A DNA stretch of 64,000 nucleotides from Psychrilyobacter piezotolerans (GTDB lineage Bacteria > Fusobacteriota > Fusobacteriia > Fusobacteriales > Fusobacteriaceae): contig NZ_QUAJ01000007.1 in NCBI RefSeq assembly GCF_003391055.1, positions 1 through 64,000 of the forward strand, in the 5' to 3' direction. Below the pieces are notes generated by a model. It saw nothing but the letters and a program-made list of their open reading frames with translations. It did no database searches and had not been told where the DNA came from. Positions 1-64,000 of this stretch are shown here, in pieces. How positions within the stretch are numbered: the stretch's first letter is position 1; the number at the start of each line of letters is the position of its first letter. The translations under genes and the position numbers were made by a program.

Positions 1-38
1 AAAAGAGGCTTGACCCTTTTGGGTCAAGCCTCTTTTTT
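1..38. terminator. Perfect 16-bp terminator hairpin
   Basis: Positions 1-16 pair perfectly with 21-36 around a TTTT loop, with runs of A before and T after. It can end transcription in both directions and lies just past the stop of the minus-strand GGDEF/HD-GYP gene. Its core GGCTTGACCC recurs in the terminator at 52925-52962. Confidence 0.9.
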
Positions 39-58
39 TATAAAACTATGATTTATCT

Positions 59-2266
59 TTAGACCTCGTAGGATTCCTGAACCGACTGGATAAATATTTC
101 AACCAGTGAAGGATCGAACTGAGTCCCGCTATTTTTTCTTAATTCCTCGATAGCTGTATCAATGGAAAGAGCATTTCTATAAGGTCTTTGTGAAACCATG
201 GCATGAAAAGAGTCTGCCAAAGTAACTATTCTTGCATGTAAAGAGATTTCTTCTCTTGACAGACCATCTGGGTAACCGCTGCCGTCCCATTTTTCGTGGT
301 GGTTTCTTACACAGGACATAACGGTTTCATCATTTATAATATATTTCAAGATAGTATTCCCAAGTACAGGATGAGTTTTTATTATCTCATATTCCTCCGA
401 AGTAAGCTTAGCTGTCTTCCCGATAATATAATCGGGTATCCCTATCTTACCGCAGTCATGAAGGAGAGCGCCTATCCTCAGAACATATTTATCCTCTTTT
501 GATAAACCAAGTTTTTCTGCAAGAAGAAGGGAGAATTTGGTTACCATTTCAGAATGTTTTCCAGTATACTTGTCTTTGGCATCTATTGCCGCTGCAAAAG
601 CCAGGGCTGAATCAAGGAGAACCTCTTTCTGCCTGAAACCTTTATTATTTTCCTTGAGAAAATTCTCGATATTTTTATTATAGATATAAGTTTGATTTCT
701 CCCGTTTTGTTTTGCAAAATACATAGCTCTGTCAGCCTTGTTTAGGAGTTCAAGAGGATTTTTTGTGTGCTCTGGGCACGAAGCTAGTCCCACGCTGACT
801 GTTATTGGTAAGCCGTCACATTGATTTTGAAGTGCATTGGATTTAACTATCTCAGACCTTAGTTTTTCTGCCAAAAGATAAGTTTCATTCAAGGTGTAGT
901 TTTCTGCTATGACGACAAATTCCTCTCCACCATACCGGAACGCATGTAAGTTCTCTGGCACGTAGGTATTTAGGATTTCACCTATAGTTTTTAATATTCT
1001 ATCACCGACAACATGTCCATGGAGGTCGTTAACAACTTTAAATTTGTCTATATCCAGAAAGATAATTGAGATGGAACTAATCTCTGAATTTATTTTATGT
1101 TTCATTGTCTGGTGAAAATGCCTGTGGTTGTATAATGAAGTGAGTTCATCGGTATGGTTTTGCTGTTTGAGGACCCTGTTTTCGTGTTCTTTGACAGTGA
1201 GATTCTCTACCAGGGTATTAAAGGATTGTGCCATACTTTTTATTTCAGTTGCCCCTTTTATATCGATATATTCAAGAGTGTTAAATTGATTCATGTCTAC
1301 CAGCTGTTTTTGCAGGGAAATTATGGGATTTACTATTACATTTTTTAAAATGTAACTCAGTAAAAGTATCAGCCCGACACTAAAAAACATAACGATATTT
1401 CCATTTGTTTTTAGTAATTTTAATGTAGATACAAAAACATATCTGGAATCAAAAATATAAAGTCTGATCTTGTATAAGCCGGAAATATCGGGAATTATCT
1501 TCTGACCGACGATATCATGATCATTAATTTTTATGATTTTTTTCTCATTTTTCAAGAGAAGGTCTGAAAATTTATCTGCTACTATCTGGGTTTCAGGGGT
1601 TGAAATCAATTTGTTGTTTAAGCCTATAGAGATATCGTATCCGAATTTCTCCTTTATGTTTTGAAGCATTGCAGGTGATATTTCCCTTCCCAGTATCAGA
1701 GCACCCCGAGATGGACCTTCAAAATCCGACGTAAGAACAGGGGTAACCGAGAGTATATATGGCTTGCCGTTAAACATGGTTATTCCATTTGGAAACTCCC
1801 CCTTCTTATACCCTATGGAATCATCATATTTTCCGTTCAATATATCTCTAACCTCAGACTTGTTGAATAACTCCTGATCTCCCCCTTCCTCAAGACCATA
1901 GGCATCGACAATGGTCATATCGTTTCTAGTAAGCAACAGAAAATCCATGCCAAAGTTGGATGGGATCCACTCGGAGATGTTTTCCTTTACCCAATCCATG
2001 TCTGGGTCTTCCTCAGCCATAATCTCATAGGTGTCATCCCACGCGGCATAGTCTTTGGCGATTATAATTAGATCCTCTAGTTCGCTCTGTAGTATTTTAT
2101 CAGCATGATCTATACGGGATTCGACATTTTTATTTTCCAGGACTGAGAAGTAATTTTTAACCATAAGGTTATTTGACTGTAGATAGATAAACAGCGGAAT
2201 AATTGAGACAACCATTAATGCAAAAACAACTTTTGAACTATAACTGTTTAAAATTTTTCCATTCAT
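59..2266 (-). CDS. CHASE4-HAMP-GGDEF-HD-GYP cyclic-di-GMP sensor
   Basis: Membrane protein that would both make and break cyclic di-GMP. The start is set at the ATG at 2266 (735 aa) because GGAGG lies 7 nt upstream; an upstream in-frame ATG has no such site. A first membrane segment is at about residues 8-28. A periplasmic CHASE4-like sensor follows (W-D-D-T-Y motif near 70), then a second membrane segment near 290 and a HAMP-like linker. The GGDEF domain has an intact GGEEF at about 446-450 but no RxxD inhibitory site. The HD-GYP domain has HD at about 603 and GYP at about 664, with the H-H-E-K-W-D-G-S-G-Y-P context complete. Having both catalytic motifs intact suggests a bifunctional enzyme, but which activity dominates cannot be told from sequence. 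It is a single gene with its own terminator. Confidence 0.9.
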   Translation of the reverse strand: MNGKILNSYSSKVVFALMVVSIIPLFIYLQSNNLMVKNYFSVLENKNVESRIDHADKILQSELEDLIIIAKDYAAWDDTYEIMAEEDPDMDWVKENISEWIPSNFGMDFLLLTRNDMTIVDAYGLEEGGDQELFNKSEVRDILNGKYDDSIGYKKGEFPNGITMFNGKPYILSVTPVLTSDFEGPSRGALILGREISPAMLQNIKEKFGYDISIGLNNKLISTPETQIVADKFSDLLLKNEKKIIKINDHDIVGQKIIPDISGLYKIRLYIFDSRYVFVSTLKLLKTNGNIVMFFSVGLILLLSYILKNVIVNPIISLQKQLVDMNQFNTLEYIDIKGATEIKSMAQSFNTLVENLTVKEHENRVLKQQNHTDELTSLYNHRHFHQTMKHKINSEISSISIIFLDIDKFKVVNDLHGHVVGDRILKTIGEILNTYVPENLHAFRYGGEEFVVIAENYTLNETYLLAEKLRSEIVKSNALQNQCDGLPITVSVGLASCPEHTKNPLELLNKADRAMYFAKQNGRNQTYIYNKNIENFLKENNKGFRQKEVLLDSALAFAAAIDAKDKYTGKHSEMVTKFSLLLAEKLGLSKEDKYVLRIGALLHDCGKIGIPDYIIGKTAKLTSEEYEIIKTHPVLGNTILKYIINDETVMSCVRNHHEKWDGSGYPDGLSREEISLHARIVTLADSFHAMVSQRPYRNALSIDTAIEELRKNSGTQFDPSLVEIFIQSVQESYEV

Positions 2267-2554
2267 TATTTTTCCTCCATTGCAGTTTATTTTTAAATTA
2301 ATATAATACAATTACTGTAATAATTTTAATTTCCTATCAATTTGGTAATTTTTTTCATTGGCAGCTATGAATAATACAAAAAAAACTCCTAAGATTGGGG
2401 AAGGAGGGTGAATTAGGCGTTAGCATATTTCTTGTATTTATTGAAAAAAGGAAAACTTTAGTATTCCAGTATAGAATAATATAAAATTTTAATTGAGAGT
2501 AGCTAGGGTTACACTATAACAATGCTTTAACAATATAACAAAAGGAGAGGGAAT

Positions 2555-4117
2555 ATGTCATTAAAAAAGAAATTTTTATCTGTATTCTTTATTTTCAGTT
2601 TCATTTTGACCTTAGTTGGATTTAACTTTTATCAGGTCTCATTGGAAACACAAAAAATAAATAAAAACTATATGCAACAAAAAGAATCGGTAACAAGTCT
2701 TTACCAGAGGAGAGACTTTATAAAAAGTCTTTTGCTCATTGATGATTACCAAAAGTTCATGCAAGAAGAACAAAAATTAAAAATAATAGATAAGGAACTA
2801 AAAAAAACAGACGTTTTTAAAGGTGTAAATGACTTAGAAGTGCTAGAAAACAAAATCTTATCCCTTCACAAAGAAAATCTCAAGCTGAATCTAGATTTTT
2901 CAGAGACCTATAAAAAAGAGAAATCCACAAGACATGTGATGAGGGATATTGTTTATAAAGGTGAAAACTACAATGAAACAAAGGTGCTGGGTGAGGTCAT
3001 ATATAATAGTAAGGAGGCCATCTTCCAATATCGAGACCAAAAACATTTTGATCGTTGGCAACAGGCCATTTATACCCTGAGAAAAGTTGCCACAACATCC
3101 AATCTCATAGCTCATACAAAAGAATACCATAAAATCTCCCAGACCATATCGGAGGTTCTTTTATTTCAGGAAACAATCCTGGCAGAAACAGAGAACAGTA
3201 TGAAGACTTATAACAATATACTCAAGATGGTGGATAGCAATGTTCGCTTACTGGAATCAGATGTAAACAAATCCATAGAAAAAACAAATAAGAACATGCA
3301 GAAAAAACTTATTATAACTCTCTTGATAATATTGTTTTTTTTCATAGCGCTTGGAATTTTCATCCACATCCAGTTGATAAAACCTCTGGGTATATTGAAA
3401 AAAAGTACAAGGGAAATATCTAAGAAGAATTTTGACCATAAAATAACCTTAGATAAAAATGATGAAATAGGAGAACTGGCTAACGACTTTAATATCATGG
3501 TTAATAATCTAAAATCAAGATATTGGAATCTGGAAGAAATAGTCAAGGAAAGAACTAAAAAGTTACAGGATTCTAATTTTAATTTATTGAAGGAAATCCA
3601 CAAGAGGGAAAAAATAGAGAAAGTACTTAAAAATCAGGTGATGACAGACGAACTTACTGGTTTATTCAACAGAAGAGCTGCATATAGCTTCCTATCGGAT
3701 GAGATTAAACAAGGGCACAGCTTGACTATCTGTTACTTAGATATAGATGATTTTAAAAAAATCAATGATAATTTTGGGCATAAAGAGGGAGACAGATACC
3801 TGAAAGAATTTTCATCGATATTAAAATTAAATCTACGTCAGGAGGATCACATCTTCAGGGTGGAAGGAGATGAGTTCATAGCAGCTTTCCCAAATAAGCA
3901 CAAGGAAGATGTTGAAATATTCTTTGAAAAGCGAGTCCTTATCGATCTAAGGTCAAAACTGGATATAGAATTTAGTTATGGCCTATTGGAATTTTCTAAG
4001 GACAAAAAGATGAGTTTAGATGAAGTCATAAAAAGAATAGATGAAAGTATGTATAAGAATAAAACAGAAAAGAAACAGAGGACACCTCTGCCGCTAAACC
4101 CTTCTTTTTTAAGTTGA
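2555..4117 (+). CDS. HAMP-GGDEF membrane protein (variant EGDEF site)
   Basis: Predicted diguanylate cyclase of 520 aa; AGGAGAGG precedes the ATG. It has a membrane anchor at about residues 8-26 and a helical extracytoplasmic sensor to about 248. A second membrane segment follows at about 250-275, then a HAMP linker to about 325, a charged coiled coil (E-R-T-K-K-L-Q) and a GGDEF domain from about 365. The signature reads E-G-D-E-F at 437-441, so the first Gly of the half-site is replaced by Glu. An RxxD product-inhibition site (R-Q-E-D) sits five residues upstream. Activity is therefore uncertain: it may be a weak cyclase or a cyclic-di-GMP/GTP-binding receptor. The extracytoplasmic domain is not one I recognise. 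It is monocistronic, divergent from the preceding gene and followed by a weak terminator. Confidence 0.88.
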   Translation: MSLKKKFLSVFFIFSFILTLVGFNFYQVSLETQKINKNYMQQKESVTSLYQRRDFIKSLLLIDDYQKFMQEEQKLKIIDKELKKTDVFKGVNDLEVLENKILSLHKENLKLNLDFSETYKKEKSTRHVMRDIVYKGENYNETKVLGEVIYNSKEAIFQYRDQKHFDRWQQAIYTLRKVATTSNLIAHTKEYHKISQTISEVLLFQETILAETENSMKTYNNILKMVDSNVRLLESDVNKSIEKTNKNMQKKLIITLLIILFFFIALGIFIHIQLIKPLGILKKSTREISKKNFDHKITLDKNDEIGELANDFNIMVNNLKSRYWNLEEIVKERTKKLQDSNFNLLKEIHKREKIEKVLKNQVMTDELTGLFNRRAAYSFLSDEIKQGHSLTICYLDIDDFKKINDNFGHKEGDRYLKEFSSILKLNLRQEDHIFRVEGDEFIAAFPNKHKEDVEIFFEKRVLIDLRSKLDIEFSYGLLEFSKDKKMSLDEVIKRIDESMYKNKTEKKQRTPLPLNPSFLS

Positions 4118-4233
4118 TGAGATAAAGAAATCCATAACATCAAAGATCTATAGTGCCTTTGAAGTTATTATACAATGACAAAGTATGATAATGTATTTGC
4201 CAGAGGGACTCCATGTAAGATCAGAAAAATTTT

Positions 4234-4258
4234 AGGGAGAATTTTCTCCTTTTTTTTT
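4234..4258 (+). terminator. Probable intrinsic terminator
   Basis: A short GGGAGAA/TTCTCCT stem is followed by nine or more T, downstream of the GGDEF gene. The rest of 4118-4384 shows nothing recognisable. Confidence 0.65.
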
Positions 4259-4384
4259 ATCTCAAAAAGGAAGGATATAGTTTTATTTTAAAAGATATGA
4301 TAAGATGATTTTAAAATTGTATATAATCCATTTCATAAAAGACCGATAATAATATAATATAAAATTTAAAACATAGGAGCTAAA

Positions 4385-6115
4385 ATGAAAGAATTAAGAT
4401 CATTTATAAAATACTACAAATGTTATATCAAACTATTAATATTTACATTAATGTGTGCTGTTTTACTGGCCCTGCTGGATTTGGCTTTTCCAAAAATAAT
4501 TCAAATAATGATAGATAAAATAATCCCGGCAAAGGACTTAAAAACATTTTATTATATCTCCGGCGGATTGATAGTCATGTATCTGCTGAGATATGCAGTC
4601 AGCTATTATCAGCTGTACTATGGAAATATTTTAGGAATTAAGATAGAGACCCAGATGAGAAAAGAACTGTTTACCCATATTCAAAAATTATCCTTTAGTT
4701 ATTTTGACAACAACAAGACGGGGGTAATTATGTCAAAACTGGTCAATGACCTGGGTGAAATATCGCAGTTAGCCAACCATGGACCCATAGACCTGTTTAT
4801 TGCTGTAATCAGGCTGGTAGGAGCATTTATACTGATGGTCACCTTAAATGTAAAATTGACCCTGGTTATATTTTCGGTTCTTCCATTCATGATATATTTT
4901 GCTGTCACTCAAAAATGGAAGATGAAACTGGCATTTGGGAAGACCAGGATAAAGATAGCGGGTATAAATTCCTGTGCGGAAGAAAGTATCGGCGGAGTCA
5001 GGATAGTAAAATTATTCAACAATGAAAATCATGAAATAGATAAATTTGAGAAAAAAAACCAGGAATTTCAAGAAGCTAAAAAAGAAACTTATAGAACCAC
5101 TGCTGTTTTCTTTTCGGGAATCCATATATTTATGAACCTTATGCAGTTTATAGTGGTATTTTATGGTGGTTATTTAATAATGCACGGGGAGTTGACCTAT
5201 GGTATTTTAATTAGTTTTTTACTATACTGCTATAGATTTATGGAGCCTATCAGAAAGATGATGATCTTAGTCCAGAGTTATCAAAAAGGAATGGCAGGAT
5301 ATAGGAGATTTCAGGGGATGATGGAAATAATTCCGCAGATTAAAGATATAGAAAATCCATTGATTTTAAAGGAAATAAATGGGAATATAGAGCTAAAAGA
5401 TGTAAAGTTTTCCTATAATAAATCATCTGAAGAATTAGATAAAGACCAATCACTGATTTTGAATAAATTCAATTTAAAAATAAAATCTGGGGAAAGTATA
5501 GCCATAGTCGGATCCAGTGGTGTAGGGAAATCAACTATTTCAAATCTGATTCCAAGATTTTATGACATTGATTCTGGAAGTATCACCATAGATGGAAAGG
5601 AGATAAGTAAGATAAAGTTGAGTTCCCTCCGGGAAAATATAGGTATTGTGCCCCAGGAGGCATTTTTATTTGGAGGAACTATAGGGGAGAATATAGGGTA
5701 CGGTAAGCTGGGTGCAACGAGAGATGAATTAATAGAAGCATCTAAAAAAGCTAATATATATGAGTTTATAAGTAGCCTGCCAAAGGGATTTGATACCCTG
5801 GTAGGAGAAAGGGGGGTAAAACTTTCAGGAGGACAAAAACAAAGGATATCTATAGCCAGGATATTTTTAAAAAATCCTAAGATCTTAATCTTGGATGAAG
5901 CTACGGCATCGTTGGATAATATTACGGAAAAACTCATCCAGGAAGCCCTCATGACATTATCTAAAGACAGGACCACCATAACTATAGCTCACAGGCTGTC
6001 CACCATTATTAATTCCGACAGAATTGTGGTTATGGATAAAGATGGTGTAGTGGAGACGGGAACCCATGAAGAGTTATTAAAATTAAAGGGATCCTATGCT
6101 AAACTTTACCGGTAG
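4385..6115 (+). CDS. MsbA-like ABC exporter (fused permease-ATPase)
   Basis: Half-size ABC exporter of 576 aa that should work as a homodimer in the inner membrane and export lipid-like or drug-like substrates. The N-terminal ABC transporter type 1 region (about residues 15-310) has six predicted membrane helices. The ATPase domain starts near 340. Walker A is G-S-S-G-V-G-K-S-T at about 375, the Q-loop lies in I-V-P-Q-E, the signature is L-S-G-G-Q-K-Q-R, Walker B is I-L-I-L-D-E-A, and the H-loop is I-A-H-R-L-S. All nucleotide-binding residues are present. RBS TAGGAG lies just before the ATG. The neighbours give no substrate clue; MsbA-type lipid export or multidrug export are both possible. 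Confidence 0.9.
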   Translation: MKELRSFIKYYKCYIKLLIFTLMCAVLLALLDLAFPKIIQIMIDKIIPAKDLKTFYYISGGLIVMYLLRYAVSYYQLYYGNILGIKIETQMRKELFTHIQKLSFSYFDNNKTGVIMSKLVNDLGEISQLANHGPIDLFIAVIRLVGAFILMVTLNVKLTLVIFSVLPFMIYFAVTQKWKMKLAFGKTRIKIAGINSCAEESIGGVRIVKLFNNENHEIDKFEKKNQEFQEAKKETYRTTAVFFSGIHIFMNLMQFIVVFYGGYLIMHGELTYGILISFLLYCYRFMEPIRKMMILVQSYQKGMAGYRRFQGMMEIIPQIKDIENPLILKEINGNIELKDVKFSYNKSSEELDKDQSLILNKFNLKIKSGESIAIVGSSGVGKSTISNLIPRFYDIDSGSITIDGKEISKIKLSSLRENIGIVPQEAFLFGGTIGENIGYGKLGATRDELIEASKKANIYEFISSLPKGFDTLVGERGVKLSGGQKQRISIARIFLKNPKILILDEATASLDNITEKLIQEALMTLSKDRTTITIAHRLSTIINSDRIVVMDKDGVVETGTHEELLKLKGSYAKLYR

Positions 6116-6498
6116 AGAATTAACTAATAAGAAGCTCTCAAGATGATGAGAAGAACTGATAAAAAACTAAGACATTAACCGTGAATTACGGTATTCAACA
6201 TAGATTCAGCACAAAGAAAAGAGAACACAGAGGTACACGAAGATTAATTTCTAGGTTTAAAATCAAGAAAAAATACTTTGTGAGCCTCTTTATCTTATTT
6301 CTTAGTGATGAGGTTTTATAGGCTTTAATTGGTGTGGATTGGTGGAACACATTTAACTTTTTTGATTAAATTAGATTTAATTAAAAAGTTAATACTCGTG
6401 TATCAGTCAGATTTTAGTCGGGGTCAAAAGTATTTGAAATTCATTAAAAAAAATTAATTTATAATCAATAAAATTAATGTTAAGTTAAAAGAAATATA
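6116..6498. other. Gene-free stretch with dispersed repeat fragments
   Basis: I see no plausible ORF here. It carries two copies of a GTGT-type direct-repeat motif (6225-6243 reversed, 6328-6345) and one copy of a CAGATTTTAGTC motif (6403-6420). Both motifs recur in other gaps of the cobalamin region. It looks like eroded repeat DNA. Confidence 0.6.
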
Positions 6499-6527
6499 TT
6501 GTAAAAAAAAAGTAAACATGGTATAAA
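6499..6527 (+). promoter_or_regulatory. Sigma-70-type promoter of the cobalamin operon
   Basis: TTGTAA, a 17-nt spacer and TATAAA, placed so that transcription would start about 20 nt before the cobalamin riboswitch. Confidence 0.65.
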
Positions 6528-6551
6528 TTCAGTAACAATTTAATAAAATAT

Positions 6552-6706
6552 AATCTTGGTTCGATTTGTATCGATTAAAAGGGAAGTGGGTGAAAATCCT
6601 ACACGGTCCCGCCACTGTAAGACGGACGAAAATAGCATACCACTGAAGTGATTCGGGAAGGGCTATGAGTAGGGTAAAGTCAAGTCAGGAGACCTGCCAG
6701 ATTATT
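6552..6706 (+). promoter_or_regulatory. Cobalamin riboswitch (B12 element)
   Basis: The conserved cobalamin aptamer blocks are present in order: AAAAGGGAAG, GGTGAAAATCC, a CGGTCCCGCCACTGTAA block, and the B12 box AAGTCAGGAGACCTGCC at 6682-6699. A terminator follows 60 nt later, so control is probably by transcription termination when adenosylcobalamin or another cobalamin binds. It controls cbiK, the importer and the cbi genes. Confidence 0.95.
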
Positions 6707-6765
6707 TTTACGAACTTGCGAGGACGAGGATGTAGACATTTGTATTTTGGTATATAAAATGTTTT

Positions 6766-6794
6766 AGGTCTCTAAGTTTTAGGGGCCTTTTTTA
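6766..6794 (+). terminator. Riboswitch expression-platform terminator
   Basis: A 10-bp stem (6766-6775 with 6779-6788, some G-U pairs) with a GTT loop is followed by T6. It sits between the cobalamin aptamer and cbiK, as expected for a riboswitch-controlled terminator. Confidence 0.85.
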
Positions 6795-6830
6795 TTATTT
6801 AAAAGTTTAGAAAAACATGGATTATGCTTA

Positions 6831-6858
6831 CCTGGATGCAACGTCATGTTGTTTTTAT
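6831..6858 (+). repeat. Short dispersed hairpin element, copy 1
   Basis: CTGGATGCAACGTCATGTTG followed by T5. Near-identical copies are at 31238-31266 (also between a riboswitch and an RBS) and 39588-39613 (in the aroQ leader). The core is a small palindrome around a TCA loop. Confidence 0.7.
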
Positions 6859-6887
6859 TCTCAAAATTAAATTTAGGAGGAGAAAAA

Positions 6888-7808
6888 ATGAAAAAAATGT
6901 TAGTGGTGTTGGTAATGTTGGCAATGGGGATCTCTTTATTTGCGAATGGAGCAAAATCAAATGATTTTGATCTGAAAAAGGGGGAGAAGAAAGCAATATT
7001 GCTGGTGAGTTTTGGAACAACTTTTCCTGAAACAAGGGAAAAAACTATAGGTGCATTGGAGAAAGAATTTAAAGCTGATTATCCTGATTTTAAAGTAGTT
7101 ACTGCTTTTACATCCAGAATAATTATGAGAAGAATCAAAGAAAATGAGGGGATTACCTATGATAACCCCAGTGAAGCATTGAAGAAATTAAAAAAAGACG
7201 GGTATACCCATGTATTGGTGCAGGGGACCCATATTATGAACGCTATTGAATCTGAAACATTAAAAACGGAAGTAGAAAGCTATAAGGGAGACTTTAAAGT
7301 ACTAAAAGTAAGTACTCCGTTACTTACCAGTGTAGAGGATTATAAAGAGGTTGTTAAGGCACTAAAGCCGACTTATAAAAATTTAAAGAAAGATGAAGCT
7401 GTGGTATTTATCGGACATGGTACCCACCATCCTGGGAACTCTGCTTATTCCATGCTGGAGCATGTATTCCACGGTGAAGGGGTTAAAAATGCATTTTTAG
7501 GAACTGTAGAAGGGTATCCTGCATTGGATGACGTCATTGCGGGTTTAAAGAAAGCTAAAATAAAAAAAGTAGAATTATATCCGTTTATGATCGTAGCAGG
7601 AGATCATGCAAACAATGATATTGCTGTGGATATGAAGGAAGAGTTAGAAAAAAATGGATTTACTGTAAAAGCTCACCTGGTTGGATTGGGGGAAAATAAG
7701 GAAATCAGGAAGATATTTGTTGAACATGCAGAATTCGGGTTGACTCATGAGGAAGAAAATATGTTAGCCAAAAAGAAAGAATATGCAAATGGGAAGCAGC
7801 CCCTTTAA
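6888..7808 (+). CDS. cbiK: Exported anaerobic cobaltochelatase CbiK
   Basis: Inserts cobalt into sirohydrochlorin at the start of the anaerobic cobalamin route. The start is the ATG at 6888 with AGGAGG upstream, giving 306 aa; an upstream ATG at 6846 has no RBS. The protein starts with a Sec signal peptide (K-K, a hydrophobic run, A-N-G-A cleavage region near residue 20, no lipobox Cys). The mature enzyme should therefore be periplasmic, like the described CbiKP of Desulfovibrio vulgaris. The chelatase fold motifs are clear: L-L-V-S-F-G-T-T near 40, metal-ligand His177 in H-G-T-H-H, and His240 in G-D-H-A-N-N-D. It is followed within 3 nt by an iron/cobalamin-type ABC importer under the same riboswitch. 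This suggests metal or tetrapyrrole capture at the cell surface. A role in heme or iron handling instead of corrin synthesis is possible. Confidence 0.92.
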   Translation: MKKMLVVLVMLAMGISLFANGAKSNDFDLKKGEKKAILLVSFGTTFPETREKTIGALEKEFKADYPDFKVVTAFTSRIIMRRIKENEGITYDNPSEALKKLKKDGYTHVLVQGTHIMNAIESETLKTEVESYKGDFKVLKVSTPLLTSVEDYKEVVKALKPTYKNLKKDEAVVFIGHGTHHPGNSAYSMLEHVFHGEGVKNAFLGTVEGYPALDDVIAGLKKAKIKKVELYPFMIVAGDHANNDIAVDMKEELEKNGFTVKAHLVGLGENKEIRKIFVEHAEFGLTHEEENMLAKKKEYANGKQPL

Positions 7809-7811
7809 TCT

Positions 7812-8810
7812 ATGAAAAAACATTTTAAATTATGGACGACAATTGGAATAATACTATTAATCCTTTCAATATTCTTCTACCTTCAAATGGGATATATAAA
7901 AATTCCATTGAAGGAAGTGGTGGAGAGTATCAAAGGCGGGGAGGGAGCTCCTAACTGGTATATTATCCATGAAGTGAGGTTACCGAGGATTCTCACTTCG
8001 ATCTTAATAGGTTCAATTTTATCCATGTGCGGATTGGTGTTTCAGGGGGTTTTATTAAACCCCCTGGCTGATCCATATACATTGGGAATCTCCAGCGGTG
8101 CATCATTTGGTGCGGCGCTGGCTATAGTCTTAAATATAACAATTTTTGGAATTTTCAGTACACATATAGTTTCATTTATATTTGCAATCCTCTGTCTGAC
8201 AGTTGTTATTCAGATGGGTTCTTTTGAAAGGAAGATGAATCCCACTTCTATAATATTAGGAGGGATAATAATAGGAGCTTTCTTTTCTGCAGGACTGAGT
8301 TTTTTAAAATATTTAGCTGATGAAGGTGTAGGAGCCATTATATTTTGGCTCCTTGGAAGCTTTACCGGGAAATCCTGGATGGAAGTGGGTATTTTAAGTG
8401 CAGTATGGGTCTTTGGATTCATATTTTTCTGCTATTATGCAGAAGATTTAAATATCTTAGCCTTAGGAGAAAAAAGTGCTATCTCTTTGGGGATAAACCC
8501 CAGTAAGATCAGGAGGATATTGCTGGTTGTCAGCTCTATCTTGTCGGCTGTGGCAGTTTCCACCTGCGGGATAATAGGATTTGTAGGATTGGTAGTTCCC
8601 CATCTTCTGCGGTTTATTCTGGGAACGGACAATAAAAAGCTGGTTATAGGCTGTGCCATATGGGGCGGGGTCATTATGGGAGCTGCAGATAATGTAGTCC
8701 GGGTAGTATTGCCAAATGATATTCCTGTAGGAGTAATCACATCACTGCTGGGAGCACCGTTCTTTGCGCTGATTTTTAGGAAAAAGATGGGAGGAGGAAG
8801 TCTGAGATGA
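7812..8810 (+). CDS. FecCD/BtuC-type ABC permease
   Basis: Integral membrane permease of 332 aa with nine to ten hydrophobic segments. It has the family motif run R-L-P-R-I-L-T-S, then G-x-x-F-Q-G-V-L-L-N-P-L-A-D-P, and G-L-V-V-P-H-L-L-R near residue 260, which contacts the ATPase. It should move a corrinoid, heme, siderophore or metal-tetrapyrrole across the inner membrane with the two following genes. No good Shine-Dalgarno precedes the ATG, and the gap to cbiK is 3 nt, so translation is probably coupled. The cobalamin riboswitch upstream favours cobalamin or cobalt-related cargo, but the substrate is not shown by the sequence. Confidence 0.9.
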   Translation: MKKHFKLWTTIGIILLILSIFFYLQMGYIKIPLKEVVESIKGGEGAPNWYIIHEVRLPRILTSILIGSILSMCGLVFQGVLLNPLADPYTLGISSGASFGAALAIVLNITIFGIFSTHIVSFIFAILCLTVVIQMGSFERKMNPTSIILGGIIIGAFFSAGLSFLKYLADEGVGAIIFWLLGSFTGKSWMEVGILSAVWVFGFIFFCYYAEDLNILALGEKSAISLGINPSKIRRILLVVSSILSAVAVSTCGIIGFVGLVVPHLLRFILGTDNKKLVIGCAIWGGVIMGAADNVVRVVLPNDIPVGVITSLLGAPFFALIFRKKMGGGSLR

Positions 8811-9580
8811 TAGATATAAAGAAAATAAATTATTCTATAGACGGAACTCAAATTTTGGATAACCTGTCTTTTAAGTTTGAAAAGGGTAAATTTTACGGGA
8901 TCTTAGGCCCAAATGGAAGCGGAAAGACTACATTTTTGGATGTTTTAAGCGGGTATAAAAATGCTCCAGATTCTGAGATTTATATAGAAAATAAGGAATT
9001 AAAGGAATATTCCCCTTTGAAGTTAGCAAAAAAAATTGCAATAGTACCGCAAAAATTTGATATAGTATTTCCTTTTTCTGTCTCCGATATACTGGAGATG
9101 GGAAGGTATCCCTATAAGAAAAAGTTTTTCAGTTTACAAAAATCAGATTATGAGGTTATCGACAGGGTGATAAAAGAGATAGGCTTAGAAGAATTTTTAG
9201 ATAAAGAAATAACTGCCCTCAGCGGCGGGGAGGAACAGAGGGTTATATTTGGAAAGGCTCTGATTCAGACAACACCAATCTTATTCTTAGACGAGTCAAC
9301 CTCTAATTTGGATCCTTACTATTCCCATACCTTACTGAGCCTTGTAAGAAAAAGAGTGGAAGAGGAACAAACCATGGTTATAGGAGTATTTCACGACTTT
9401 AATTTAGCTACACTTTATTGTGATGAAATCCTCTTATTGGAGAAGGGAAGGATTGTAACAAGCGGGAAAACCCAGGAGGTACTTAATTCAAAGGCGCTGG
9501 AAGAAGTATTTAAAATAGGGTGGGAGAAATATAAAACGGAAAAGAATACATTTGTATTTCCAAAATTAGGAGATGATTAG
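8807..9580 (+). CDS. FepC/BtuD-type ABC ATPase
   Basis: Cytoplasmic ATPase of 257 aa that energises the adjacent permease; the start overlaps the permease stop by 4 nt. Walker A is G-P-N-G-S-G-K-T-T at residues 34-42, the Q-loop is V-P-Q-K, the signature L-S-G-G-E-E-Q-R (Glu where Gln is more usual), Walker B I-L-F-L-D-E-S-T and the switch His in F-H-D-F. The whole set is intact. Confidence 0.9.
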   Translation: MIDIKKINYSIDGTQILDNLSFKFEKGKFYGILGPNGSGKTTFLDVLSGYKNAPDSEIYIENKELKEYSPLKLAKKIAIVPQKFDIVFPFSVSDILEMGRYPYKKKFFSLQKSDYEVIDRVIKEIGLEEFLDKEITALSGGEEQRVIFGKALIQTTPILFLDESTSNLDPYYSHTLLSLVRKRVEEEQTMVIGVFHDFNLATLYCDEILLLEKGRIVTSGKTQEVLNSKALEEVFKIGWEKYKTEKNTFVFPKLGDD

Positions 9581-9581
9581 A

Positions 9582-10481
9582 GTGATTAAAACAATAAAAT
9601 TATTATCTGTCTTTATTTTTATAACACAGCTGTCCTTTACTTCTAATAAAGAGCTGCTAAGTGAATCCGGCAAAGTAGTAAATTTAAGCAAACCTCATAC
9701 AAGAATTATCTCCCTCTATGGAGCTCATACGGATGTATTGATAAATATAGGGGGGAAAGAAAATCTGGTAGGAGTGGATAAAAGCAGTGCAGATCTGGGG
9801 ATAGAGGTATTCTCCTATAAGGACAGTGTAGAAAAGTTTCTATCTGCAAAACCGGATTTAATCCTGATAAGACCCATGATCAGGGACAGGTTCAGCGGGT
9901 TAATAAGGTCGTTGAAAAATGCAAACTTAACTGTAGTCACTATAAAACCTACAAAGTTTGAGGAGTTGGATAACTATTGGCTGACATTGGGTAGATTGAG
10001 CGGACATGAAAAGGAAGCTATTCAATATACAGATGACTTTCATATGAATCTGGCAGAGTTAAGGGCAAAAGCAGATTCCATACCTGTTCAAGAGAGAAAA
10101 ACAGTGTTCTTCGAGGCCAGACATAAGACCAACCAGACAACCTCGTTAGAAGGGATACCGGCTTATATTTTAGGGGTATTGGATATAGATAATATAGCCT
10201 ACGATGCTGTTCCTGCAAAAAAAGGATCCAGTGTAGCTGATTTTCCCAAAGAGTTATTGCTCAGCAGGGGTGAAGAGATCGATGTATATTTAGCACAATA
10301 TGGAGCAATGAACAGGCCCACTGTAGATATAATAAAAAAAGCACCTGGCTATAAGGCAATAAGGGCAATAAGGGAAGGGGAAATCTATATAATAGATGAA
10401 TATGATGTGTCGAGACCAACAAACGGACTATTGGACGGAATAAAAGAAATTGGACATATTGTATATCCAAAATATTTTTAA
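9582..10481 (+). CDS. Periplasmic BtuF/FecB-like substrate-binding protein
   Basis: Binding protein for the importer, about 299 aa, with an N-terminal signal peptide and no lipobox Cys. I choose the GTG at 9582, because AGGAG at 9568-9572 is then spaced 9 nt; the ATG at 9573 directly abuts that RBS. The first lobe begins R-I-I-S-L-Y-G-A-H-T-D and continues I-G-G-K-E-N-L-V-G-V-D, the pattern of TroA-like class III binding proteins. It overlaps the ATPase gene. The ligand is unknown; a corrinoid, heme or cobalt chelate would fit the riboswitch and the cbiK neighbour. Confidence 0.85.
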   Translation: MIKTIKLLSVFIFITQLSFTSNKELLSESGKVVNLSKPHTRIISLYGAHTDVLINIGGKENLVGVDKSSADLGIEVFSYKDSVEKFLSAKPDLILIRPMIRDRFSGLIRSLKNANLTVVTIKPTKFEELDNYWLTLGRLSGHEKEAIQYTDDFHMNLAELRAKADSIPVQERKTVFFEARHKTNQTTSLEGIPAYILGVLDIDNIAYDAVPAKKGSSVADFPKELLLSRGEEIDVYLAQYGAMNRPTVDIIKKAPGYKAIRAIREGEIYIIDEYDVSRPTNGLLDGIKEIGHIVYPKYF

Positions 10482-10493
10482 CAGGGGGATAAA

Positions 10494-11141
10494 ATGAGTT
10501 ATGTAAAAAAGCCTATGGCAATTGAAAATAAGAGTTTTGAGATAATTACCGAGGAATTAGGAGAAAAAGTAAAAAAATTTACAGAAGATGAATTAAAGAT
10601 AGTAAAAAGACTGATCCACACCACTGCCGATTTTGAATATGCAGATATAGTTGAGATATCAGAAGACGCAATAGAAAGCGGAAAAAAAGCCATTGAAGAG
10701 GGGAGCAGGATCTACTGTGACACCAATATGATTGTAAACGGCCTCAGTAAAAAAACAATGGAAAAATGGGGTGTCGGTGCCTATTGTCTGGTTTCAGATG
10801 ATGAAGTAGTTATAGAAGCAAAGGAAAGGGGACTGACCCGTTCTATAGTGGGGATGGAAAAAGCAATAAAAGACGAGAAAACAAAAATATTTTTGATCGG
10901 AAATGCTCCTACAGCTCTATTCACATTGATGGAAGCAGTTGAAAAAGGATACAGGCCAGATCTTGTAGTTGGAGTACCGGTTGGATTTGTAGGCGCTGAG
11001 GATTCCAAAGAAAGACTGAGAGAACTAAACATCCCTTATATTGTAACCAGGGGTAGAAAGGGTGGAAGTACAGTTGCAGTAGCTACATTCCACGGAATTT
11101 TGTACGATATGTATGACAGAAAAGGATTTTTAGGAGAATAA
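10494..11141 (+). CDS. cbiC: Cobalt-precorrin-8 methylmutase CbiC
   Basis: Moves the C-11 methyl to C-12 of cobalt-precorrin-8, giving cobyrinate. It is 215 aa, the normal length. It has the family start (Y-V-K-K-P-M-A-I-E), the central I-Y-C-D-T-N-M-I segment carrying ring-binding residues, and the C-terminal P-V-G-F-V-G-A-E-D-S-K loop. GGGGG precedes the ATG. It is co-transcribed with the importer genes and cbiD. Confidence 0.95.
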   Translation: MSYVKKPMAIENKSFEIITEELGEKVKKFTEDELKIVKRLIHTTADFEYADIVEISEDAIESGKKAIEEGSRIYCDTNMIVNGLSKKTMEKWGVGAYCLVSDDEVVIEAKERGLTRSIVGMEKAIKDEKTKIFLIGNAPTALFTLMEAVEKGYRPDLVVGVPVGFVGAEDSKERLRELNIPYIVTRGRKGGSTVAVATFHGILYDMYDRKGFLGE

Positions 11142-11148
11142 TTTTAAG

Positions 11149-12339
11149 ATGAAATTAGATAAATATACAGTCCAAGATGGCAAAAAGATGAGGTATGGAT
11201 ACACTACCGGTTCAACTGCAGCAGGAGCATGTAAAGGTGCAGTGGAGATATATTTTCAAAGGGAAGATATATCCACCATAGAGATAGAAACTCCCAAGGG
11301 ATGGGATTTAAATCTGGATATAAACAGTATCGAAACAGGGACTAAAGATAACTCCAGATATGTGAAAACCAGTATCATAAAAGATGGGGGAGATGACCCC
11401 GATGCTACCGATAAGATAGAGATCTTTGCCACTGTCAGGGAAGTTTCAGAGGATGAAGAAATAGAAGACAGGGGAGATAACTTTATCAATGAAAAAAAGA
11501 GTGTTTCCCTACGGGGCGGAACAGGTGTAGGAAAAATTACTAAAAAGGGGCTCCAGGTAGCCATAGGAAAACCAGCAATAAATCCTGTACCTGTCCGGAC
11601 TATATTTTATGAGGTAGAAAAGATCCTGCCTCAAGGAAAAAAGATAGAAATTACCATAGATGTTCCAATGGGGGTTGAAATAGGAAAAAAGACCTTTAAT
11701 CCTAAATTAGGGATCTTAGGGGGGATTTCTATCTTAGGTACAACCGGGATAGTAAAACCCATGTCGGAGGAAGCCTTCAAAGATTCCATAGTCGTAGAAT
11801 TAAAGATGCTGCTGGAGGAGTTCTCTGAAGACACAGTAATTATTACTCCCGGGAACTATGGGAAGAAATTCCTGGTGGAAAAACTGGGGATAGAACCTGA
11901 AAAGATACTGATTATCAGTAATTTTATGGGGTTTATCCTGGACAATATAAAAGTCTTGGGATATAAAAAAATAGTCTTAGTGGGACATATAGGAAAACTC
12001 ATCAAGGTAGCCGGGGGGATATTTCATACCCATTCAAAGGTATCCGATGCCAGAATGGAAATCTTAGGAGCCAATGCCCTATTAGCCGGAGAAACTCCGG
12101 AAGATGTAATCAAAATCATAGAAGCTAATACTACAGAAGAAGGTTTATCCTATCTGAAGTTAAAGGACACCAATAAAATAATTGCAGAAAAAATCAAGCA
12201 GAAATGTGAGGGTAGAGTTTTTGATGAAATAGAGGTGGAGGTGTTAACTTTTTCCTTTGATCATGGGGAGTTAGCCAGAACAGATGGATTTAATACTATG
12301 GTAAATAACTATATGGAGAATAATTATGGAAAAAATTAA
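11149..12339 (+). CDS. cbiD: Cobalt-precorrin-5B C1-methyltransferase CbiD
   Basis: Adds the C-1 methyl during ring contraction in the anaerobic pathway. It is 396 aa and full length. The N-terminal R-Y-G-Y-T-T-G-S-T-A-A-G-A-C-K-G-A block is diagnostic for CbiD. The G-I-L-G-G-I-S-I-L-G-T-T-G-I-V block and the late H-T-H-S-K-V-S-D-A-R segment also match. The start lies 7 nt after cbiC and the end overlaps cbiE by 14 nt. Confidence 0.95.
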   Translation: MKLDKYTVQDGKKMRYGYTTGSTAAGACKGAVEIYFQREDISTIEIETPKGWDLNLDINSIETGTKDNSRYVKTSIIKDGGDDPDATDKIEIFATVREVSEDEEIEDRGDNFINEKKSVSLRGGTGVGKITKKGLQVAIGKPAINPVPVRTIFYEVEKILPQGKKIEITIDVPMGVEIGKKTFNPKLGILGGISILGTTGIVKPMSEEAFKDSIVVELKMLLEEFSEDTVIITPGNYGKKFLVEKLGIEPEKILIISNFMGFILDNIKVLGYKKIVLVGHIGKLIKVAGGIFHTHSKVSDARMEILGANALLAGETPEDVIKIIEANTTEEGLSYLKLKDTNKIIAEKIKQKCEGRVFDEIEVEVLTFSFDHGELARTDGFNTMVNNYMENNYGKN

Positions 12340-12958
12340 TATACTGGGGCTGGGCCCCGGGAATAAAAAATATATCCTTCCCATTACTAAAGAATGTATA
12401 AAAAAATCCGAGATATTGATCGGCGGCAGGAGAAATATAGAATCTTTAGGGACTTTGGCAGAAGGAAAAGAACTGCGGTATATAGACAGGTATTTAGACC
12501 AGTTATCTCTCTATATGAAAGAGAACAGAGACAGGAGAATTTCTCTTATAGTTTCCGGGGATTCAGGGTTTTACAGTATGGTTCCCTTTATGAAAAAACA
12601 TTTTGAAATAAAAGAACTAAATATCATTCCGGGAATCTCCTCCATGCAATATATGTTTTCTGCAGTAGGCTACTCCTATGAAGATACCTTTATAGGCAGT
12701 GTCCACGGAAGGAACTGCGATTACCTTACCCCTGTAAAAGAAGGGAAAAAAGCAGGGCTCCTCACAGATAATAAAACTACTCCCCAGGTAATTGCCCAAA
12801 ATTTATTGGAAAATCAGATAAGAGGGACTATTTTTGTAGGAGAAAGACTGAGTTATGATGATGAAAGAATAACAACAATGAGTTTAGAAGAGATGGCGGA
12901 TCTAAAGATCATCTTTGATATAAATGTAGTGATCGTAATACCCGATACTCCATCCTAA
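12326..12958 (+). CDS. cbiE: Cobalt-precorrin-7 C5-methyltransferase CbiE
   Basis: SAM-dependent methyltransferase of the tetrapyrrole methylase fold, 210 aa. G-L-G-P-G-N near the N-terminus and V-S-G-D-S-G-F-Y-S near residue 75 are the SAM and substrate motifs. In many bacteria CbiE and CbiT are fused as CobL; here they are two adjacent genes. It is translationally coupled to cbiD. Confidence 0.93.
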   Translation: MEKINILGLGPGNKKYILPITKECIKKSEILIGGRRNIESLGTLAEGKELRYIDRYLDQLSLYMKENRDRRISLIVSGDSGFYSMVPFMKKHFEIKELNIIPGISSMQYMFSAVGYSYEDTFIGSVHGRNCDYLTPVKEGKKAGLLTDNKTTPQVIAQNLLENQIRGTIFVGERLSYDDERITTMSLEEMADLKIIFDINVVIVIPDTPS

Positions 12959-13005
12959 TGAAGGAGGAGCCATAGAGGCAGGATAACAGGAAAAGGGAGA
13001 AGACA

Positions 13006-13575
13006 ATGGTTCATATAGAAGATAAAGAATTTATACGGGGAAAAGTACCTATGACTAAGCAGGAAGTCAGGTGTATATCCATAGCAAAGTTAGATTTGAA
13101 AGAGGATAGTGTCCTAATCGATGTAGGAGCAGGATCCGGCAGTGTGGGTATAGAGGCTGCTAACTTTATGCCCAAAGGTAAGGTCTTTGGAATAGAGGTA
13201 AATCCTGATGGAATAGAAGTGATCAGGCAGAATCTGGAAAAATTTAATACAGCAAATTATGAACTTGTAGAGGGATTAGCTCCAGTTGATATTCCTGATA
13301 TCTGTGTAGACAGGATGTTTATAGGGGGATCTAAGGGGAACTTAGAAACCATATTGGAATGGTTTCTTTGTCATTCCGGGGATAATGCAAAGGTAGTTAT
13401 AAATACCATAACCTTGGAAAGTCTGAGTGATGCTGTGAAGGGATTGGAAAAGCTGAAATTTTGTGAGATAGAAGTAATTAATATAAATATAGCAAGAAAT
13501 AAAAAAATAGGTAGATACAATATGATGATGGGTGAAAACCCGATATATATTATATCGGCCAAAAGGAGTAAATAA
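13006..13575 (+). CDS. cbiT: Cobalt-precorrin-6B C15-methyltransferase (decarboxylating) CbiT
   Basis: Methylates C-15 and decarboxylates the C-12 acetate. It is 189 aa with a Rossmann class I methyltransferase fold. The SAM motif I-D-V-G-A-G-S-G-S-V-G-I-E-A-A lies near residue 40, after the T-K-Q-E-V-R segment. The acidic V-D-R-M-F-I-G-G-S block also fits CbiT. RBS GGGAG precedes the ATG. Confidence 0.94.
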   Translation: MVHIEDKEFIRGKVPMTKQEVRCISIAKLDLKEDSVLIDVGAGSGSVGIEAANFMPKGKVFGIEVNPDGIEVIRQNLEKFNTANYELVEGLAPVDIPDICVDRMFIGGSKGNLETILEWFLCHSGDNAKVVINTITLESLSDAVKGLEKLKFCEIEVININIARNKKIGRYNMMMGENPIYIISAKRSK

Positions 13576-13578
13576 AAA

Positions 13579-14298
13579 ATGGCAAAATTATATGGAATAG
13601 GTGTAGGTGTAGGAGATCCGGAAATGTTAACAATGAAAGCTGTAAGAGCTTTGGGAGAATCAGATGTAGTGATTTTACCCCGTGCAAATACAAAAAACTA
13701 TAGTACAGCATTTGAGATTGCAAAAGAATACATGAAGGAAGATATTGAGAAGGTATTTTTGGACTTTACAACTGTAGATAACGATAAAATACGTGAAGAT
13801 GATAGATTGGAATATTCAAAGATTGTAAATAGATTGGTAAAAGAGGGGAAAAATATAGCGTTTATAACTATTGGAGATCCTATGACCCTCAGTACATTCG
13901 TGTATGCAATGGAACTATTAGAGGATGAGATAGAAGTAGAGTCTATCCCCGGGATTACTTCATTTGCTTCTATAACTTCAAGACTGAGAACACCTTTACT
14001 TATGGGAGATGAAACATTAAAAGTTATCCCTATTGCGAAGGAAACAGATCTGGTAAAAGAGATAGAGTCAGCGGATAATTTAGTCTTTATGAAGGTTACC
14101 AGAAATTTAGAAAGATTAAAAGAGGCTTTTAGAGAAACAAATAATATGGAAAATGTAGTTTTAATTTCTAACTGCGGAAAAGATTCGGAAAAAATATTTT
14201 ATGATTTAGAAGATATCACCCGTGATGATATCTCATATTTTTCAACGATATTACTTAAAAAGGGCGGTGTGAGACAATGGCAAAAGTATTTTTCATAG
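13579..14298 (+). CDS. cbiL: Cobalt-factor-II/precorrin-2 C20-methyltransferase CbiL
   Basis: First methyltransferase after cobalt insertion, 239 aa. It has G-V-G-V-G-D-P-E-M-L-T-M-K-A at the N-terminus and T-I-G-D-P-M-T-L-S-T-F near residue 95, both typical of CbiL/CobI. The start is 3 nt after cbiT with AAAAGGAG upstream. The end overlaps cbiF by 22 nt. Confidence 0.95.
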   Translation: MAKLYGIGVGVGDPEMLTMKAVRALGESDVVILPRANTKNYSTAFEIAKEYMKEDIEKVFLDFTTVDNDKIREDDRLEYSKIVNRLVKEGKNIAFITIGDPMTLSTFVYAMELLEDEIEVESIPGITSFASITSRLRTPLLMGDETLKVIPIAKETDLVKEIESADNLVFMKVTRNLERLKEAFRETNNMENVVLISNCGKDSEKIFYDLEDITRDDISYFSTILLKKGGVRQWQKYFS

Positions 14299-15035
14299 GA
14301 GCAGGCCCTGGAGATCCGGAATTAATCACAGTAAAGGGACAAAGACTGGTAAAAGAAGCCGATGTAATCATCTATGCAGGATCATTGGTACCGAGACAGG
14401 TTATAGAGTGTCATAAGGAAGGAGCAGAGGTATACAACAGTGCTTCTATGAATTTAGATGAAGTAATAGAGGTAACGGTAAAAGCTATAAATGACGGTAA
14501 GATGGTAGCCAGGGTACATACAGGAGATCCTGCTATCTATGGGGCCCACAGGGAACAAATGGATATATTAGCCAGCCACAACATAGAATTTGAAGTTATC
14601 CCAGGGGTAAGTTCTTTCCTGGCATCAGCTGCAGCTATAAAAAAAGAGTTTACCCTTCCAGATGTATCTCAAACTGTTATCTGTACAAGGATGGAGGGAA
14701 GAACACCGGTTCCGGAATTAGAAAAGTTAGAACTGCTGGCTTCTCACAAGACATCTATGGCAATCTTCTTATCGGTACAGATGATAGACAAGGTGGTATC
14801 TCAGCTGTTATCCCACTATGAGTTGGATACACCGGTAGCAGTAATCCAGAGAGCTACCTGGGAAGATCAGAAGATAGTAATGGGAACACTGGAAAATATA
14901 GCAGAAAAGGTAGAAGAGGCAAATATCACAAAAACAGCTCAAATTTTAGTGGGAAGGTTTATGGGGGATGAATATTCAAAGTCAAAATTATATGATAAGC
15001 ATTTTACCCATGAATACAGGGAAGGAATAAAATAG
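14277..15035 (+). CDS. cbiF: Cobalt-precorrin-4 C11-methyltransferase CbiF
   Basis: Adds the C-11 methyl. It is 252 aa, with G-A-G-P-G-D-P-E-L-I-T-V-K-G at the N-terminus and H-T-G-D-P-A-I-Y-G-A near residue 82, the SAM-binding loops of CbiF/CobM. It starts inside cbiL, so the two are probably coupled. A GC-rich hairpin follows before cbiG. Confidence 0.95.
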   Translation: MAKVFFIGAGPGDPELITVKGQRLVKEADVIIYAGSLVPRQVIECHKEGAEVYNSASMNLDEVIEVTVKAINDGKMVARVHTGDPAIYGAHREQMDILASHNIEFEVIPGVSSFLASAAAIKKEFTLPDVSQTVICTRMEGRTPVPELEKLELLASHKTSMAIFLSVQMIDKVVSQLLSHYELDTPVAVIQRATWEDQKIVMGTLENIAEKVEEANITKTAQILVGRFMGDEYSKSKLYDKHFTHEYREGIK

Positions 15036-15055
15036 AGACTTAACGCCCCCTTTGT

Positions 15056-15083
15056 TTCCCCCTCTTAATATAAGTGGGGGGAA
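15056..15083 (+). other. C/G-rich hairpin between cbiF and cbiG
   Basis: A stem of CCCCC-CTT against AAG-GGGGG closes an AATAT-type loop. The short T6 tract comes 9 nt later, so it is at best a weak terminator. It may set the relative expression of cbiG or mark an mRNA end. Confidence 0.5.
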
Positions 15084-15134
15084 GTGTAGTTTTTTGGAGA
15101 AATGAAAAAAATTATTTACAGTAGGGAGATTTTT

Positions 15135-16169
15135 ATGAGATTAGCTGTTATCACACTGACTAAAAAGGCCATGAAAAAAGGGGTCGAGATAAAAGAACTG
15201 CTCACTCCTACAGATAGATTTAAAACCATAGATGTATTTGCCTTATCAAAATATAGTGATGATAAAACTATACCTATGGATAAAGGCTTTAAAGATACGG
15301 TATCCAGGATATTTGATTGCTATGACAGTTTATATTTTATCATGGCAAGCGGAATAGTGGTGAGGACCATAGCACCCCTACTGAAAAGTAAGGATGTAGA
15401 CCCTGCTGTAATTACAAGTGATGAAGATGGAAACTTTGTCGTATCGTTGCTTTCCGGTCATCTGGGAGGAGCTAATGAATTAGCTTCCCTCATAGCAGAA
15501 AATATAGGGGGACTTCCTGTTATTTCCACAGCTTCTGATGTATCTGGAAGTATAGCAGTAGACACTATAGCTATGAAGTTAAAGGCACACCTGAGGAATC
15601 TTGAGAGTGCCAAAGATCTAACCGCTCTTATAGTCAACGGGGAAAGGGTGGAACTAAGATTACCTAAGAATATGGTAGTAAGCCTAGACTCTTTTTATCC
15701 TGGAGATCAAGAGAAGAATATAAAAAAAGACATAGCAGGAATAGTGGCTGTGTCCAACAGGCTGGATCTTAAGATAACCCAGATAATTCCCAGAAACATA
15801 ATATTGGGGATCGGGTGCAGAAGGGGTACACCTGCTGAAACTATATCAAAGGGTATAGAATTAACTATGAAAGAGTTCAACCTGCATATGGATAGTATAA
15901 AACATCTTGCTACTGTAGATGTAAAAGCAGATGAGACTGGACTATTAGAAGTTTGTGAGAAATTAGGCAAAGAATTGATAGTTATAGATAGGGAGCAGAT
16001 AAAACCTGTCCAGGATAACTATGAAGGTTCTGATTTTGTAGAAAAAACCATAGGAGTGAGGTGTGTATCTGCTCCTGCAGCTTATCTGTCCAGCAATAAA
16101 AATGGTAAATTTATAACGGAGAAAAAAATATATAAGGGTATGACAGTATCTATATATGAGGAGGAGTAG
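15135..16169 (+). CDS. cbiG: Cobalt-precorrin-5A hydrolase CbiG
   Basis: Opens the delta-lactone of cobalt-precorrin-5A and releases the two-carbon fragment as acetaldehyde. I place the start at ATG 15135 (344 aa) because GGGAG lies 6 nt upstream and the product then begins M-R-L-A-V-I-T-L-T. The ATG at 15102 has GGAG only 2 nt away. The N-terminal domain has A-S-G-I-V-V-R-T-I-A-P and L-S-G-H-L-G-G-A-N-E-L. The C-terminal domain begins at I-L-G-I-G-C-R-R-G-T. It is the last gene before a gap of about 470 nt. Confidence 0.93.
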   Translation: MRLAVITLTKKAMKKGVEIKELLTPTDRFKTIDVFALSKYSDDKTIPMDKGFKDTVSRIFDCYDSLYFIMASGIVVRTIAPLLKSKDVDPAVITSDEDGNFVVSLLSGHLGGANELASLIAENIGGLPVISTASDVSGSIAVDTIAMKLKAHLRNLESAKDLTALIVNGERVELRLPKNMVVSLDSFYPGDQEKNIKKDIAGIVAVSNRLDLKITQIIPRNIILGIGCRRGTPAETISKGIELTMKEFNLHMDSIKHLATVDVKADETGLLEVCEKLGKELIVIDREQIKPVQDNYEGSDFVEKTIGVRCVSAPAAYLSSNKNGKFITEKKIYKGMTVSIYEEE

Positions 16170-16642
16170 ACCCTCTTCCTTCCTAAGGGTGTCACCCTTA
16201 ACGGACTCTATTTCTTTTTATCTGAAAAAGAAATAGAGGAAAGTGACCGCAAGGGTCATCACCAAAATAACTAATGCTTATTTCATAAGCTAAGAATTTT
16301 GAGAAAAAGCAGAAATTTTGAAAATGGCTTTAGGGTAGGGATAAAATAGCTACGAGTTTACGGGCTACAGTCCTCGTTTCACTGTGGAACTTAATCTGTA
16401 TATCGCTCTTAGTAGGATAATCATCGTTAAAGCAGCATCGCCTTCAAAATTAAAAAAGGCGACTAAGTTAAGATAACACCTAGAAAAAGAAAACTCCGTG
16501 AAACTCTAGTTTAAATCTCTGTGTATCTCTGTGTTGATAGATTGTCTTAGTGAGTAATACACGATTGTTGTTAGCGTCAAAATAGGGTTTTAAAGAAAAG
16601 TAAAATATTATAATGAGTAATAAACTTGGAGGAGAACATATT
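16170..16642. other. Gene-free gap with nested inverted repeats
   Basis: No credible ORF lies between cbiG and cbiH. It contains a 7-nt palindrome at 16184-16198, a perfect 14-bp inverted repeat (16206-16219 with 16225-16238), a small TGACC/GGTCA hairpin just after it, and a GTGT-type direct repeat at 16516-16535. Similar pieces recur in the gap at 28243-28742. It is probably degenerate repeat DNA that interrupts the operon; I see no clear promoter. Confidence 0.6.
16206..16238. repeat. Perfect 14-bp inverted repeat
   Basis: CTCTATTTCTTTTT and its exact complement flank the loop ATCTG. It is preceded by AAGGGTGTCACCCTT (16184-16198) and followed by a TGACC/GGTCA hairpin, so three stems lie in 75 nt. 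There is no downstream T tract, which argues against a terminator. Confidence 0.75.
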
Positions 16643-17374
16643 ATGGAAAAAGGAAAAATATATGTAGTTGGAATGGGGCCTGGGAATAAGGATAATATGA
16701 GTTTTAAAGCCTTTGATTCTATGAATAAATCGGATATATTAATTGGACATAAAACATATATTTCATTGGTAGAAGAGATGTTTCCGGAAAAGGAACTAAT
16801 CAGATCTGCTATGAAAAAAGAGATAGACAGATGTAATGAAACATTGAAGCTGGCTCAAAGTGGAAAAACCATAGCTTTAATCAGCAGCGGTGAATCTGGA
16901 GTCTACGGGATGGCAGGAATCATGCTGGAAGTAGCTTTAGACAGTGACATTGAGGTAGAAGTAGTTCCGGGAATTACAGCTTCCAATGCCGGGGCAAGTG
17001 TTGTGGGAGCTCCTATAATGCACGACCACGCAACAATTAGTTTGAGTGATCTGTTGACCGACTGGGATTTAATAACAAAGAGGATAGATTTAGCTTCCCA
17101 GGGTGATTTTGTAATTTCATACTACAATCCTAAGAGTTTTTCCAGGACTACTCAAATTGTAGAAGCAAGGGAGATCATGTTAAGACATAAGAGTAAAGAC
17201 ACCCCTGTGGCAATAGTAAGAAATGCGAAAAGAGACGGGGAAGAGTATGTGATAACTACATTGGGGGATATGCTGGATCATGAGATCAACATGTTCACTG
17301 TGGTAATAGTAGGAAATTCCAAAACCTATGTAAAAAACGGCAAGATGATAACACCTAGGGGATACAAACTTTGA
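16643..17374 (+). CDS. cbiH: Cobalt-precorrin-3 C17-methyltransferase CbiH
   Basis: Methylates C-17 and drives ring contraction. The start is ATG 16643, which has GGAGGAG upstream (243 aa); the in-frame ATG at 16613 would put that RBS inside the gene. G-M-G-P-G-N and S-S-G-E-S-G-V-Y-G-M-A-G are the methylase motifs, and V-P-G-I-T-A-S-N-A-G-A matches CbiH/CobJ. The stop overlaps the start of cbiJ. Confidence 0.95.
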   Translation: MEKGKIYVVGMGPGNKDNMSFKAFDSMNKSDILIGHKTYISLVEEMFPEKELIRSAMKKEIDRCNETLKLAQSGKTIALISSGESGVYGMAGIMLEVALDSDIEVEVVPGITASNAGASVVGAPIMHDHATISLSDLLTDWDLITKRIDLASQGDFVISYYNPKSFSRTTQIVEAREIMLRHKSKDTPVAIVRNAKRDGEEYVITTLGDMLDHEINMFTVVIVGNSKTYVKNGKMITPRGYKL

Positions 17375-18108
17375 TCTTACTTGCCGGAGGGACTAAAGAT
17401 TCCAGGATAATAGCTGAAAGGCTGTTAAGGGATAAACATAAGATCATCGTGACTACAGCCACAGAATACGGAGGTCAGCTGATCTCCCATCTGGATTTAG
17501 AAGTCAGGGTGGCAAAGCTTGATCTAGAAGGCCTTGAAAAACTGGCTTATGAGATGAATATAAGCCGGATAGTAGATGCCACCCACCCTTATGCCATTGA
17601 GATTTCTAATAATTTACTAAAATTATCGACAATTTTAGGGGTGCCCTACTATAGATATGAAAGAAGGATGTTGGAATATAAAAAAGAAAACAGTTTTTAT
17701 GATTTAGAGGAGTTAATTAATTTTTTAGAGGGAGTAAGGGGGAATATCCTCCTTACCTTAGGAAGTAATAATATCCATAGATTTAAAGACTTAAAAAATA
17801 AAAAATCTATCTACATCAGGATACTGCCTACTGAATATGCCATAAAAAAATGTGAGGATGCAGGGTTCAGGCCCTCTCAGATAATAGGTCTTCAAGGCCC
17901 CTTTAACACCACCTTCAACGAGGCTATCTATGAAAATTATGATATAAAATACCTTGTGACCAAGGAGAGCGGAGCTGCAGGGGGAGAATTGGAAAAGGTA
18001 AAGGCAGCTTCGAATTTAGGAGTAGGAGTGGTAGTTTTAAAAAGACCGGTAGTTCAGTATAGAAACCTTTATAACGGGATAGATGATCTGATAGGAGCGA
18101 TTAAATGA
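17371..18108 (+). CDS. cbiJ: Cobalt-precorrin-6A reductase CbiJ
   Basis: Reduces cobalt-precorrin-6A at C18-C19 with a pyridine nucleotide. It is 245 aa and starts at a TTG that overlaps the cbiH stop (TTGA), with no ATG nearby. The nucleotide-binding start L-L-A-G-G-T-K-D-S-R and the V-D-A-T-H-P-Y-A motif near residue 70 are diagnostic. The C-terminal K-E-S-G-A-A-G-G motif is present. It overlaps cbiB by 4 nt. Confidence 0.94.
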   Translation: MILLAGGTKDSRIIAERLLRDKHKIIVTTATEYGGQLISHLDLEVRVAKLDLEGLEKLAYEMNISRIVDATHPYAIEISNNLLKLSTILGVPYYRYERRMLEYKKENSFYDLEELINFLEGVRGNILLTLGSNNIHRFKDLKNKKSIYIRILPTEYAIKKCEDAGFRPSQIIGLQGPFNTTFNEAIYENYDIKYLVTKESGAAGGELEKVKAASNLGVGVVVLKRPVVQYRNLYNGIDDLIGAIK

Positions 18109-19052
18109 GAGTTGAAAATATAATATTGATCGGGTTTATTCTGGATCTGGTATTTGGAGATCCCAGGAGTTTACTGCACCCAGTGGTAGTAATAGGGAGG
18201 GTCATCACTTTTTTAGAAAAAATATTATATAAATATAAAAAAATAGGCGGGATAATATTAAATTTAATAGTTGTAGGGCTGACTATAGGTCTAACATACC
18301 TGATTTCGGGTTATTTAGAGATAATTGAGATCTACCTGATCTACACTATATTTGCCACAAGATCCCTGGCTCTTGAGGGAGTGAAGGTATTTAATATATT
18401 GAAGAAAAAAGATATGCAGCTGGCAAGAAAGGAACTCTCCTACCTAGTCAGCCGTGATACAAACTATATGCAGGAAAAGGATATAGTCAGGAGTGTAATG
18501 GAAACCATCTCTGAAAATACAGTGGATGGTATAATATCGCCGCTGTTTTTTATAGCAGTTGGGTATCTGATTGCACCCTCTACGCCGTTAGGAGTAGCTC
18601 TGGGGATGGGATATAAGGCTGTAAATACACTGGATTCCATGGTGGGATATAAAAATGAAAAATATAAAGATTTTGGATGGTTTTCAGCCCGTGTAGATGA
18701 CTGGGCAAACATTATTCCTGCCAGATTAACGGGAGGAATCTTAATCCCGGTATCGGCATTCTTCCTTGGATATGATTTTAAAAATTCATGGAAGGTATTT
18801 TTCAGAGACAGATATAATCACGCCAGCCCGAATTCAGCACAATCTGAATCAGCTGTAGCAGGAGCTCTGGGGGTTCAATTCGGTGGGACTACCAGTTATT
18901 TTGGAAGGATGGCAGAAAAGCCTACCATTGGAGATAAGATAAAGGAGTTTGAACTATCGGATATTAAGAAAAATATCAAATTAATGTATGGGTCAGCCTT
19001 TTTAGGGATGGGACTGACTTATATGATACTTATGCTAAGGTCTATGAATTAA
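18105..19052 (+). CDS. cbiB: Adenosylcobinamide-phosphate synthase CbiB
   Basis: Membrane enzyme that joins adenosylcobyric acid to aminopropanol phosphate (or ethanolamine phosphate). It is 315 aa with several hydrophobic segments. The conserved D-L-V-F-G-D-P-R-S-L-L-H-P-V start and the S-R-D-T and E-N-T-V-D-G-I-I-S-P-L motifs match CbiB. The neighbouring cobD would supply its amino-alcohol phosphate. Confidence 0.94.
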   Translation: MRVENIILIGFILDLVFGDPRSLLHPVVVIGRVITFLEKILYKYKKIGGIILNLIVVGLTIGLTYLISGYLEIIEIYLIYTIFATRSLALEGVKVFNILKKKDMQLARKELSYLVSRDTNYMQEKDIVRSVMETISENTVDGIISPLFFIAVGYLIAPSTPLGVALGMGYKAVNTLDSMVGYKNEKYKDFGWFSARVDDWANIIPARLTGGILIPVSAFFLGYDFKNSWKVFFRDRYNHASPNSAQSESAVAGALGVQFGGTTSYFGRMAEKPTIGDKIKEFELSDIKKNIKLMYGSAFLGMGLTYMILMLRSMN

Positions 19053-19078
19053 TGAAGCTATAAAGAGGTGAATAAATA

Positions 19079-20143
19079 TTGGAACTACATGGTGGTAACA
19101 TATATAAATTAAAAAGGGAAAAAGGGGTAGAAGTACTGGACTATAGTGCTAACATCAACCCCTTTGGATTATCTGATAAATTGAAAAAAGGAATCACAGA
19201 TAATCTATGTGTATTGGAAAAATATCCTGACCCTGAATATATCAGTATGAAAAAAATAATTGCAGATTATAATGGTATTGGGATAGATAACATTGTAGTG
19301 GGGAACGGAGCTACAGAGATCATGTTCTTATATGCTAAGTGTTTGAAACCTAAAAAGGTGCTTATAGTATCTCCTACATTTGCAGAGTATGAAAGGGCAT
19401 TAAAATCAACAAATTGCCAGGTTGAATATTTTCAGTTGAGGGAAGATGAAGACTTTATATTAAATATACCGAGATTAAAGGAAACCTTGGATGAAACTTA
19501 TGATCTGCTGGTAGTATGCAATCCCAACAATCCTACAGGTAAATTTATAAAAAAAGATATATTAGATGATCTGGCGAAATTTTGCCTGACAAAAGATACT
19601 AATATCTTATTGGACGAAGCTTTTATAGAGTTTGTAGAAGGCAATTTGAGTGAATCTATACTGGAATATAAAAATGAAAATGTATTTATTGTCAGAGCTC
19701 TGACAAAGTTCTTTGCTATTCCCGGCCTGAGGTTAGGATACGGAATAACTTTTGATAGTGAACTGAAAGAAAAAATAGAATCATCCAGGGAGCCTTGGAG
19801 TGTAAATGCCATAGCAGAATTAGCAACCAAGATCTTATTGGAAGACAGTGAATATATAGAAAAATCAGAAAATTGGATAAGAACAGAAAAAGAATATATG
19901 TATAAGGAACTCTGTAAGATAGAAGGGATAAAACCATATAAAACAGAATCAAACTTTATATTAGTAAAATTGACAAATGGTATGGAAGCAGGAGAGTTTA
20001 GGGAAAAAATGATTTTATTGGGAGTATTGGTTAGAAATGCCAGTAATTTTAATTATTTAGATAATAGTTATTTTCGTCTAGCAATAAAAGACAGGGAAAA
20101 CAACAGAAAGGTTTTGAGGTGTGTAGAGGATGCAGTTAGATAG
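19079..20143 (+). CDS. cobD: L-threonine-O-3-phosphate decarboxylase CobD
   Basis: PLP enzyme that makes aminopropanol phosphate for the nucleotide loop. It is 354 aa, with a TTG start and AGAGGTG upstream. It has the fold of histidinol-phosphate aminotransferase: Y-S-A-N-I-N-P-F-G at the N-terminus, C-N-P-N-N-P-T-G, L-D-E-A-F near residue 180, and the PLP Lys at about 210 in T-K-F-F-A-I-P-G-L-R-L-G-Y. HisC is the alternative by sequence, but the cbiB neighbour and the N-terminal motif favour CobD. Confidence 0.9.
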   Translation: MELHGGNIYKLKREKGVEVLDYSANINPFGLSDKLKKGITDNLCVLEKYPDPEYISMKKIIADYNGIGIDNIVVGNGATEIMFLYAKCLKPKKVLIVSPTFAEYERALKSTNCQVEYFQLREDEDFILNIPRLKETLDETYDLLVVCNPNNPTGKFIKKDILDDLAKFCLTKDTNILLDEAFIEFVEGNLSESILEYKNENVFIVRALTKFFAIPGLRLGYGITFDSELKEKIESSREPWSVNAIAELATKILLEDSEYIEKSENWIRTEKEYMYKELCKIEGIKPYKTESNFILVKLTNGMEAGEFREKMILLGVLVRNASNFNYLDNSYFRLAIKDRENNRKVLRCVEDAVR

Positions 20144-21155
20144 TTTTTACGTATTAGGTGTTACTTATGAAGATTTATCCCTTGTTCAAAGAGAAGAAGT
20201 GGTAAAAAAAGGGTCACGAAAGATTTTGGATAGATTATTGGAAATCGGAAAGATCGATGGGTATATACTCCTTGAAACCTGCCTTAGAATTGAAATCTAT
20301 CTTGAAACAGCTGATATAGAAGGGGTAAAAAAAGAGTTAAATGCAGGTGTTTTTTCTATAGAGAAAAATGGAATTACAGGAGTAGAATACCTGTTCCAGG
20401 TAATATGCGGGTTTCACTCTATAATAAAGGGAGAAGATCACATTTTATCCCAGATAAAAAATAGTTACTTAAAGGAGTTAGAAAGAAAAAATACGACTAA
20501 GAGTATGAATGTTATTTTTAATAAAGCTATTGAACTGGGAAAAAAGTTCAGACATAAAAGCCAAATTTCTAAAAATGCTCTATCCTTGGAAGCTATTGCG
20601 TTAAAATTTATAAAAAGTCATTTTGATGACTTAAAAAATCAGAGGATTTTAATAGTTGGAACAGGAGAGATGGCAGTATCTGTACTCAATATATTTACTA
20701 GAAATAACATTAATAATATTGTGATGACAAATAGAAGTAAAAAAAGAGTTATAGAATTACAAAAAGAATACCAGGTAGATGCTTTAGATTTCAAAGACAG
20801 GTATTTAGAAATTGAAAAATCACAAATTATAATAAGTGCAACAGCAGCTCACCATACTATCCTGGAAAACAAAATGATGGAAGGACTAGGAGCAATGGGA
20901 GATAAGATCTTTTTAGATTTGGGCTTACCTAGAGATATAGATGTAGAGATAGAAAAACATGGGAATATAAAACTATATAACCTGGATCATCTGTGGGATG
21001 TTTATAGGGGAAATGAAGCAAATAGAAGTAAGCTTATAACTAAATATGAATACTTATTAAGTGACCAGTTGGATAAATTAATAAAACATTTTGAATTCAA
21101 GGAGAGAAGTCGGTGCAGAAACAAATCATTATTGGAACAAGAGCTAGTATCTTAG
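20130..21155 (+). CDS. hemA: Glutamyl-tRNA reductase HemA (short form)
   Basis: Reduces glutamyl-tRNA to glutamate-1-semialdehyde, the first committed tetrapyrrole step. The protein is 341 aa, while family members are usually around 400 or more. The catalytic Cys is present in L-L-E-T-C-L-R-I-E-I-Y, with Leu where Asn is common. The NADP domain starts at I-L-I-V-G-T-G-E-M-A. The C-terminal dimerisation helix looks shortened, and the last 43 nt overlap hemC. It also overlaps cobD by 14 nt. Function as HemA is well supported; the shortening may be real or a local frame change. Confidence 0.9.
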   Translation: MQLDSFYVLGVTYEDLSLVQREEVVKKGSRKILDRLLEIGKIDGYILLETCLRIEIYLETADIEGVKKELNAGVFSIEKNGITGVEYLFQVICGFHSIIKGEDHILSQIKNSYLKELERKNTTKSMNVIFNKAIELGKKFRHKSQISKNALSLEAIALKFIKSHFDDLKNQRILIVGTGEMAVSVLNIFTRNNINNIVMTNRSKKRVIELQKEYQVDALDFKDRYLEIEKSQIIISATAAHHTILENKMMEGLGAMGDKIFLDLGLPRDIDVEIEKHGNIKLYNLDHLWDVYRGNEANRSKLITKYEYLLSDQLDKLIKHFEFKERSRCRNKSLLEQELVS

Positions 21156-22012
21156 CAGTAGCTCAGGCAGAACTAACGAAAAAAAAATTATTAGAAATAG
21201 ATAACTCTCTGGATGTTGTGATAAAAAAGATTATTACCAGTGGAGACAAGGATCAGAGAACTAATTGGAATAAGGATAACAAATCATTAAAAGATATGTT
21301 TGTAAAAGAAATAGAAAAAGCCCTATTGGAAGGAGAAATCCACCTGGCAGTACACTCTATGAAAGATATGCCGGAATGTCCCCCTGAAGGTCTGGTTACA
21401 GGAGCTATACCCCTAAGGGAAGACAACAGGGATATAATGATATCTAAAAGTGGAGCAAGCTTAATGGAGCTGCCGGCAGGATCCGTAATAGGAACCAGCA
21501 GTCTCAGGAGGGTAGAAAGTATAAGAGATCTAAGACCAGACCTGGTAATAGAGCCTATTCGTGGAAATATCCATACCAGGATAGAAAAATTAAAAAATGA
21601 AAACTTTGATGGGATCATCTTAGCTTATGCAGGACTAAAAAGAGTAGGGTTAGCTCACTTAGCAACTGAAATTTTTGAAATAGATAGAATTATGCCTGCT
21701 CCAGGTCAGGGGGCACTATGCATCCAATGTAATGGAAATGACACATCAACTATGGAATTATTATCAAAGATGAACCATCTTGAAACTTCCATAGTCATAG
21801 AAGCAGAAAGAGAATTCTCTAAGATATTCGGGGGAGGATGTACGACTCCTATGGGCTGTCACGGGACATTAACAGGAGATAAACTAACCTTAGAGGGAAT
21901 GTATTATACCAAAGATAAGATATATAAAGGAAAAGTCACAGGGTGTAAGAGTAATAGTAAAAATGCAGCACATGAATTAGCTGATGTGATTAGGAGGCAG
22001 ATAAATGGGTAA
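21113..22012 (+). CDS. hemC: Hydroxymethylbilane synthase HemC
   Basis: Polymerises four porphobilinogens. It is 299 aa and starts at a GTG at 21113 with AAGGAG upstream, inside the hemA end. I-I-G-T-R-A-S-I-L-A at the N-terminus, H-S-M-K-D-M-P and the dipyrromethane-anchoring Cys in F-G-G-G-C-T-T-P are all present. It overlaps the next gene by 8 nt. Confidence 0.95.
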   Translation: MQKQIIIGTRASILAVAQAELTKKKLLEIDNSLDVVIKKIITSGDKDQRTNWNKDNKSLKDMFVKEIEKALLEGEIHLAVHSMKDMPECPPEGLVTGAIPLREDNRDIMISKSGASLMELPAGSVIGTSSLRRVESIRDLRPDLVIEPIRGNIHTRIEKLKNENFDGIILAYAGLKRVGLAHLATEIFEIDRIMPAPGQGALCIQCNGNDTSTMELLSKMNHLETSIVIEAEREFSKIFGGGCTTPMGCHGTLTGDKLTLEGMYYTKDKIYKGKVTGCKSNSKNAAHELADVIRRQING

Positions 22013-23462
22013 GGTTTATATTGTAGGGGCAGGCCCGGGAGATTTAGAGTTATTGACTCTAAAAGGAAAAAGATGTGTAGAAGAGGCCCACTGTATAGTC
22101 TATGACAGGCTGGTAAATCCACAAATACTATCTTTAGCTCAAAGGGAATGTGAAATGATCTATCTTGGTAAAGGAAACACAGAAGGGGGAGTTATCCAGG
22201 ACGAGATAAACAGAACTATTGTAGAAAAGGCGAAAGAAGGAAAGATAGTTACCAGATTAAAGGGAGGAGACCCCTTTGTATTTGGTCGTGGAGGAGAAGA
22301 AATTTTAGCTCTAAATGAAGCTGAGATAGAGTTTGAGGTAGTTCCCGGGATAACGTCTTCTATATCTGTACCATCTTATTCTGGAATACCGGTTACCCAC
22401 AGGAATATAGCCCGTTCATTTCATGTGTTTACAGGACATACTTCAAAAGAGGGAGATTGGCACAATTTTGACGCCATTGCTAAATTAGAAGGAACACTGG
22501 TATTCTTGATGGGGATAAAAAATTTAGATTTAATAGCTGGTGATTTAATTAAATATGGTAAATCTCCTGCAACTCCTGTGGCTATAATAGAAAAAGGCAG
22601 CACCAGTAAGCAGAGGGTAATGGTAGGAACATTGGAAACCATTGTTGAAATAGCAAAGGAAGAAAAAGTTGTTCCCCCTGCAATCATAATTATTGGAGAA
22701 GTAGTAAACCTGAGATCGGAATTTAATTGGTTTGAACAATTACCATTATTTGGCAAAAACATACTGGTAACGAGAGATTATAAAAAATCTGTAGAGTTTG
22801 CCTATGAAATAGAAAAATTAGGCGGTAAAGCTACGGTACTGCCCCTTATCAATATAGAGCCTTTAGATATTGAATTGGATATAAAAGATGCTAAAGCAAT
22901 CTTATTTAACAGCCAGAACGGGGTAAAAACTTTCTTTGAAAAACTAGATGATGTACGTGTACTGGGGGATAAAAAAATAGGTGTTGTAGGGATCAAAACT
23001 TATGAAGAACTTTTGAAACACAGGATCAAACCTGACTTTATGCCTGAAGAGTATCTGGGGAAAAGACTGGCAGAGGAAAGCCTTAATTTTACAGAAGAGG
23101 GAGATAAGATCTTATTTATAACATCGGATATTTCACCAATTAATACACAAGAGTGGTCCAAAGAGCACAATAGAAACTTTACAGCTGCTAGAATCTTCAA
23201 AACAGAAAAAGTGATAACAACCGATATAGATGATAAAATAAAAGAAGTGGATCTAATTACTTTTTTAAGTTCATCAGCAGTAGATGCGTATATGGAGAGT
23301 TTAGGAGATAAAAAACATGATTCAAAGATAAAGATAGCATCTATAGGGAAGATGACAACAAAAAGTATCAAAAGCTATGGGTTGGAAGTAGAGATAGAAG
23401 CTAAAACTTCCACAGCACAGGGTTTATTGGCAGAGATTAAAAATTATTATATTAACTTATAA
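22005..23462 (+). CDS. CobA-HemD fusion: uroporphyrinogen-III methyltransferase/synthase
   Basis: Two-domain enzyme of 485 aa. Residues 1-245 are SUMT (CobA): G-A-G-P-G-D-L-E-L-L-T-L-K-G, then L-K-G-G-D-P-F-V-F-G-R-G-G-E-E. Residues from about 250 are uroporphyrinogen-III synthase (HemD) with N-I-L-V-T-R-D and a late T-F-L-S-S-S-A-V region. The fusion closes uroporphyrinogen III and methylates it to precorrin-2. This channels tetrapyrrole toward corrin and siroheme, consistent with no hemE in the window. Confidence 0.94.
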   Translation: MGKVYIVGAGPGDLELLTLKGKRCVEEAHCIVYDRLVNPQILSLAQRECEMIYLGKGNTEGGVIQDEINRTIVEKAKEGKIVTRLKGGDPFVFGRGGEEILALNEAEIEFEVVPGITSSISVPSYSGIPVTHRNIARSFHVFTGHTSKEGDWHNFDAIAKLEGTLVFLMGIKNLDLIAGDLIKYGKSPATPVAIIEKGSTSKQRVMVGTLETIVEIAKEEKVVPPAIIIIGEVVNLRSEFNWFEQLPLFGKNILVTRDYKKSVEFAYEIEKLGGKATVLPLINIEPLDIELDIKDAKAILFNSQNGVKTFFEKLDDVRVLGDKKIGVVGIKTYEELLKHRIKPDFMPEEYLGKRLAEESLNFTEEGDKILFITSDISPINTQEWSKEHNRNFTAARIFKTEKVITTDIDDKIKEVDLITFLSSSAVDAYMESLGDKKHDSKIKIASIGKMTTKSIKSYGLEVEIEAKTSTAQGLLAEIKNYYINL

Positions 23463-23476
23463 AAAGGAGAAGGGAT

Positions 23477-24448
23477 ATGTTTAAAAGACACAGAAACTTA
23501 AGAAAATCAGCTGGTATAAGAAAGTTAGTAAGAGATGTATATATAAGTGCAGATGACCTGGTTTATCCATTATTTTTAGAGGAAGGAACAGGTATAAGAA
23601 CTGAAATCTCTTCTATGCCCGGACAATACAGACTGTCATTGGATATGCTGGATGCAGAGCTGGATACATTGAATGAATTAGGAGTTAACTCGGTGTTATT
23701 ATTCGGTATCCCTTTGGAAAAAGACCCTTTTGGAAAAGAAGCATATAACGATACCGGTATTGTACAGGAAGGAGTCAGGCAGATAAAGAGACATTCACCT
23801 GATATGGTAGTTATAACCGACGTTTGTATGTGTGAGTATACTTCTCACGGGCACTGTGGTATCATAGATGAATCAGGGGTTATCAACGATACTACCATCG
23901 AATATATAGCAAAAATAGCCTTATCCCATGCTAAGGCTGGAGCAGATATTGTAGCACCTTCAGACATGATGGACGGCAGAATAAAGGCAATAAGAGATAT
24001 CTTAGATGAAAATGGATTCAATGAACTGGCTATTATGAGTTACAGTGTAAAATATGCATCATCATTTTACGGGCCATTTAGAGAAGCTGCAGATTCAGCT
24101 CCTGCACATGGAGACAGAAAACAATATCAAATGGATTATAGGTTTAGTATAGATGCAGTCTCTGAAGCCAGATCGGATATAGAGGAGGGAGCAGACATAG
24201 TAATAGTAAAACCTGCCCTGTCATATCTGGATGTAATCAGAAAAATAAGAGATACATTTGAAGTTCCAGTGGCTGCATACAGTGTCAGCGGGGAATATGC
24301 AATGATAAAAGCAGGGGCATTGAACGGCTGGATAGATGAAAAAAATATAGTTATGGAAAAAACATATGCCATGAAAAGGGCAGGAGCCAATATAATTATT
24401 ACGTATTTTGCAAAAGACATAGCCAGATGGATAAAAGAAGATAAGTAG
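23477..24448 (+). CDS. hemB: Porphobilinogen synthase HemB
   Basis: Condenses two 5-aminolevulinates. It is 323 aa. The metal-site region D-V-C-M-C-E-Y-T-S-H-G-H-C-G has the cysteines of zinc-type enzymes. The Schiff-base lysines are in S-V-K-Y-A-S-S-F-Y-G-P-F-R and I-V-K-P-A-L-S-Y-L-D. AAGGAG precedes the ATG. Confidence 0.96.
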   Translation: MFKRHRNLRKSAGIRKLVRDVYISADDLVYPLFLEEGTGIRTEISSMPGQYRLSLDMLDAELDTLNELGVNSVLLFGIPLEKDPFGKEAYNDTGIVQEGVRQIKRHSPDMVVITDVCMCEYTSHGHCGIIDESGVINDTTIEYIAKIALSHAKAGADIVAPSDMMDGRIKAIRDILDENGFNELAIMSYSVKYASSFYGPFREAADSAPAHGDRKQYQMDYRFSIDAVSEARSDIEEGADIVIVKPALSYLDVIRKIRDTFEVPVAAYSVSGEYAMIKAGALNGWIDEKNIVMEKTYAMKRAGANIIITYFAKDIARWIKEDK

Positions 24449-24510
24449 AAATCAAAATAAACTAGAAATAGTGCATATATAGCCCTATTTCATTATACAA
24501 GGAGAGAGAG

Positions 24511-25803
24511 ATGAACTATAAAAATTCTAAAGATATATTTGAAAAAGCGGTAAATATAATTCCTGGAGGAGTAAACAGCCCAGTCAGAGCATTTAAATCG
24601 GTGGAAAAAGAGTTTCCTATCTTTGTAAAATCAGCAAATAAAGCTCATCTTATGGATGAAGATGGAAATAAATATATAGATTTTATCCAGTCATGGGGGC
24701 CTATGATCTTAGGACACAATGATGAGAGGGTAATAAAAGCAGTTCAAGCCGCTGTCTTAGATGGTTGTTCATTTGGACTGCCTACTAAAAAAGAAGTGGA
24801 GTTAGCTGAACTGATCATATCCATGGTTCCTTCCATTGAAAAAGTAAGATTAACTACATCAGGAACAGAAGCTACAATGGCAGCAGTAAGGGTAGCCCGG
24901 GCATATACAAAGAAAAATAAGATATTAAAATTTGAAGGGTGTTACCACGGTCACTCAGATTCATTATTGGTAGCAGCAGGATCGGGATTGTTAACTGAAG
25001 GTTACCAGGATAGTAATGGTCTTACAGAAGGTGTATTAAAAGATACATTGACTCTGCCATTTGGAAATTTAGAAAAAGTTGAAAAATTGATGGAAAAAGA
25101 AGAGATAGCCTGTATCATAGTAGAGCCAATTCCTGCTAATATGGGACTTATCGAAACTAAAAAGGAATATTTGGAAGGATTAAGAAAATTATGTACAGAG
25201 CATAATACACTTTTAATATTTGATGAAGTTATAAGCGGATTCAGAATCGCAGCCGGGGGAGCACAGGAGCACTATGGAATTACTCCTGATCTAACTACCT
25301 TAGGAAAGATAATTGGAGGGGGATACCCGGTCGGAGCATTTGGTGGAAAGAGAGAAATAATGGATATGATTGCACCTGTAGGAGATGTATATCATGCAGG
25401 AACACTATCGGGGAACCCTATATCGGTAACGGCTGGATTTGAAACTCTAAGCATATTAAAAAATACTCCATCTCTATATACAGATTTAGAAGCTAAAGTA
25501 GATTACATTGTTGAGGGTATATATAAGTTATCTGAAAAATATAACGTACCAGTGTGTGTTAACAAGGCAGGGTCTTTATTCACTATATTCTTTACAGACA
25601 AGAAAAAAGTAGAAACATTGGAAGATGTAATGGCCAGTGACACCACTAAATATTCTAAATACTTTAATGCTATGTTAGAAAATGGAGTAGTAGTTCCACC
25701 ATCTAAATTTGAAGCACACTTTATGGGTGCAACTCATAATGAAGAGATCTTAAATGAAACTTTATCTGCAATGGAGAAGGCATTTATAGAAATTTCAAAG
25801 TAA
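24511..25803 (+). CDS. hemL: Glutamate-1-semialdehyde 2,1-aminomutase HemL
   Basis: PLP enzyme that makes 5-aminolevulinate from the HemA product. It is 430 aa, the normal length. I-P-G-G-V-N-S-P-V-R-A-F near the N-terminus, T-S-G-T-E-A-T-M-A-A, F-D-E-V-I-S-G-F-R and the PLP Lys in T-L-G-K-I-I-G-G-G-Y-P-V-G are all present. It is the last of the contiguous hem genes before a gap of about 330 nt. Confidence 0.96.
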   Translation: MNYKNSKDIFEKAVNIIPGGVNSPVRAFKSVEKEFPIFVKSANKAHLMDEDGNKYIDFIQSWGPMILGHNDERVIKAVQAAVLDGCSFGLPTKKEVELAELIISMVPSIEKVRLTTSGTEATMAAVRVARAYTKKNKILKFEGCYHGHSDSLLVAAGSGLLTEGYQDSNGLTEGVLKDTLTLPFGNLEKVEKLMEKEEIACIIVEPIPANMGLIETKKEYLEGLRKLCTEHNTLLIFDEVISGFRIAAGGAQEHYGITPDLTTLGKIIGGGYPVGAFGGKREIMDMIAPVGDVYHAGTLSGNPISVTAGFETLSILKNTPSLYTDLEAKVDYIVEGIYKLSEKYNVPVCVNKAGSLFTIFFTDKKKVETLEDVMASDTTKYSKYFNAMLENGVVVPPSKFEAHFMGATHNEEILNETLSAMEKAFIEISK

Positions 25804-26134
25804 TTATAATAATTCATAAGGATAATGCCTTGTGCTTACCCGATAAGTTAACCAATAACTTAAAAAAGGAATAGAACGCTGATGCTTATGCACACACGGA
25901 TAAAATAAAGATAATCACAGATATATTTATAATTTAAAACTCAGAATTCAAACTGTTTAACTTATAATGATTCGTGTAATTCGTGACAAAAATCAGATTT
26001 TAGTCTGTATTTAAATGTCAGAATTTAGTCTGCGTCAAGAGTTTTAGTGAGCCGTTATTTGTTACTGATTTTTAGTTATTGGTGTAGATTGGTGGCAAAA
26101 AGAAATTTCCTAATAAAAAAAATAAGGAGTCAGA
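25804..26134. other. Gene-free gap with dispersed repeats
   Basis: No ORF is supported here. It holds two GTGT-type direct-repeat units (25970-25988 and 26078-26096) and two CAGATTTTAGTCTG-like units (25993-26007 and 26018-26040). All four also occur in other gaps of the window. Confidence 0.6.
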
Positions 26135-26593
26135 ATGAAAAAATATTTTCCAATCTTTGTAGATTTAGAAAAAAAAGATATCCTGGTAGTAGGTGGGGGA
26201 AAGATAGCCTATAGAAAGGTAAAAACCCTCCTTAGCTACGGAGCCCGAATAGAGGTTATCACACCAGAGATCAGGGATGAAAAGTTTTATGAATTGGTAG
26301 AAGAAAAAAGTATTAAATTAACTCCTAGAAAATTCAGGAACAGCGATATCCATGGGAGATTTTTAGTCGTAGGGGCTACAGACAATAAAGAATTGAATAA
26401 GGAAATCTATGAATTAGGAGACTCAGAGAATACCTTAGTCAATAATATAACAACTAAGGAAGATCTCAATGCAAGATTTTGTGCTGTTCATAGAGGGGAA
26501 GATTTCCAGGTAGCTATTTCAACAGATGAAGGAAACCCTAAAAGAGCATTGGAACTGAAAAAAGCTGTGGAGGAAAAAATTAATAGTAATTAA
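26135..26593 (+). CDS. Precorrin-2 dehydrogenase (CysG N-domain/Met8-like), short
   Basis: NAD-dependent enzyme that oxidises precorrin-2 to sirohydrochlorin, the substrate of CbiK and of siroheme ferrochelation. It is 152 aa, shorter than the roughly 200 aa of typical stand-alone forms; the missing part is the C-terminal helical end. The Rossmann motif V-V-G-G-G-K-I-A-Y-R-K lies near residue 20. D-N-K-E-L-N and the T-K-E-D-L-N-A-R-F segment match the family. A terminator follows at once. Confidence 0.88.
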   Translation: MKKYFPIFVDLEKKDILVVGGGKIAYRKVKTLLSYGARIEVITPEIRDEKFYELVEEKSIKLTPRKFRNSDIHGRFLVVGATDNKELNKEIYELGDSENTLVNNITTKEDLNARFCAVHRGEDFQVAISTDEGNPKRALELKKAVEEKINSN

Positions 26594-26601
26594 AGAAAAA
26601 A

Positions 26602-26629
26602 CTCCAGTTTTAATACTGGAGCTTTTTTT
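26602..26629 (+). terminator. Intrinsic terminator of the hem/cbi block
   Basis: A 7-bp stem (CTCCAGT/ACTGGAG) with a short loop is followed by T7, immediately after the precorrin-2 dehydrogenase gene. Confidence 0.88.
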
Positions 26630-26648
26630 ATAATCATTACAATTATAC

Positions 26649-26677
26649 TTGCTTATATAGTTTAGATATACTATACT
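26649..26677 (+). promoter_or_regulatory. Sigma-70-type promoter of the aminopeptidase gene
   Basis: TTGCTT, a 17-nt spacer and TATACT, 45 nt before the start codon. Confidence 0.65.
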
Positions 26678-26722
26678 AAGAATAGACAAAGATAAAATAA
26701 AACGATTAAAATTGGGGGAATT

Positions 26723-28147
26723 ATGAATATTAAATTAGTAAAGGATTTTAATAAGATCTATGATGCGTATGTTATGCCAAAATTTGAAGGGGAAGTAAAG
26801 GTCTATGATAAATTAACAATCGAAGAAAGGATAATTTTAGAAAAATTGATTGAGAAAAAAGAATTTACAGGTAAAAAGAATACATCTATTAGCTGTGAAT
26901 TGATGCATAAGGGAAAATTAGTTAACATAACTTATATAGGTCTTGGGAAAAGAGAAAAATTAAAGACCTATGATGTTATAGATGCCTTCCATAAGGCTCT
27001 CAAAGATCTGGATGGAGAAATCTTAATAGGAACTCATGGTGTAGAAGTTACCCAGGTAGTAGAAGCTGCCCACTATGCTAAATATGATTTCAATAAATAT
27101 AAAACAGATAAAAAAGAGAAGAAAGAGTGCAGTTTTGATATTTTTGTAGAGGAAGATACAACGGATATCTGTGAGGGAACTGTTTTAGCGGAATCTGTAA
27201 TTTTAACCAGAGACCTGGTAAATGAGCCTGCAAATGTTATTTTCCCTGAAAGTTTAGCTCACGAGGTTAAAGTATTAGGGGAAAAGTATGAGTTTGAAGT
27301 AGAAATATTTGATGAAGATAAGATATTAGAATTAAAGATGGAAGCATTTTTATCGGTAGCCAGGGCTGCTGAGAAAAGACCTAAGTTTATAATTATGAGA
27401 CATCTGGGAGATCCATCTAATCCTACAGAGATCCATGGATTAGTAGGAAAAGGTTTGACATATGATACAGGTGGATTATCATTAAAGCCCAGTGCAGGAA
27501 TGGCTAATATGAAAACAGATATGGGGGGAGCTGCCACTGTAATAGGAGCTATGTGCGCTCTTTCCAGGATGAAAGTAAAGAAAAATATAGTAACTGTAAT
27601 CGCTGCGTGTGAAAATTCAATTGGTGGAAATGCTTATAGACCTGGAGATATTATTGGGTCTATGGGGGGAAAAACTATAGAAGTTGATAACACAGACGCT
27701 GAAGGAAGATTGACTCTTATCGATGCTGTGCACTATATCATCAATCATGAAAACGTAAAGGAAGTAATAGATGTAGCTACCCTTACAGGAGCGGTACTGG
27801 TGGCTCTGGGAATGACTACAACAGGTGTACTGGCAAATAACGATGAGATGTATAAACACTTAGAGGAAGCATCTGAAATAGCAGGTGAAAGAGTTTGGAG
27901 ATTACCTAACTTCCCTGAATACAAGGAACTTTATAAATCTAAGATAGCAGACCTTAAAAATACAGGGGGAAGATTTGGCGGAAGTATCACAGCAGGAATG
28001 TTTATAGAGGAATTTGTAGGGGAGACTCCTTGGATGCACCTTGATATTGCAGGGACATCATCTACAGATGCACCATATGGTTATTATACCCACGGTGGAA
28101 CCGGACAAATAGTAAGAACTCTTTATAATTATTATTTAAAGAAGTAA
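26723..28147 (+). CDS. M17 leucyl aminopeptidase
   Basis: Cytoplasmic di-metal aminopeptidase of 474 aa. The catalytic C-terminal domain has V-G-K-G-L-T-Y-D-T-G-G-L-S-L-K and the signature N-T-D-A-E-G-R-L-T-L, which carry the metal and catalytic residues. It has its own promoter and a strong terminator, so it is a separate unit inside the cobalamin region. It has no known role in cobalamin synthesis. Confidence 0.95.
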   Translation: MNIKLVKDFNKIYDAYVMPKFEGEVKVYDKLTIEERIILEKLIEKKEFTGKKNTSISCELMHKGKLVNITYIGLGKREKLKTYDVIDAFHKALKDLDGEILIGTHGVEVTQVVEAAHYAKYDFNKYKTDKKEKKECSFDIFVEEDTTDICEGTVLAESVILTRDLVNEPANVIFPESLAHEVKVLGEKYEFEVEIFDEDKILELKMEAFLSVARAAEKRPKFIIMRHLGDPSNPTEIHGLVGKGLTYDTGGLSLKPSAGMANMKTDMGGAATVIGAMCALSRMKVKKNIVTVIAACENSIGGNAYRPGDIIGSMGGKTIEVDNTDAEGRLTLIDAVHYIINHENVKEVIDVATLTGAVLVALGMTTTGVLANNDEMYKHLEEASEIAGERVWRLPNFPEYKELYKSKIADLKNTGGRFGGSITAGMFIEEFVGETPWMHLDIAGTSSTDAPYGYYTHGGTGQIVRTLYNYYLKK

Positions 28148-28193
28148 ATTAAGATAAAAATTATTTTATTGGGAAATTAGGTTAAATTAACTT

Positions 28194-28242
28194 AACCTCC
28201 CTAATTAACAGAGGATCCTCTATTAATTAGGGAGGTTTTTTT
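28194..28242 (+). terminator. Long intrinsic terminator
   Basis: Arms 28194-28215 and 28216-28237 pair over about 21 of 22 positions, with T7 after. It ends the aminopeptidase transcript. Confidence 0.92.
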
Positions 28243-28742
28243 ATTTGTAAGTAGGAAGTTTAGACAAAAATAAGATTCTAAATACCCTCTTCCTTTTTAG
28301 GGTTCCGCCATTAACAGGGTTCATGAAAACATGTTTCACTCCTAAAGGAGCGAGATACTTTTTCTCAACAGCTAGAAATAAGTATCCAAAAAGAGCCGGA
28401 AGTTTATATGTTGTCTTAGTAGAGTAAGTCACGATCGTCATTGTAGGAACAATACTGCTGAAGCGGAACGACTATAAACTTCAGTTTAAAACCTAAGGAA
28501 AAATAAGAAGACTTCGTGCTATAGCTGTAAGAGTTTTATACATTTAAATTTTTTTCTAATTATAAGAAAATTTAATACTTGTATATTCTTCGTGTAATCC
28601 GTGACAGAGGAAGGTTTTAGATCAGCGATAACCAGAGCTATGATCAGATATAATCCGCGTTCTATTGATTTATTTGTGGTAACTAGCGATAGCCGAGAGA
28701 AAACATGGAGTAGGAGGTAAAAGTCATTTTTTTTATTAATCT
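28243..28742. other. Gene-free gap with degenerate repeats
   Basis: Two minus-strand ORFs of 66 and 79 codons occur, but they lack an RBS and recognisable motifs, so I do not call them. The stretch has a GTGT-type repeat at 28589-28606. Its segment at about 28299-28325 resembles 16183-16208 (GGGT..C.CC.TTAAC.G pattern). It looks like the same eroded repeat family as the other gaps. Confidence 0.55.
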
Positions 28743-28771
28743 TTGCAAAAATTTCCAAGGAATTGTATAAT
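28743..28771 (+). promoter_or_regulatory. Strong sigma-70-type promoter of cbiA
   Basis: TTGCAA, a 17-nt spacer and a consensus TATAAT, 50 nt before cbiA. No riboswitch is visible between them. Confidence 0.75.
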
Positions 28772-28821
28772 TTTAGTATTAAGATTAGAGGGATATATAT
28801 CCTTCCAAAATAGGGGGAAAA

Positions 28822-30138
28822 ATGAAAAAAATACTTATTGCAGGGACATCCAGCGGAGCAGGAAAAACAACAATTAGTACAGCTATAATGGGTGCTTTAG
28901 AAGGGGTATCACCATTTAAGGCAGGGCCCGATTATATCGATCCAAAGTTTCATGAATTTGTAACTAAAAATCCGTCCAACAACTTGGATCTTTTTATGAT
29001 GGGTGAGGATGCAGTAAAATATATATTCTCTAAAAATACTAAAAATATCAGTATAGTAGAGGGGGTTATGGGCCTCTATGACGGATTGAACCATGAACTG
29101 GATAACTACAGCAGTGCTCATCTGTCCCGTATTCTGGATATTCCTGTAATACTGGTAGTCAGTGGAAAGGGTAGTTCCACAAGTATAGCAGCTACAGTGC
29201 TGGGATTTAAAAATTTAGACCCCAGGGTAAAGATAAGAGGGGTTATATTAAATAATGTCGGAAGTGAAGGATTATATAACCTTTTGAAAGAAGGGATAGA
29301 GAGATACACCAAAATCCCGTGTGTGGGATATTTCCCGAAGGATGACAGGGTATCTATAGGTGAGCGTCATCTTGGGCTGCAGCAGGCCAGTGAAATAGAG
29401 GATTTAAATGAAAAGATCGAGATATTAAAGGATATGGCAAGAAAATATATAGATTTAGATAAGATATTAGAGATTGCAGAGGATGGAAATGAGGCGGTTG
29501 AACTTAAAAATCCAGCGGAATATCTGAAAGACAGGTTTAAAGGGAAGAGGGTAGGAGTAGCAAAGGACAGGGCATTTTCATTTTACTATTCCGAAAACTT
29601 AAAACTTATGGAATATACAGGGATGGAGATAGTGGAATTTTCTCCTGTAAATGATTTTCATCTGCCTCCTAATCTGGATTATATATATTTAGGAGGAGGA
29701 TACCCGGAGATATTTGCTAAAAAATTATACGGGAATAGCTCTATGATGGAAGATATAAGAAAAGCTTCCAAGGAGATCCCTGTCTATGCTGAGTGTGGGG
29801 GGTTCATGTACCTTACAAAGGGGATAGAGCAGCTGGATGGGAATTTTGATCATATGTGCGGACTGTTAGATATAAAGGTAGAGATGAAACCGCGGCTTAA
29901 TATCGGAAGGTTTGGATATGTGGACTACGAGAGTAAAGATGGAATAATCGGCAGATGCCATGAATTTCATTATTCGGATATCTATGATATAGATGAGGAA
30001 AACCTATATTTTGAACTGAAGAAAAAAAATGGAAGAAGATGGTCGTGCGGCTATGAGAAGGATAAGATTATCGCAGGATATCCCCACATCCATTTCTATG
30101 GAAATTTAGATCTGTTTGTGAACTTATTTGATAGATGA
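28822..30138 (+). CDS. cbiA: Cobyrinate a,c-diamide synthase CbiA
   Basis: ATP- and glutamine-dependent amidation of the a and c side chains of cobyrinate. It is 438 aa. The P-loop G-T-S-S-G-A-G-K-T-T is at the N-terminus, and G-V-M-G-L-Y-D-G-L near residue 80 is a CbiA motif. The C-terminal glutaminase domain carries the nucleophilic Cys in Y-A-E-C-G-G-F-M-Y-L and the L-G-G-G-Y-P-E segment. It is physically separate from the main cbi operon and driven by its own promoter. Confidence 0.95.
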   Translation: MKKILIAGTSSGAGKTTISTAIMGALEGVSPFKAGPDYIDPKFHEFVTKNPSNNLDLFMMGEDAVKYIFSKNTKNISIVEGVMGLYDGLNHELDNYSSAHLSRILDIPVILVVSGKGSSTSIAATVLGFKNLDPRVKIRGVILNNVGSEGLYNLLKEGIERYTKIPCVGYFPKDDRVSIGERHLGLQQASEIEDLNEKIEILKDMARKYIDLDKILEIAEDGNEAVELKNPAEYLKDRFKGKRVGVAKDRAFSFYYSENLKLMEYTGMEIVEFSPVNDFHLPPNLDYIYLGGGYPEIFAKKLYGNSSMMEDIRKASKEIPVYAECGGFMYLTKGIEQLDGNFDHMCGLLDIKVEMKPRLNIGRFGYVDYESKDGIIGRCHEFHYSDIYDIDEENLYFELKKKNGRRWSCGYEKDKIIAGYPHIHFYGNLDLFVNLFDR

Positions 30139-30168
30139 TCAAAAAAAAGACAACTAGGGAGGAAGAAA

Positions 30169-30954
30169 ATGAAAAAATTAGTATTATTATTTAGTTTAAT
30201 ATTTATTATATCTTGCAGTAATGTACCAGTTACAGAAAGAAATCAATTAATGCTGGTGAATGAAAGTGACATCATTGTATCCAGTGAGAAGCAGTATGAG
30301 GAATTTTTAAAGGAAAATCCGCCTTTAAACAATAAAAATTCGGAATTAGTAAAAAAAGTTGGTAAAAATATCTCTGTGGCTGTAGAGTTATACTTTAAAG
30401 AAAAGGGGCAGGAGGACCTCCTTGAGGGATATGATTGGAAATTTAACCTGGTAGATGGAAAAGATATAAATGCCTGGTGTATGCCAGGAGGAAAGGTAGC
30501 TTTTTATACCGGGATTCTGCCTGTAACAAAAGATGAGCTGGGGTTAGCAGTAGTTATGGGGCATGAGGTGGCCCATGCAGTAGCCAGACACGGCTCTGAA
30601 AGATTGAGTCATCAAATAGCGGTACAAACAGGTGCTAATCTTCTAAATTTAGGTTTGTCCAATGTACAAACTTCTATTTCAAGTGATTTGGCACTCCAGG
30701 CTTATGGAGTAGGGACTAATCTGGGGATCTTAAGTTATTCCAGGAAGCATGAATTAGAGGCAGACAGATTAGGGTTGATTTTTATGGCTATGGCAGGATA
30801 TGACCCTAAAGAAGCCATAGAATTTTGGAAAAGAATGGCAAAACTTAGCAGTGATGGAGGGAATGAATTTTTGAGCACCCATCCATCTCATGAGCATAGG
30901 ATAGAGGATATAGGGAAATATCTTCCTGAAGCCATGACTTATTACAATAAATAA
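30169..30954 (+). CDS. M48 family metalloprotease, predicted lipoprotein
   Basis: Zinc endopeptidase of 261 aa, similar to LoiP/YcaL and the BepA catalytic domain. The signal peptide ends in a lipobox before Cys near residue 16 (I-I-S-C-S-N), so the protein is probably anchored on the periplasmic side. Zn site: M-G-H-E-V-A-H-A-V-A-R-H near residue 130, with the third ligand Glu in E-L-E-A-D-R-L-G. The C-terminal H-P-S-H-E-H-R-I motif is typical. It has no TPR domain. Its likely role is envelope protein quality control. It is 30 nt from cbiA and could share its transcript. Confidence 0.92.
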   Translation: MKKLVLLFSLIFIISCSNVPVTERNQLMLVNESDIIVSSEKQYEEFLKENPPLNNKNSELVKKVGKNISVAVELYFKEKGQEDLLEGYDWKFNLVDGKDINAWCMPGGKVAFYTGILPVTKDELGLAVVMGHEVAHAVARHGSERLSHQIAVQTGANLLNLGLSNVQTSISSDLALQAYGVGTNLGILSYSRKHELEADRLGLIFMAMAGYDPKEAIEFWKRMAKLSSDGGNEFLSTHPSHEHRIEDIGKYLPEAMTYYNK

Positions 30955-30956
30955 AA

Positions 30957-30986
30957 TTGACAGAGTAAATTGATATAGTTTATAAT
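30957..30986 (+). promoter_or_regulatory. Sigma-70-type promoter before the FMN riboswitch
   Basis: Consensus TTGACA, an 18-nt spacer and consensus TATAAT. The -35 starts directly after the M48 stop codon. Confidence 0.75.
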
Positions 30987-31004
30987 CAATTATAAGTTGT
31001 ATAA

Positions 31005-31109
31005 AACTTCGGGGCAGGGTGTGATTCCCTACCGGCGGTGATAGTCCGCGAGCTTAGGCCGAATCAGTGGAATTCTGATACCGACAGTAGAGTCTGGATG
31101 ATAGAAGTT
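31005..31109 (+). promoter_or_regulatory. FMN riboswitch (RFN element)
   Basis: The RFN consensus is clear: CTTCGGGGCAGGGTG, then ATTCCCTACCGGCGGTGATAG in its standard place, AGTCCGCGAGC, a variable arm, CCGACAGTAGAGTCTGGATG and a closing AGAAG. A terminator follows 35 nt later, so FMN would repress the downstream transporter by termination. Confidence 0.96.
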
Positions 31110-31143
31110 ATTTAAAAAATTGGAATAAATATCCTAAATTTTA

Positions 31144-31172
31144 ATGCCCTAAGTTTACTTGGGGTATTTTTT
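31144..31172 (+). terminator. FMN-riboswitch terminator
   Basis: A 10-bp stem (31144-31153 with 31158-31167), TTTA loop, then T6. Position fits the expression platform. Confidence 0.85.
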
Positions 31173-31237
31173 ATTGTTTAGGAGATTATAAAATTTATTG
31201 AAAAAATAAAAAATTATAAAATCTGAATTGTGTTTAT

Positions 31238-31266
31238 CTGGATGCAACGTCACGTTGCTTTTTTAT
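31238..31266 (+). repeat. Short dispersed hairpin element, copy 2
   Basis: CTGGATGCAACGTCACGTTG then C and T6, directly followed by the impX RBS. The GCAACG/CGTTGC stem with TCA loop and T tract resembles a mini-terminator. See 6831 and 39588 for the other copies. Confidence 0.75.
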
Positions 31267-31281
31267 TAGGAGGAAGGGAAA

Positions 31282-32190
31282 ATGGAAGAAAGAAAGACTA
31301 AAATAGGCGGGCTGGCAATAGTTTTAGCTGCTACTTTATGGGGGTTAGATGGGATAGTTCTTACACCACGCCTGTATAATCTTGATACGAAATTTGTGGT
31401 GTTTATGCTTCATCTGCTGCCCTTTATAGGGATGAACTTTATATTTTATAAGGAGTATAGAGTTTTAAAAAAGTTTACTAAGTATGACTATATATTTATG
31501 ACTTTAGTAGCACTCTTTGGAGGAGTAATAGGGACATTGTCCATAGTAAAAGCACTGTTTTTATTGAATTTTCAGCATCTAACAATAGTAACACTCCTGC
31601 AGAAATTACAGCCGGTATTTGCAATTGTTTTAGCCAGGTTTATTCTCAAAGAGAAGATAGCAAGAAAATTTGTTGTATGGGCTGTATTAGCTTTATTTGC
31701 CGGCTATTTTTTAACTTTTGAATTTAGTAATCCGTTTTCTGTTGACCATCAGAATATGCTGGAAGCATCAATGTATGCCATAGTTGCAGCATTTGCATTT
31801 GGAAGTTCCACTGTCTTCGGGAAAAGAATGGTGTCTACAATTACACATAAACAGACGCTGTTTTTTAGATATGGACTCACAACACTGATTCTTGCAGTTG
31901 TAAATGTTTTAAGCGATAATTTAGTTGAGTTTTCAAAAATAACCACTCTTAACTGGCAGATCTTTATAATAATTGGATTAACCAGCGGAAGTGGAGCAGC
32001 ATTTATATATTATTACGGACTGCGGCATGTAAAAGCAAATGTAGCTACCATTTGTGAACTTTCATTTCCCATCTCAAGTATCTTATTCGACTACCTCTTC
32101 AACGGAAGTGTCTTATCCCCGTTTCAATGGGTAAGTATGAGTGTTATGGTTTTTTCCATAATTAAAATAACCAAGTTAAAAGTAAACTAA
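31282..32190 (+). CDS. impX: EamA/DMT transporter, probable riboflavin importer ImpX
   Basis: Membrane protein of 302 aa with about ten hydrophobic helices in two EamA halves. The first begins at about residue 10 (A-A-T-L-W-G-L-D-G), the second near 155 (A-A-F-A-F-G-S-S-T-V-F-G-K). FMN-riboswitch-controlled DMT transporters of this kind (ImpX) have been predicted as riboflavin importers in Fusobacterium nucleatum and Desulfitobacterium. AGGAGG precedes the ATG. It is a single gene between two terminators. Substrate is inferred from the riboswitch; the fold alone fits many metabolites. Confidence 0.88.
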   Translation: MEERKTKIGGLAIVLAATLWGLDGIVLTPRLYNLDTKFVVFMLHLLPFIGMNFIFYKEYRVLKKFTKYDYIFMTLVALFGGVIGTLSIVKALFLLNFQHLTIVTLLQKLQPVFAIVLARFILKEKIARKFVVWAVLALFAGYFLTFEFSNPFSVDHQNMLEASMYAIVAAFAFGSSTVFGKRMVSTITHKQTLFFRYGLTTLILAVVNVLSDNLVEFSKITTLNWQIFIIIGLTSGSGAAFIYYYGLRHVKANVATICELSFPISSILFDYLFNGSVLSPFQWVSMSVMVFSIIKITKLKVN

Positions 32191-32196
32191 ATATAT

Positions 32197-32235
32197 AAAC
32201 CATCTATTTAAATTCACTAATAGGTGGTTTTTTTC
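32197..32235 (+). terminator. Intrinsic terminator of impX
   Basis: A 12-bp stem AAACCATCTATT/AATAGGTGGTTT with a loop of 10 and a T tract. Confidence 0.88.
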
Positions 32236-32319
32236 TAAATTAATTCCTTGATAAATCATTAAAACTGAGGTATATAAATAGTAGCAGGTTTTATATTATA
32301 CACCAACAAGGGGGATATT

Positions 32320-32673
32320 ATGACTGAGAAATGGGAAAAAGTAATAGATTTAGTGCAAGAAATTAATAAAAATAACTTTGAAGATTTTAATGACAACATT
32401 GTCTATCATTATTTTAGACGTTTTCAAAAAGAATTGCCTTTTAGCTTTGAAAGACATTTAACAAATATAAAAAAAGAGAAAAACCTCAAATTTTTAAAAA
32501 GAAGCGATGTTTTAAGGGGAATTTTTTCAGATTTTTCTTTGTCAACCAGGGAAGATGTTGTAAATGATTTCCTCTATAAATTTCATAAGCACAATGCATC
32601 CAAAAGAAGGATTTTAAAATTAGAGGAATTTTTAGACAATAACAGGGATGAATTATTCGGAGAAAAAAAATAA
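32320..32673 (+). CDS. Hypothetical protein, 117 aa
   Basis: I do not recognise a family. The protein is hydrophilic, Lys/Asp/Phe-rich and probably helical, without signal peptide, membrane segment or Cys motif. GGGGG precedes the ATG at 7-8 nt, and a terminator follows, so it is a monocistronic gene. The charged composition is like small cytoplasmic binding proteins, but no function can be given. Confidence 0.75.
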   Translation: MTEKWEKVIDLVQEINKNNFEDFNDNIVYHYFRRFQKELPFSFERHLTNIKKEKNLKFLKRSDVLRGIFSDFSLSTREDVVNDFLYKFHKHNASKRRILKLEEFLDNNRDELFGEKK

Positions 32674-32687
32674 TAGATGATTAAGTA

Positions 32688-32716
32688 AAAAACTGCAGGT
32701 AATTGCAGTTTTTTTT
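32688..32716 (+). terminator. Intrinsic terminator
   Basis: A stem AAACTGCA/TGCAGTTT with a short loop and T8, between the 117-aa gene and the phosphoesterase. Confidence 0.85.
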
Positions 32717-32744
32717 GTATAAGCATAGTAGGAGGTGGGAAAAA

Positions 32745-33494
32745 ATGGAAAAAATAGCCATTATTTCAGATATCCATGGAAATCTTCCCGCTCTTTCAGC
32801 GGTACTGGAAGATATAAAAAATAGGGGAATAGAAAGAATATTTTGTTTAGGAGATCTTATAGGTAAAGGCCCCAGTTCGGCAAGTGTAGTTGATACTGTT
32901 AGAGAAAATTGTGAATGGGTAGTCAAAGGAAACTGGGATTATTATGTTACTAAAGAACATATTTCTAAGGAGTTAAAATGGCATCAAAATAAATTAGGAA
33001 AAGAAAGGCTGGAGTATATGAAAAATCTTCCTCTGTATTTAGAATTTTATATCAGTGGTAAATTAGTAAGATTATTCCATGCCTCACCCAAAGATCTTTT
33101 TCATAGAACATATATTACCAATACTTTGGATGAAAAAATGAAATTATTTGAATCTCCCAGTGATTTAAAAAAACCTTCGGATATAGTGGGATATGGAGAT
33201 ATTCATGGAGCTTTTATAGATAACTTTAAAGGGAAAAGTTTATTTAATGTAGGTAGTGTAGGAAATCCATTGGAGATTCCTCAAGCATCTTATGCTATAA
33301 TAGAAGGGCATTATCAGTCGGAGATATCATCACCTATACTGACATCCTTAGTGAGAGTTCCCTATGATGTAGAAAAATCTATAGCTGATGCAAGTGCTAC
33401 AGATATGCCTAAAAAAACAGAATATATAAAAGAACTAAAGACAGCCAGATATCAACGGCATAAGGAGGAAGGACAGTGGACAGAGATCGATTAA
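32745..33494 (+). CDS. Calcineurin-like metallophosphoesterase
   Basis: Predicted di-metal phosphodiesterase or phosphatase, 249 aa from ATG 32745, which has TAGGAGG upstream; an earlier in-frame ATG at 32703 lies in the preceding terminator. Metal motifs are S-D-I-H-G-N near residue 10, L-G-D-L-I-G-K-G-P, K-G-N-W-D, H-A-S-P and G-Y-G-D-I-H. These are close to the YfcE/Ap4A-hydrolase-like branch; the substrate is unknown. It overlaps the next gene by 19 nt. Confidence 0.88.
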   Translation: MEKIAIISDIHGNLPALSAVLEDIKNRGIERIFCLGDLIGKGPSSASVVDTVRENCEWVVKGNWDYYVTKEHISKELKWHQNKLGKERLEYMKNLPLYLEFYISGKLVRLFHASPKDLFHRTYITNTLDEKMKLFESPSDLKKPSDIVGYGDIHGAFIDNFKGKSLFNVGSVGNPLEIPQASYAIIEGHYQSEISSPILTSLVRVPYDVEKSIADASATDMPKKTEYIKELKTARYQRHKEEGQWTEID

Positions 33495-33961
33495 TAAGTG
33501 CCTATATTGGCGAGAAAGAAAGTTTGGAAAAAACGAAAAAAACTTTAGATTGGTATAAGGATTCATTTGAAAAGGGGGATCTTTCAGGAGGATTTTCATG
33601 GAAATGGTCCTGGTGGGCATTTATAGGGAATTGGCTGTATTTACTGTATAGAAAATGCTATCTTGAGGGGATATCTTATTTTTTATTGGTTCATATGCTG
33701 GGAGGTCTCGCAAGTAAATATATGCCAAATCTAGCTGAAATGATAGGAGGAGCATCACTGTTTATCGGATTACTTTCAGGAGGGCTGCTTCATAATCTTG
33801 TATACAGGAGATACTTAAAATCAAAAACTATTATAGAAAGCAGGCCTGTTTCTAGTGAAGAGACGGTAAAAGAAATGAAGTCCATCGGAGGAACAGACAA
33901 GAGAGCTGTGATAGTTGGAATTGTCGTTTATTTTGCTTTAAATACAATATTGAGTCTGTGA
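33476..33961 (+). CDS. DUF2628-like small membrane protein
   Basis: 161 aa, GTG start with AAGGAGG upstream, overlapping the phosphoesterase gene. After a charged N-terminus comes F-S-W-K-W-S-W-W-A-F-I-G-N-W-L-Y-L-L-Y-R-K. This is the Trp-rich first helix typical of DUF2628-like proteins, followed by two more hydrophobic segments and a C-terminal one. Function unknown. Translational coupling links it to the phosphoesterase. Confidence 0.78.
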   Translation: MDRDRLISAYIGEKESLEKTKKTLDWYKDSFEKGDLSGGFSWKWSWWAFIGNWLYLLYRKCYLEGISYFLLVHMLGGLASKYMPNLAEMIGGASLFIGLLSGGLLHNLVYRRYLKSKTIIESRPVSSEETVKEMKSIGGTDKRAVIVGIVVYFALNTILSL

Positions 33962-33963
33962 TT

Positions 33964-34009
33964 AAAAACAGCAGGAAAGCATTTATATAACTGCTCTCCT
34001 GCTGTTTTT
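33964..34009. terminator. Bidirectional terminator between convergent genes
   Basis: AAAAACAGCAGGA (33964-33976) pairs with TCCTGCTGTTTTT (33997-34009). A-rich and T-rich flanks serve both the plus-strand DUF2628 gene and minus-strand pgl. Confidence 0.88.
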
Positions 34010-34011
34010 AT

Positions 34012-34653
34012 TTATTTTATATAAGATAAAAATTCTGGATCTACTACCTTAGATACAGGCAGGTTTTTAGAAATAGTCGACTCTATAATGGATATTTTTT
34101 CAGGCCCCAATAAAAATATTTTTCTTTCAGCCATATTAATTACATTCATCCCCAGGGAGATCCTCCTATATGGGTGACTCCTGCTAGATGTCACAATAAC
34201 ATCCTCTAGTAAACCGGCTTCATTTTCCTCAAAGATAGATGCAGTATGTCCATCATTTCCCACTCCTAAAAATATTAGATCAAATATGATATTCCCTTTA
34301 AAATATTTTAAAAGCTCATCTTCGTACTCTTTCCTGGATCTCTCTATAGATGGGGAGTAATCTATATGGTGGATATTTTCATTGGGAATAGTAATATGTT
34401 TTAACAAAAACATATTAATTAGACAATAGTTACTATCCAGATGATCTAATGGCACCCACCGTTCATCCACTAAAAAAATATTTATATTTTTCCAGTTTAT
34501 ATCTTCTGCAGCCAGCAATTGAAAGAATCTGACGGGAGTTTTCCCACCGGAAAAAGCTATGGATAACTTTTCTTTTTTCTGTAATTCAGACTTAATTATA
34601 TCTATAGCGCCTATAGCCATGGATCTCTCAGATTCAAATATTTTTATAGGCAT
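34012..34653 (-). CDS. pgl: 6-phosphogluconolactonase Pgl
   Basis: Hydrolyses 6-phosphogluconolactone. It is about 213 aa if started at ATG 34653, which has GGAG 6 nt upstream. GTG 34665 and ATG 34656 are also in frame, and all lie within the zwf end. F-S-G-G-K-T-P-V-R-F-F and D-E-R-W-V-P-L-D near residue 65, then G-V-G-N-D-G-H-T-A-S-I-F, are the DevB/SOL family motifs. It is the last gene of gnd-zwf-pgl. Confidence 0.93.
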   Translation of the reverse strand: MPIKIFESERSMAIGAIDIIKSELQKKEKLSIAFSGGKTPVRFFQLLAAEDINWKNINIFLVDERWVPLDHLDSNYCLINMFLLKHITIPNENIHHIDYSPSIERSRKEYEDELLKYFKGNIIFDLIFLGVGNDGHTASIFEENEAGLLEDVIVTSSRSHPYRRISLGMNVINMAERKIFLLGPEKISIIESTISKNLPVSKVVDPEFLSYIK

Positions 34654-36158
34654 CATATTCTCCACTTCCGATCATCTTTTTCAAGTAGTAATTTACTTTT
34701 TTCAGGTCCCCAAGATCCAGCAGAATAATTTGGGAATTTAAAATTTATTTTATTGAAATAAGCTACTATAGGATCCAATACTCTCCACATCTCTTCTATA
34801 CCATCCTGCCTTGAAAATAATGTTAAATCTCCTTTTATGCAGTCAACCAGCAGCCTTTCATAGGCAGTAAGAGATATGGTGTCTAATTTAGAATAATTGA
34901 AGTTCATCTCTACTGGATGGGGATAGTTTTCCATTCCTGGATATTTCATGTTTATTGATAGGGATATCTTTTCTTCAGGCTGGATAGAAAAAACAAGCTC
35001 GTTGGCCAGCATATCTCTGCAGGCATTCCCAAATAATTTTAATGGTGGTATTTTAAAAGTTATAACTATTTCAGTTAATTTTTGATTCAATCTTTTTCCT
35101 GCCCTTACATAAAATGGAACTCCTGCCCACCGCCAGTTATCCACATGAAATTTACCGGAGAAAAAAGTCCCGGTATTTGAATCACTGTTCACATTTTTTT
35201 CATCTCGATATCCCGCAACATTTTCACCGTTTATTTTACCGGTTCCATACTGGCCTAAAACCAAGTTTTCTGACATATATTCATCGGTCATATTAGAAAT
35301 ACTTTTAAATATCTTTACTTTTTCATCCCTTATACAGTCAGCCTCAAAGTTAGCCGGAGGTTCCATAGCTACCAGAGCTATAAGCTGCATCATATGGTTT
35401 TGGATGATGTCTTTTAATACACCGGCTTTTTCATAAAAATTTCCACGAGATTCTATCCCAATATTTTCCGCTGCTGTAATTTGAATATGATCTATAAAAC
35501 TTCTATTCCATAGAGGTTCAAAGATACTGTTTCCAAATCTGAAAAATAAGATATTTTGAACGGTTTCCTTCCCCAGATAGTGATCTATCCTGTATATTTC
35601 TTCCTCTTTAAATATTTCATTGAGATTTTTATTTAGCTTTGCCGCAGATTCTGTATCTACCCCAAAAGGTTTCTCCATGACAATCTTCTTTACAAAATGT
35701 TTATCACACAGTTCTAATTTTTGAATTAGGTTTAAGATGTTCTTTGCTAAATTTGGAGGAGTTGCCAGATAAAATATTATTTGATATTTTTTGATACCCT
35801 CAAAGTTACAAATGTATTTATTTATCTCATCGATCTCCTCTAACTTTTCAGAATCTCCACTGAGATAACTAAATTTTTCTAAAAAACTATCCTCGATCCT
35901 AACTTTTTCCCCTTGAAAACTGTTCTCAATGGAAGTTTTTACCAGTTCCCTATACTGATCCTGTGTTCTCTCCTTCTTACCGTAGGAGAGAATATAGGAG
36001 TCATTATTTAATTTATTTAACTTAAAGAGGTTATAGAGGGATGGCAATAGTTTTTTCTGGCTTAGATCTCCTCCTCCTCCAAAGATAATTAAAACAAAGG
36101 GCTGGGTATTTACCTCAATACCATCTGGTTCACATAATGTTTTCATCTCTAAATCCAT
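34653..36158 (-). CDS. zwf: Glucose-6-phosphate dehydrogenase Zwf
   Basis: First oxidative pentose phosphate step. It is 501 aa, normal length. Nucleotide-binding start F-G-G-G-G-D-L-S-Q-K-K-L near residue 30 (a variant of the usual G-A-S-G-D-L). The active-site R-I-D-H-Y-L-G-K-E segment near 195 is intact, as is the E-K-P-F-G loop. AGGAGG precedes the ATG, and its stop overlaps pgl. Confidence 0.95.
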   Translation of the reverse strand: MDLEMKTLCEPDGIEVNTQPFVLIIFGGGGDLSQKKLLPSLYNLFKLNKLNNDSYILSYGKKERTQDQYRELVKTSIENSFQGEKVRIEDSFLEKFSYLSGDSEKLEEIDEINKYICNFEGIKKYQIIFYLATPPNLAKNILNLIQKLELCDKHFVKKIVMEKPFGVDTESAAKLNKNLNEIFKEEEIYRIDHYLGKETVQNILFFRFGNSIFEPLWNRSFIDHIQITAAENIGIESRGNFYEKAGVLKDIIQNHMMQLIALVAMEPPANFEADCIRDEKVKIFKSISNMTDEYMSENLVLGQYGTGKINGENVAGYRDEKNVNSDSNTGTFFSGKFHVDNWRWAGVPFYVRAGKRLNQKLTEIVITFKIPPLKLFGNACRDMLANELVFSIQPEEKISLSINMKYPGMENYPHPVEMNFNYSKLDTISLTAYERLLVDCIKGDLTLFSRQDGIEEMWRVLDPIVAYFNKINFKFPNYSAGSWGPEKSKLLLEKDDRKWRI

Positions 36159-36168
36159 CCTATTCCTC

Positions 36169-37074
36169 CTACTTCTCCTTTATACTATGTCCACCGAACT
36201 CATTTCTAAGACTTGCCAAAACTTTATCAGTAAAAGTCTCTTTTTTTCTGGAACGGAATCTCTGCATGAGGGATAGGGTAATGACAGGTGCAGAAACATT
36301 GTTTTCCAAAGCTTCTAATACCGTCCATCGGCCCTCTCCTGAATCTTCCACCCAGCCTTTGACCCTGCTTAGATCAGGATCATCTTTAAACATATCTTTA
36401 GTTAGATTTAGTAAGAAAGATTCGATAATACTTCCGTGCTGCCATACGTTGGCAACCTTATCAAGATTTATATGGAACTCTCCCTTGGATTTTAATATTT
36501 CAAACCCTTCAGCATAGGCCTGCATCATCCCATATTCTATACCGTTGTGTATCATCTTTACAAAGTGACCGCTGCCGCTCCTACCCATATATTCATATCC
36601 CCCTGGAGCACTTAGATCTTTTAAGACTGGTGTTACTATATCAAAGGATTCTCTCTCTCCTCCAGCCATCAAACAATATCCGTTTTCAAATCCCCAAAGT
36701 CCTCCACTGGTGCCTATATCCAATAGATTTATAGATCTTTCTTTCAATAAAGCTGCGGTATTGACACTCTCTTTATAGTTGGAGTTCCCCCCATCTATGA
36801 CTATAGACCCTTTTTTTAATTTTTCCCCAAGTTCTATCAACACATTGTTTGTAATATCCCCAGATGGAATCATAACCCAAACTACAGGGGTTTCATGGGT
36901 ATTCAGTTCCTCAATCAAATCATCCATATGATTGAATCCCACTCCTCCATGTTCTACCATAAGATCAATCTTATCACGATGGTGTCCGTATACAAAAACT
37001 TCATGATTGTATTTTAACAATCTCAGGGCAATCTTCCCCCCCATCTTGCCTAAACCTATGATGCCTATCTTCAT
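36169..37074 (-). CDS. gnd: 6-phosphogluconate dehydrogenase, short (GntZ/YqeC) type
   Basis: Decarboxylates 6-phosphogluconate to ribulose 5-phosphate. It is 301 aa, which marks the short class often NAD-preferring, not the 470-aa class. I-G-L-G-K-M-G at residues 6-12 is the nucleotide-binding loop. D-G-G-N-S-N-Y-K near 95, G-T-S-G-G-L-W-G-F-E-N-G-Y and the catalytic Lys region H-F-V-K-M-I-H-N-G-I-E-Y are present. It is first in the operon, so all three oxidative-branch enzymes are together. Confidence 0.94.
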   Translation of the reverse strand: MKIGIIGLGKMGGKIALRLLKYNHEVFVYGHHRDKIDLMVEHGGVGFNHMDDLIEELNTHETPVVWVMIPSGDITNNVLIELGEKLKKGSIVIDGGNSNYKESVNTAALLKERSINLLDIGTSGGLWGFENGYCLMAGGERESFDIVTPVLKDLSAPGGYEYMGRSGSGHFVKMIHNGIEYGMMQAYAEGFEILKSKGEFHINLDKVANVWQHGSIIESFLLNLTKDMFKDDPDLSRVKGWVEDSGEGRWTVLEALENNVSAPVITLSLMQRFRSRKKETFTDKVLASLRNEFGGHSIKEK

Positions 37075-37217
37075 ATTTCTACCTCCTAGTAGTATTATAG
37101 TTTCTTTTTATATACTGAAGGAATCTTTTAAAACCTTTTAAAATTTAGTATTTCTGGCATTTCAAGGAAACATTAGGTATACTAGTAATAGGTTTAAATA
37201 ATGATAGGAGGAGAAAG

Positions 37218-38573
37218 ATGCATATTAAAAACTTAACAATTAAAAACTGGAAATCTATAGATGAAACTCATATAGAGTTTGAAAACTTCTTATTATTTAT
37301 AGGGCAGAGTAATCACGGTAAATCAAATATTTTATCTGCGATACTCCTATTTTTTGACAAGATTATATTTAAAAATAAACATAGTTATCGTATGAATATT
37401 CCTACAGAGCTTATTATCACCTTTGACAGCCTGCGATTGAAGGAATTAAATGTTTTTAAGGATATTAAAAATACAGAAGATGAAATTGTCATAAAAAAAG
37501 TTCTTTCAGCGGACAAAAAACAATATTTTTATAAAAATAACAATGAATTTCACCCTTTGTCAGAACACTTAGAATATTATATAAGGGAAAATATAGAGAT
37601 AATATTTATTCCCTCATTTTCTGCTTCGTCCAATAAGACTATCCTAGATATATATGAAAAAATTATATTGGTCTTAACTAATAACAATAAACTTGTTTAT
37701 GTAGAAAAATTAATAGATAAGTTAGATTTAGAGATGCAGTATCTGGAGGAAAGGTATGCCAGCAGAGGTCTTCAGAGAGAAGTAATGTTCAGGATGATGA
37801 GGAGAATAGCCAGCGTGACTAAGAGTACCCGGTATAATCTATTGGGAAATACGATTATCATGTATGAGGAGCCTGAACTTTACCTTCATCCACAGGCTGA
37901 AAGGGAACTGCATTCTGTTATGACAAATATTGCCAGATATGGCGGGCAGATCTATGTGACTACTCATTCTAGTTCATTTATAGAGTTAAATAATTATAAA
38001 TCTATATGTTTAGTTAGAAAAAATGATGATGGAACCCACGTGATGCAGCATAAGGGGGATCTATTTAAAGGAGACGAGATAAAAAATTTTAATATGAACT
38101 ATTGGATGAATCCTGACAGGGGAGAGCTTTTCTTTGCCAAGAAAGTGATCTTAGTAGAGGGACAGACCGATAAGATTATCATACCTTTTTTAGCAAAAAA
38201 ATTAGGAGTGTATAAGTATGAGTACTCCATTGTTGAGTGCGGAAGTAAGAGCAGTATTCCTCAATTTATAAGGTTATTGAATGAATATAAAATACCATAT
38301 GTAGCTGTGTATGATAAAGATGAGCATCTGTGGAGAGATTATGAGAGTAAGATAAAAAGCAGGCGTGACAATAAATATCTGAAACAATTGATCCATGAAA
38401 ACATAGGAGAAATTGTGGAGTTCACAAATGATATAGAGGAGGAACTGGAAGGAAAGGATAGGATTAAAAAAAATTATAAAAATAAACCATTTATTGCTAT
38501 AAAAAATATTTCCGGCGAGAACTATATAGTTCCCGACGGTTTAAAAAAGAAGATTTTAAAGATATATAAATAG
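37218..38573 (+). CDS. OLD-family ATP-dependent nuclease (AAA-TOPRIM)
   Basis: 451 aa with an ABC-type ATPase and a C-terminal TOPRIM domain. The N-terminus I-K-N-L-T-I-K-N-W-K-S-I and Walker A G-Q-S-N-H-G-K-S near residue 30 are typical. Walker B lies in M-Y-E-E-P-E-L-Y-L-H-P-Q near 218, and the H-loop in V-T-T-H-S-S-S-F. The TOPRIM part has I-L-V-E-G-Q-T-D-K near 312 and A-V-Y-D-K-D-E-H near 370, which supply the metal-binding acids. Relatives include phage P2 Old and the Gabija nuclease GajA. No UvrD-like partner gene is adjacent, so this is a single-gene type. Phage defence is a possible role, not shown. Confidence 0.88.
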   Translation: MHIKNLTIKNWKSIDETHIEFENFLLFIGQSNHGKSNILSAILLFFDKIIFKNKHSYRMNIPTELIITFDSLRLKELNVFKDIKNTEDEIVIKKVLSADKKQYFYKNNNEFHPLSEHLEYYIRENIEIIFIPSFSASSNKTILDIYEKIILVLTNNNKLVYVEKLIDKLDLEMQYLEERYASRGLQREVMFRMMRRIASVTKSTRYNLLGNTIIMYEEPELYLHPQAERELHSVMTNIARYGGQIYVTTHSSSFIELNNYKSICLVRKNDDGTHVMQHKGDLFKGDEIKNFNMNYWMNPDRGELFFAKKVILVEGQTDKIIIPFLAKKLGVYKYEYSIVECGSKSSIPQFIRLLNEYKIPYVAVYDKDEHLWRDYESKIKSRRDNKYLKQLIHENIGEIVEFTNDIEEELEGKDRIKKNYKNKPFIAIKNISGENYIVPDGLKKKILKIYK

Positions 38574-38594
38574 GAGGGCTGCCCTCCTATTTAT
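38566..38594. terminator. Palindromic hairpin shared by convergent stops
   Basis: Perfect 13-bp arms (38566-38578 and 38582-38594) around CTG. The TAG stop of the OLD gene lies in the left arm and that of the minus-strand gene in the right arm. It lacks a long T tract but is well placed as a two-way terminator. Confidence 0.7.
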
Positions 38595-39129
38595 AATACC
38601 AATCTATTTCGTTACCCCACTTGGGTCTGCTGGAAGCGGTCTTTCTATCTCTAGCCTGACCATCTTGAAGATTTGCTCTGAACTCCCCGTTTTTAGGTGA
38701 ATATATCCATCCTCCATTTGAGGTATAGAATTCATTAGCTAAGCCTAAATTTTCTAATCTATTACAAATTTTAATGTTGTTACTTGTTTCTATCTCTACA
38801 GATACCCCATCTACTTCTTTTGTGTATTTAGGAGTGACTGGAAATTTGAAGTTTTTTAAAAGATTAAAACCACTGCCAGTATTATCGGCTAAAATAGAGA
38901 AGAACTTTCTATCTTCATCGCGCCCCCTTATCTCATTTTCACTGGGGTATCTCTCATAAGTGCTATAAAATTCATCGATAGACCTTCTAACTAAGGTAAG
39001 ATTCTTATTTGTACTGGATAAGGATGAGAGACTATAGTTATTTTTTATCTTGAAGAATGTAAAAAATGAAAGAAATCCAATAAATAAAACTATAAAGATA
39101 ATATCTGCCTTGATTATAAATTTATTCAT
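38587..39129 (-). CDS. Pseudopilin-like membrane-anchored protein
   Basis: 180 aa with one N-terminal hydrophobic helix (residues 8-27) and a long polar domain. It then has S-S-L-S-S-T-N-K-N-L-T-L-V-R-R-S-I-D-E-F-Y, and the C-terminal G-G-W-I-Y-S-P-K-N-G-E-F-R-A-N-L. That last block is like the C-terminus of type II secretion GspG-like pseudopilins. The prepilin peptidase motif (G-F-T-L-I-E) is absent, so normal pilin processing is doubtful. Its start overlaps the aroQ stop by 8 nt, suggesting co-expression. Function not assignable. Confidence 0.75.
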   Translation of the reverse strand: MNKFIIKADIIFIVLFIGFLSFFTFFKIKNNYSLSSLSSTNKNLTLVRRSIDEFYSTYERYPSENEIRGRDEDRKFFSILADNTGSGFNLLKNFKFPVTPKYTKEVDGVSVEIETSNNIKICNRLENLGLANEFYTSNGGWIYSPKNGEFRANLQDGQARDRKTASSRPKWGNEIDWYYK

Positions 39130-39562
39130 TAATGACTCCCATCTCTTTAAAATAGTCTAGTGCCATAAGGTACCCATAAGGACCAAATCCAGATATCTGA
39201 CCTATACAGGCAGAAGCTGTAACAGACCGATGTCTGAATTCTTCTCTAGAATGAATATTACTGAGGTGAACTTCTATTGTCGGGATTGAAACGGATTTAA
39301 TTGCATCCAGGATGGCAATACTATAGTGAGTATATGCTGCGGGATTGATTATAATACCATCATATTCAGCATATGCACTTTGAATTTTATTTATTATTTC
39401 ACCCTCAATATTATTTTGAAAACACTCAATTTGTATCTTTAATTCTTTAGATTTTTCTTCTATCATCTCTATTAATTTAGGATATGACAGATTTCCATAT
39501 ATTTTTTTTTCCCTGATTCCCAGCATATTTATATTGGGACCATTTATAACTAAAATTTTCAT
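39122..39562 (-). CDS. aroQ: Type II 3-dehydroquinate dehydratase AroQ
   Basis: Shikimate-pathway enzyme of 146 aa, the normal length. N-G-P-N-I-N-M-L-G at residues 7-15 and the catalytic Tyr in K-I-Y-G (about residue 22) are present. N-P-A-A-Y-T-H-Y-S and E-V-H-L-S-N-I-H-S-R-E-E-F-R-H complete the active site. AGGAGG precedes the ATG, and a promoter and a dispersed hairpin lie upstream. Confidence 0.96.
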   Translation of the reverse strand: MKILVINGPNINMLGIREKKIYGNLSYPKLIEMIEEKSKELKIQIECFQNNIEGEIINKIQSAYAEYDGIIINPAAYTHYSIAILDAIKSVSIPTIEVHLSNIHSREEFRHRSVTASACIGQISGFGPYGYLMALDYFKEMGVINE

Positions 39563-39587
39563 AAAAACCTCCTACTATTTTTGTTAA

Positions 39588-39613
39588 CTGAATGCAGCGT
39601 CACGTTGTTTTTT
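39588..39613. repeat. Short dispersed hairpin element, copy 3
   Basis: CTGAATGCAGCGTCACGTTG then T7 on the plus strand, matching copies at 6831 and 31238. Here it is inverted relative to the nearby gene, lying in the 5' leader of minus-strand aroQ. Confidence 0.7.
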
Positions 39614-39616
39614 TAT

Positions 39617-39645
39617 ATCATACTATAAAAGCAGGAGGTTTTCAA
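39617..39645 (-). promoter_or_regulatory. Sigma-70-type promoter of aroQ
   Basis: On the minus strand: TTGAAA, a 17-nt spacer and TATGAT. Transcription would begin right at the dispersed hairpin. Confidence 0.65.
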
Positions 39646-39657
39646 CTTAATCAAAAA

Positions 39658-41910
39658 TTAATCACATTTTGAATATCCACAAGCTCTGCAGGAATAACAT
39701 CCTCCAGAGATCTCCAATTTTTCCCCACATTCAGGGCAGATTGCCTCATGCCTGTGTAGTTCATCAACTTCTTCATTGAACTTCTCTTCTTTCTGCTTTA
39801 TAAAAACCTGTGCTGCTTCATAATCTTTTAACCCCATCTCATCTTCAAATTCCTTTAATATATTCAGGATCGCAAGTGGACAGGTATCACCCTTAGATAG
39901 TTTTCTTCCTACAGCATTTCCCCCGGCAAAAGCAGGACAGCCGCTGATACCTTCAATGGATTTTTCCAGCATAAATAAATTTCCTCCTAACCTCAGCATC
40001 CCTGACATAAATATGGCTACAGCTTGAATGTTTTTTTCACAACCTCCAGATCCGCTCCTTATTACATACAGATCCTGGATCTTGTTTTCACTTGGAGAAT
40101 ATCCAATCATCACCTTTAATTTTCCACAGCCAATTCGTAAATTTTTAGGGTAATATATCGTATCTTCAGCTATCCTTTTCAACTCTCCCCTGGATAGTTT
40201 TGCGGTTTCCTCTGCCGCCTCATCCTCCAATGTGAGGATTCCTTCCCGGGCACATCCAGACCTGTAGACAGTAACTCCTTTTAGTCCTAATTCCCAGGCT
40301 TTTAGATATATATTTTCAACCTCTTCTGTGGTAGTTTTATTTATCAGATTTACAGTAGAAGAGATACTGGCATCTATTCTGTTCTGCCAGGCAGCCTGCA
40401 TCTCCAGTCTTTCAACAGGGTCTAAATTTTGAGCTGTTATAAAGGATTCAGGGAGATCTTCTACATTTTGGATATCATACCTTTCCATATATCTCCTGGC
40501 AATGGGAGCAAAAACTTCATAAAATACATCTTCCCCATGCAGACTCTCTGTCTTTCTTGTATAGGAAAAAGCAAAGTTAGGTTCAATCCCGGTACTTATT
40601 TGCAGCATAGTGCCGATAGATCCTGTAGGAGCTATGGTAAGCAGCTGGGAATTTCTTAATCCATATTTTTTAATCAATTCCATAACTTCTTCATCGGAGT
40701 TTTCAATTAAAAATGGTGACTTTAAAATTGTTTCTAAATCAAATTTAGGATAACTTCCACTTTCTTTCGCAAGGAGGGCACTCTCTTTGAGGGCTTCAAT
40801 AATAATAATTTTCCCCAGAGTATCACAAAATTCTATAGATTCAGGAGAACCATATCTGAGATCCAGGTGGATAAGCAGGTCTCCTACTCCTAAAATTCCT
40901 AATCCTATCTGCCTCCAGTCGGCTACAGACTCCCTTTGCTCTTCTAATGGATGTAAGGGTAAACCTTCATCTAAAACATTATTGAGCGCTCTTACTCCTA
41001 TCCTTACAGCTTTTTTTAATCTTTCAAAATCAAATTCATCTTTTCTTTCATTTAGAAAACTAGGAAGAATCAGTGAACCCAATAAACAGCTTCCACCAGC
41101 AGGAAGAGGTTCTTCTGCACAGGGATTGGTTCCTGCAAATTCAAAATTTTCATCTTCACTGAGAAGATTCCAGTTGGATATTCTATCCCAAAATAACATC
41201 CCTGGTTCAGCATAATTCCAATTTTGACGTGCTAATTCTTTGAATAACTCTTTAGCTCTAACTTCTTTTTCCACAACCTGATCTGTATCCAAAACTTCAA
41301 ATTTTAATGTAAATAATTCATCTTTTTTCACTTTCTCCATAAATTCATCGGTCATTCGGACAGAGATATTGGCTTTCTGGACTTTTGAAAGATCTCCCTT
41401 TATCTTTATAAAATCACAAATATCCGGGTGATCTATGGAAAGGGACAGCATTAGTGCCCCCCTTCTTCCATTTTGTCCTATGATCTCAGTAGTAAGGTTA
41501 TATAGATCCATAAAAGAAACTGAGCCTGTGGTTTCCATAGCCGAATTATTAACTGTAGTTCCCCTGGGTCTCAGATTGGATATATCGATCCCACATCCAC
41601 CACCGTAGGAAAAAGTACGAGCCAATTTTTTAGCTGTTTCAAATATCGACTCTAAATTGTCTTCTGGAGGAGTTAATACATAACAGTTTGAATAAGTTAT
41701 CTTTCTCCCTAACTTATGCAGCCCTCTATTAGCTAATATTCTGCCTGCAAAAATAAATTCTTTATTAACTATAGCTTCCTTCAATAAAGGATCATCATTG
41801 GAAATTCTGTCCAACCACTCTTTAAAAGTTTCATCATTATATTTATATTTTTTTCTCCAAATATCCTGACCTAAAATATTTTCTTCTCCTAACCACTTAA
41901 TCTCATTCAA
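39658..41910 (-). CDS. nrdJ: Adenosylcobalamin-dependent ribonucleotide reductase, class II
   Basis: Makes deoxyribonucleotides using adenosylcobalamin as radical source, so it works without oxygen and without a small subunit. It is 750 aa. F-A-G-R-I-L-A-N-R-G and S-N-C-Y-V at residues 50-75 include the first redox Cys. F-S-Y-G-G-G-C-G-I-D, the radical-site block N-P-C-A-E-E-P-L-P-A-G-G-S-C, and A-P-T-G-S-I-G-T-M are present. The C-terminal tail is a zinc-ribbon-like C-P-E-C ... C-Y-S-C-R-A-C-G-Y. This is a direct consumer of the cofactor made by the cbi genes in the same window. Confidence 0.94.
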   Translation of the reverse strand: MNEIKWLGEENILGQDIWRKKYKYNDETFKEWLDRISNDDPLLKEAIVNKEFIFAGRILANRGLHKLGRKITYSNCYVLTPPEDNLESIFETAKKLARTFSYGGGCGIDISNLRPRGTTVNNSAMETTGSVSFMDLYNLTTEIIGQNGRRGALMLSLSIDHPDICDFIKIKGDLSKVQKANISVRMTDEFMEKVKKDELFTLKFEVLDTDQVVEKEVRAKELFKELARQNWNYAEPGMLFWDRISNWNLLSEDENFEFAGTNPCAEEPLPAGGSCLLGSLILPSFLNERKDEFDFERLKKAVRIGVRALNNVLDEGLPLHPLEEQRESVADWRQIGLGILGVGDLLIHLDLRYGSPESIEFCDTLGKIIIIEALKESALLAKESGSYPKFDLETILKSPFLIENSDEEVMELIKKYGLRNSQLLTIAPTGSIGTMLQISTGIEPNFAFSYTRKTESLHGEDVFYEVFAPIARRYMERYDIQNVEDLPESFITAQNLDPVERLEMQAAWQNRIDASISSTVNLINKTTTEEVENIYLKAWELGLKGVTVYRSGCAREGILTLEDEAAEETAKLSRGELKRIAEDTIYYPKNLRIGCGKLKVMIGYSPSENKIQDLYVIRSGSGGCEKNIQAVAIFMSGMLRLGGNLFMLEKSIEGISGCPAFAGGNAVGRKLSKGDTCPLAILNILKEFEDEMGLKDYEAAQVFIKQKEEKFNEEVDELHRHEAICPECGEKLEISGGCYSCRACGYSKCD

Positions 41911-42091
41911 AATAATTTCACCCCATTATATAGTTTTTATTATATATATTTCACTAAATATTGTGTTTTATATTATAGTATATACCACCGATTTCGAAAT
42001 TTTCATACTATTTTTTTAAAAAAACAAACAATATTAAACTAAATTTCACTATTTTATTAGTAATAAATAAAATAATAAATAGATAAAAAAG

Positions 42092-42120
42092 TTGAAATCA
42101 TTTATTAAATATGGTATAAA
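42092..42120 (+). promoter_or_regulatory. Sigma-70-type promoter of the HU gene
   Basis: TTGAAA, a 17-nt spacer and TATAAA, 57 nt before the HU start. The rest of 41911-42091 is A+T-rich and should hold the divergent nrdJ promoter. Confidence 0.65.
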
Positions 42121-42177
42121 TTGATAGAAGCATTGAAGCCCTTGTTTTATAAGGGATAAAAAATGGGAGGTATTAAA

Positions 42178-42453
42178 ATGACTAAAAAAGAATTCGTAGC
42201 ATTATTTGCAGAGAGAGGAAATTTTGAATCTAAGGCAGAGGCTGAAAGAAAATTAGATACATTCATGACAACTGTTGAGGAAGTATTATTAAACGGCGAT
42301 GAAGTTAACTTTATCGGATGGGGAAAATTTGAAGTAGTTGCAAGAGCTGAAAGAAAAGGAAGAAATCCTAAAACTGGTGAAGAGATCACTATTCCTGCAA
42401 AGAAAGCTGTTAAGTTTAAAGCTGGAAAAAAATTAAACGACAAGATGAACTAA
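42178..42453 (+). CDS. HU-family DNA-binding protein
   Basis: Nucleoid protein, 91 aa, from ATG 42178 with GGGAGG 7 nt upstream; an ATG at 42163 would place the RBS inside the gene. M-T-K-K-E-F and the DNA-binding arm region G-W-G-K-F-E-V-V-A-R-A-E-R-K-G-R-N-P-K-T-G-E are typical of HU. A terminator follows. Confidence 0.95.
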   Translation: MTKKEFVALFAERGNFESKAEAERKLDTFMTTVEEVLLNGDEVNFIGWGKFEVVARAERKGRNPKTGEEITIPAKKAVKFKAGKKLNDKMN

Positions 42454-42460
42454 AAAAATA

Positions 42461-42489
42461 AAAAAGGAGATTTTTATCTCCTTTTTTTT
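42461..42489. terminator. Intrinsic terminator, bidirectional
   Basis: AAAAAGGAGA and TCTCCTTTTT form the stem with T8 on one side and A-rich sequence on the other. It lies between HU and the convergent recombinase. Confidence 0.88.
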
Positions 42490-42538
42490 ATACCTTTCTT
42501 TCTAAATTATTCGAGATAATTTTTATTCCGAACACCGC

Positions 42539-43270
42539 TTAATCTCTCCCTAATTTACCATATAAAACTTCTTGTTGTTTAGATGTGAAATCGAAATAAA
42601 TCATGGTGTTTTCTACATTTCTGTGGCCTAAAATGTACTGGACTTCCTTTATATCTAATCCGCAATCAGCTAAATGAACCCCTGCTGTATGTTTTAAGGT
42701 ATGAAAGTGTTGTTTTTCTTTTGGTATATCTGCCAAATCAAAATATTTTTTACATAACCTCGTGAGATGCTGGCGGCTTAAAGGTGTCGATTTTCTACTT
42801 AAAAATATATGATTTGAATTGTTTTCATAACCGATATACTCACTTAATAATCTGCTTGTATCTCTGGTTAAACGGATGGTATTATTCCTACTCCCCTTCA
42901 ACCTTCTGCAAAATAATTCCTTGCTGTTCTCATGAAAATCCTCCTTCTTTAAGTTAGAAATTTCACTTGCTCTCAGTCCGCATTCGTAAGCAAGGAGAAA
43001 AATTAATTTATCTCTTTTAAAAAATTTAAACTTTTGTTTCTTTTTATCCAGGAAAAATAATTTTTCAGCTTCTTCAAAAGATAACATTAATTTGTCAAAT
43101 TCTTTATTGGTCAAATATTTAATTTCCCTATTTACAGATCTTTTCTTTTTCCCTTTTTTCAGCTGTTTTTCAAGTTCCTTTATCTTATCTTCCAGTAAGA
43201 TACTGATTACCACATCATCTTTATTTTCTTCAAGTTTTTTCCTCAGAGCATCCAATTGACCTATATCCAT
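42539..43270 (-). CDS. Tyrosine recombinase/phage integrase family protein
   Basis: 243 aa. A charged, probably coiled-coil N-terminus of about 60 residues is followed by the catalytic domain. ArgI is in Y-E-C-G-L-R-A-S-E-I near residue 102. The box II motif reads F-H-T-L-K-H-T, so the usual second Arg of H-x-x-R is Lys. L-G-H-R and the nucleophile Tyr in T-M-I-Y-F are present. The region before the catalytic domain looks shorter than in XerC/XerD. No att sites, excisionase or phage genes are seen next to it. It may be a domesticated or stand-alone recombinase; activity with Lys in place of Arg is uncertain. Confidence 0.87.
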   Translation of the reverse strand: MDIGQLDALRKKLEENKDDVVISILLEDKIKELEKQLKKGKKKRSVNREIKYLTNKEFDKLMLSFEEAEKLFFLDKKKQKFKFFKRDKLIFLLAYECGLRASEISNLKKEDFHENSKELFCRRLKGSRNNTIRLTRDTSRLLSEYIGYENNSNHIFLSRKSTPLSRQHLTRLCKKYFDLADIPKEKQHFHTLKHTAGVHLADCGLDIKEVQYILGHRNVENTMIYFDFTSKQQEVLYGKLGRD

Positions 43271-43330
43271 AAATTTCTCCTATAAATTTTATTATTTTTA
43301 TTTTTTTACCTTAAAATTTTCATTCACTAT

Positions 43331-43359
43331 ATAATACCCTAAAATTCATCATATTTCAA
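43331..43359 (-). promoter_or_regulatory. Sigma-70-type promoter of the recombinase gene
   Basis: On the minus strand: TTGAAA, a 17-nt spacer and TATTAT, about 60 nt before the start codon. Confidence 0.65.
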
Positions 43360-43360
43360 T

Positions 43361-43392
43361 GAAAGTTCCAAAATGTTTATTTTGGAACTTTC
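43361..43392. promoter_or_regulatory. Perfect 14-bp dyad next to the recombinase -35 box
   Basis: GAAAGTTCCAAAAT (43361-43374) and its exact complement (43379-43392) flank a 4-nt spacer. It is one base from the -35 hexamer. No T tract follows on either strand, so an operator or recombinase binding site is more likely than a terminator. Confidence 0.7.
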
Positions 43393-43742
43393 GAAATAGA
43401 TCCTTGTAAATAAAGGGGTAAAACCTTTTCGTTGTTTATAAAAAAACGAATGTTCCATTATAAAAAGCGGAAATACAAAGTTTTTTCATGGATTTTTCTA
43501 GGTCAGAAGCTGAATTATATAGCTAGAATAATTCCTTCCAAATATCTATTCAATATTTTTATTAATCGGACATATCTTAAAAAAGGGTTAAAAAAATAAG
43601 ACGCCCTTATTTTGATTTTAAGAAGTTTAAGGGTATAAACACTCATCTTTTATTTTACCAAGCCTTTAAATCGAATATTTGATGAAAAATGCTGATTTTA
43701 CTGGTGTTAGAGGTCATGAAAGTTTAATTTTTTTTTGCACAA

Positions 43743-43777
43743 CAGAAAAAAAGTCCTATAGTTAAAATTATAGGTCT
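43743..43777 (-). terminator. Second, distal terminator-like hairpin of the pyr operon
   Basis: On the minus strand, CCTATAATTTTAACTATAGG is followed by AC and T7. It shares the CCTATAATTTTAA core with the proximal terminator at 43876-43907. Confidence 0.65.
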
Positions 43778-43875
43778 GATAATCCGATGATCCAGATTTT
43801 ATGAATTTATACCACGAATTATATTAATTAAAATTGGTATTACACTCAATTTCAATTAAATAATTCTCCATAAAT

Positions 43876-43907
43876 ATAAAAGACCCTATAATTTTAATTA
43901 TAGGGTC
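43876..43907 (-). terminator. Intrinsic terminator after pyrE
   Basis: GACCCTATAATT pairs with AATTATAGGGTC (43882-43893 with 43896-43907), followed on the minus strand by TTTTAT. It is 14 nt past the pyrE stop. Confidence 0.85.
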
Positions 43908-43920
43908 AAACATTAAAAAA

Positions 43921-44544
43921 TTATTTTTTCCAGGTATTTGGGGATTTATTCCATTGGCTGGCTTCTTCTGCATCTTCAGGTGATAGATAATTTTCTTCAA
44001 CTGCTAATTCTATCAAATCAGGAAATCCAGAGAGTGTTTCCCATTTACAGTTAGCTTCTTCAAATCTATCATATGCCTTTTTAAATTCATATGAGAATAT
44101 TGCCATAACTTCTACATCTTTAGCTCCTTCTCTCCTTGCAGCCTCAAGTGCTGATATACAGCTTCCGCCAGTGGAGATAAGATCTTCAATTACGATTATT
44201 TTTTTCCCCTCTACATCTGCTCCCTCTATCTGTTTCCCTGCTCCATGTGCTTTTGGTTTAGATCTGATATAAGCCATTGGTTTATTCATCTTTTCCGCGA
44301 TAAATGCTGCCCATGGAATTCCCGCTGTTGCAGTTCCTGCTAAGATATCAAAATCTTTATCTTTTAATGCTTCTACAAAAGCATTTACTATATCTGTTCT
44401 TTCCTTTGGAAAACCAATAACTTTTCTATTGTCACAATATATCGGAGATTTTATCCCTGATACAAAGGTAAATGGTTGTGCTACATTTAATCTTACTGCT
44501 TCTACTTTCAATAGTGCTCTAGCTACTCTTTTGGCGTTATTCAT
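43921..44544 (-). CDS. pyrE: Orotate phosphoribosyltransferase PyrE
   Basis: Joins orotate to PRPP. It is 207 aa from ATG 44544, which overlaps the pyrC stop; an in-frame start at 44571 lies deep inside pyrC. S-G-I-K-S-P-I-Y-C-D-N-R near residue 40, A-Y-I-R-S-K-P-K-A-H-G and the PRPP motif I-V-I-E-D-L-I-S-T-G-G-S are intact. It is the last gene of pyrKDFCE. Confidence 0.95.
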   Translation of the reverse strand: MNNAKRVARALLKVEAVRLNVAQPFTFVSGIKSPIYCDNRKVIGFPKERTDIVNAFVEALKDKDFDILAGTATAGIPWAAFIAEKMNKPMAYIRSKPKAHGAGKQIEGADVEGKKIIVIEDLISTGGSCISALEAARREGAKDVEVMAIFSYEFKKAYDRFEEANCKWETLSGFPDLIELAVEENYLSPEDAEEASQWNKSPNTWKK

Positions 44545-45790
44545 ATTCAATCTCACTCCCTGTATTCTCAATTATTTGGTTTTTATTATATACTATTTTT
44601 CCATTAACTATCGTAGTCTCAATCTTACCGTAGCCTGTATATCCATCAAATGGAGTCCATCCGCATTTTGACAGGGTAGTTTTATTCTCTAAGATAAACT
44701 TTTTATTTAGATCCACTACTACAAGATCTCCATAGTAACCCTCTTTGATCTCTCCCCTGTCTTTTATACCAAATATTTTACTGGGATTTTTAGACATGAG
44801 CTGTATCAGTTTAGATAAAGTAATTTTACCTTTAGATACAGCATCTAACATCAATGGTAATGAGTTTTCAACTCCCGGAATTCCAAATGTTACCTTTTCC
44901 AGTTTCTCTGAAAGCAGATGAGGTGCATGGTCAGTACCGATGGTATCGATAGTACCGTCATTTACAGCTTCCCATAGAGCTTCTACATCATGGGTTGTTT
45001 TTAATTCCGGTTTCATTCGCAGTAACATTTCGTTTTTTCCCTTTATATCATTTTCGTTAAGAAAAAGATGGTGGGGGGTTACTTCGGTATAGATTTTTTT
45101 TTCCGCTTTCAACCTGCTTTTTCTGATAATATCCAACTCTTTTTTATTGGAAATATGACACAGGTAAAGTTTTTTTCCATATTTTTCATTATAGGTGATA
45201 GCTTTTTCTACCATCTCACCTTCAGCGTGGACTGAAACCATCTTTGATTTTAGAAATATATTTTTTAAAACCTCATCTTTTTCTACCAACATCTTTCCTG
45301 TGGATATATTCATAAATACCTTGGTAGAAGCTATCCCTTCACCGGGAATAATATCACTGTTGTCTGTACTTGTACCGCCAAAATGAAATCCATAGTTTAC
45401 CAGTGATTTAACGGAAGCCAGGTCTTTTTTTTCTTGGAGTGCACGGGGATTTGTAGTGGTGGGTACTGTATTCGGCATATCTATAAAAGTAGTAATCCCG
45501 CCTTTGGCACACGCTCTAGATCCTGTATACAGGTCTTCTTTATGAGTCAGCCCTGGATCTCTCATATGCACATGGGCATCTATGATTCCCGGGATGAGAT
45601 ATTTCTCTCCTTTTAAATCTATAATTTCTAATTTTTTTATAATTTCATCTGAGGATAAAAATGTCCCTTTAATTATATCCAAAGTATCGATATCAGAAGT
45701 TATTTCAGCTATCTTTCCATCTTTTATATAGATATCTTTTATCTCGTATTCATTGTCTATAGTACTTATTCTAGCGTTTTTTATTAACAA
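44537..45790 (-). CDS. pyrC: Dihydroorotase PyrC (class I, amidohydrolase)
   Basis: Closes carbamoyl-aspartate to dihydroorotate. I place the start at the TTG at 45790, because GGGAGG lies 7 nt upstream and the product then begins L-I-K-N-A-R-I. That gives about 417 aa; the TTG at 45805 would include that RBS. Zn motif D-A-H-V-H-M-R-D-P-G, then T-G-S-R-A-C-A-K-G-G-I-T-T, and I-G-T-D-H-A-P-H support the bacterial type I enzyme. Confidence 0.94.
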   Translation of the reverse strand: MLIKNARISTIDNEYEIKDIYIKDGKIAEITSDIDTLDIIKGTFLSSDEIIKKLEIIDLKGEKYLIPGIIDAHVHMRDPGLTHKEDLYTGSRACAKGGITTFIDMPNTVPTTTNPRALQEKKDLASVKSLVNYGFHFGGTSTDNSDIIPGEGIASTKVFMNISTGKMLVEKDEVLKNIFLKSKMVSVHAEGEMVEKAITYNEKYGKKLYLCHISNKKELDIIRKSRLKAEKKIYTEVTPHHLFLNENDIKGKNEMLLRMKPELKTTHDVEALWEAVNDGTIDTIGTDHAPHLLSEKLEKVTFGIPGVENSLPLMLDAVSKGKITLSKLIQLMSKNPSKIFGIKDRGEIKEGYYGDLVVVDLNKKFILENKTTLSKCGWTPFDGYTGYGKIETTIVNGKIVYNKNQIIENTGSEIEYE

Positions 45791-45820
45791 AGTTCTGCCT
45801 CCCAATTCTCCCTTTTAATG

Positions 45821-45835
45821 CAGACTAAAATCTGA
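45821..45835 (-). repeat. CAGATTTTAGTCTG-type dispersed repeat, copy between pyrF and pyrC
   Basis: On the minus strand TCAGATTTTAGTCTG, an imperfect palindrome. The same or nearly the same sequence is at 25993-26007, 26018-26032 and 6406-6420. Confidence 0.6.
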
Positions 45836-45844
45836 CTTTTTTGA

Positions 45845-46573
45845 TTAACTGTTAATTATTTTTAACCCTGCCTCTATTTCTTCTAAAATTAATTTAGCTG
45901 CATGGACAGGATTTTCTGATTTAGTTATTGGTCTGCCTACCACCAAGAAATCAGCCCCATTTTCAACAGCTATTTTAGGAGTCATGATTCTCTTTTGGTC
46001 ATTTGAAGCTGCCCATAATGGTCTTACTCCCGGGCAGATTGTGTAGAAGTTTTCTCCACAAAGTTCCTTTATTTTCTTGGCTTCCAATGGGGAACACACT
46101 ACTCCGTGTAATCCTGATTCCTTAGTTTCTATTGCCCAGTGATTGGCTAATCCACTGATGTTTAAATCACTTTTAAAGTGGGCTGCCGCCTCTTCCTCTG
46201 TGAATGATGTCAATACAGTCACTGCTATTGCTATTGAATCGGAGCTATTTTCTTTTAACATATCTGCAACTGATCTCATCATTGTAGGCCCCCCGCCTGC
46301 ATGGACATTAAACATAAATACCTCTTGCTTATTTGCAAACATCGATGCCATAGTTGTTGTGTTTGGAATATCATGAAATTTCAGATCTAAAAATACTTTT
46401 TTATCTATACTATGCAGGTAATCTACCGCTTCTCCACGAGTGTTTAAAAATAATTCTAATCCTACCTTATATGTAGATACGGCATCTCCAATTTCATTTA
46501 CTATATCTTTTACCTCATCTAATGTTTTATAATCTAATGCTACTATCAACCTGTCTTTAGCTTTTAATTTCAT
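45845..46573 (-). CDS. pyrF: Orotidine 5'-phosphate decarboxylase PyrF
   Basis: Last step to UMP. It is 242 aa. I-V-A-L-D-Y at residues 9-14 and the catalytic F-L-D-L-K-F-H-D-I-P-N-T block near 60 are present. P-G-V-R-P and V-V-G-R-P-I-T near the C-terminus bind phosphate. It overlaps pyrD by 17 nt. Confidence 0.96.
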   Translation of the reverse strand: MKLKAKDRLIVALDYKTLDEVKDIVNEIGDAVSTYKVGLELFLNTRGEAVDYLHSIDKKVFLDLKFHDIPNTTTMASMFANKQEVFMFNVHAGGGPTMMRSVADMLKENSSDSIAIAVTVLTSFTEEEAAAHFKSDLNISGLANHWAIETKESGLHGVVCSPLEAKKIKELCGENFYTICPGVRPLWAASNDQKRIMTPKIAVENGADFLVVGRPITKSENPVHAAKLILEEIEAGLKIINS

Positions 46574-47525
46574 AATTCCCTCCTAATCTATTCCTGTAAG
46601 CTGCTCCTCCATCGGGATGAGCTGCTCCTACAATCTCACTGATATTATCTATATTATTTTCTTTACAGTATTTTTCCAGTCCTTTTTTTATCTCTATTGG
46701 CAATGTCGGGTTAGCAAACATTCCTGTCCCTAAAGATATAGCACTGGCTCCTACCATAATAAATTCTATTGCATCCTCTGTAGAAGATATTCCTCCCATT
46801 CCAAGGATCGGGATTGAAACTGCCTGGGACACCTGGTATATCATTCTCAGTGCAACTGGTTTTACAGCAGGGCCGGATAATCCGCCCATTATATTTCCTA
46901 AAACCGGTTTTCTTTTTCTTATATCCACTGCCATTCCTAATAGAGTATTGATAAGGGCTACACCATCTGCTCCCTCTTCCTCTACTATTTTTGCGATCTC
47001 CACTATATTGGTAACATTTGGTGATAATTTTACAATCATAGGTTTAGTTAAAACTTTTCTTACTTCACGGGTTACTAACCTTGCCATCTCTGGATTAGCT
47101 CCAAAGGCCATCCCTCCATCCTTTACATTGGGGCAGGATATATTAAGTTCTACTATCTCTATCTCTTCTATCTGTTCAACCTCTCTGGCTATCTCTATAT
47201 ATTCCTCTAGGATCTTTCCATTTATATTTGCCACCAGGGGAATATGAAGTTCTTTTTTTATAGATGGTATTATCTTTTTAAATTCTTCAATCCCCGGATT
47301 TTCTAATCCCACTGAATTTAGCATTCCAGATGGTGTCTCGGCGATCCTGGTACCGGAATTCCCGTTTCTAGGCTCCATAGTAATTCCCTTTAATACAGCA
47401 GCGCCTAATTCATTGGGGTTAAAATAATCTTTATATTCCAATCCGTATCCAAAACACCCCGATGCTGTCATTATAGGATTATTTAACTTTTTTCCTAAAA
47501 AATTTATATTTAATCTATTGCTCAT
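46557..47525 (-). CDS. pyrD: Dihydroorotate dehydrogenase B, catalytic subunit PyrD
   Basis: FMN enzyme, 322 aa, that works with PyrK and passes electrons to NAD. A-S-G-C-F-G-Y-G near residue 23 and N-I-S-C-P-N-V-K carry the class 1B catalytic Cys. G-M-G-G-I-S-S-T-E-D-A is the phosphate loop. Its ATG touches the pyrK stop (1-nt overlap). Confidence 0.95.
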   Translation of the reverse strand: MSNRLNINFLGKKLNNPIMTASGCFGYGLEYKDYFNPNELGAAVLKGITMEPRNGNSGTRIAETPSGMLNSVGLENPGIEEFKKIIPSIKKELHIPLVANINGKILEEYIEIAREVEQIEEIEIVELNISCPNVKDGGMAFGANPEMARLVTREVRKVLTKPMIVKLSPNVTNIVEIAKIVEEEGADGVALINTLLGMAVDIRKRKPVLGNIMGGLSGPAVKPVALRMIYQVSQAVSIPILGMGGISSTEDAIEFIMVGASAISLGTGMFANPTLPIEIKKGLEKYCKENNIDNISEIVGAAHPDGGAAYRNRLGGNYEIKS

Positions 47526-48316
47526 TATTTACATCCTCCATTTGGATCTATCACATCTAAATCCACTATATCTGTACTTTCAAATACCGGCCCATCATAA
47601 CAAACTTTTTTCATACCTTTTTTTGTCAGTATAGAGCACCCTACACAGGCTTTTATCCCGCAAGCCATTCTCTCTTCTAAAGATATTTGACACCTTATAT
47701 TATTCTCCTGTGCTACTTTTGCTACTGCCTCCATCATAGGGTGGGGTCCGCAGGTATAAATTATGTCTATATTTTGATCTTTTAATATTTTCATTAGCAG
47801 ATCTACAGTATTTCCTTTTATCCCCACGCTGCCGTCATCAGTGGCTACCTCTATCTTTATATTTTCAAAATTAAATTTTTCTATGATTTTTACAGCTCCG
47901 GCATTTCTTCCTCCACCTATAAACGTCACCTTGTTGTTATCTTTCAAATTTTTAATGAGGTACTTGATGGGAGCCATTCCCATTCCCCCGCCGATTACTA
48001 CTATATTTTTCCCCTCAAGATCTGTATCGTATCCATTTCCTAATGGCCCTTGGATATTTATAGTTTCGCCTATGGGTAATTTGGTGAATTCTTCAGTCCC
48101 CTTTCCCAGAGACTCATAGTAAAATTCCAAAATATTACCGTCTACATTGTGTAAACTTATCGGCCTCCTTAAAACTCTTGAACGGTCTTGACACTGGAGC
48201 ATGAAAAATTGTCCTGGTTTAGAATGTTCAGGTATTTTATCCCCTTCTACCCTCATTAAATAGTAGTTATCTGCTATTTGTATATTTTCTATGATCTTAA
48301 CATCCTCTAAAAACAT
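47525..48316 (-). CDS. pyrK: Dihydroorotate dehydrogenase B, electron-transfer subunit PyrK
   Basis: FAD and 2Fe-2S subunit, 263 aa. R-R-P-I-S-L-H near residue 50 binds FAD. I-G-G-G-M-G-M-A-P is the NAD site, and E-E-R-M-A-C-G-I-K-A-C-V-G-C-S with a later Cys forms the iron-sulfur site. It is the first structural gene after the leader ORF and terminator at 48349-48519. Confidence 0.95.
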   Translation of the reverse strand: MFLEDVKIIENIQIADNYYLMRVEGDKIPEHSKPGQFFMLQCQDRSRVLRRPISLHNVDGNILEFYYESLGKGTEEFTKLPIGETINIQGPLGNGYDTDLEGKNIVVIGGGMGMAPIKYLIKNLKDNNKVTFIGGGRNAGAVKIIEKFNFENIKIEVATDDGSVGIKGNTVDLLMKILKDQNIDIIYTCGPHPMMEAVAKVAQENNIRCQISLEERMACGIKACVGCSILTKKGMKKVCYDGPVFESTDIVDLDVIDPNGGCK

Positions 48317-48348
48317 ATATTCCTCCTAAGATACCCTAATATTGATTT

Positions 48349-48389
48349 AAAAAAAAAGGAATAAAAACTAAAATATTAGTTTTTATTCC
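48349..48389 (-). terminator. Attenuator-type terminator before pyrK
   Basis: On the minus strand GGAATAAAAACTAA pairs perfectly with TTAGTTTTTATTCC (14 bp, TATT loop) and is followed by about nine T. The leader-ORF stop codon TAA is the last triplet of the 5' arm. It lies 33 nt before pyrK, so read-through must be regulated for the operon to be expressed. Confidence 0.9.
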
Positions 48390-48519
48390 CACTATTATAA
48401 ATATAAAAATTAAAAATTGAATTGACTGCTCCAAATATAACATAGGGAACATCAGTTAGAAAAATAAGAAATTTATCTATGAAATTTATAAAATTATTGT
48501 TTGTCGTTAAAAATTTCAT
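48376..48519 (-). CDS. Leader peptide of the pyrK operon, 47 aa
   Basis: Short ORF starting at ATG 48519 with GGGAGG 5 nt upstream and ending inside the terminator stem. The peptide is Phe/Asn/Ile-rich, so its mRNA is U-rich. From residue 16 it has K-F-L-I-F-L-T-D-V-P-Y-V-I-F-G-A-V-N and then N-F. The leader before carA has the same residues at almost the same spacing (K-F-L, L-x-D-V-P-Y, G-A-V, N-F). The shared Leu, Ala and Val residues use different codons in the two ORFs, so the peptide itself seems to be conserved. Its role is inferred: translation up to the stop would cover the hairpin and allow read-through, as in E. coli pyrBI attenuation. Confidence 0.8.
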   Translation of the reverse strand: MKFLTTNNNFINFIDKFLIFLTDVPYVIFGAVNSIFNFYIYNSGNKN

Positions 48520-48552
48520 CTTATCCTCCCTGTCTTTTTTTATCTTTTAAAG

Positions 48553-48581
48553 ATATTATCACACTAATAAAAGACTGTCAA
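48553..48581 (-). promoter_or_regulatory. Sigma-70-type promoter of the pyrK operon
   Basis: On the minus strand: consensus TTGACA, a 17-nt spacer and TAATAT. Transcription would start near 48546, about 27 nt before the leader ORF. Confidence 0.75.
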
Positions 48582-48587
48582 GGAGTT

Positions 48588-48839
48588 TTATTTTTTATCT
48601 CTTATTTTTTCATCCAAGGTACGCAATAATTCTTCCGTTATTGGAAACCTGTCTTCCGACCTCTTTGAAAATATAAGCAGATCTTCAAATTTAATTTCAA
48701 AGGCTCCTCCGGAAGAAGGAATAAGATTGAATGAACTTACATCATTTTTATACAACCTCACAAATGTTTCCATAAGAGTAAGTGCTCTTTTTTCATACCC
48801 GCACGATATACAAAATTCTATAGATAAAACTGGTTTCAT
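48588..48839 (-). CDS. SelW/SelT/SelH-like Rdx family protein (Cys form)
   Basis: Small thioredoxin-like protein of 83 aa. The N-terminal I-E-F-C-I-S-C-G-Y-E-K-R-A matches the Rdx fold, with C-x-x-C where selenoprotein relatives have C-x-x-U. G-G-A-F-E-I-K near residue 45 is the second family motif. Probable redox partner in the cytoplasm; exact role unknown. It is the next gene after desulfoferrodoxin, 24 nt away, which supports an oxidative-stress unit. Confidence 0.82.
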   Translation of the reverse strand: MKPVLSIEFCISCGYEKRALTLMETFVRLYKNDVSSFNLIPSSGGAFEIKFEDLLIFSKRSEDRFPITEELLRTLDEKIRDKK

Positions 48840-48863
48840 TTTTCTCCTCCTTATTTCTTTTAT

Positions 48864-49241
48864 TTATTTTTTCCAGTGTCCATGCAGGTTACAATAAGCT
48901 CTAGCCTCTGCTTTTTCCCCGTAACACGCTTTAAAAGTAACTTTTGGTGTGTCTCCTGGTTTTAAAAATTGAGTAGATACACAGCCATCCACTATTAATT
49001 CTATCCATTCGATATAATGATCTTCTGTCATCGGGTGAAGAGTCGATCCTATCTGAACCTCATAACCATCACTTAATTTAATAACTTTTGGTATATGCTT
49101 TTCCACAGCGGCATCCCTTGTGTTTTCTACTTGTAAAACCATCTCTTTTCCACAACAGCTTAATGCTCCAGCTCCTGTATGCATTACCTCTACGATATTA
49201 TTGCAGATTTCGCATTTATAAACCTCTAATTTCTTAGTCAT
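48864..49241 (-). CDS. dfx: Desulfoferrodoxin (superoxide reductase)
   Basis: Reduces superoxide to hydrogen peroxide in anaerobes. It is 125 aa, two-iron type. The N-terminal desulforedoxin domain has Y-K-C-E-I-C and the adjacent S-C-C-G pair. The catalytic domain has E-K-H-I-P, L-H-P-M and the C-terminal C-N-L-H-G-H-W set of Fe ligands. Confidence 0.95.
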   Translation of the reverse strand: MTKKLEVYKCEICNNIVEVMHTGAGALSCCGKEMVLQVENTRDAAVEKHIPKVIKLSDGYEVQIGSTLHPMTEDHYIEWIELIVDGCVSTQFLKPGDTPKVTFKACYGEKAEARAYCNLHGHWKK

Positions 49242-49425
49242 TTTTCCCCCCTGAATTTTTTGTCCTTTTTTCTAGTATACCCTATTTTCATCTTTTTTCT
49301 AATTAAATTTTAATTTTTTTTTTAACATTTATACTCTATGGTCTATCTATAGGAACTCTTAGGAAATTTACTCTACATATGGTATAATTATAAGCAATTA
49401 TGCATAATATTTAGGAGGAAAACAA

Positions 49426-49911
49426 ATGAAAAATTGCCCTTGTGGAAAAGAATTAAGTTATGAAGAATGTTGTAAGCCATATATATTAGGTGAAAAGACC
49501 CCAGTTACTGCTGAAGATATGATGAGATCTAGATATACAGCCTATGTTGTAGGAGAGGTAGATTATGTCTATAATACACATAATCCTAAAACACGTGGAA
49601 CTCTTAGTAAAGAAGAGATCAAACACTGGTCTGAATCTACAGAATGGAATAAGTTAGAGATCATTGAAACTGTAGATGGAGGAGCAGATGATTCTGAAGG
49701 TATTGTTGAATTTAAAGGTTACTATTCAGAAGAGGGAGAAACATTGTTTCACCATGAAAGATCTGTATTTAAAAAGATAGATGGAGAATGGATGTATGAT
49801 TCAGCCTTATCTACACAAAAGACAATAAAAAAAGAAGTTAAAATTGGTAGAAATGATCCATGTCCATGTGGATCAGGTAAGAAATATAAAAAATGTTGTG
49901 GAAAAAACTAA
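49426..49911 (+). CDS. YchJ-family protein with two SEC-C motifs
   Basis: 161 aa with a zinc-binding SEC-C motif at each end: [13 protein letters not shown] at the N-terminus and [16 protein letters not shown] at the C-terminus. The middle is the NTF2-like YchJ domain (M-M-R-S-R-Y-T-A-Y). Family function is unknown; it is usual in bacteria with SecA. It is a single gene with its own terminator. Confidence 0.9.
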
Positions 49912-49918
49912 AGACTGA

Positions 49919-49946
49919 AAAAGAGAGAATTTTCTCTCTTTTTTTT
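49919..49946 (+). terminator. Intrinsic terminator
   Basis: AAGAGAGAA/TTCTCTCTT stem followed by T8, just past the YchJ-like gene. Confidence 0.85.
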
Positions 49947-50030
49947 AATAAAAATCTATTATTTTATCTAGAGAATGATAATAAATATGATATACTCAAT
50001 TAAAATAAAAATTAAGGAGTTGTAGGCATT

Positions 50031-50504
50031 ATGAATAAGAATATTGTTAAAAGTTATACCTATCTTTTAAACTTAGCTAAGAATTTAACTGAAAATGAAG
50101 ACGACTTTATTGCCAACTGTGCCAACATCTCCTCCCTTATCTTCAATAATATTGAGGATTTAAATTGGGCCGGATTTTACCTGTGGAAAAATGAAAAATT
50201 GATTTTAGGACCCTTTCAGGGCCAGACTGCTACCACTAAGATAGAGCTGGGAAAAGGAGTCTGCGGGAGTTCCGCCAGAGATAAAATTACATATGTAGTT
50301 CCTGATGTGCATAAATTCCCGGGTCATATAGCCTGTGACTTAGCATCTAATTCAGAGATTGTAATTCCCATAATAAAAGAGAATAAATTAATTGGAGTTT
50401 TAGACATAGACAGTCCAAAATTGAATAGATTTTCCGAGGAAGATAAAATTAATTTAGAAAAACTGGTTACGATTTTAATAACTAACAGTATAATTTCAGC
50501 TTAA
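50031..50504 (+). CDS. GAF-domain free methionine-(R)-sulfoxide reductase-like protein
   Basis: 157 aa, one GAF domain. N-W-A-G-F-Y-L near residue 46, L-G-P-F-Q-G-Q, G-K-G-V-C-G-S-S and V-P-D-V-H-K-F-P-G-H-I-A-C-D are hallmarks of fRMsr (YebR). Two of the three conserved Cys are present (G-V-C-G and H-I-A-C-D). The upstream one, usually in P-A-C-V after the Q-G, is Thr here. The enzyme could still cycle with two Cys. AAGGAG precedes the ATG. Confidence 0.88.
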   Translation: MNKNIVKSYTYLLNLAKNLTENEDDFIANCANISSLIFNNIEDLNWAGFYLWKNEKLILGPFQGQTATTKIELGKGVCGSSARDKITYVVPDVHKFPGHIACDLASNSEIVIPIIKENKLIGVLDIDSPKLNRFSEEDKINLEKLVTILITNSIISA

Positions 50505-50550
50505 ATTTATAGTATAATAAACTAGATAAAAAAATTTTTAGGAGGAATAT

Positions 50551-50700
50551 ATGAAATATTATTATTTTGATGAAGAAGTAAAAAAAGGTATTTATAGGTG
50601 CATCTTATGCGGTTTAGATTTAAAGATGGAGGAAGGAGAAATTTTGGATCTCTGTCCCGTATGTTCAGGCTCTAAATATGAAAAAATAGAAGATAAATAG
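50551..50700 (+). CDS. Small zinc-ribbon/rubredoxin-like protein, 49 aa
   Basis: A 49-codon ORF with AGGAGG 5 nt before the ATG. It has Y-R-C-I-L-C-G and, 19 residues after it, L-C-P-V-C-S-G, a pair of C-x-x-C knuckles. Similar small rubrerythrin/rubredoxin-like zinc or iron binding proteins are common in anaerobes. It sits 10 nt before the HD-GYP sensor gene and could be co-transcribed with it. Function unknown. Confidence 0.75.
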   Translation: MKYYYFDEEVKKGIYRCILCGLDLKMEEGEILDLCPVCSGSKYEKIEDK

Positions 50701-50710
50701 GAGGATACAA

Positions 50711-52914
50711 ATGAAAAAATATATAATGTTTCTTATTATATTTTTTTTAGGCACCAACCTTTATTCACAACCTGATATTGACATATCCCAAGTTTCTCTT
50801 TCAGAAAAAGAAAGAACTTTTTTAAAGAAAATAGGAGACAAAAAAATAGATGTATTCATAGAAAACTCCGATAATTTTTTATTTTTTTATGATCTTGAAA
50901 AAAATCAAAGGGGTTTATACCCCAAGATCATCCAAGACATGAATTATATTTTTGATCTTAATTTAAATATAATTCCCAAAGAAATTTTTGAACTGTCCCG
51001 GCTCAAGGAAAAAGGGGAAGGAACAATAATTTTTGATATGCTCGAAAAAAATGATCTTCATAATCATTATGTTTTTTCTAAACCCATCTATAATTTTAAT
51101 ACAGCAGTTATGGGACAGCAAGATATAAAAAAAATCTCAGATTTAAAAGATAAAAAAATTATTTTTTTAAAGGGGGATAAATTATACGATGATTTCATGG
51201 TTAAATACGGGTATCTGAACATAACTCCTGTCTTTGCCAAAAACAGAAAACAGGTATTTGAAAATTTAAATGCCGATGAATCTTTATTGTATATAGGTGA
51301 AGTAGAAAAAAATAGTAATTTTATTGACTTAAATAATACTGTTAAACTCAATTTTTTATTGACTGAGATTAACTCCAGTCTGAAATTTGCCGTAAAAAAA
51401 GAATACAGCCCTTTGAAAGATATTTTTAATAAGCTTATTAATTTATACAATGACAAGGAGAAATCACAACTTATAGAAATATACCTCCTGCAGTATAAAA
51501 AAAATAATATCTATTTTGATTCTGAGGAAAGAGAATTTTTAAGCCGTCTTTCAAAATTACAGTTGGTTCTTTTAAAAGATGATAATTATTTTCCTTATTA
51601 TTCCAGAGACTCCAAAGGAAATTTAAAAGGACTTGCAATCGACTATATAAATTCTATAAAAAATATATTAAATAAAAATATAGATATAGAATATACGGTG
51701 AAGGAAGATAAAATTTATGAAGAATCCTATACTCATAAAGATTTTATCCTGCCCCTTTTAATTAAAACCCCTGAACGAGAAAAAAAATTCTTATTCCCGG
51801 CACCATACTACTCCTTTAATTTAAGTGTCTACAACCATAAATCAGCCGGATTTATCGATGACATTTCAGACCTGGAAAAGAGCACTATAGCAGTAATTAA
51901 GGGAGCATATTATTTCGGTTATTTAAAAAACAACCTGGATGATGCAACCTATATTTACACAAGATCCCTGGCTGAATCTGTTAAACTCCTGAGGGAAGGT
52001 AAAGTCGATTTCTTAGTAGGGGATATGAAAACTATTGAGAATCATCTTTTGGGTACCAAGATAAATGACATAAAAATTGCAGGAGTTACCGATAAAACAT
52101 ATGAGGTTTCCTTTGCTGTAAATAGAGACAATCCCCAGCTTTATAGTATTTTAAATAAAATATTTTCCAAGCTTCACATAGAAAATAAATTTTTGATGAA
52201 AAAATGGAATGCCGACTACGCAGTTTTTTCCGGTGATTATAAGGTTTCTATCTTTATATTAGTAATTTCCCTCGGTATACTGAGTATTACCCTTGGTTCC
52301 TATAGGAATGTTAAAAATAGAAAAATAGCCCTGCAAAAAATCACCCTATCCCTGGTTACTACTCTGGAAAATGCCAATTACTATAACGATGAAGACACCG
52401 GTAATCATATAAGAAGGGTAAATGAATATTCAAGATTAATTGCAGAAAAGCTCCGGTGTAATAAGAATTTTATTAAAGATATTGGTTATTATGCCTCCCT
52501 CCACGATATAGGAAAAATAGGTGTCCATGATGGAATCCTAAAGAAAAATGGGAAATTATCCGAAGAAGAATTTAAGTCTATGAAAGAACATGTGAAAATA
52601 GGATATAATCTTATAAAGGATGCTAATCTCCCTTCTATGGTAGAGAACATAACCCTTTATCATCATGAAAAATGGAATGGTATGGGTTATTTAGAAGGAT
52701 TAAAGGGAGAGGAAATTCCTCTGGAAGCAAGAATAGCTGCTCTTTCCGATGTATATGATGCCCTGCGGCAAAAAAGATCCTATAAAGACGGATTTACCCA
52801 TGAAAAATCATGAATATTATTCTAGAAGAAAGGGGAAAGCACTTTGACCCTGAAATTGTAGATGTTTTTATAAAATATAATGAAAAATTTAATTTGATTT
52901 TTGAATCCAATTGA
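50711..52914 (+). pseudogene. Periplasmic-sensor HD-GYP protein with C-terminal frameshift
   Basis: The first frame encodes 700 aa (50711-52813). It has a signal peptide, two SBP_bac_3-like sensor regions (about 30-255 and 265-500), a membrane helix at about 512-530, and an HD-GYP domain with HD near 598. The usual GYP is G-Y-L. The frame stops at 52811 after T-H-E-K-S. The missing family tail (I-I-L-E-E-R-G-K-H-F-D-P-E-I-V) is encoded next in the other frame, from ATG 52810 to the stop at 52912-52914. A single lost base near 52809 explains this. The protein may still fold, but it lacks the last helix, and both this and GYL suggest weak or absent phosphodiesterase activity. A sequencing error is possible. 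Confidence 0.82.
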
Positions 52915-52924
52915 ACCCAAAATA

Positions 52925-52962
52925 AAAATAGGCTTGACCCAAAAGGATCAAGCCTATTTTTA
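52925..52962. terminator. Bidirectional terminator sharing its core with 1-38
   Basis: AAAATAGGCTTGACCC pairs with GGATCAAGCCTATTTT, one mismatch, loop AAAA. It lies between the HD-GYP gene and the convergent membrane protein. The GGCTTGACCC arm is identical to that of the hairpin at 1-38. Confidence 0.9.
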
Positions 52963-53943
52963 TTTGCAGATCATCTTATTTCCAAACCTGTCTATTATAC
53001 TTCCTAAGCCAAGTAAAATTAAGAATAATTTTATCAGCCATCCTATAAAGGGTAAACTTATTAAAATTATTATTACAAAACTAGATAATAAAAGCTTGAG
53101 AAAGTTTATCTCATCAAAATATTTAGTTGCTATAATCAGATTTGCTATGGGAGTAGCCAGGAACAGTAAGATCATATAGAATAAGATCAGTAAGACCCCC
53201 ACGGGAAATCCTAAAATTGTAATAAATAATAATACAGCAGCTACCGGGGTGAGGACTAAACCTGCAAATCCCTTGAATAAAATTAAACTTTTATTATTTA
53301 AATATCTATCCAGCCTTTCTTTCCCCAGGTCTTTTTTTAGTTTAAAAATTATATAGGTGAGTATAAACAAGTAAAATACTGAAAATAGTTTAAATGGAAG
53401 AAAAGTAAAGTGTCTCTCAAAGGTATAACTTTGCTCTGTCTTTTTTACAAGTTCTCCCATTACACGGCCTTCTATTACAGGCATTTTACCACTATAATAG
53501 ATATCTCCTTTAACAACCGCTCCCTTGGATACCAGGAGGTTTCCATCTATCTCAATATCACCATTTATAACTGCCCCCTCTGAGACGACAGCGTTTTCAA
53601 CAACCATTCTGACATCTCCGCCTACAGGGGCATTTATATATAAATTTTTAGCCATTATATTTAAATTATCTTCTACCATCCCATCTATTGCGACATATTT
53701 CCCTGCCAGGTAAAGTTCTTTTGACCTGCTTTTTATTGTAATTCTTTCACCAGCAATAATTACACGCTTAGAGGAATTTCTGTCTATAAGTATTTCTCTG
53801 CCTGCTACAACTAAATCTCCCTCATCCCCATCATTTACAACTATATTTTCTCCAATTGCAAATTTTCCAAAAATATTTTCCGACTCTGAAAAACTGAAAA
53901 CTGAAATTAAAGTTATGAACAATAAAACACATAATTTCTTCAT
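52960..53943 (-). CDS. Bactofilin-like beta-repeat protein with C-terminal membrane domain
   Basis: 327 aa. A signal peptide (residues 1-19) precedes about 150 residues of short repeating hydrophobic-Gly strands (D-L-V-V-A-G, V-I-I-A-G, L-Y-L-A-G, G-D-I-E-I-D-G-N-L). This suggests a right-handed beta-helix like polymer-forming bactofilins. From about residue 190 there are four to five membrane helices. The repeat part would face outward. This architecture is known in proteins of unknown function. It is a single gene between a terminator and a divergent pyr leader. Confidence 0.8.
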   Translation of the reverse strand: MKKLCVLLFITLISVFSFSESENIFGKFAIGENIVVNDGDEGDLVVAGREILIDRNSSKRVIIAGERITIKSRSKELYLAGKYVAIDGMVEDNLNIMAKNLYINAPVGGDVRMVVENAVVSEGAVINGDIEIDGNLLVSKGAVVKGDIYYSGKMPVIEGRVMGELVKKTEQSYTFERHFTFLPFKLFSVFYLFILTYIIFKLKKDLGKERLDRYLNNKSLILFKGFAGLVLTPVAAVLLFITILGFPVGVLLILFYMILLFLATPIANLIIATKYFDEINFLKLLLSSFVIIILISLPFIGWLIKLFLILLGLGSIIDRFGNKMICK

Positions 53944-54036
53944 CCTTACCTCCCCGCTCTATTTTTTATTTATGTTAAATTTTTTTAAGCTATATATAAT
54001 ACTACACCAATATTAGGGAGAATTCAAAAATAAATA

Positions 54037-54065
54037 TTGACACATTCAATTATTTTTGATATTCT
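54037..54065 (+). promoter_or_regulatory. Sigma-70-type promoter of the car leader
   Basis: Consensus TTGACA, a 17-nt spacer and TATTCT. Transcription would start near 54072, about 24 nt before the leader ORF, as at the pyrK leader. Confidence 0.72.
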
Positions 54066-54095
54066 GATATAAGAAAATTTTAGGAGGCGTTAGAT

Positions 54096-54254
54096 TTGAA
54101 AAATAATAGATTACTAGTAATACCAATTAAATTCAATAATCTGTTTCAATTTAACAAATTTTTATTTTTGAAAGATGTTCCCTATATAACATATGGAGCT
54201 GTATCTTTGTTTTTAAATTTTAATAATAATTTTATTCTAAAGAATAATGACTAA
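54096..54254 (+). CDS. Leader peptide of the carAB operon, 52 aa
   Basis: Short ORF with a TTG start and AGGAGG 8 nt upstream. Residues 21-42 include K-F-L-F-L-K-D-V-P-Y-I-T-Y-G-A-V and N-F, matching the pyrK leader. The codons around it are U-rich. The stop TAA is the last triplet of the 5' arm of the terminator at 54241-54282. The arrangement (promoter, RBS, leader, stop inside hairpin, structural gene about 60 nt on) copies the pyrK leader. The proposed role in UTP- or peptide-sensing attenuation is inference. Confidence 0.8.
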   Translation: MKNNRLLVIPIKFNNLFQFNKFLFLKDVPYITYGAVSLFLNFNNNFILKNND

Positions 54255-54282
54255 TCTATTTTAGTTATTGTTCTTTTTTTTT
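54241..54282 (+). terminator. Attenuator-type terminator before carA
   Basis: AGAATAATGACTAA (54241-54254) pairs with TTAGTTATTGTTCT (54261-54274) over 14 positions with two G-U pairs, followed by T8. It lies within the leader transcript, 31 nt before carA. Confidence 0.88.
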
Positions 54283-54313
54283 AGCATAAACTTATGAGAA
54301 CCTAGGAGGCGTT

Positions 54314-55375
54314 ATGAAGGCAAAACTGATATTAGAAAACGGAATGGTATTTGAAGGAAAAGCTTTTGGATACATAGAGGAAGCTGTAGGAGAGTTAGTG
54401 TTTAATACATCTATGACAGGATATCAAGAAGTCCTTACTGATCCATCTTACTATGGACAAATAGTTGTAATGACTTACCCAATGATAGGAAACTACGGTC
54501 TTAACCTGGATGACTTGGAAAGTAATGGTGCAAAGGTAAGAGGATTTGTAATAAAAGAACCTGCTAAACTGCCGAATAACTTTAGATGTGAGATGACCCT
54601 GGATGGTTATCTAAAACAACATAAGATCATGGGATTTAAAGGTATCGATACAAGACATTTAACTAAGATCATAAGAGATAACGGATCTATGAAAGCTATC
54701 ATCACCGTAGATGAGCTTACACAAAAAGAAATAAAAAATACAATGAATGATTTTTCAAATATAGACGCAGTAAGTATAGTAAGTACAAAAGAGATCTATG
54801 AAGCTCCCTGTGGTGCAGAAAAAGTAAATAAAAAAATCGGAATGATTGATTTTGGAATAAAACAAAATATCATCAGATCTTTTCATAAAAGAAACTGTGA
54901 CTTGACTATATTCCCATGGAATACAACTGCTGAGGAGATCTTATCCTATGATCTGGATGGTGTCTTTTTATCTAATGGACCAGGAGATCCCGCTGATCTA
55001 ACAGGTGTAATAGATGAGATCAAAAAAATGATTGGAAAAACTCCTATAATCGGAATATGTTTAGGACACCAACTTCTGGCTTGGGCATTGGGAGGGTCGA
55101 CGAACAAGTTAAAGTTTGGTCACAGGGGAGCTAACCACCCGGTAAAAGATTTGGAAAAAAATAAGATATTTATCACATCTCAAAACCATGGGTATGTGGT
55201 AGACAAAATGCCGGAAGGTGTGGAGATCACTCAAATAAACTTAAACGACAACTCTGTAGAGGGAATGAAAGACTATAAGAATAAGATAGCATCGGTACAG
55301 TATCATCCAGAAGCAGCACCTGGACCGGAAGATTCTCAGTATGTATTTGATGATTTCATCAAAATGCTGGGATAG
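54314..55375 (+). CDS. carA: Carbamoyl-phosphate synthase small subunit CarA
   Basis: Glutaminase subunit, 353 aa. The N-terminal domain begins L-I-L-E-N-G-M-V-F-E-G. The class I amidotransferase part has the Cys in G-I-C-L-G-H-Q-L-L-A and the His/Glu pair in Q-Y-H-P-E-A-A. AGGAGG precedes the ATG. Carbamoyl phosphate made here feeds PyrB downstream. Confidence 0.96.
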   Translation: MKAKLILENGMVFEGKAFGYIEEAVGELVFNTSMTGYQEVLTDPSYYGQIVVMTYPMIGNYGLNLDDLESNGAKVRGFVIKEPAKLPNNFRCEMTLDGYLKQHKIMGFKGIDTRHLTKIIRDNGSMKAIITVDELTQKEIKNTMNDFSNIDAVSIVSTKEIYEAPCGAEKVNKKIGMIDFGIKQNIIRSFHKRNCDLTIFPWNTTAEEILSYDLDGVFLSNGPGDPADLTGVIDEIKKMIGKTPIIGICLGHQLLAWALGGSTNKLKFGHRGANHPVKDLEKNKIFITSQNHGYVVDKMPEGVEITQINLNDNSVEGMKDYKNKIASVQYHPEAAPGPEDSQYVFDDFIKMLG

Positions 55376-55493
55376 GCATTTCCCATTGACATCGTAGAGC
55401 TTCAAAGCTCCTACGTTGGTTTCTTTAACCAAGAGAAACCATAAAAAAGAAGAGTCTTCTCTTTGGTAAATTTTTTTAAAGTGAGGTAATTGA

Positions 55494-58400
55494 ATGTTAG
55501 ATAAAAATATAAAGAAAACCCTTGTAATAGGATCGGGACCAATTGTAATAGGACAGGCTGCTGAATTTGACTATTCTGGAACACAGGCTTGTGAGGCATT
55601 GAAAGAAGAGGGGATAGAAGTAGTATTAATAAACTCTAACCCCGCAACTATAATGACAGATAAAAGTGTAGCCGATAGAATATATATAGAACCCATTACA
55701 TTGGAGTTTGTAACTAAGGTAATCATAAAGGAAAAACCTGATTCAATCCTGGTAGGAATGGGTGGACAAACTGCTCTTAACATGGCAGTGGAATTGGAAG
55801 ACAGCGGAATATTAGCAGAACACAATATCAAGGTATTGGGTACAAGTATCGATTCTATAAAAAGGGGAGAGGACAGAGACCTGTTTAGAGATGCAATGAA
55901 TAAGATAGGGGAACCTACTATAGAGAGTATGATAGTTGAGAGCCTGGAAGATGGATTGGAATTCGCTGCAAAAATAGGATACCCGTTGATTGTAAGACCT
56001 GCATATACATTGGGTGGTACTGGTGGAGGAATGGCAGCTAACCCTCAGGAGTTGGAAGACATCTTATTGAAGGGATTGGTATTATCCCGTGTAGGACAGG
56101 TTTTAGTTGAAAAATCTATCCTTGGATGGAAAGAAGTAGAATATGAGGTAATGAGAGATATCAATGGGAATAGAATTACAGTATGCAACATGGAAAATAT
56201 CGACCCCGTTGGAATCCATACAGGAGACAGTATCGTAGTAGCTCCATCCCAGACATTATCTGATAAAGAATACCAAATGCTGAGAACATCTGCACTTAAC
56301 ATTATAGATGAGATCGGAATTGTAGGAGGGTGTAATGTACAGTTTGCTCTCAACCCTGATTCATTTGAATACGCAATTATAGAGATCAATCCCAGAGTAT
56401 CAAGATCATCTGCACTAGCTTCTAAAGCTACTGGTTATCCCATTGCAAGGGTAGCGGCAAAATTATCACTGGGATACACTCTGGATGAAGTAAAAAATGA
56501 GGTTACAGGAAAAACATACGCTTGTTTTGAACCGGCACTGGACTATATAGTAGTAAAGATTCCAAAGTGGCCCTTTGATAAATTCGATAAAGCTGACAGA
56601 AAGTTAGGTACAAAGATGATGGCTACAGGGGAGATCATGGCTATTGGAAACAACTTTGAAGCTGCATTTTTAAAAGGTATAAGATCATTGGAGATCGGGC
56701 AGTACAGCTTAGAGCATAAAGCCTCTAAGATAAGATCTATGGAGGAACTAAAAAAGAGGGTAGTGAGTCCAGATGACGAAAGAATATTTGACCTGGCTGA
56801 GATGCTCAGACGTGGGTATACTAAGACTATGCTGCAGAAAATTACCGGAATGGATCCGTTCTTCATGGAAAAACTCCAATGGATAGTTAGACAGGAAGAA
56901 ATTTTAAAGAAGACTAAATTATCTGATCTTACTCCTAAAAACCTTAGAAACTGGAAGAAAAAAGGATTCTCAGACAGAGCCATGGCAGAATTTATGGGAT
57001 TAAATGAAGATGATATAGTAGCTAAAAGAAAAGAATTAAATGTTATGCCTGTATACAAGATGGTAGATACCTGCGCAGGAGAATTTGAAGCTTCTTCATC
57101 TTATTACTACTCAACTTATGATCTATATGATGAAGTAGAAATATCTGACAGAAGAAAGGTTATAGTAATTGGATCCGGGCCTATCAGGATCGGACAGGGA
57201 ATTGAATTTGACTACTGTACAGTACACACAGTAAAAGCACTGCAAAGTCTAGATATAGAAACTATCATTATAAATAACAATCCTGAGACTGTCTCGACTG
57301 ATTTCTCAACTGCTGATAAATTATACTTTGAACCATTGGTATTAGAAGATGTAATGAATATCATTGAAAAAGAGAACCCAGAGGGAGTTATCCTGCAATT
57401 TGGCGGACAGACTGCTATAAAATTGGCTAATGATTTAGCAGACTTAGGAATTAATATCATTGGTACTTCTGCTGATATGATAGATGCTGCCGAGGATAGA
57501 GAAAGATTTGAGGCTATCTTAGAAAAATTAGATATAAACAGACCAAAGGGAAGGGCTGTCTGGAATACTGAAGACGGTATAACAGAAGCTGAAAAAGTAA
57601 AATATCCGGTATTGGTAAGACCTTCATATGTATTGGGCGGACAAGGTATGGAGATCTGTTACTTAGAGGAAAACTTAAAAGGTTACTTAGAAGCTTCTTT
57701 CATTAGAGATCCTAAAAACCCGGTATTGGTAGATAAATACTTAAATGGTGTGGAGATCGAAGTAGATGCGATCTGTGACGGTGAAGATGTCCTTATTCCT
57801 GGGATCATGGAACATCTTGAGAGAGCAGGAATCCATTCTGGTGACTCCATTACAGTTTACCCACAACAAAATTTGTATGAGGGGACGGAAGAAGAGATTT
57901 TAGAAATCACCAGAAAATTAGCTAAAGAATTAAATATAATCGGAATGATGAATATACAGTTTATCGCCTATGAGAATAAGTTATATATCATAGAAGTAAA
58001 TCCAAGATCATCTAGAACAGTTCCTTATATCTCCAAGGTAGCTGGTGTTCCAATGATCGAACTGGCAACAAAAGTAATGCTGGGGCAAAAATTATCCGAT
58101 CTGCCATATGGTGTGGGAATATATAAAAAACCAAATCTGGTAGCAGTAAAAGTTCCGGTATTCTCTACAGAGAAGCTTGGTGGTGTGGAAGTATCATTAG
58201 GACCTGAGATGAAATCCACAGGAGAGGTCCTTGGAATAGGAAACAATATGGACGAGGCTATCTATAAGGGTCTTGTAGGAGGATACAGAATACACGAAAT
58301 TAAAAATAAGAGAGTTTTAGCAACTATAAAGGGAAGCGATAAAGATGAATTCTTAAGTTTAGCTAAAAGACTTATAAACCAAGGGTGTACAATGATTGGA

Positions 58401-58700
58401 ACCGGCGGAACTGCTGAATATTTAAATAATAATGGTGTACCATGTGAAACTGTAAATAAAATCAATGAAGCATCTCCTAATATAATCGATAAATTAAAAA
58501 CTCAGCAAATTGATCTGCTTATCAATACTCCTACAAAAGCAAATGATGCCCAAAGGGATGGATTTAAGATAAGAAGAACAGCTATAGAATATGGTGTAGA
58601 AGTATTGACTTCACTGGATACACTGAATGCAGTATTAAATATCATGGAAAAAGATGTAAACACTAGAGACTTAGATATCTTTGATATCAGCAAGATCTAA
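55494..58700 (+). CDS. carB: Carbamoyl-phosphate synthase large subunit CarB
   Basis: 1068 aa, full length. Two homologous ATP-grasp halves start near residues 8 ([19 protein letters not shown]) and 555 ([16 protein letters not shown]). The C-terminal MGS-like allosteric domain begins near 935 ([11 protein letters not shown]). It follows carA by 118 nt, a gap that contains two small hairpins (around 55395-55417 and 55419-55441) without T tracts. Confidence 0.96.
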
Positions 58701-58760
58701 TAGACTCTGCTGTTGGATATTATTTCTGTAACAGGAATAAATAAAATTTAATAAAAAATT

Positions 58761-58789
58761 TGAAAGAGGTTGTATAATGACCTCTTTCA
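58761..58789 (+). other. Hairpin between carB and pyrB
   Basis: TGAAAGAGGT and ACCTCTTTCA form a 10-bp stem with a 9-nt loop holding TATAAT. No T tract follows, so termination would be weak. It may be an mRNA processing or regulatory hairpin. No leader ORF of the carA/pyrK type is found here. Confidence 0.55.
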
Positions 58790-58847
58790 TAATATCTAAT
58801 TTTATGTTCCTTAAGAAAAATCATTAAAGGAAAGTAAGGAGGATAAT

Positions 58848-59870
58848 TTGAAAGAAATACTATCATTAAATAATTTAACTATGAAAGACATCTTAAGCAT
58901 TTTAGATAAGGCAGAAGAATTGGAAAATAACCCTAAACCTTGTGAGTTAGAAAATAAAATTTTATCCACTGTGTTTTTTGAGCCCTCTACCAGAACTAAG
59001 TTATCTTTTATCAGTGCCATGTATAGATTAGGAGGAAAGGTAATAGAATTAGATGGAGGAGGGAATAACTCCCTAAAAAAAGGGGAAACCATCTCCGATA
59101 CCCTCACTATGATGGGCCTCTATACTGATATTATGGCAATCAGGAGTCCCCATGAGGGCACAGCCAAAAGAGCAAGTGAGATTTTGGATATACCTGTAAT
59201 AAATGCAGGGGATGGAGCTAACCAGCATCCTACCCAGACTTTACTGGATCTATATACCATACAGAAGGAAAAAGGCAGGTTAGATAATTTGGAGATTGCC
59301 TTTGTAGGAGATCTCAAATATGGAAGGACTGTTCATTCATTGGCTAAGGCATTGGATAAATTTAGTGGGAATAAGATTTATTTTATAGCTCCTCCTGAGA
59401 TGCAGATTCCATCTTATATCTTGGATTCCCTCTCTTTAGAATATGAAGTTTTAGAAGACTATGAAACTGTTATGAAAGATATGGATATCCTATATATGAC
59501 CAGGATACAGGAAGAAAGATTTGATGATGCAGAAGATTTTAAAAAATGTGCAGGTAAATATCAAATAGATAAAGAGATTTTAAAAATATCCAAACCTGAT
59601 TTAAAAATTCTTCATCCACTGCCCAGGGTAGGAGAGATCCATACAAATCTGGATTCTACTCCCAATGCGGTTTATTTTTCCCAGGCTAAAAATGGTGTTT
59701 TTGTCAGGCAGGCCATCATGAGTTTACTCATGAAAGATCATACTAAACCTGTATATGACGGAGTAGACAAAAGGTGTAAAAATCCTAAATGTATCTCACA
59801 GATAGAAGATTTAGGAGGAAAATGGATGGATCTCAAAGGTAAAAAAGTATGTTTTTACTGTGAAAAATAA
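58848..59870 (+). CDS. pyrB: Aspartate carbamoyltransferase PyrB with C-terminal PyrI-type zinc ribbon
   Basis: 340 aa, TTG start with AAGGAGG upstream. The catalytic part (residues 1-305) has F-F-E-P-S-T-R-T-K-L-S-F near 43, H-P-T-Q-T-L-L-D and H-P-L-P-R. The last 32 residues read R-C-K-N-P-K-C, then 22 residues on C-F-Y-C-E-K, the four-Cys zinc site of the regulatory subunit PyrI. The nucleotide-binding domain of PyrI is absent. So the zinc ribbon, which bridges subunits in E. coli, is fused directly to the catalytic chain. PyrB-PyrI fusions are known in Treponema. No separate pyrI is seen nearby. Confidence 0.93.
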   Translation: MKEILSLNNLTMKDILSILDKAEELENNPKPCELENKILSTVFFEPSTRTKLSFISAMYRLGGKVIELDGGGNNSLKKGETISDTLTMMGLYTDIMAIRSPHEGTAKRASEILDIPVINAGDGANQHPTQTLLDLYTIQKEKGRLDNLEIAFVGDLKYGRTVHSLAKALDKFSGNKIYFIAPPEMQIPSYILDSLSLEYEVLEDYETVMKDMDILYMTRIQEERFDDAEDFKKCAGKYQIDKEILKISKPDLKILHPLPRVGEIHTNLDSTPNAVYFSQAKNGVFVRQAIMSLLMKDHTKPVYDGVDKRCKNPKCISQIEDLGGKWMDLKGKKVCFYCEK

Positions 59871-59884
59871 TTTATTTTCCTAAA

Positions 59885-59910
59885 AAAAGAGGTATTTTTA
59901 TACCTCTTTT
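59885..59910. terminator. Bidirectional terminator
   Basis: AAAAGAGGTA and TACCTCTTTT flank a 6-nt loop, between pyrB and the convergent GGDEF gene. Confidence 0.88.
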
Positions 59911-59917
59911 AATATTT

Positions 59918-61423
59918 TTAAACATATATTTTTTCAGGAAACTTTTTTTTATATCTTTTATTTTCATACATATTTATATCTGCAATGTTGACATATTCCT
60001 GTAAGGTTTTATTTCCACAACATTCTACTATTCCTACGCTGATGCTGTGTGTATATTCTTTTTTTGATTTTTTATTAAATTTTTCTATATTTTCTTCAAT
60101 TTCATTAAATAATAGATTTACCTCTATTAAATTTAATCTATCAAATCCCAGAATAAATTCATCTCCTCCAAATCTCAAAAAAACATCTTCTGGTTCCAAT
60201 TTTTCTTCTATAATTTTAACAACATTTTTAATTAATTTATCCCCCTCTTCATGAGAATACCTGTCATTTACATATTTTAAATCATTTATATCTACAAAAG
60301 CTATTGTAAAAATTTCATTATTATCTTGAGCTTTTTTAAAGTTTTTTTCCAATTTTCCCAATCCCGTATGCCTGTTTAAAATTCCGGTCATCACATCATA
60401 GGCAGCCAGGCTGTATAATTTTTCCTTCATAATCTCAATATCTTCCAATAAATTATTTATATTTTTTCCTAAATTACCAATTTCATCCCTGCCGTTAATC
60501 TTAAGGCGCTTCCCCAAATCCTGACATTCTATGATTTCTCTTACCGATTTATCCATCTTTCTCAATCTTTTCACTATAATATGTTCCATAAATATATAGA
60601 TCGCAGATATCAATATTAGAAAATTAATAAACAGCACAATCATATACTTTTTCACATTTTTCTTCCCCAGGATCAATAGATCAGCATTCCTTTGATTATC
60701 AAAAATAACACTTTCCCTTGAGAGAGTTGAAATATACAGTTTATTATCTATTTTATTTTTACCTATATTGATCTGATATGGGATTTCTAACTTCTCAGAA
60801 ATCCCTGCCATAACAAGCTGGATTCCTAATTTTTCTTCTAGAGCCATAACTCTGTTTTTATTTAAAAAATAACCCATTATTAAATTACCATTTGATTTTT
60901 TCACTTCCTGGCTGTCGGTTATCTTTAAATTAGAAAAAACAATAACTTCTTTATTCTCCCCAACCAGCATCCCTGTTTTACCTTTATAATCAGATATTTC
61001 TTTTGTTATCAGCTCAATTTTATTTTTAGGGATTTTATCCTCTGATAACTCATCATAACCCTGCTGGTATAAGATTTGCCCCTGGTCATCCTGAAAAATA
61101 ATGAAATTTAAATTTAAATCGGATAATAACCCATTAAATATTCCATAGTCCAAGTTACTCTTTATAAATTTTTCCCTTTCTTTCACATCACCTTCTATAA
61201 ATTCATAGGTATCATCCCACTTACTCCAGTCAGTATTTATTTTTTTTAAATCTTTATATATCCCTTGAAACTCCTTATCTACCAAATGATATACAGATTC
61301 TGATCTGATGATCTCTAGACTTTTATAATCTGTGTCTATTGATTTTTTTAAATAAACAAACATAAATATAAAAACCAGTACACTTGAAACGGTCACAACA
61401 GTTAAACTTTTTATCCTCAGCAT
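59918..61423 (-). CDS. CHASE4-HAMP-GGDEF diguanylate cyclase
   Basis: 501 aa. Membrane helix at about 8-26, then an extracytoplasmic CHASE4-like sensor with K-W-D-D-T-Y-E-F near 70, as in the protein at 59-2266. A second helix lies at about 255-275, then HAMP and a GGDEF domain from about 330. The signature G-G-D-E-F at 419-423 is intact, and the residues where RxxD would sit are E-P-E-D, so product inhibition is unlikely. It is a likely active cyclase. GGGGAG precedes the ATG. Confidence 0.92.
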   Translation of the reverse strand: MLRIKSLTVVTVSSVLVFIFMFVYLKKSIDTDYKSLEIIRSESVYHLVDKEFQGIYKDLKKINTDWSKWDDTYEFIEGDVKEREKFIKSNLDYGIFNGLLSDLNLNFIIFQDDQGQILYQQGYDELSEDKIPKNKIELITKEISDYKGKTGMLVGENKEVIVFSNLKITDSQEVKKSNGNLIMGYFLNKNRVMALEEKLGIQLVMAGISEKLEIPYQINIGKNKIDNKLYISTLSRESVIFDNQRNADLLILGKKNVKKYMIVLFINFLILISAIYIFMEHIIVKRLRKMDKSVREIIECQDLGKRLKINGRDEIGNLGKNINNLLEDIEIMKEKLYSLAAYDVMTGILNRHTGLGKLEKNFKKAQDNNEIFTIAFVDINDLKYVNDRYSHEEGDKLIKNVVKIIEEKLEPEDVFLRFGGDEFILGFDRLNLIEVNLLFNEIEENIEKFNKKSKKEYTHSISVGIVECCGNKTLQEYVNIADINMYENKRYKKKFPEKIYV

Positions 61424-61550
61424 GTTTTTCTCCCCTATAATAATTGATTATACTTACAGTATACTTGTAAATTAATTTAAATTACAAGGATAATTATCAT
61501 ATTTATGAAAAAATAATGAGAAAATACCATTTTTACTCAATTAACAACTC

Positions 61551-62372
61551 TTATCTTTGGAATTTTTTCATATATATAGGCAGGTATTCTATTATATCCC
61601 TTGCAGTAACACAAAACCTTTCTTTAGATAATTCATCCCCTATATAACCATGAATATAAGTCCCTGTACAGGCAGCTTCTAACACATCATATCCCTGTGC
61701 TATTAAGGAGGCAATTATCCCTGTAAGAGAATCTCCCATACCTCCATTTGCCATAGCAGGATTTCCACTTGTATTTATATATACTTCTTTCCCGTCAGTA
61801 ATAAGAGTCCTGTGTCCTTTTAAAAGTAAAACCACATTATGAATATGGGCAAACTCTTTAACTATGTTTAATCTATCTTTTTTTATTTCTTCTATATCTA
61901 ATCCGGTCAGTCTTGAAAACTCTCCTAAATGGGGAGTTAAAACCACTTTTTTACCTCTTAACAATTCCATATTTTTATGCAGGATATTTATTCCATCTGC
62001 ATCTATTACCAGGGGGCAGGTGGAATTATCTAAAATATATTTTAAAATATCTAATGTTTTTTCCTGACCCATTCCCGGGCCAAAGGCTATTACTGCAGCA
62101 TTTTTTAATAATTTATTTATTTTAGTTTTGTTTGAAAAAACACAGCTCATGGCCTCCAAAAGATTTGGTATTACCATATTTTCTATATTATCTTCTATGC
62201 AAAGAGTTACAAGACCTGCTCCTGACCTCACTGCTGAATTAGCTGTAATTACAGGTGCTCCTGTAAATCCCCGGCTTCCCCCTATTACTATCACATGCCC
62301 ATAATCCCCTTTATATCCCTGAAGATCTCGTTTTTTTAAGACTATATCTTTTTTTTCTAATTTTTTTTCCAT
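61551..62372 (-). CDS. nnrD: ADP-dependent NAD(P)H-hydrate dehydratase
   Basis: Repairs hydrated NAD(P)H. It is 273 aa and contains only the dehydratase (ribokinase-like) domain, without the NnrE epimerase half. G-H-V-I-V-I-G-G-S-R-G-F-T-G-A near residue 25, F-G-P-G-M-G, L-T-P-H-L-G-E-F-S-R-L and the catalytic G-N-P-A-M-A-N-G-G-M-G-D-S-L-T-G block are intact. Confidence 0.93.
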   Translation of the reverse strand: MEKKLEKKDIVLKKRDLQGYKGDYGHVIVIGGSRGFTGAPVITANSAVRSGAGLVTLCIEDNIENMVIPNLLEAMSCVFSNKTKINKLLKNAAVIAFGPGMGQEKTLDILKYILDNSTCPLVIDADGINILHKNMELLRGKKVVLTPHLGEFSRLTGLDIEEIKKDRLNIVKEFAHIHNVVLLLKGHRTLITDGKEVYINTSGNPAMANGGMGDSLTGIIASLIAQGYDVLEAACTGTYIHGYIGDELSKERFCVTARDIIEYLPIYMKKFQR

Positions 62373-62450
62373 AATTCCTCCTCCCGTGGTGAACCGGATA
62401 ATAAAAAAATAAAGAAACTCAAAGGCTCCCTTATTTTAAGAAACTATTTT

Positions 62451-62747
62451 TTAATCTTTTATCCTTATCCCTGTAGCACTGAGTACAGTTCCTATTACAG
62501 GTATTGAATATACATATTTAATCTCCACTTCATCTGTCAATTCCAGTCCATCAGAGACATATACATCCAGACCATCTGCATCATATTTTGTAAATCCATT
62601 TTCATCTTCCATCTCTTTTATTGCTTCAACCTGAAGTATCTGCTTTCCAGCACATCAGCCGCCTTTAACAACTTCAATAGAGATTTTTATAACATTAAGA
62701 TTTTTTTTAGCCATATGTTTTTTTAACTTTTCATGGATTAATATCAT
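62451..62747 (-). CDS. HesB-like selenoprotein (in-frame UGA at codon 31)
   Basis: 98 codons if UGA is read as Sec. GGAGG lies 7 nt before ATG 62747 (ATG 62750 is also possible). The reading is I-S-I-E-V-V-K-G-G-U-C-A-G-K with UGA at 62655-62657 next to Cys, then about 67 residues of continuous frame to a TAA at 62451. HesB/IscA-like selenoproteins with a U-C pair are a known family. A hairpin CTTCA-GGT-TGAAG begins 18 nt after the UGA (62624-62636), with G and U in the loop, as in bacterial SECIS elements. ORF callers split it. It lies between lon and nnrD. Expected role is redox or metal handling; unproven. Confidence 0.82.
62624..62636 (-). promoter_or_regulatory. Putative bacterial SECIS hairpin
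   Basis: 5-bp stem CTTCA/TGAAG with loop GGT in the mRNA, 18 nt after the in-frame UGA. Distance and the GU in the apical loop match the known bacterial SECIS rule. Confidence 0.6.
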
Positions 62748-62841
62748 CATCCAACCTCCATATATTTTAATAAATTATTTATAATTTTGTTTTAAAAAAA
62801 TTATTATATTCAATTGTTATCGGACTTTAATTCTGTTTGAT

Positions 62842-62892
62842 TATAGATCGTATTAATCAAAGATAAAAATCTAAAATTTATACGATCTATAT
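62842..62892. repeat. 11-bp inverted repeat downstream of lon
   Basis: ATAGATCGTAT and ATACGATCTAT are separated by about 27 nt. No T tract follows on the minus strand, so it may be a weak lon terminator or a protein site. Confidence 0.5.
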
Positions 62893-62904
62893 TAAGGAAT
62901 AATT

Positions 62905-64000
62905 TTAAAATACTACTTTTAAAACATCTTCAAAATAATCAGCATAATGTACTGTGATTCCTTCTTTTATATAATTAGGCAGTCTTTCAAAATCAGTTTT
63001 ATTATCTTTTGGAAATAATAGTGTATCTACTCCTACCCGTCTTGCAGCTATTGTTTTTTCCCTTACTCCTCCAATAGGTAATATTTTTCCAGTCAGAGTG
63101 ATCTCCCCAGTCATAGCTAAATTATTTTTAATTGGTTTATTTTTAGCCAGTGAATATAGAGCCAGTGCCATAGTTACTCCAGCAGAAGGTCCATCTTTTG
63201 GAGTAGCACCTTCAGGTACATGAAGATGGATACTATGTTTATCAAAGAAATCTTTTTTATCCTTATCACAGTCTTCTTTGCACATCAGAGATTTAACGTA
63301 TGAATAGGCAATGATTGAAGACTCCTTCATTACTTCTCCCAATTGACCTGTTTGCTTAAACCCGCCTTGATGGCCTATAACTCGTGCCTCTATGTATAGA
63401 GTAACTCCTCCCATAGATGTCCAGGCCAGTCCCAGTGTAACTCCAGGTATATTTTTATTATACAGTTCTTCAGTAGTAAAAATTGGCTTACCTAAAAACT
63501 CTTCCATATTTTTCTTAGTCACATTTATCTTTTTATGTTCCCCCTCGGCAATCTTCAGAGTAGCTTTTCTCATAATCTTTTTAATATTTTTTTCTAATCC
63601 CCTTACCCCTGCTTCTCTGGCATATTTATCGATAATTTCCCTGAGAGTTGTATCTGATATTGATATTTCTTTTTTCGATAATCCATGATCTTCCATTTGA
63701 TGCGGGATCAGATATTTCTTTGCTATCTCTTCTTTTTCTTCCAATATATATCCCGGCAGTTGAATTAATTCCATCCTGTCTAAGAGCGGTCTGGGGATAG
63801 TATCTAACTGATTGGCTGTAGTTATAAATAAAATTTTAGATAGATCAAATCTTACATCCAGATAGTGATCTAAAAATTCTACATTCTGCTCTGGATCCAA
63901 TACCTCTAAGAGAGCTGATGCTGGATCCCCCTGGTAACTGTTTCCAATTTTATCTATCTCATCTAACATTATTATTGGATTTGCTGTCCCGACTTTTTTT
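62905..64000 (-). CDS. lon: ATP-dependent protease Lon, C-terminal part (runs off window)
   Basis: Partial: the frame continues past the window end, and the N-domain, Walker A and any start codon are outside. The visible part starts with V-G-T-A-N-P-I-I-M-L-D-E-I-D-K-I-G, the Walker B of the AAA domain. It passes through the sensor region R-P-L-L-D-R-M-E and reaches the protease domain. The catalytic Ser lies in P-K-D-G-P-S-A-G-V-T, and the Lys of the dyad in R-E-K-T-I-A-A-R-R. The C-terminus looks complete. Confidence 0.94.
   Translation of the reverse strand, partial: KKVGTANPIIMLDEIDKIGNSYQGDPASALLEVLDPEQNVEFLDHYLDVRFDLSKILFITTANQLDTIPRPLLDRMELIQLPGYILEEKEEIAKKYLIPHQMEDHGLSKKEISISDTTLREIIDKYAREAGVRGLEKNIKKIMRKATLKIAEGEHKKINVTKKNMEEFLGKPIFTTEELYNKNIPGVTLGLAWTSMGGVTLYIEARVIGHQGGFKQTGQLGEVMKESSIIAYSYVKSLMCKEDCDKDKKDFFDKHSIHLHVPEGATPKDGPSAGVTMALALYSLAKNKPIKNNLAMTGEITLTGKILPIGGVREKTIAARRVGVDTLLFPKDNKTDFERLPNYIKEGITVHYADYFEDVLKVVF

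Follow-up and report, generated by a model that had tools for sequence, protein, structure and literature searches.

An exported CbiK and a FecCD-type importer as a candidate cobalt-entry route in Psychrilyobacter piezotolerans

How do bacteria that make vitamin B12 without the importer CbiMNQO obtain their cobalt? PMC2667541 lists 13 B12-synthesising species without Co transporters, and PMC545781 describes CbiK-bearing delta-proteobacteria that lack any known cobalt transporter. A transporter name, cnoABDC, is listed in PMC8123684. We address this question through a locus of Psychrilyobacter piezotolerans in which a CbiK protein with a predicted signal peptide is encoded together with an ABC importer. 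The window analysed is a stretch of 64,000 nucleotides, and all features given below lie on its + strand.

A riboswitch-controlled operon headed by CbiK

The operon is preceded by a cobalamin riboswitch aptamer (6539..6715; RF00174, 111.4 bits, gathering score 31.5), whose expression platform is a terminator hairpin of 10 pairs followed by a T run (6766..6788). The cbiK gene (6888..7808) has the ribosome site GGAGGAG, begins with the ATG at 6888 and ends with the stop codon at 7808, encoding 306 aa. It is followed by genes for a FecCD (BtuC-like) permease (7812..8810; PF01032, 295 bits), an ABC ATPase (8807..9580; PF00005), and a class III binding protein with an AHT motif (9573..10481; PF01497). 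The gaps between these four genes are 3, -4 and -8 nt, which, together with the riboswitch, confirms the claim of an earlier note that CbiK shares one operon with a BtuFCD-like importer under B12 control.

These genes head a nearly complete anaerobic B12 operon. The next genes are cbiC, cbiD and cbiE (10494..12958) and then cbiT, cbiL, cbiF, cbiG, cbiH, cbiJ, cbiB and a cobD-like gene (13006..20143), all named by comparison with a named Sulfurospirillum operon. They are followed by five genes that we take, from their sequences, to be hemA, hemC, cobA-hemD, hemB and hemL (20130..25803), by sirC, and finally by pepA and cbiA (28822..30138; NF002204, 463 bits, cut-off 254).

The CbiK protein exceeds the cut-off of its family profile (PF06180, 288.8 bits, cut-off 26.2) and misses that of the NCBIfam equivalog NF047852 (257.2 bits vs 400), and it is filed as a CbiK family member rather than as this equivalog. 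Its residues His177, Glu208 and His240 match Salmonella His145, Glu175 and His207, so the full metal site is present, as had been stated before, and cobalt insertion is a putative activity of the protein. The N-terminus, MKKMLVVLVMLAMGISLFANG, carries a predicted Sec-type signal peptide (approximately residues 1-19). Its best 12-residue hydropathy (2.97) ranks second among the 23 operon proteins, behind the FecCD membrane protein, and the peptide is kept in 8/8 genomes of the genus. The export label derives from this hydropathy rule and from conservation across the genus, both of which support the signal peptide proposed in the earlier note. No Cys is present in the signal region and there is no lipobox, so the peptide is not of the lipoprotein type. 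Among 32 positions that are conserved in cytosolic CbiK proteins, 27 are equally conserved in exported CbiK, five are weaker, and none is changed.

The importer misses the NCBIfam equivalog cut-offs (222 bits against 461 for BtuC, 19 against 234 for BtuF). Structural neighbours of the binding-protein model (pLDDT 84) are 4m7o, heme-binding proteins, and BtuF, and heme-, B12- and metal-related folds tie within about 2 Z, so the fold does not single out a ligand.

The pairing of an exported CbiK and an ABC importer is not new, having already been described for Desulfovibrio and Porphyromonas. Desulfovibrio vulgaris has an additional cytosolic CbiK, and its periplasmic CbiK binds heme. The latter protein (CbiK-P; PDB 2xvx, 2xvy, 2xvz) is exported like the one described here, whereas the second CbiK is absent from the P. 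piezotolerans genome. In Desulfovibrio, a B12-element controls cbiK-cbiL and btuCDF, as noted in PMC545781. Sulfurospirillum (SMUL_1551-1554; plasmid pSulSP) has the same order of CbiK-permease-ATPase-binding protein-CbiC-D-E-T-L-F-G-H, and its CbiK likewise has a hydrophobic N-terminus; PMC7755780 places the CbiK-BtuCDF layout in a cobamide operon. Unlike the arrangement here, the Sulfurospirillum SirC is longer (201 aa) with the Asp kept, and an MsbA-like gene lies within the operon rather than upstream. In the B12 operons of the Salmonella type and of Leptotrichia, the chelatase likewise neighbours a cobalt importer, but these CbiK-CbiMNQO operons combine a cytosolic CbiK with an ECF importer. 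In some Clostridia, CbiO is fused to CbiK.

The Iht system of Porphyromonas gingivalis also joins an exported CbiK homologue (IhtB/FetB, PDB 9b86) to a binding protein, a permease, and an ATPase (PMC10913741). Were the P. piezotolerans set to acquire heme or iron in the manner proposed for IhtABCDE, CbiK would strip external heme of its iron, which the ABC transporter would then import. FetB is the second-best solved relative, IhtB-E are made of the same kinds of parts according to the same source, and the binding protein resembles heme-binding proteins. However, the Iht system differs in its lipoprotein, its TonB receptor, its assignment to heme/iron and its lack of a B12 operon. The CbiK described here has no lipobox, no TonB receptor is found among the operon ORFs, and the genes lie in a B12 operon behind a cobalamin riboswitch. 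Heme or iron acquisition is therefore very improbable for this locus.

Chelatases elsewhere in the genome

The absence of a second CbiK or CbiX, claimed previously for the window, extends to the whole genome (99.8% complete), in which there is a single CbiK match and a CbiX profile search matches only CbiK itself. CobN and HemH likewise give 0 matches in the genome. Thus, no second recognisable chelatase was found, and a separate cytosolic chelatase, which the earlier note would have taken as evidence against its proposal if it alone supported B12 synthesis, did not emerge from the genome search.

Two candidates for a hidden cytosolic chelatase were considered. The small protein CbiX-S is present in 16/98 genomes of the phylum and is absent here. 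In congeners, the small cytosolic CbiX gene adjoins AsrC, and in each of three that were compared it comes after AsrC. P. piezotolerans lacks the entire module Crp-FNT-AsrA-AsrB-AsrC-CbiX-S, so that CbiX and AsrABC are absent together. By coordinates, 8/16 small CbiX genes lie beside an NIR_SIR gene (G040, G054-G057, G059-G061) and 5/16 beside CbiM (G045, G047, G087, G088, G090). The second candidate is SirC (26135..26593; 152 aa), the only one in the genome, which is a short, dehydrogenase-type protein with a precorrin-2 dehydrogenase domain only. It is unlikely to be a chelatase because its match to CysG and SirC ends at approximately residue 145, and it has neither the Asp of the chelatase nor a C-terminal domain. 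The column of CysG Asp104 holds Thr in this protein, Thr or Ser in 29/30 other Fusobacteriota SirC proteins, and Ser in Bacillus SirC (3dfz).

Distribution of exported CbiK and CbiM

Our phylum sample comprised 98 Fusobacteriota genomes, 76 of which have the B12 pathway (CbiD+). Cobalt-type CbiM occurs in 1/35 of the CbiD+ genomes with an exported CbiK vs 32/41 of those without (Fisher 4e-12), leaving 34 and nine genomes, respectively, that lack it; the division of CbiM into cobalt and nickel types at 300 aa was our own choice. When any CbiM is counted in the phylum table, the values become 4/35 and 32/41. The lone exported-CbiK genome with a short CbiM (G054) has 8% contamination. Within one genus (g6), the three genomes with exported CbiK all lack CbiM and the four with cytosolic CbiK all carry it, and the cytosolic CbiK there retains the exported-type linker.

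Signal peptides have been lost in g6 and in genome G020 with the pathway kept, and no other cytosolic chelatase is recognised in P. piezotolerans. Both observations favour an explanation in which export is inefficient or CbiK has a dual location, such that a cytosolic pool of it makes B12. This would leave unexplained the association with the importer, as well as the signal peptides or lipoprotein signals that are conserved on CbiK in many lineages, and we regard it as quite improbable.

Similar contrasts are seen in a sample of other groups, which comprised 77 loci after L199, L226 and L233 were removed from 80. A FecCD importer is near CbiK in 18/28 exported vs 0/49 cytosolic cases, and CbiMNQ in 0/28 vs 23/49. 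Short CbiM is found with 3/28 exported and 35/45 cytosolic proteins, where CbiM status combines 50 genome searches with 23 loci that have CbiMNQ nearby and omits four archaeal loci without status. The genome-searched rows alone give 3/28 vs 12/22 (p 0.0014). Export labels follow a hydropathy and start-site rule, with seven in this sample relabelled by eye: four CbiO-CbiK fusions as cytosolic (L207, L228, L244, L267) and three Bacteroidota proteins as exported after inspection of the N-terminus (L206, L216, L255). The calls for L223, L218 and L240 are marginal. Under the rule alone, with the fusions set apart, FecCD is near 17/26 exported and 2/50 cytosolic CbiK genes, and CbiMNQ is near 0/26 exported genes, 19/50 cytosolic genes and 4/4 fusions. 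A correlated-evolution test on the CbiK gene tree gave LR 31.3 (p = 2.6e-6); independent-pairs tests, with 3-5 supported pairs and thus too few to decide, were not significant.

Exported CbiK is thus strongly anti-associated with CbiM, a genomic pattern that suggests that the exported enzymes substitute for the cobalt importer that is normally used. A limited search of the open-access literature found no statement of this replacement. The same counts bear on the possibility that the ABC transporter simply salvages B12 or corrinoids, with the exported CbiK sharing its regulon as a bystander. Control by riboswitches is classic for BtuCDF systems, the structural neighbours of the binding protein include BtuF, and the Desulfovibrio set was named btuCDF by Rodionov et al. 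(PMC545781). Yet a neighbouring FecCD importer is peculiar to exported CbiK, CbiM is missing where CbiK is exported, and the BtuC and BtuF cut-offs are missed, which together make a salvage role improbable.

A further alternative is that CbiK traps Co(II) in the periplasm, or acts there as a metallochaperone, and passes it to a Co(II) importer, with insertion carried out by another, cytosolic enzyme. Such an importer would resemble CbtJKL of Sinorhizobium meliloti, which, like the set here, is a BtuF-like transporter under a B12 riboswitch, and which imports Co(II); the available portion of PMC7689651 describes no CbiK partner for it. In addition, genomes with exported CbiK tend to lack CbiM even when they also keep a cytosolic CbiK. 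We nevertheless consider this explanation somewhat unlikely, given that this genome has no recognisable cytosolic chelatase, that uncatalysed insertion is reported to be negligible at buffered Co(II) (PMC7689651), and that exported CbiK proteins show no replacement at any position conserved in the cytosolic ones.

Possible cobalt entry by way of sirohydrochlorin

In general terms, the four-gene B12-controlled set is probably, on balance, a cobalt-entry route. A more specific account, which we offer tentatively and with somewhat less than even confidence, is that the module replaces CbiMNQO through a full cycle in which sirohydrochlorin is exported, loaded with cobalt outside, and re-imported. 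Sirohydrochlorin made by SirC in the cytosol would exit the cell, and CbiK would load it with Co2+ outside the inner membrane, which would put the chelatase on the side of the membrane with free cobalt. The resulting cobalt-sirohydrochlorin would be captured by the binding protein and brought back to the cytosol by the FecCD transporter, where CbiL would continue the pathway. The likeness of the binding protein to heme- and B12-binding proteins was counted in favour of this cycle, along with the position of CbiK as sole recognised chelatase of the genome, the anti-association with CbiM, the conserved positions shared with cytosolic CbiK, and the matching gene order in Sulfurospirillum with its MsbA-like gene.

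The candidate for the exit route is the neighbouring gene for a putative MsbA/ABCB-type exporter of 576 aa (4385..6115), a possible tetrapyrrole exporter. An MsbA-like gene adjoins exported CbiK in this genus, in Ilyobacter (55%), and in G054 (54%). Apart from itself, the plasmid gene that the Sulfurospirillum exporter matches best is the one adjoining exported CbiK in Ilyobacter (45.2%, with the runner-up at 42.2%). The family is large and unrelated plasmid genes reach 45% identity to the exporter in the window, and we therefore do not accept its presence as proof of tetrapyrrole export.

Several observations weigh against the full cycle, among them the large size of the MsbA-like family and the non-significant independent-pairs tests. 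CbtJKL shows that bare Co(II) can be taken up by a BtuF-like ABC transporter (PMC7689651). A cytosolic CbiK or small CbiX is also present in 20/35 of the exported-CbiK Fusobacteriota genomes, so the exported enzyme is not always the sole chelatase. Siroheme-type reductases occur in 11/15 of the exported-only genomes, so sirohydrochlorin must receive iron at some point, and there may be a cytosolic chelatase that escapes recognition. Finally, genome G021 has CbiD and NIR_SIR while both CbiK and CbiX are absent.

In its strongest form, the proposal is that B12 synthesis has one step outside the inner membrane and that sirohydrochlorin acts as the organism's own cobaltophore, leaving through the MsbA-like transporter, being loaded by CbiK, and returning through FecCD. 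The cell would then need neither an importer for cobalt ions nor a cobaltochelatase in the cytosol. We regard this form as conceivable but doubtful. If exported CbiK and FecCD constitute the missing route, many genes that are now called BtuCDF or iron transporters would be reassigned, the periplasmic CbiK would gain a role, and the site of cobalt insertion would become testable. The question would also arise of how cobalt is selected from among the metals present outside the cytosol, where metal levels are not buffered as they are inside.

CbiK and its importer in the Psychrilyobacter genome

A CbiK with a predicted export signal is encoded at the head of a four-gene set (6888-10481) whose other members specify, in order, a FecCD permease, an ATPase, and a class III binding protein; the intergenic distances are 3, −4, and −8 nt. 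A cobalamin riboswitch (6539-6715) and a terminator hairpin (6766-6788) are located upstream, and the operon that an earlier note had proposed for this set is indeed present. Genes from cbiC to sirC reside downstream on the same strand, with pepA and cbiA next. The window also encodes an adenosylcobalamin-dependent ribonucleotide reductase, and thus B12 has a use. Elsewhere, an FMN riboswitch precedes the gene for a DMT/EamA-type transporter (31001-32190), possibly for riboflavin.

The same note had raised the question of a second, cytosolic cbiK or cbiX. A whole-genome search yielded one CbiK, no CbiX match other than this CbiK itself, and no CobN or ferrochelatase. The only siroheme-type dehydrogenase of the genome is SirC (152 aa), which lacks the C-terminal domain and carries Thr at the alignment column that we take to be CysG Asp104, partly on the ground that entry 6p7c has Ala at this place. 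Short SirC proteins lacking an equivalent of this Asp occur in nearly all sampled Fusobacteriota (26135-26593 in the window; loci L131-L160), an exception being L136 with 200 aa and the Asp.

In three congeners that share the operon, sirC and pepA are separated by an additional block, whose genes are presumably Crp-FNT-AsrABC-CbiX-S, with the AsrC position backed by a NIR_SIR match. Because this block is absent from the corresponding interval here (26593-26723) and no NIR_SIR gene was found in this genome, the small CbiX of the congeners most likely serves siroheme rather than B12.

Predicted export of CbiK and the distribution of CbiM

CbiD is present in 76 of 98 Fusobacteriota genomes, and none of the 22 CbiD-negative genomes holds an intact full-length CbiK (G085 has a broken copy). 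From their N-termini, 36 of 85 CbiK proteins are classed as exported and 49 as cytosolic. Exported CbiK occurs in 35 genomes and is the sole CbiK or CbiX in 15, four of which are missing a NIR_SIR gene. Since there are siroheme-making genomes with exported CbiK only, an unrecognised cytosolic chelatase may exist. The 99%-complete genome G021 has CbiD and NIR_SIR with no CbiK or CbiX found, which implies a gap in the assembly or else an unknown chelatase.

Cobalamin riboswitches were found at 21 of 25 loci scanned, mostly exported-CbiK loci, and not at L064, L071, L087, or L096. The CbiK at L064 (genome G020, which lacks CbiM) belongs to the exported g5 clade and has no signal peptide. In Cetobacterium-like g3 genomes, c-di-GMP-I riboswitches lie near exported CbiK (L093, L096, L097).

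Cobalt-type CbiM, defined as shorter than 300 aa, is found in 1 of 35 CbiD-positive Fusobacteriota genomes with exported CbiK versus 32 of the 41 others. Within genus g6, CbiM is absent from three exported-CbiK genomes and present in four with cytosolic CbiK, whose proteins retain the linker that trails the signal peptide in the exported ones. Cytosolic CbiK precedes CbiMNQO in Leptotrichia-like genomes, whereas the FecCD importer occupies that place in the window.

Outside the phylum, a genome-collection scan provided the best 80 of 594 relatives, of which 77 loci were used after three were dropped. In this set, FecCD lies near 18 of 28 exported CbiK versus 0 of 49 cytosolic, CbiMNQ near 0 of 28 versus 23 of 49, and short CbiM, whether detected in a genome search or close to the locus, accompanies 3 of 28 versus 35 of 45. 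Four Clostridia-type loci (L207, L228, L244, L267) adjoining CbiM and CbiQ encode in one frame a cytosolic fusion of CbiO, the ECF cobalt ATPase, to CbiK, a predicted architecture that physically ties chelatase to importer. In several Clostridia, exported CbiK is a lipoprotein within a cbi operon (L224, L232, L251, L257). The L224 frame apparently has two tandem CbiK domains, with FecCD and cbi genes adjoining, and a Roseburia lipoprotein (L188:5692-7620) combines CbiK and NEAT domains ahead of a binding protein, permease, and ATPase. A Sulfurospirillum plasmid has a gene order identical to that of the operon described here, and the layout recurs on named plasmids of Calditerrivibrio and Ilyobacter, whereas a Parabacteroides plasmid has a TonB receptor in place of the ABC importer.

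The export label must change 5 times on the phylum tree and 14 times on the larger tree. Supported branches yield 3-5 independent pairs, too few for significance, with the informative ones mostly in the expected direction. In a correlated-evolution likelihood test of 138 rows, the dependent model is favoured (LR 31.3, 4 df, p 2.6e-6), given a gene tree, our CbiM length cut, and export labels from a simple rule.

In the available text of Rodionov et al. (2004, PMC545781), one B12-element governs cbiK-cbiL and btuCDF in Desulfovibrio, and CbiK-bearing species have no known cobalt transporter. The P. gingivalis Iht system, as described in the available part of PMC10913741, comprises both a CbiK-like lipoprotein and an ABC importer. 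A cobalt review (PMC7689651) covers CbtJKL and CbiMNQO, and its available text does not contain the word Desulfovibrio. No statement of importer replacement (exported CbiK, no CbiM) was found in the open-access literature searched.

Possible roles of exported CbiK

In the main rival explanation, exported CbiK would trap Co(II) and pass it to a CbtJKL-like importer. Cytosolic CbiK has 32 conserved positions; in the exported group five of these are less strict, with no replacement at any of them, and thus a chelatase-like function seems to remain under selection. The binding protein belongs to a subfamily that, in Fusobacteriota, Sulfurospirillum, and Clostridia alike, accompanies exported CbiK, and its predicted structure is closest to 4m7o, heme-binding proteins, and BtuF. 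Moreover, an MsbA-like exporter gene lies upstream in the window, adjoins exported CbiK in Ilyobacter and genome G054, and is within the cobamide operon of Sulfurospirillum, with which it is induced. Together, these features lead us to favour a cycle in which sirohydrochlorin would be exported from the cell, loaded with cobalt outside, and the product imported.

Follow-up and report, generated by a model that had tools for sequence, protein, structure and literature searches.

In Escherichia coli, the pyrE attenuator uses rph as its leader cistron; translation ends close to the terminator hairpin, and coupling between transcription and translation decides termination. A second type of leader is represented by the sensory arrest peptides TnaC and SpeFL, in which a conserved motif lies in a leader peptide encoded before a metabolic operon. 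The E. coli pyrBI operon is regulated without a repressor, through a short open reading frame (ORF), a uridine-rich stretch and an overlapping terminator (PMC3641672; PMC5021804). In the same organism, a stop codon located a few base pairs before a terminator cuts termination from ~90% to <10%, and uncoupling translation abolishes the effect (PMC4824070). The E. coli carAB operon is described as controlled at initiation by DNA-binding factors, together with UTP-dependent reiterative transcription (PMC6245113).

The 64,000-nt stretch of the Psychrilyobacter piezotolerans genome analyzed here, referred to as the window, contains two pyrimidine operons, each preceded by a leader that resembles these systems (Table 1). 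An earlier note on this DNA described the two operons as unlinked; they are instead divergent neighbors ~6 kb apart, and are also divergent neighbors in relatives that carry both on one contig (e.g. G055 and G059). The attenuator layout proposed for pyrK, with a promoter, a leader ORF, a TAA closing a perfect 14-bp arm and pyrK itself at 48316, 33 nt after the T tract, is confirmed, the TAA being the exact last triplet of the 5' arm. The proposed distance of 27 nt between promoter and leader ORF agrees with transcription starting near 48546; counted from the -10 box, the ATG is 33 nt away. The carA leader was said to share this geometry, and it does so in the order of its elements and in a TAA stop that ends the 5' arm of the terminator; its arm is 15 nt long, however, with two G-U wobbles and a 6-nt loop. 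Its start codon is TTG, which corrects an earlier reading, and the carA ATG follows at 54314.

Table 1. Features of the pyrK and carA leaders in the window
Feature	Position	Strand	Details
pyrK-pyrD-pyrF-pyrC-pyrE operon	43921..48316	-	Downstream of the pyrK leader
pyrK-operon promoter	48553..48581	-	TTGACA 48581-48576, 17-nt spacer, TAATAT 48558-48553, TG before -10; seen upstream of the leader in genus genomes too
Shine-Dalgarno of pyrK leader ORF	48525..48530	-	GGGAGG
pyrK leader ORF	48376..48519	-	ATG 48519, 47 codons, TAA 48378-48376; peptide MKFLTTNNNFINFIDKFLIFLTDVPYVIFGAVNSIFNFYIYNSGNKN; in 8/8 genus genomes
pyrK leader core	48427..48462	-	FLTDVPYVIFGA; residues invariant; RNA GUUCC (48450-48446) can pair with GGAGC (48432-48428)
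U-rich stretch ahead of pyrK hairpin	48391..48450	-	T = 0.50 in 60 nt
pyrK intrinsic terminator	48349..48389	-	Perfect 14-bp stem 48389-48376 / 48371-48358, loop TATT, nine T 48357-48349
carA-carB-pyrB operon	54314..59870	+	Downstream of the carA leader
carA-operon promoter	54037..54065	+	TTGACA 54037, 17 nt, TATTCT
Shine-Dalgarno of carA leader ORF	54082..54087	+	AGGAGG
carA leader ORF	54096..54254	+	TTG 54096, 52 codons, TAA 54252-54254; peptide MKNNRLLVIPIKFNNLFQFNKFLFLKDVPYITYGAVSLFLNFNNNFILKNND
carA leader core	54165..54200	+	FLKDVPYITYGA; RNA GUUCC...GGAGC hairpin
carA intrinsic terminator	54240..54282	+	15-bp stem 54240-54254 / 54261-54275, two G-U pairs, loop TCTATT, T tract 54276-54282

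Within the window, 22 terminator calls scored at least 20; some of these overlap one another or mark one site on both strands. Among the 22, the pyrK and carA leaders are the only ones with a Shine-Dalgarno (SD)-led ORF of 25 codons or more whose stop lies in the hairpin. Over the 60 nt that lead up to the hairpin, both have a T fraction of 0.50, the highest of the window's calls. Both leaders, with their frame and the stop in the hairpin, are kept in all 8 Psychrilyobacter genomes examined. The two leader peptides are paralogous, sharing a KFLxFLxDVPYxxxGAV-like sequence, so the likeness of the two leaders is partly due to common descent. Just upstream of the pyrK promoter, at 48588-48839 on the minus strand, lies a small ORF beginning MKPVLSIEFCISCGYEKRALTL with a SelW/Rdx-type CxxC appearance, which is found beside the same operon in G060 too.

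Analyzed with the same code, E. coli pyrL has the same order of elements, with an SD-led ORF of 44 codons, a U run and a hairpin. The Psychrilyobacter leaders thus have in common with pyrBI/PyrL a promoter, an SD-led leader ORF, a U run, an intrinsic terminator overlapped by the predicted ORF and a pyrimidine operon downstream; the anatomy expected of a translated leader and the U-rich stretch ahead of the terminator, which mark the pyrBI type, are both present. There are four differences. First, PyrL translation runs through its hairpin to a stop 27 nt beyond, next to pyrB, whereas the Psychrilyobacter stops lie inside the hairpin; in our view this is a variant trait and not a defining one, because a ribosome at the stop would occlude the 5' arm all the same. 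Second, the Psychrilyobacter stems are long (14-15 bp) and A-U-rich, while the pyrL stem is short (8 bp) and G-C-rich. Third, the PyrL peptide is unrelated to the Psychrilyobacter leader peptides. Fourth, the device is carried by the carA and pyrK operons in Psychrilyobacter, whereas E. coli carAB is described as being under other control. The other described systems each share a part of the design. As in pyrE/rph, translation would end close to a terminator hairpin, although a full gene serves as the leader there and a dedicated ORF of ~50 codons does so here. The PyrR attenuators of Bacillota (RF00515) act on the same pathway through transcription termination before pyr genes, but Psychrilyobacter has a leader ORF in place of a PyrR gene and PyrR-binding RNA. 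Like the TnaC/SpeFL type, the Psychrilyobacter leaders have a conserved motif in a peptide encoded before a metabolic operon, but this candidate arrest motif is limited to one genus and overlaps an RNA hairpin.

The earlier note treated the design as a feature shared by the two operons of this genome and missed that the same layout is widespread in Fusobacteriota. Approximately 130 regions upstream of carA, pyrB, pyrK or pyrR were surveyed in the phylum by automatic terminator and ORF calls. Among the 91 regions upstream of carA, pyrB or pyrK with a strong terminator near the gene, 74 have an SD-led ORF, again of 25 codons or more, with its stop within the hairpin, compared with 0.1 expected from dinucleotide shuffles of the upstream 250 nt, a statistic computed on loci chosen for their terminator. 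Stop-in-hairpin leaders are spread over thirteen genera, among them Fusobacterium, Cetobacterium and, in other families, g20, g25 and g29. In several genera (g3, g5, g6, g7, g9, g12 and g14), one device precedes carA and another precedes pyrB; at g3 carA, the stop of some ORFs lies beyond the hairpin and not within it. The 60 nt before the hairpin contain on average 53% T across the phylum, compared with 29% in coding windows (0.29 +/- 0.065) and 35% in intergenic windows of the 64,000-nt stretch, and U-richness ahead of the hairpin is present in nearly all genera with the design, g20 excepted. At the sites examined, the design or a clear terminator is missing in g13, g15, g18, g19, g21-g24 and g27.

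Two side observations came from the survey. The pyr terminator stems of different genera (e.g. L061, L069, L073, L076, L120 and L157) begin alike, with a sequence like GGAATA(A/G)T, and have U-rich 3' arms that close with TATTCC just ahead of the T tract, despite their unrelated peptides. Near the carA leader of g25 (L060 and L061) are two ORFs of ~190-200 codons with similar N-termini (like IHNPILDKIMIFFTSLGD) that appear PAP2-phosphatase-like.

We consider it likely that each Psychrilyobacter leader is a pyrBI-type, UTP-sensitive attenuator that works through transcription-translation coupling, with its stop inside the hairpin. RNA polymerase would start at the promoter and a ribosome would follow in the leader ORF, along a template that is very U-rich just before and inside the hairpin. 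At low UTP, the polymerase would slow in the U-rich leader, and the ribosome would keep up and reach the stop at the inner end of the 5' arm, where it would cover that arm, prevent the terminator from folding and allow the operon to be read. At ample UTP, the polymerase would outrun the ribosome, the hairpin would form and transcription would end before pyrK or carA. Two copies from one ancestral leader would set both halves of the pathway, and the conserved core hairpin or peptide may tune the timing. We infer UTP as the signal, the coupling, the direction of the response and the timing role of the core. The earlier proposal that a ribosome at the stop would mask the hairpin agrees with the position of the stop within the hairpin in both leaders and with the E. 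coli precedent of a stop near a terminator (PMC4824070).

Several observations weigh against the coupled UTP model. A high T content is expected in any AT-rich genome and in codons for hydrophobic residues, so coding could explain part of the U-richness; in favor of the model, T is above expectation even among synonymous codons, modestly, in 9 of the 10 genera tested. The ORF stops in the hairpin here and runs through it in E. coli. Several genera lack the design or a clear terminator, and g4 uses PyrR. We know of no demonstration of transcription-translation coupling in Fusobacteriota. Finally, the genus-level conservation of FLxDVPYxxxG exceeds the needs of a plain pyrBI leader.

This conservation gives grounds for a different reading, in which the leaders encode arrest peptides that sense a metabolite: the core in the exit tunnel, together with a pyrimidine nucleotide, would halt translation, and where the stall occurs would decide the fate of the terminator. 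Residues F, L, D, V, P, Y and G of the core FLxDVPYxxxG are invariant in 16/16 sequences of the two leaders while the flanks diverge, and M, F, F, L, D, V, P, Y, G and one N do not vary among the distinct leader sequences, those of the divergent genome G058 included. The core Leu is encoded by three synonymous codons, and dN/dS is rather low in the Psychrilyobacter leaders (0.26-0.42 without G058) relative to the leaders of other genera (0.35-1.31). The invariant residues, the Leu codons and dN/dS speak for the arrest reading. However, the core is missing from all other genera with the same design, and it lies one codon nearer to the stop in one leader than in the other.

The bases encoding the core also bear on this reading. 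Those coding for DVPYxxxG[A/T] can fold locally into a hairpin, GUUCC...GGARY, which RNAalifold found independently. All five pairs are intact in all distinct sequences except one (98.7% of cells paired); U-G has become U-A in two sequences, and the stem of the G058 pyrK leader is lengthened to GUUCCC:GGGAGC. The core Val codon is GTT in 16/16 sequences, even though the window as a whole uses GTA most often for Val, twice as often as GTT, and the base that varies is the third base of the core Pro, which core pairing does not use. Because GTT is fixed and variation falls on this unpaired base, part of the core conservation may lie at the RNA level, perhaps as a pause hairpin that would align polymerase and ribosome; such a constraint counts against the arrest peptide. 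The peptide may also have a role, because no pair of the core hairpin has changed on both sides among the genus sequences and Leu is kept through its three synonymous codons. The terminator stem is maintained by changes on both sides of 2 pairs (97.6% of cells paired), from G-C to A-U at the base and from A-U to U-A further in. Overall, metabolite-sensing arrest is an unlikely explanation of the leaders. Slightly less likely still is a layered version, in which the FLxDVPYxxxG core of the nascent peptide senses a pyrimidine nucleotide, arrests the ribosome and so controls termination, on top of an older UTP-coupled attenuator; if true, it would be the first pyrimidine-sensing arrest peptide, as far as we know.

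Other uses of the core sequence were considered and rejected. An antiterminator formed by the core UUCCC and the GGGAA of the pyrK terminator arm loses its pairing in carA (AAGAAU), and +1 frameshifting at the core CCC-U leads into a new frame without consistent continuation. A homologue search with the leader peptide found none in GTDB genome contigs or viral contigs, and the core was not found in the pyr leaders of other genera; weak tblastn matches in other genera are frames within or antisense to other genes (e.g. L026, antisense to a large ORF), and a match on G057:C171 is spurious, the true G057 carA leader being on C161.

A reading that we regard as improbable is that the ORFs encode small hydrophobic proteins with functions of their own, the terminators merely ending small genes with partial read-through into the pyr genes. 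The peptides are indeed rich in Phe, Ile and Leu and their core is conserved in the genus, but three observations count against it: the ORF immediately precedes a pyr operon and has its stop within the hairpin (74/91), the leader peptides are unrelated in sequence between genera, and no Pfam or NCBIfam family matches them. Since peptide sequence is not conserved between genera, the leaders do not appear to read an amino acid or a common peptide, which also weighs against classical trp/his-type attenuation, in which a ribosome held up at the codons of a limiting amino acid would switch the RNA between an antiterminator and the terminator. A leader ORF followed by a terminator is what such attenuation predicts, but no run of a single regulatory codon and no mutually exclusive hairpins accompany it, and the genes regulated make pyrimidines. 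Between the leader start codon and the hairpin, no excess folding was detected (mean z +0.4), giving no sign of an antiterminator; a small local hairpin does lie in this region at the Psychrilyobacter core. Amino-acid attenuation is therefore a very poor candidate.

Control of the terminators by a PyrR-like protein or a riboswitch, as for pyr operons elsewhere and possibly in the PyrR-bearing g4 of this phylum, is barely credible here: neither a PyrR gene nor a PyrR-binding RNA (RF00515) is present in the genome, no known Rfam riboswitch matches either pyr leader, and no antiterminator fold is seen. The earlier description of the leaders as neither PyrR-type nor riboswitch is upheld on these counts; they are not, however, an unnamed third kind, being in essence of the E. 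coli pyrBI type. In the phylum as a whole, the PyrR gene (NF003549 model) is absent from 95/98 genomes, this one included, and the 3/98 that have it all belong to genus g4. There (L089 and L077-L079), PyrR precedes pyrB within the same cluster, which looks like a regulator swap within the family. Strong riboswitch matches do occur elsewhere in the window, to cobalamin (RF00174, 6539-6715, plus strand) and FMN (RF00050, 31001-31113, plus strand).

In this genome, no comparable leader was observed upstream of pyrG or of the nucleobase permeases, apart from one ambiguous case. Upstream of 129901 on G000:C2 (L196), an ORF of ~120 codons precedes a nucleobase permease, with a TAG stop in the 5' arm of a terminator (AAAAGATAGATTTTACTATCTTTT) and a T fraction of 0.37; it could be a coupled attenuator like that of pyrE/rph or just an ordinary gene end. 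Upstream of pyrG (L201, G000:C29) are a hairpin with a long T run (GGCGATAAATCAAAACATCCGTTTTTTTTTTCGCC), a second T tract and, further upstream, a G run, possibly forming a nucleotide-sensing attenuator of pyrG's own. Three other nucleobase permease upstreams (L197, L198 and L199) carry purine-riboswitch-like sequence (e.g. TTTCTAC...CTGACTATAAG).

Attenuation of the pyrBI type is known; the stop inside the hairpin, the long A-U-rich stems, a carA operon carrying the device and the presence of two devices in several genera differ from E. coli. No report of the design in Fusobacteriota was found in the literature, which is weak evidence of novelty since the search covered open-licence papers only. 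A stop codon inside a terminator with a U-rich run ahead of it is a simple signature by which such attenuators can be found elsewhere, and the Psychrilyobacter core offers a clean case in which recoding can separate the peptide and RNA readings. If the coupled UTP model is right, many genera of a PyrR-poor phylum control their pyrimidine synthesis with a mechanism that is known mainly in enteric bacteria. It would also mean that ribosomes closely follow RNA polymerase in Fusobacteriota. Whether they do so outside Proteobacteria has been in doubt, and the pyr leaders would be natural reporters that give this coupling question a direct test.
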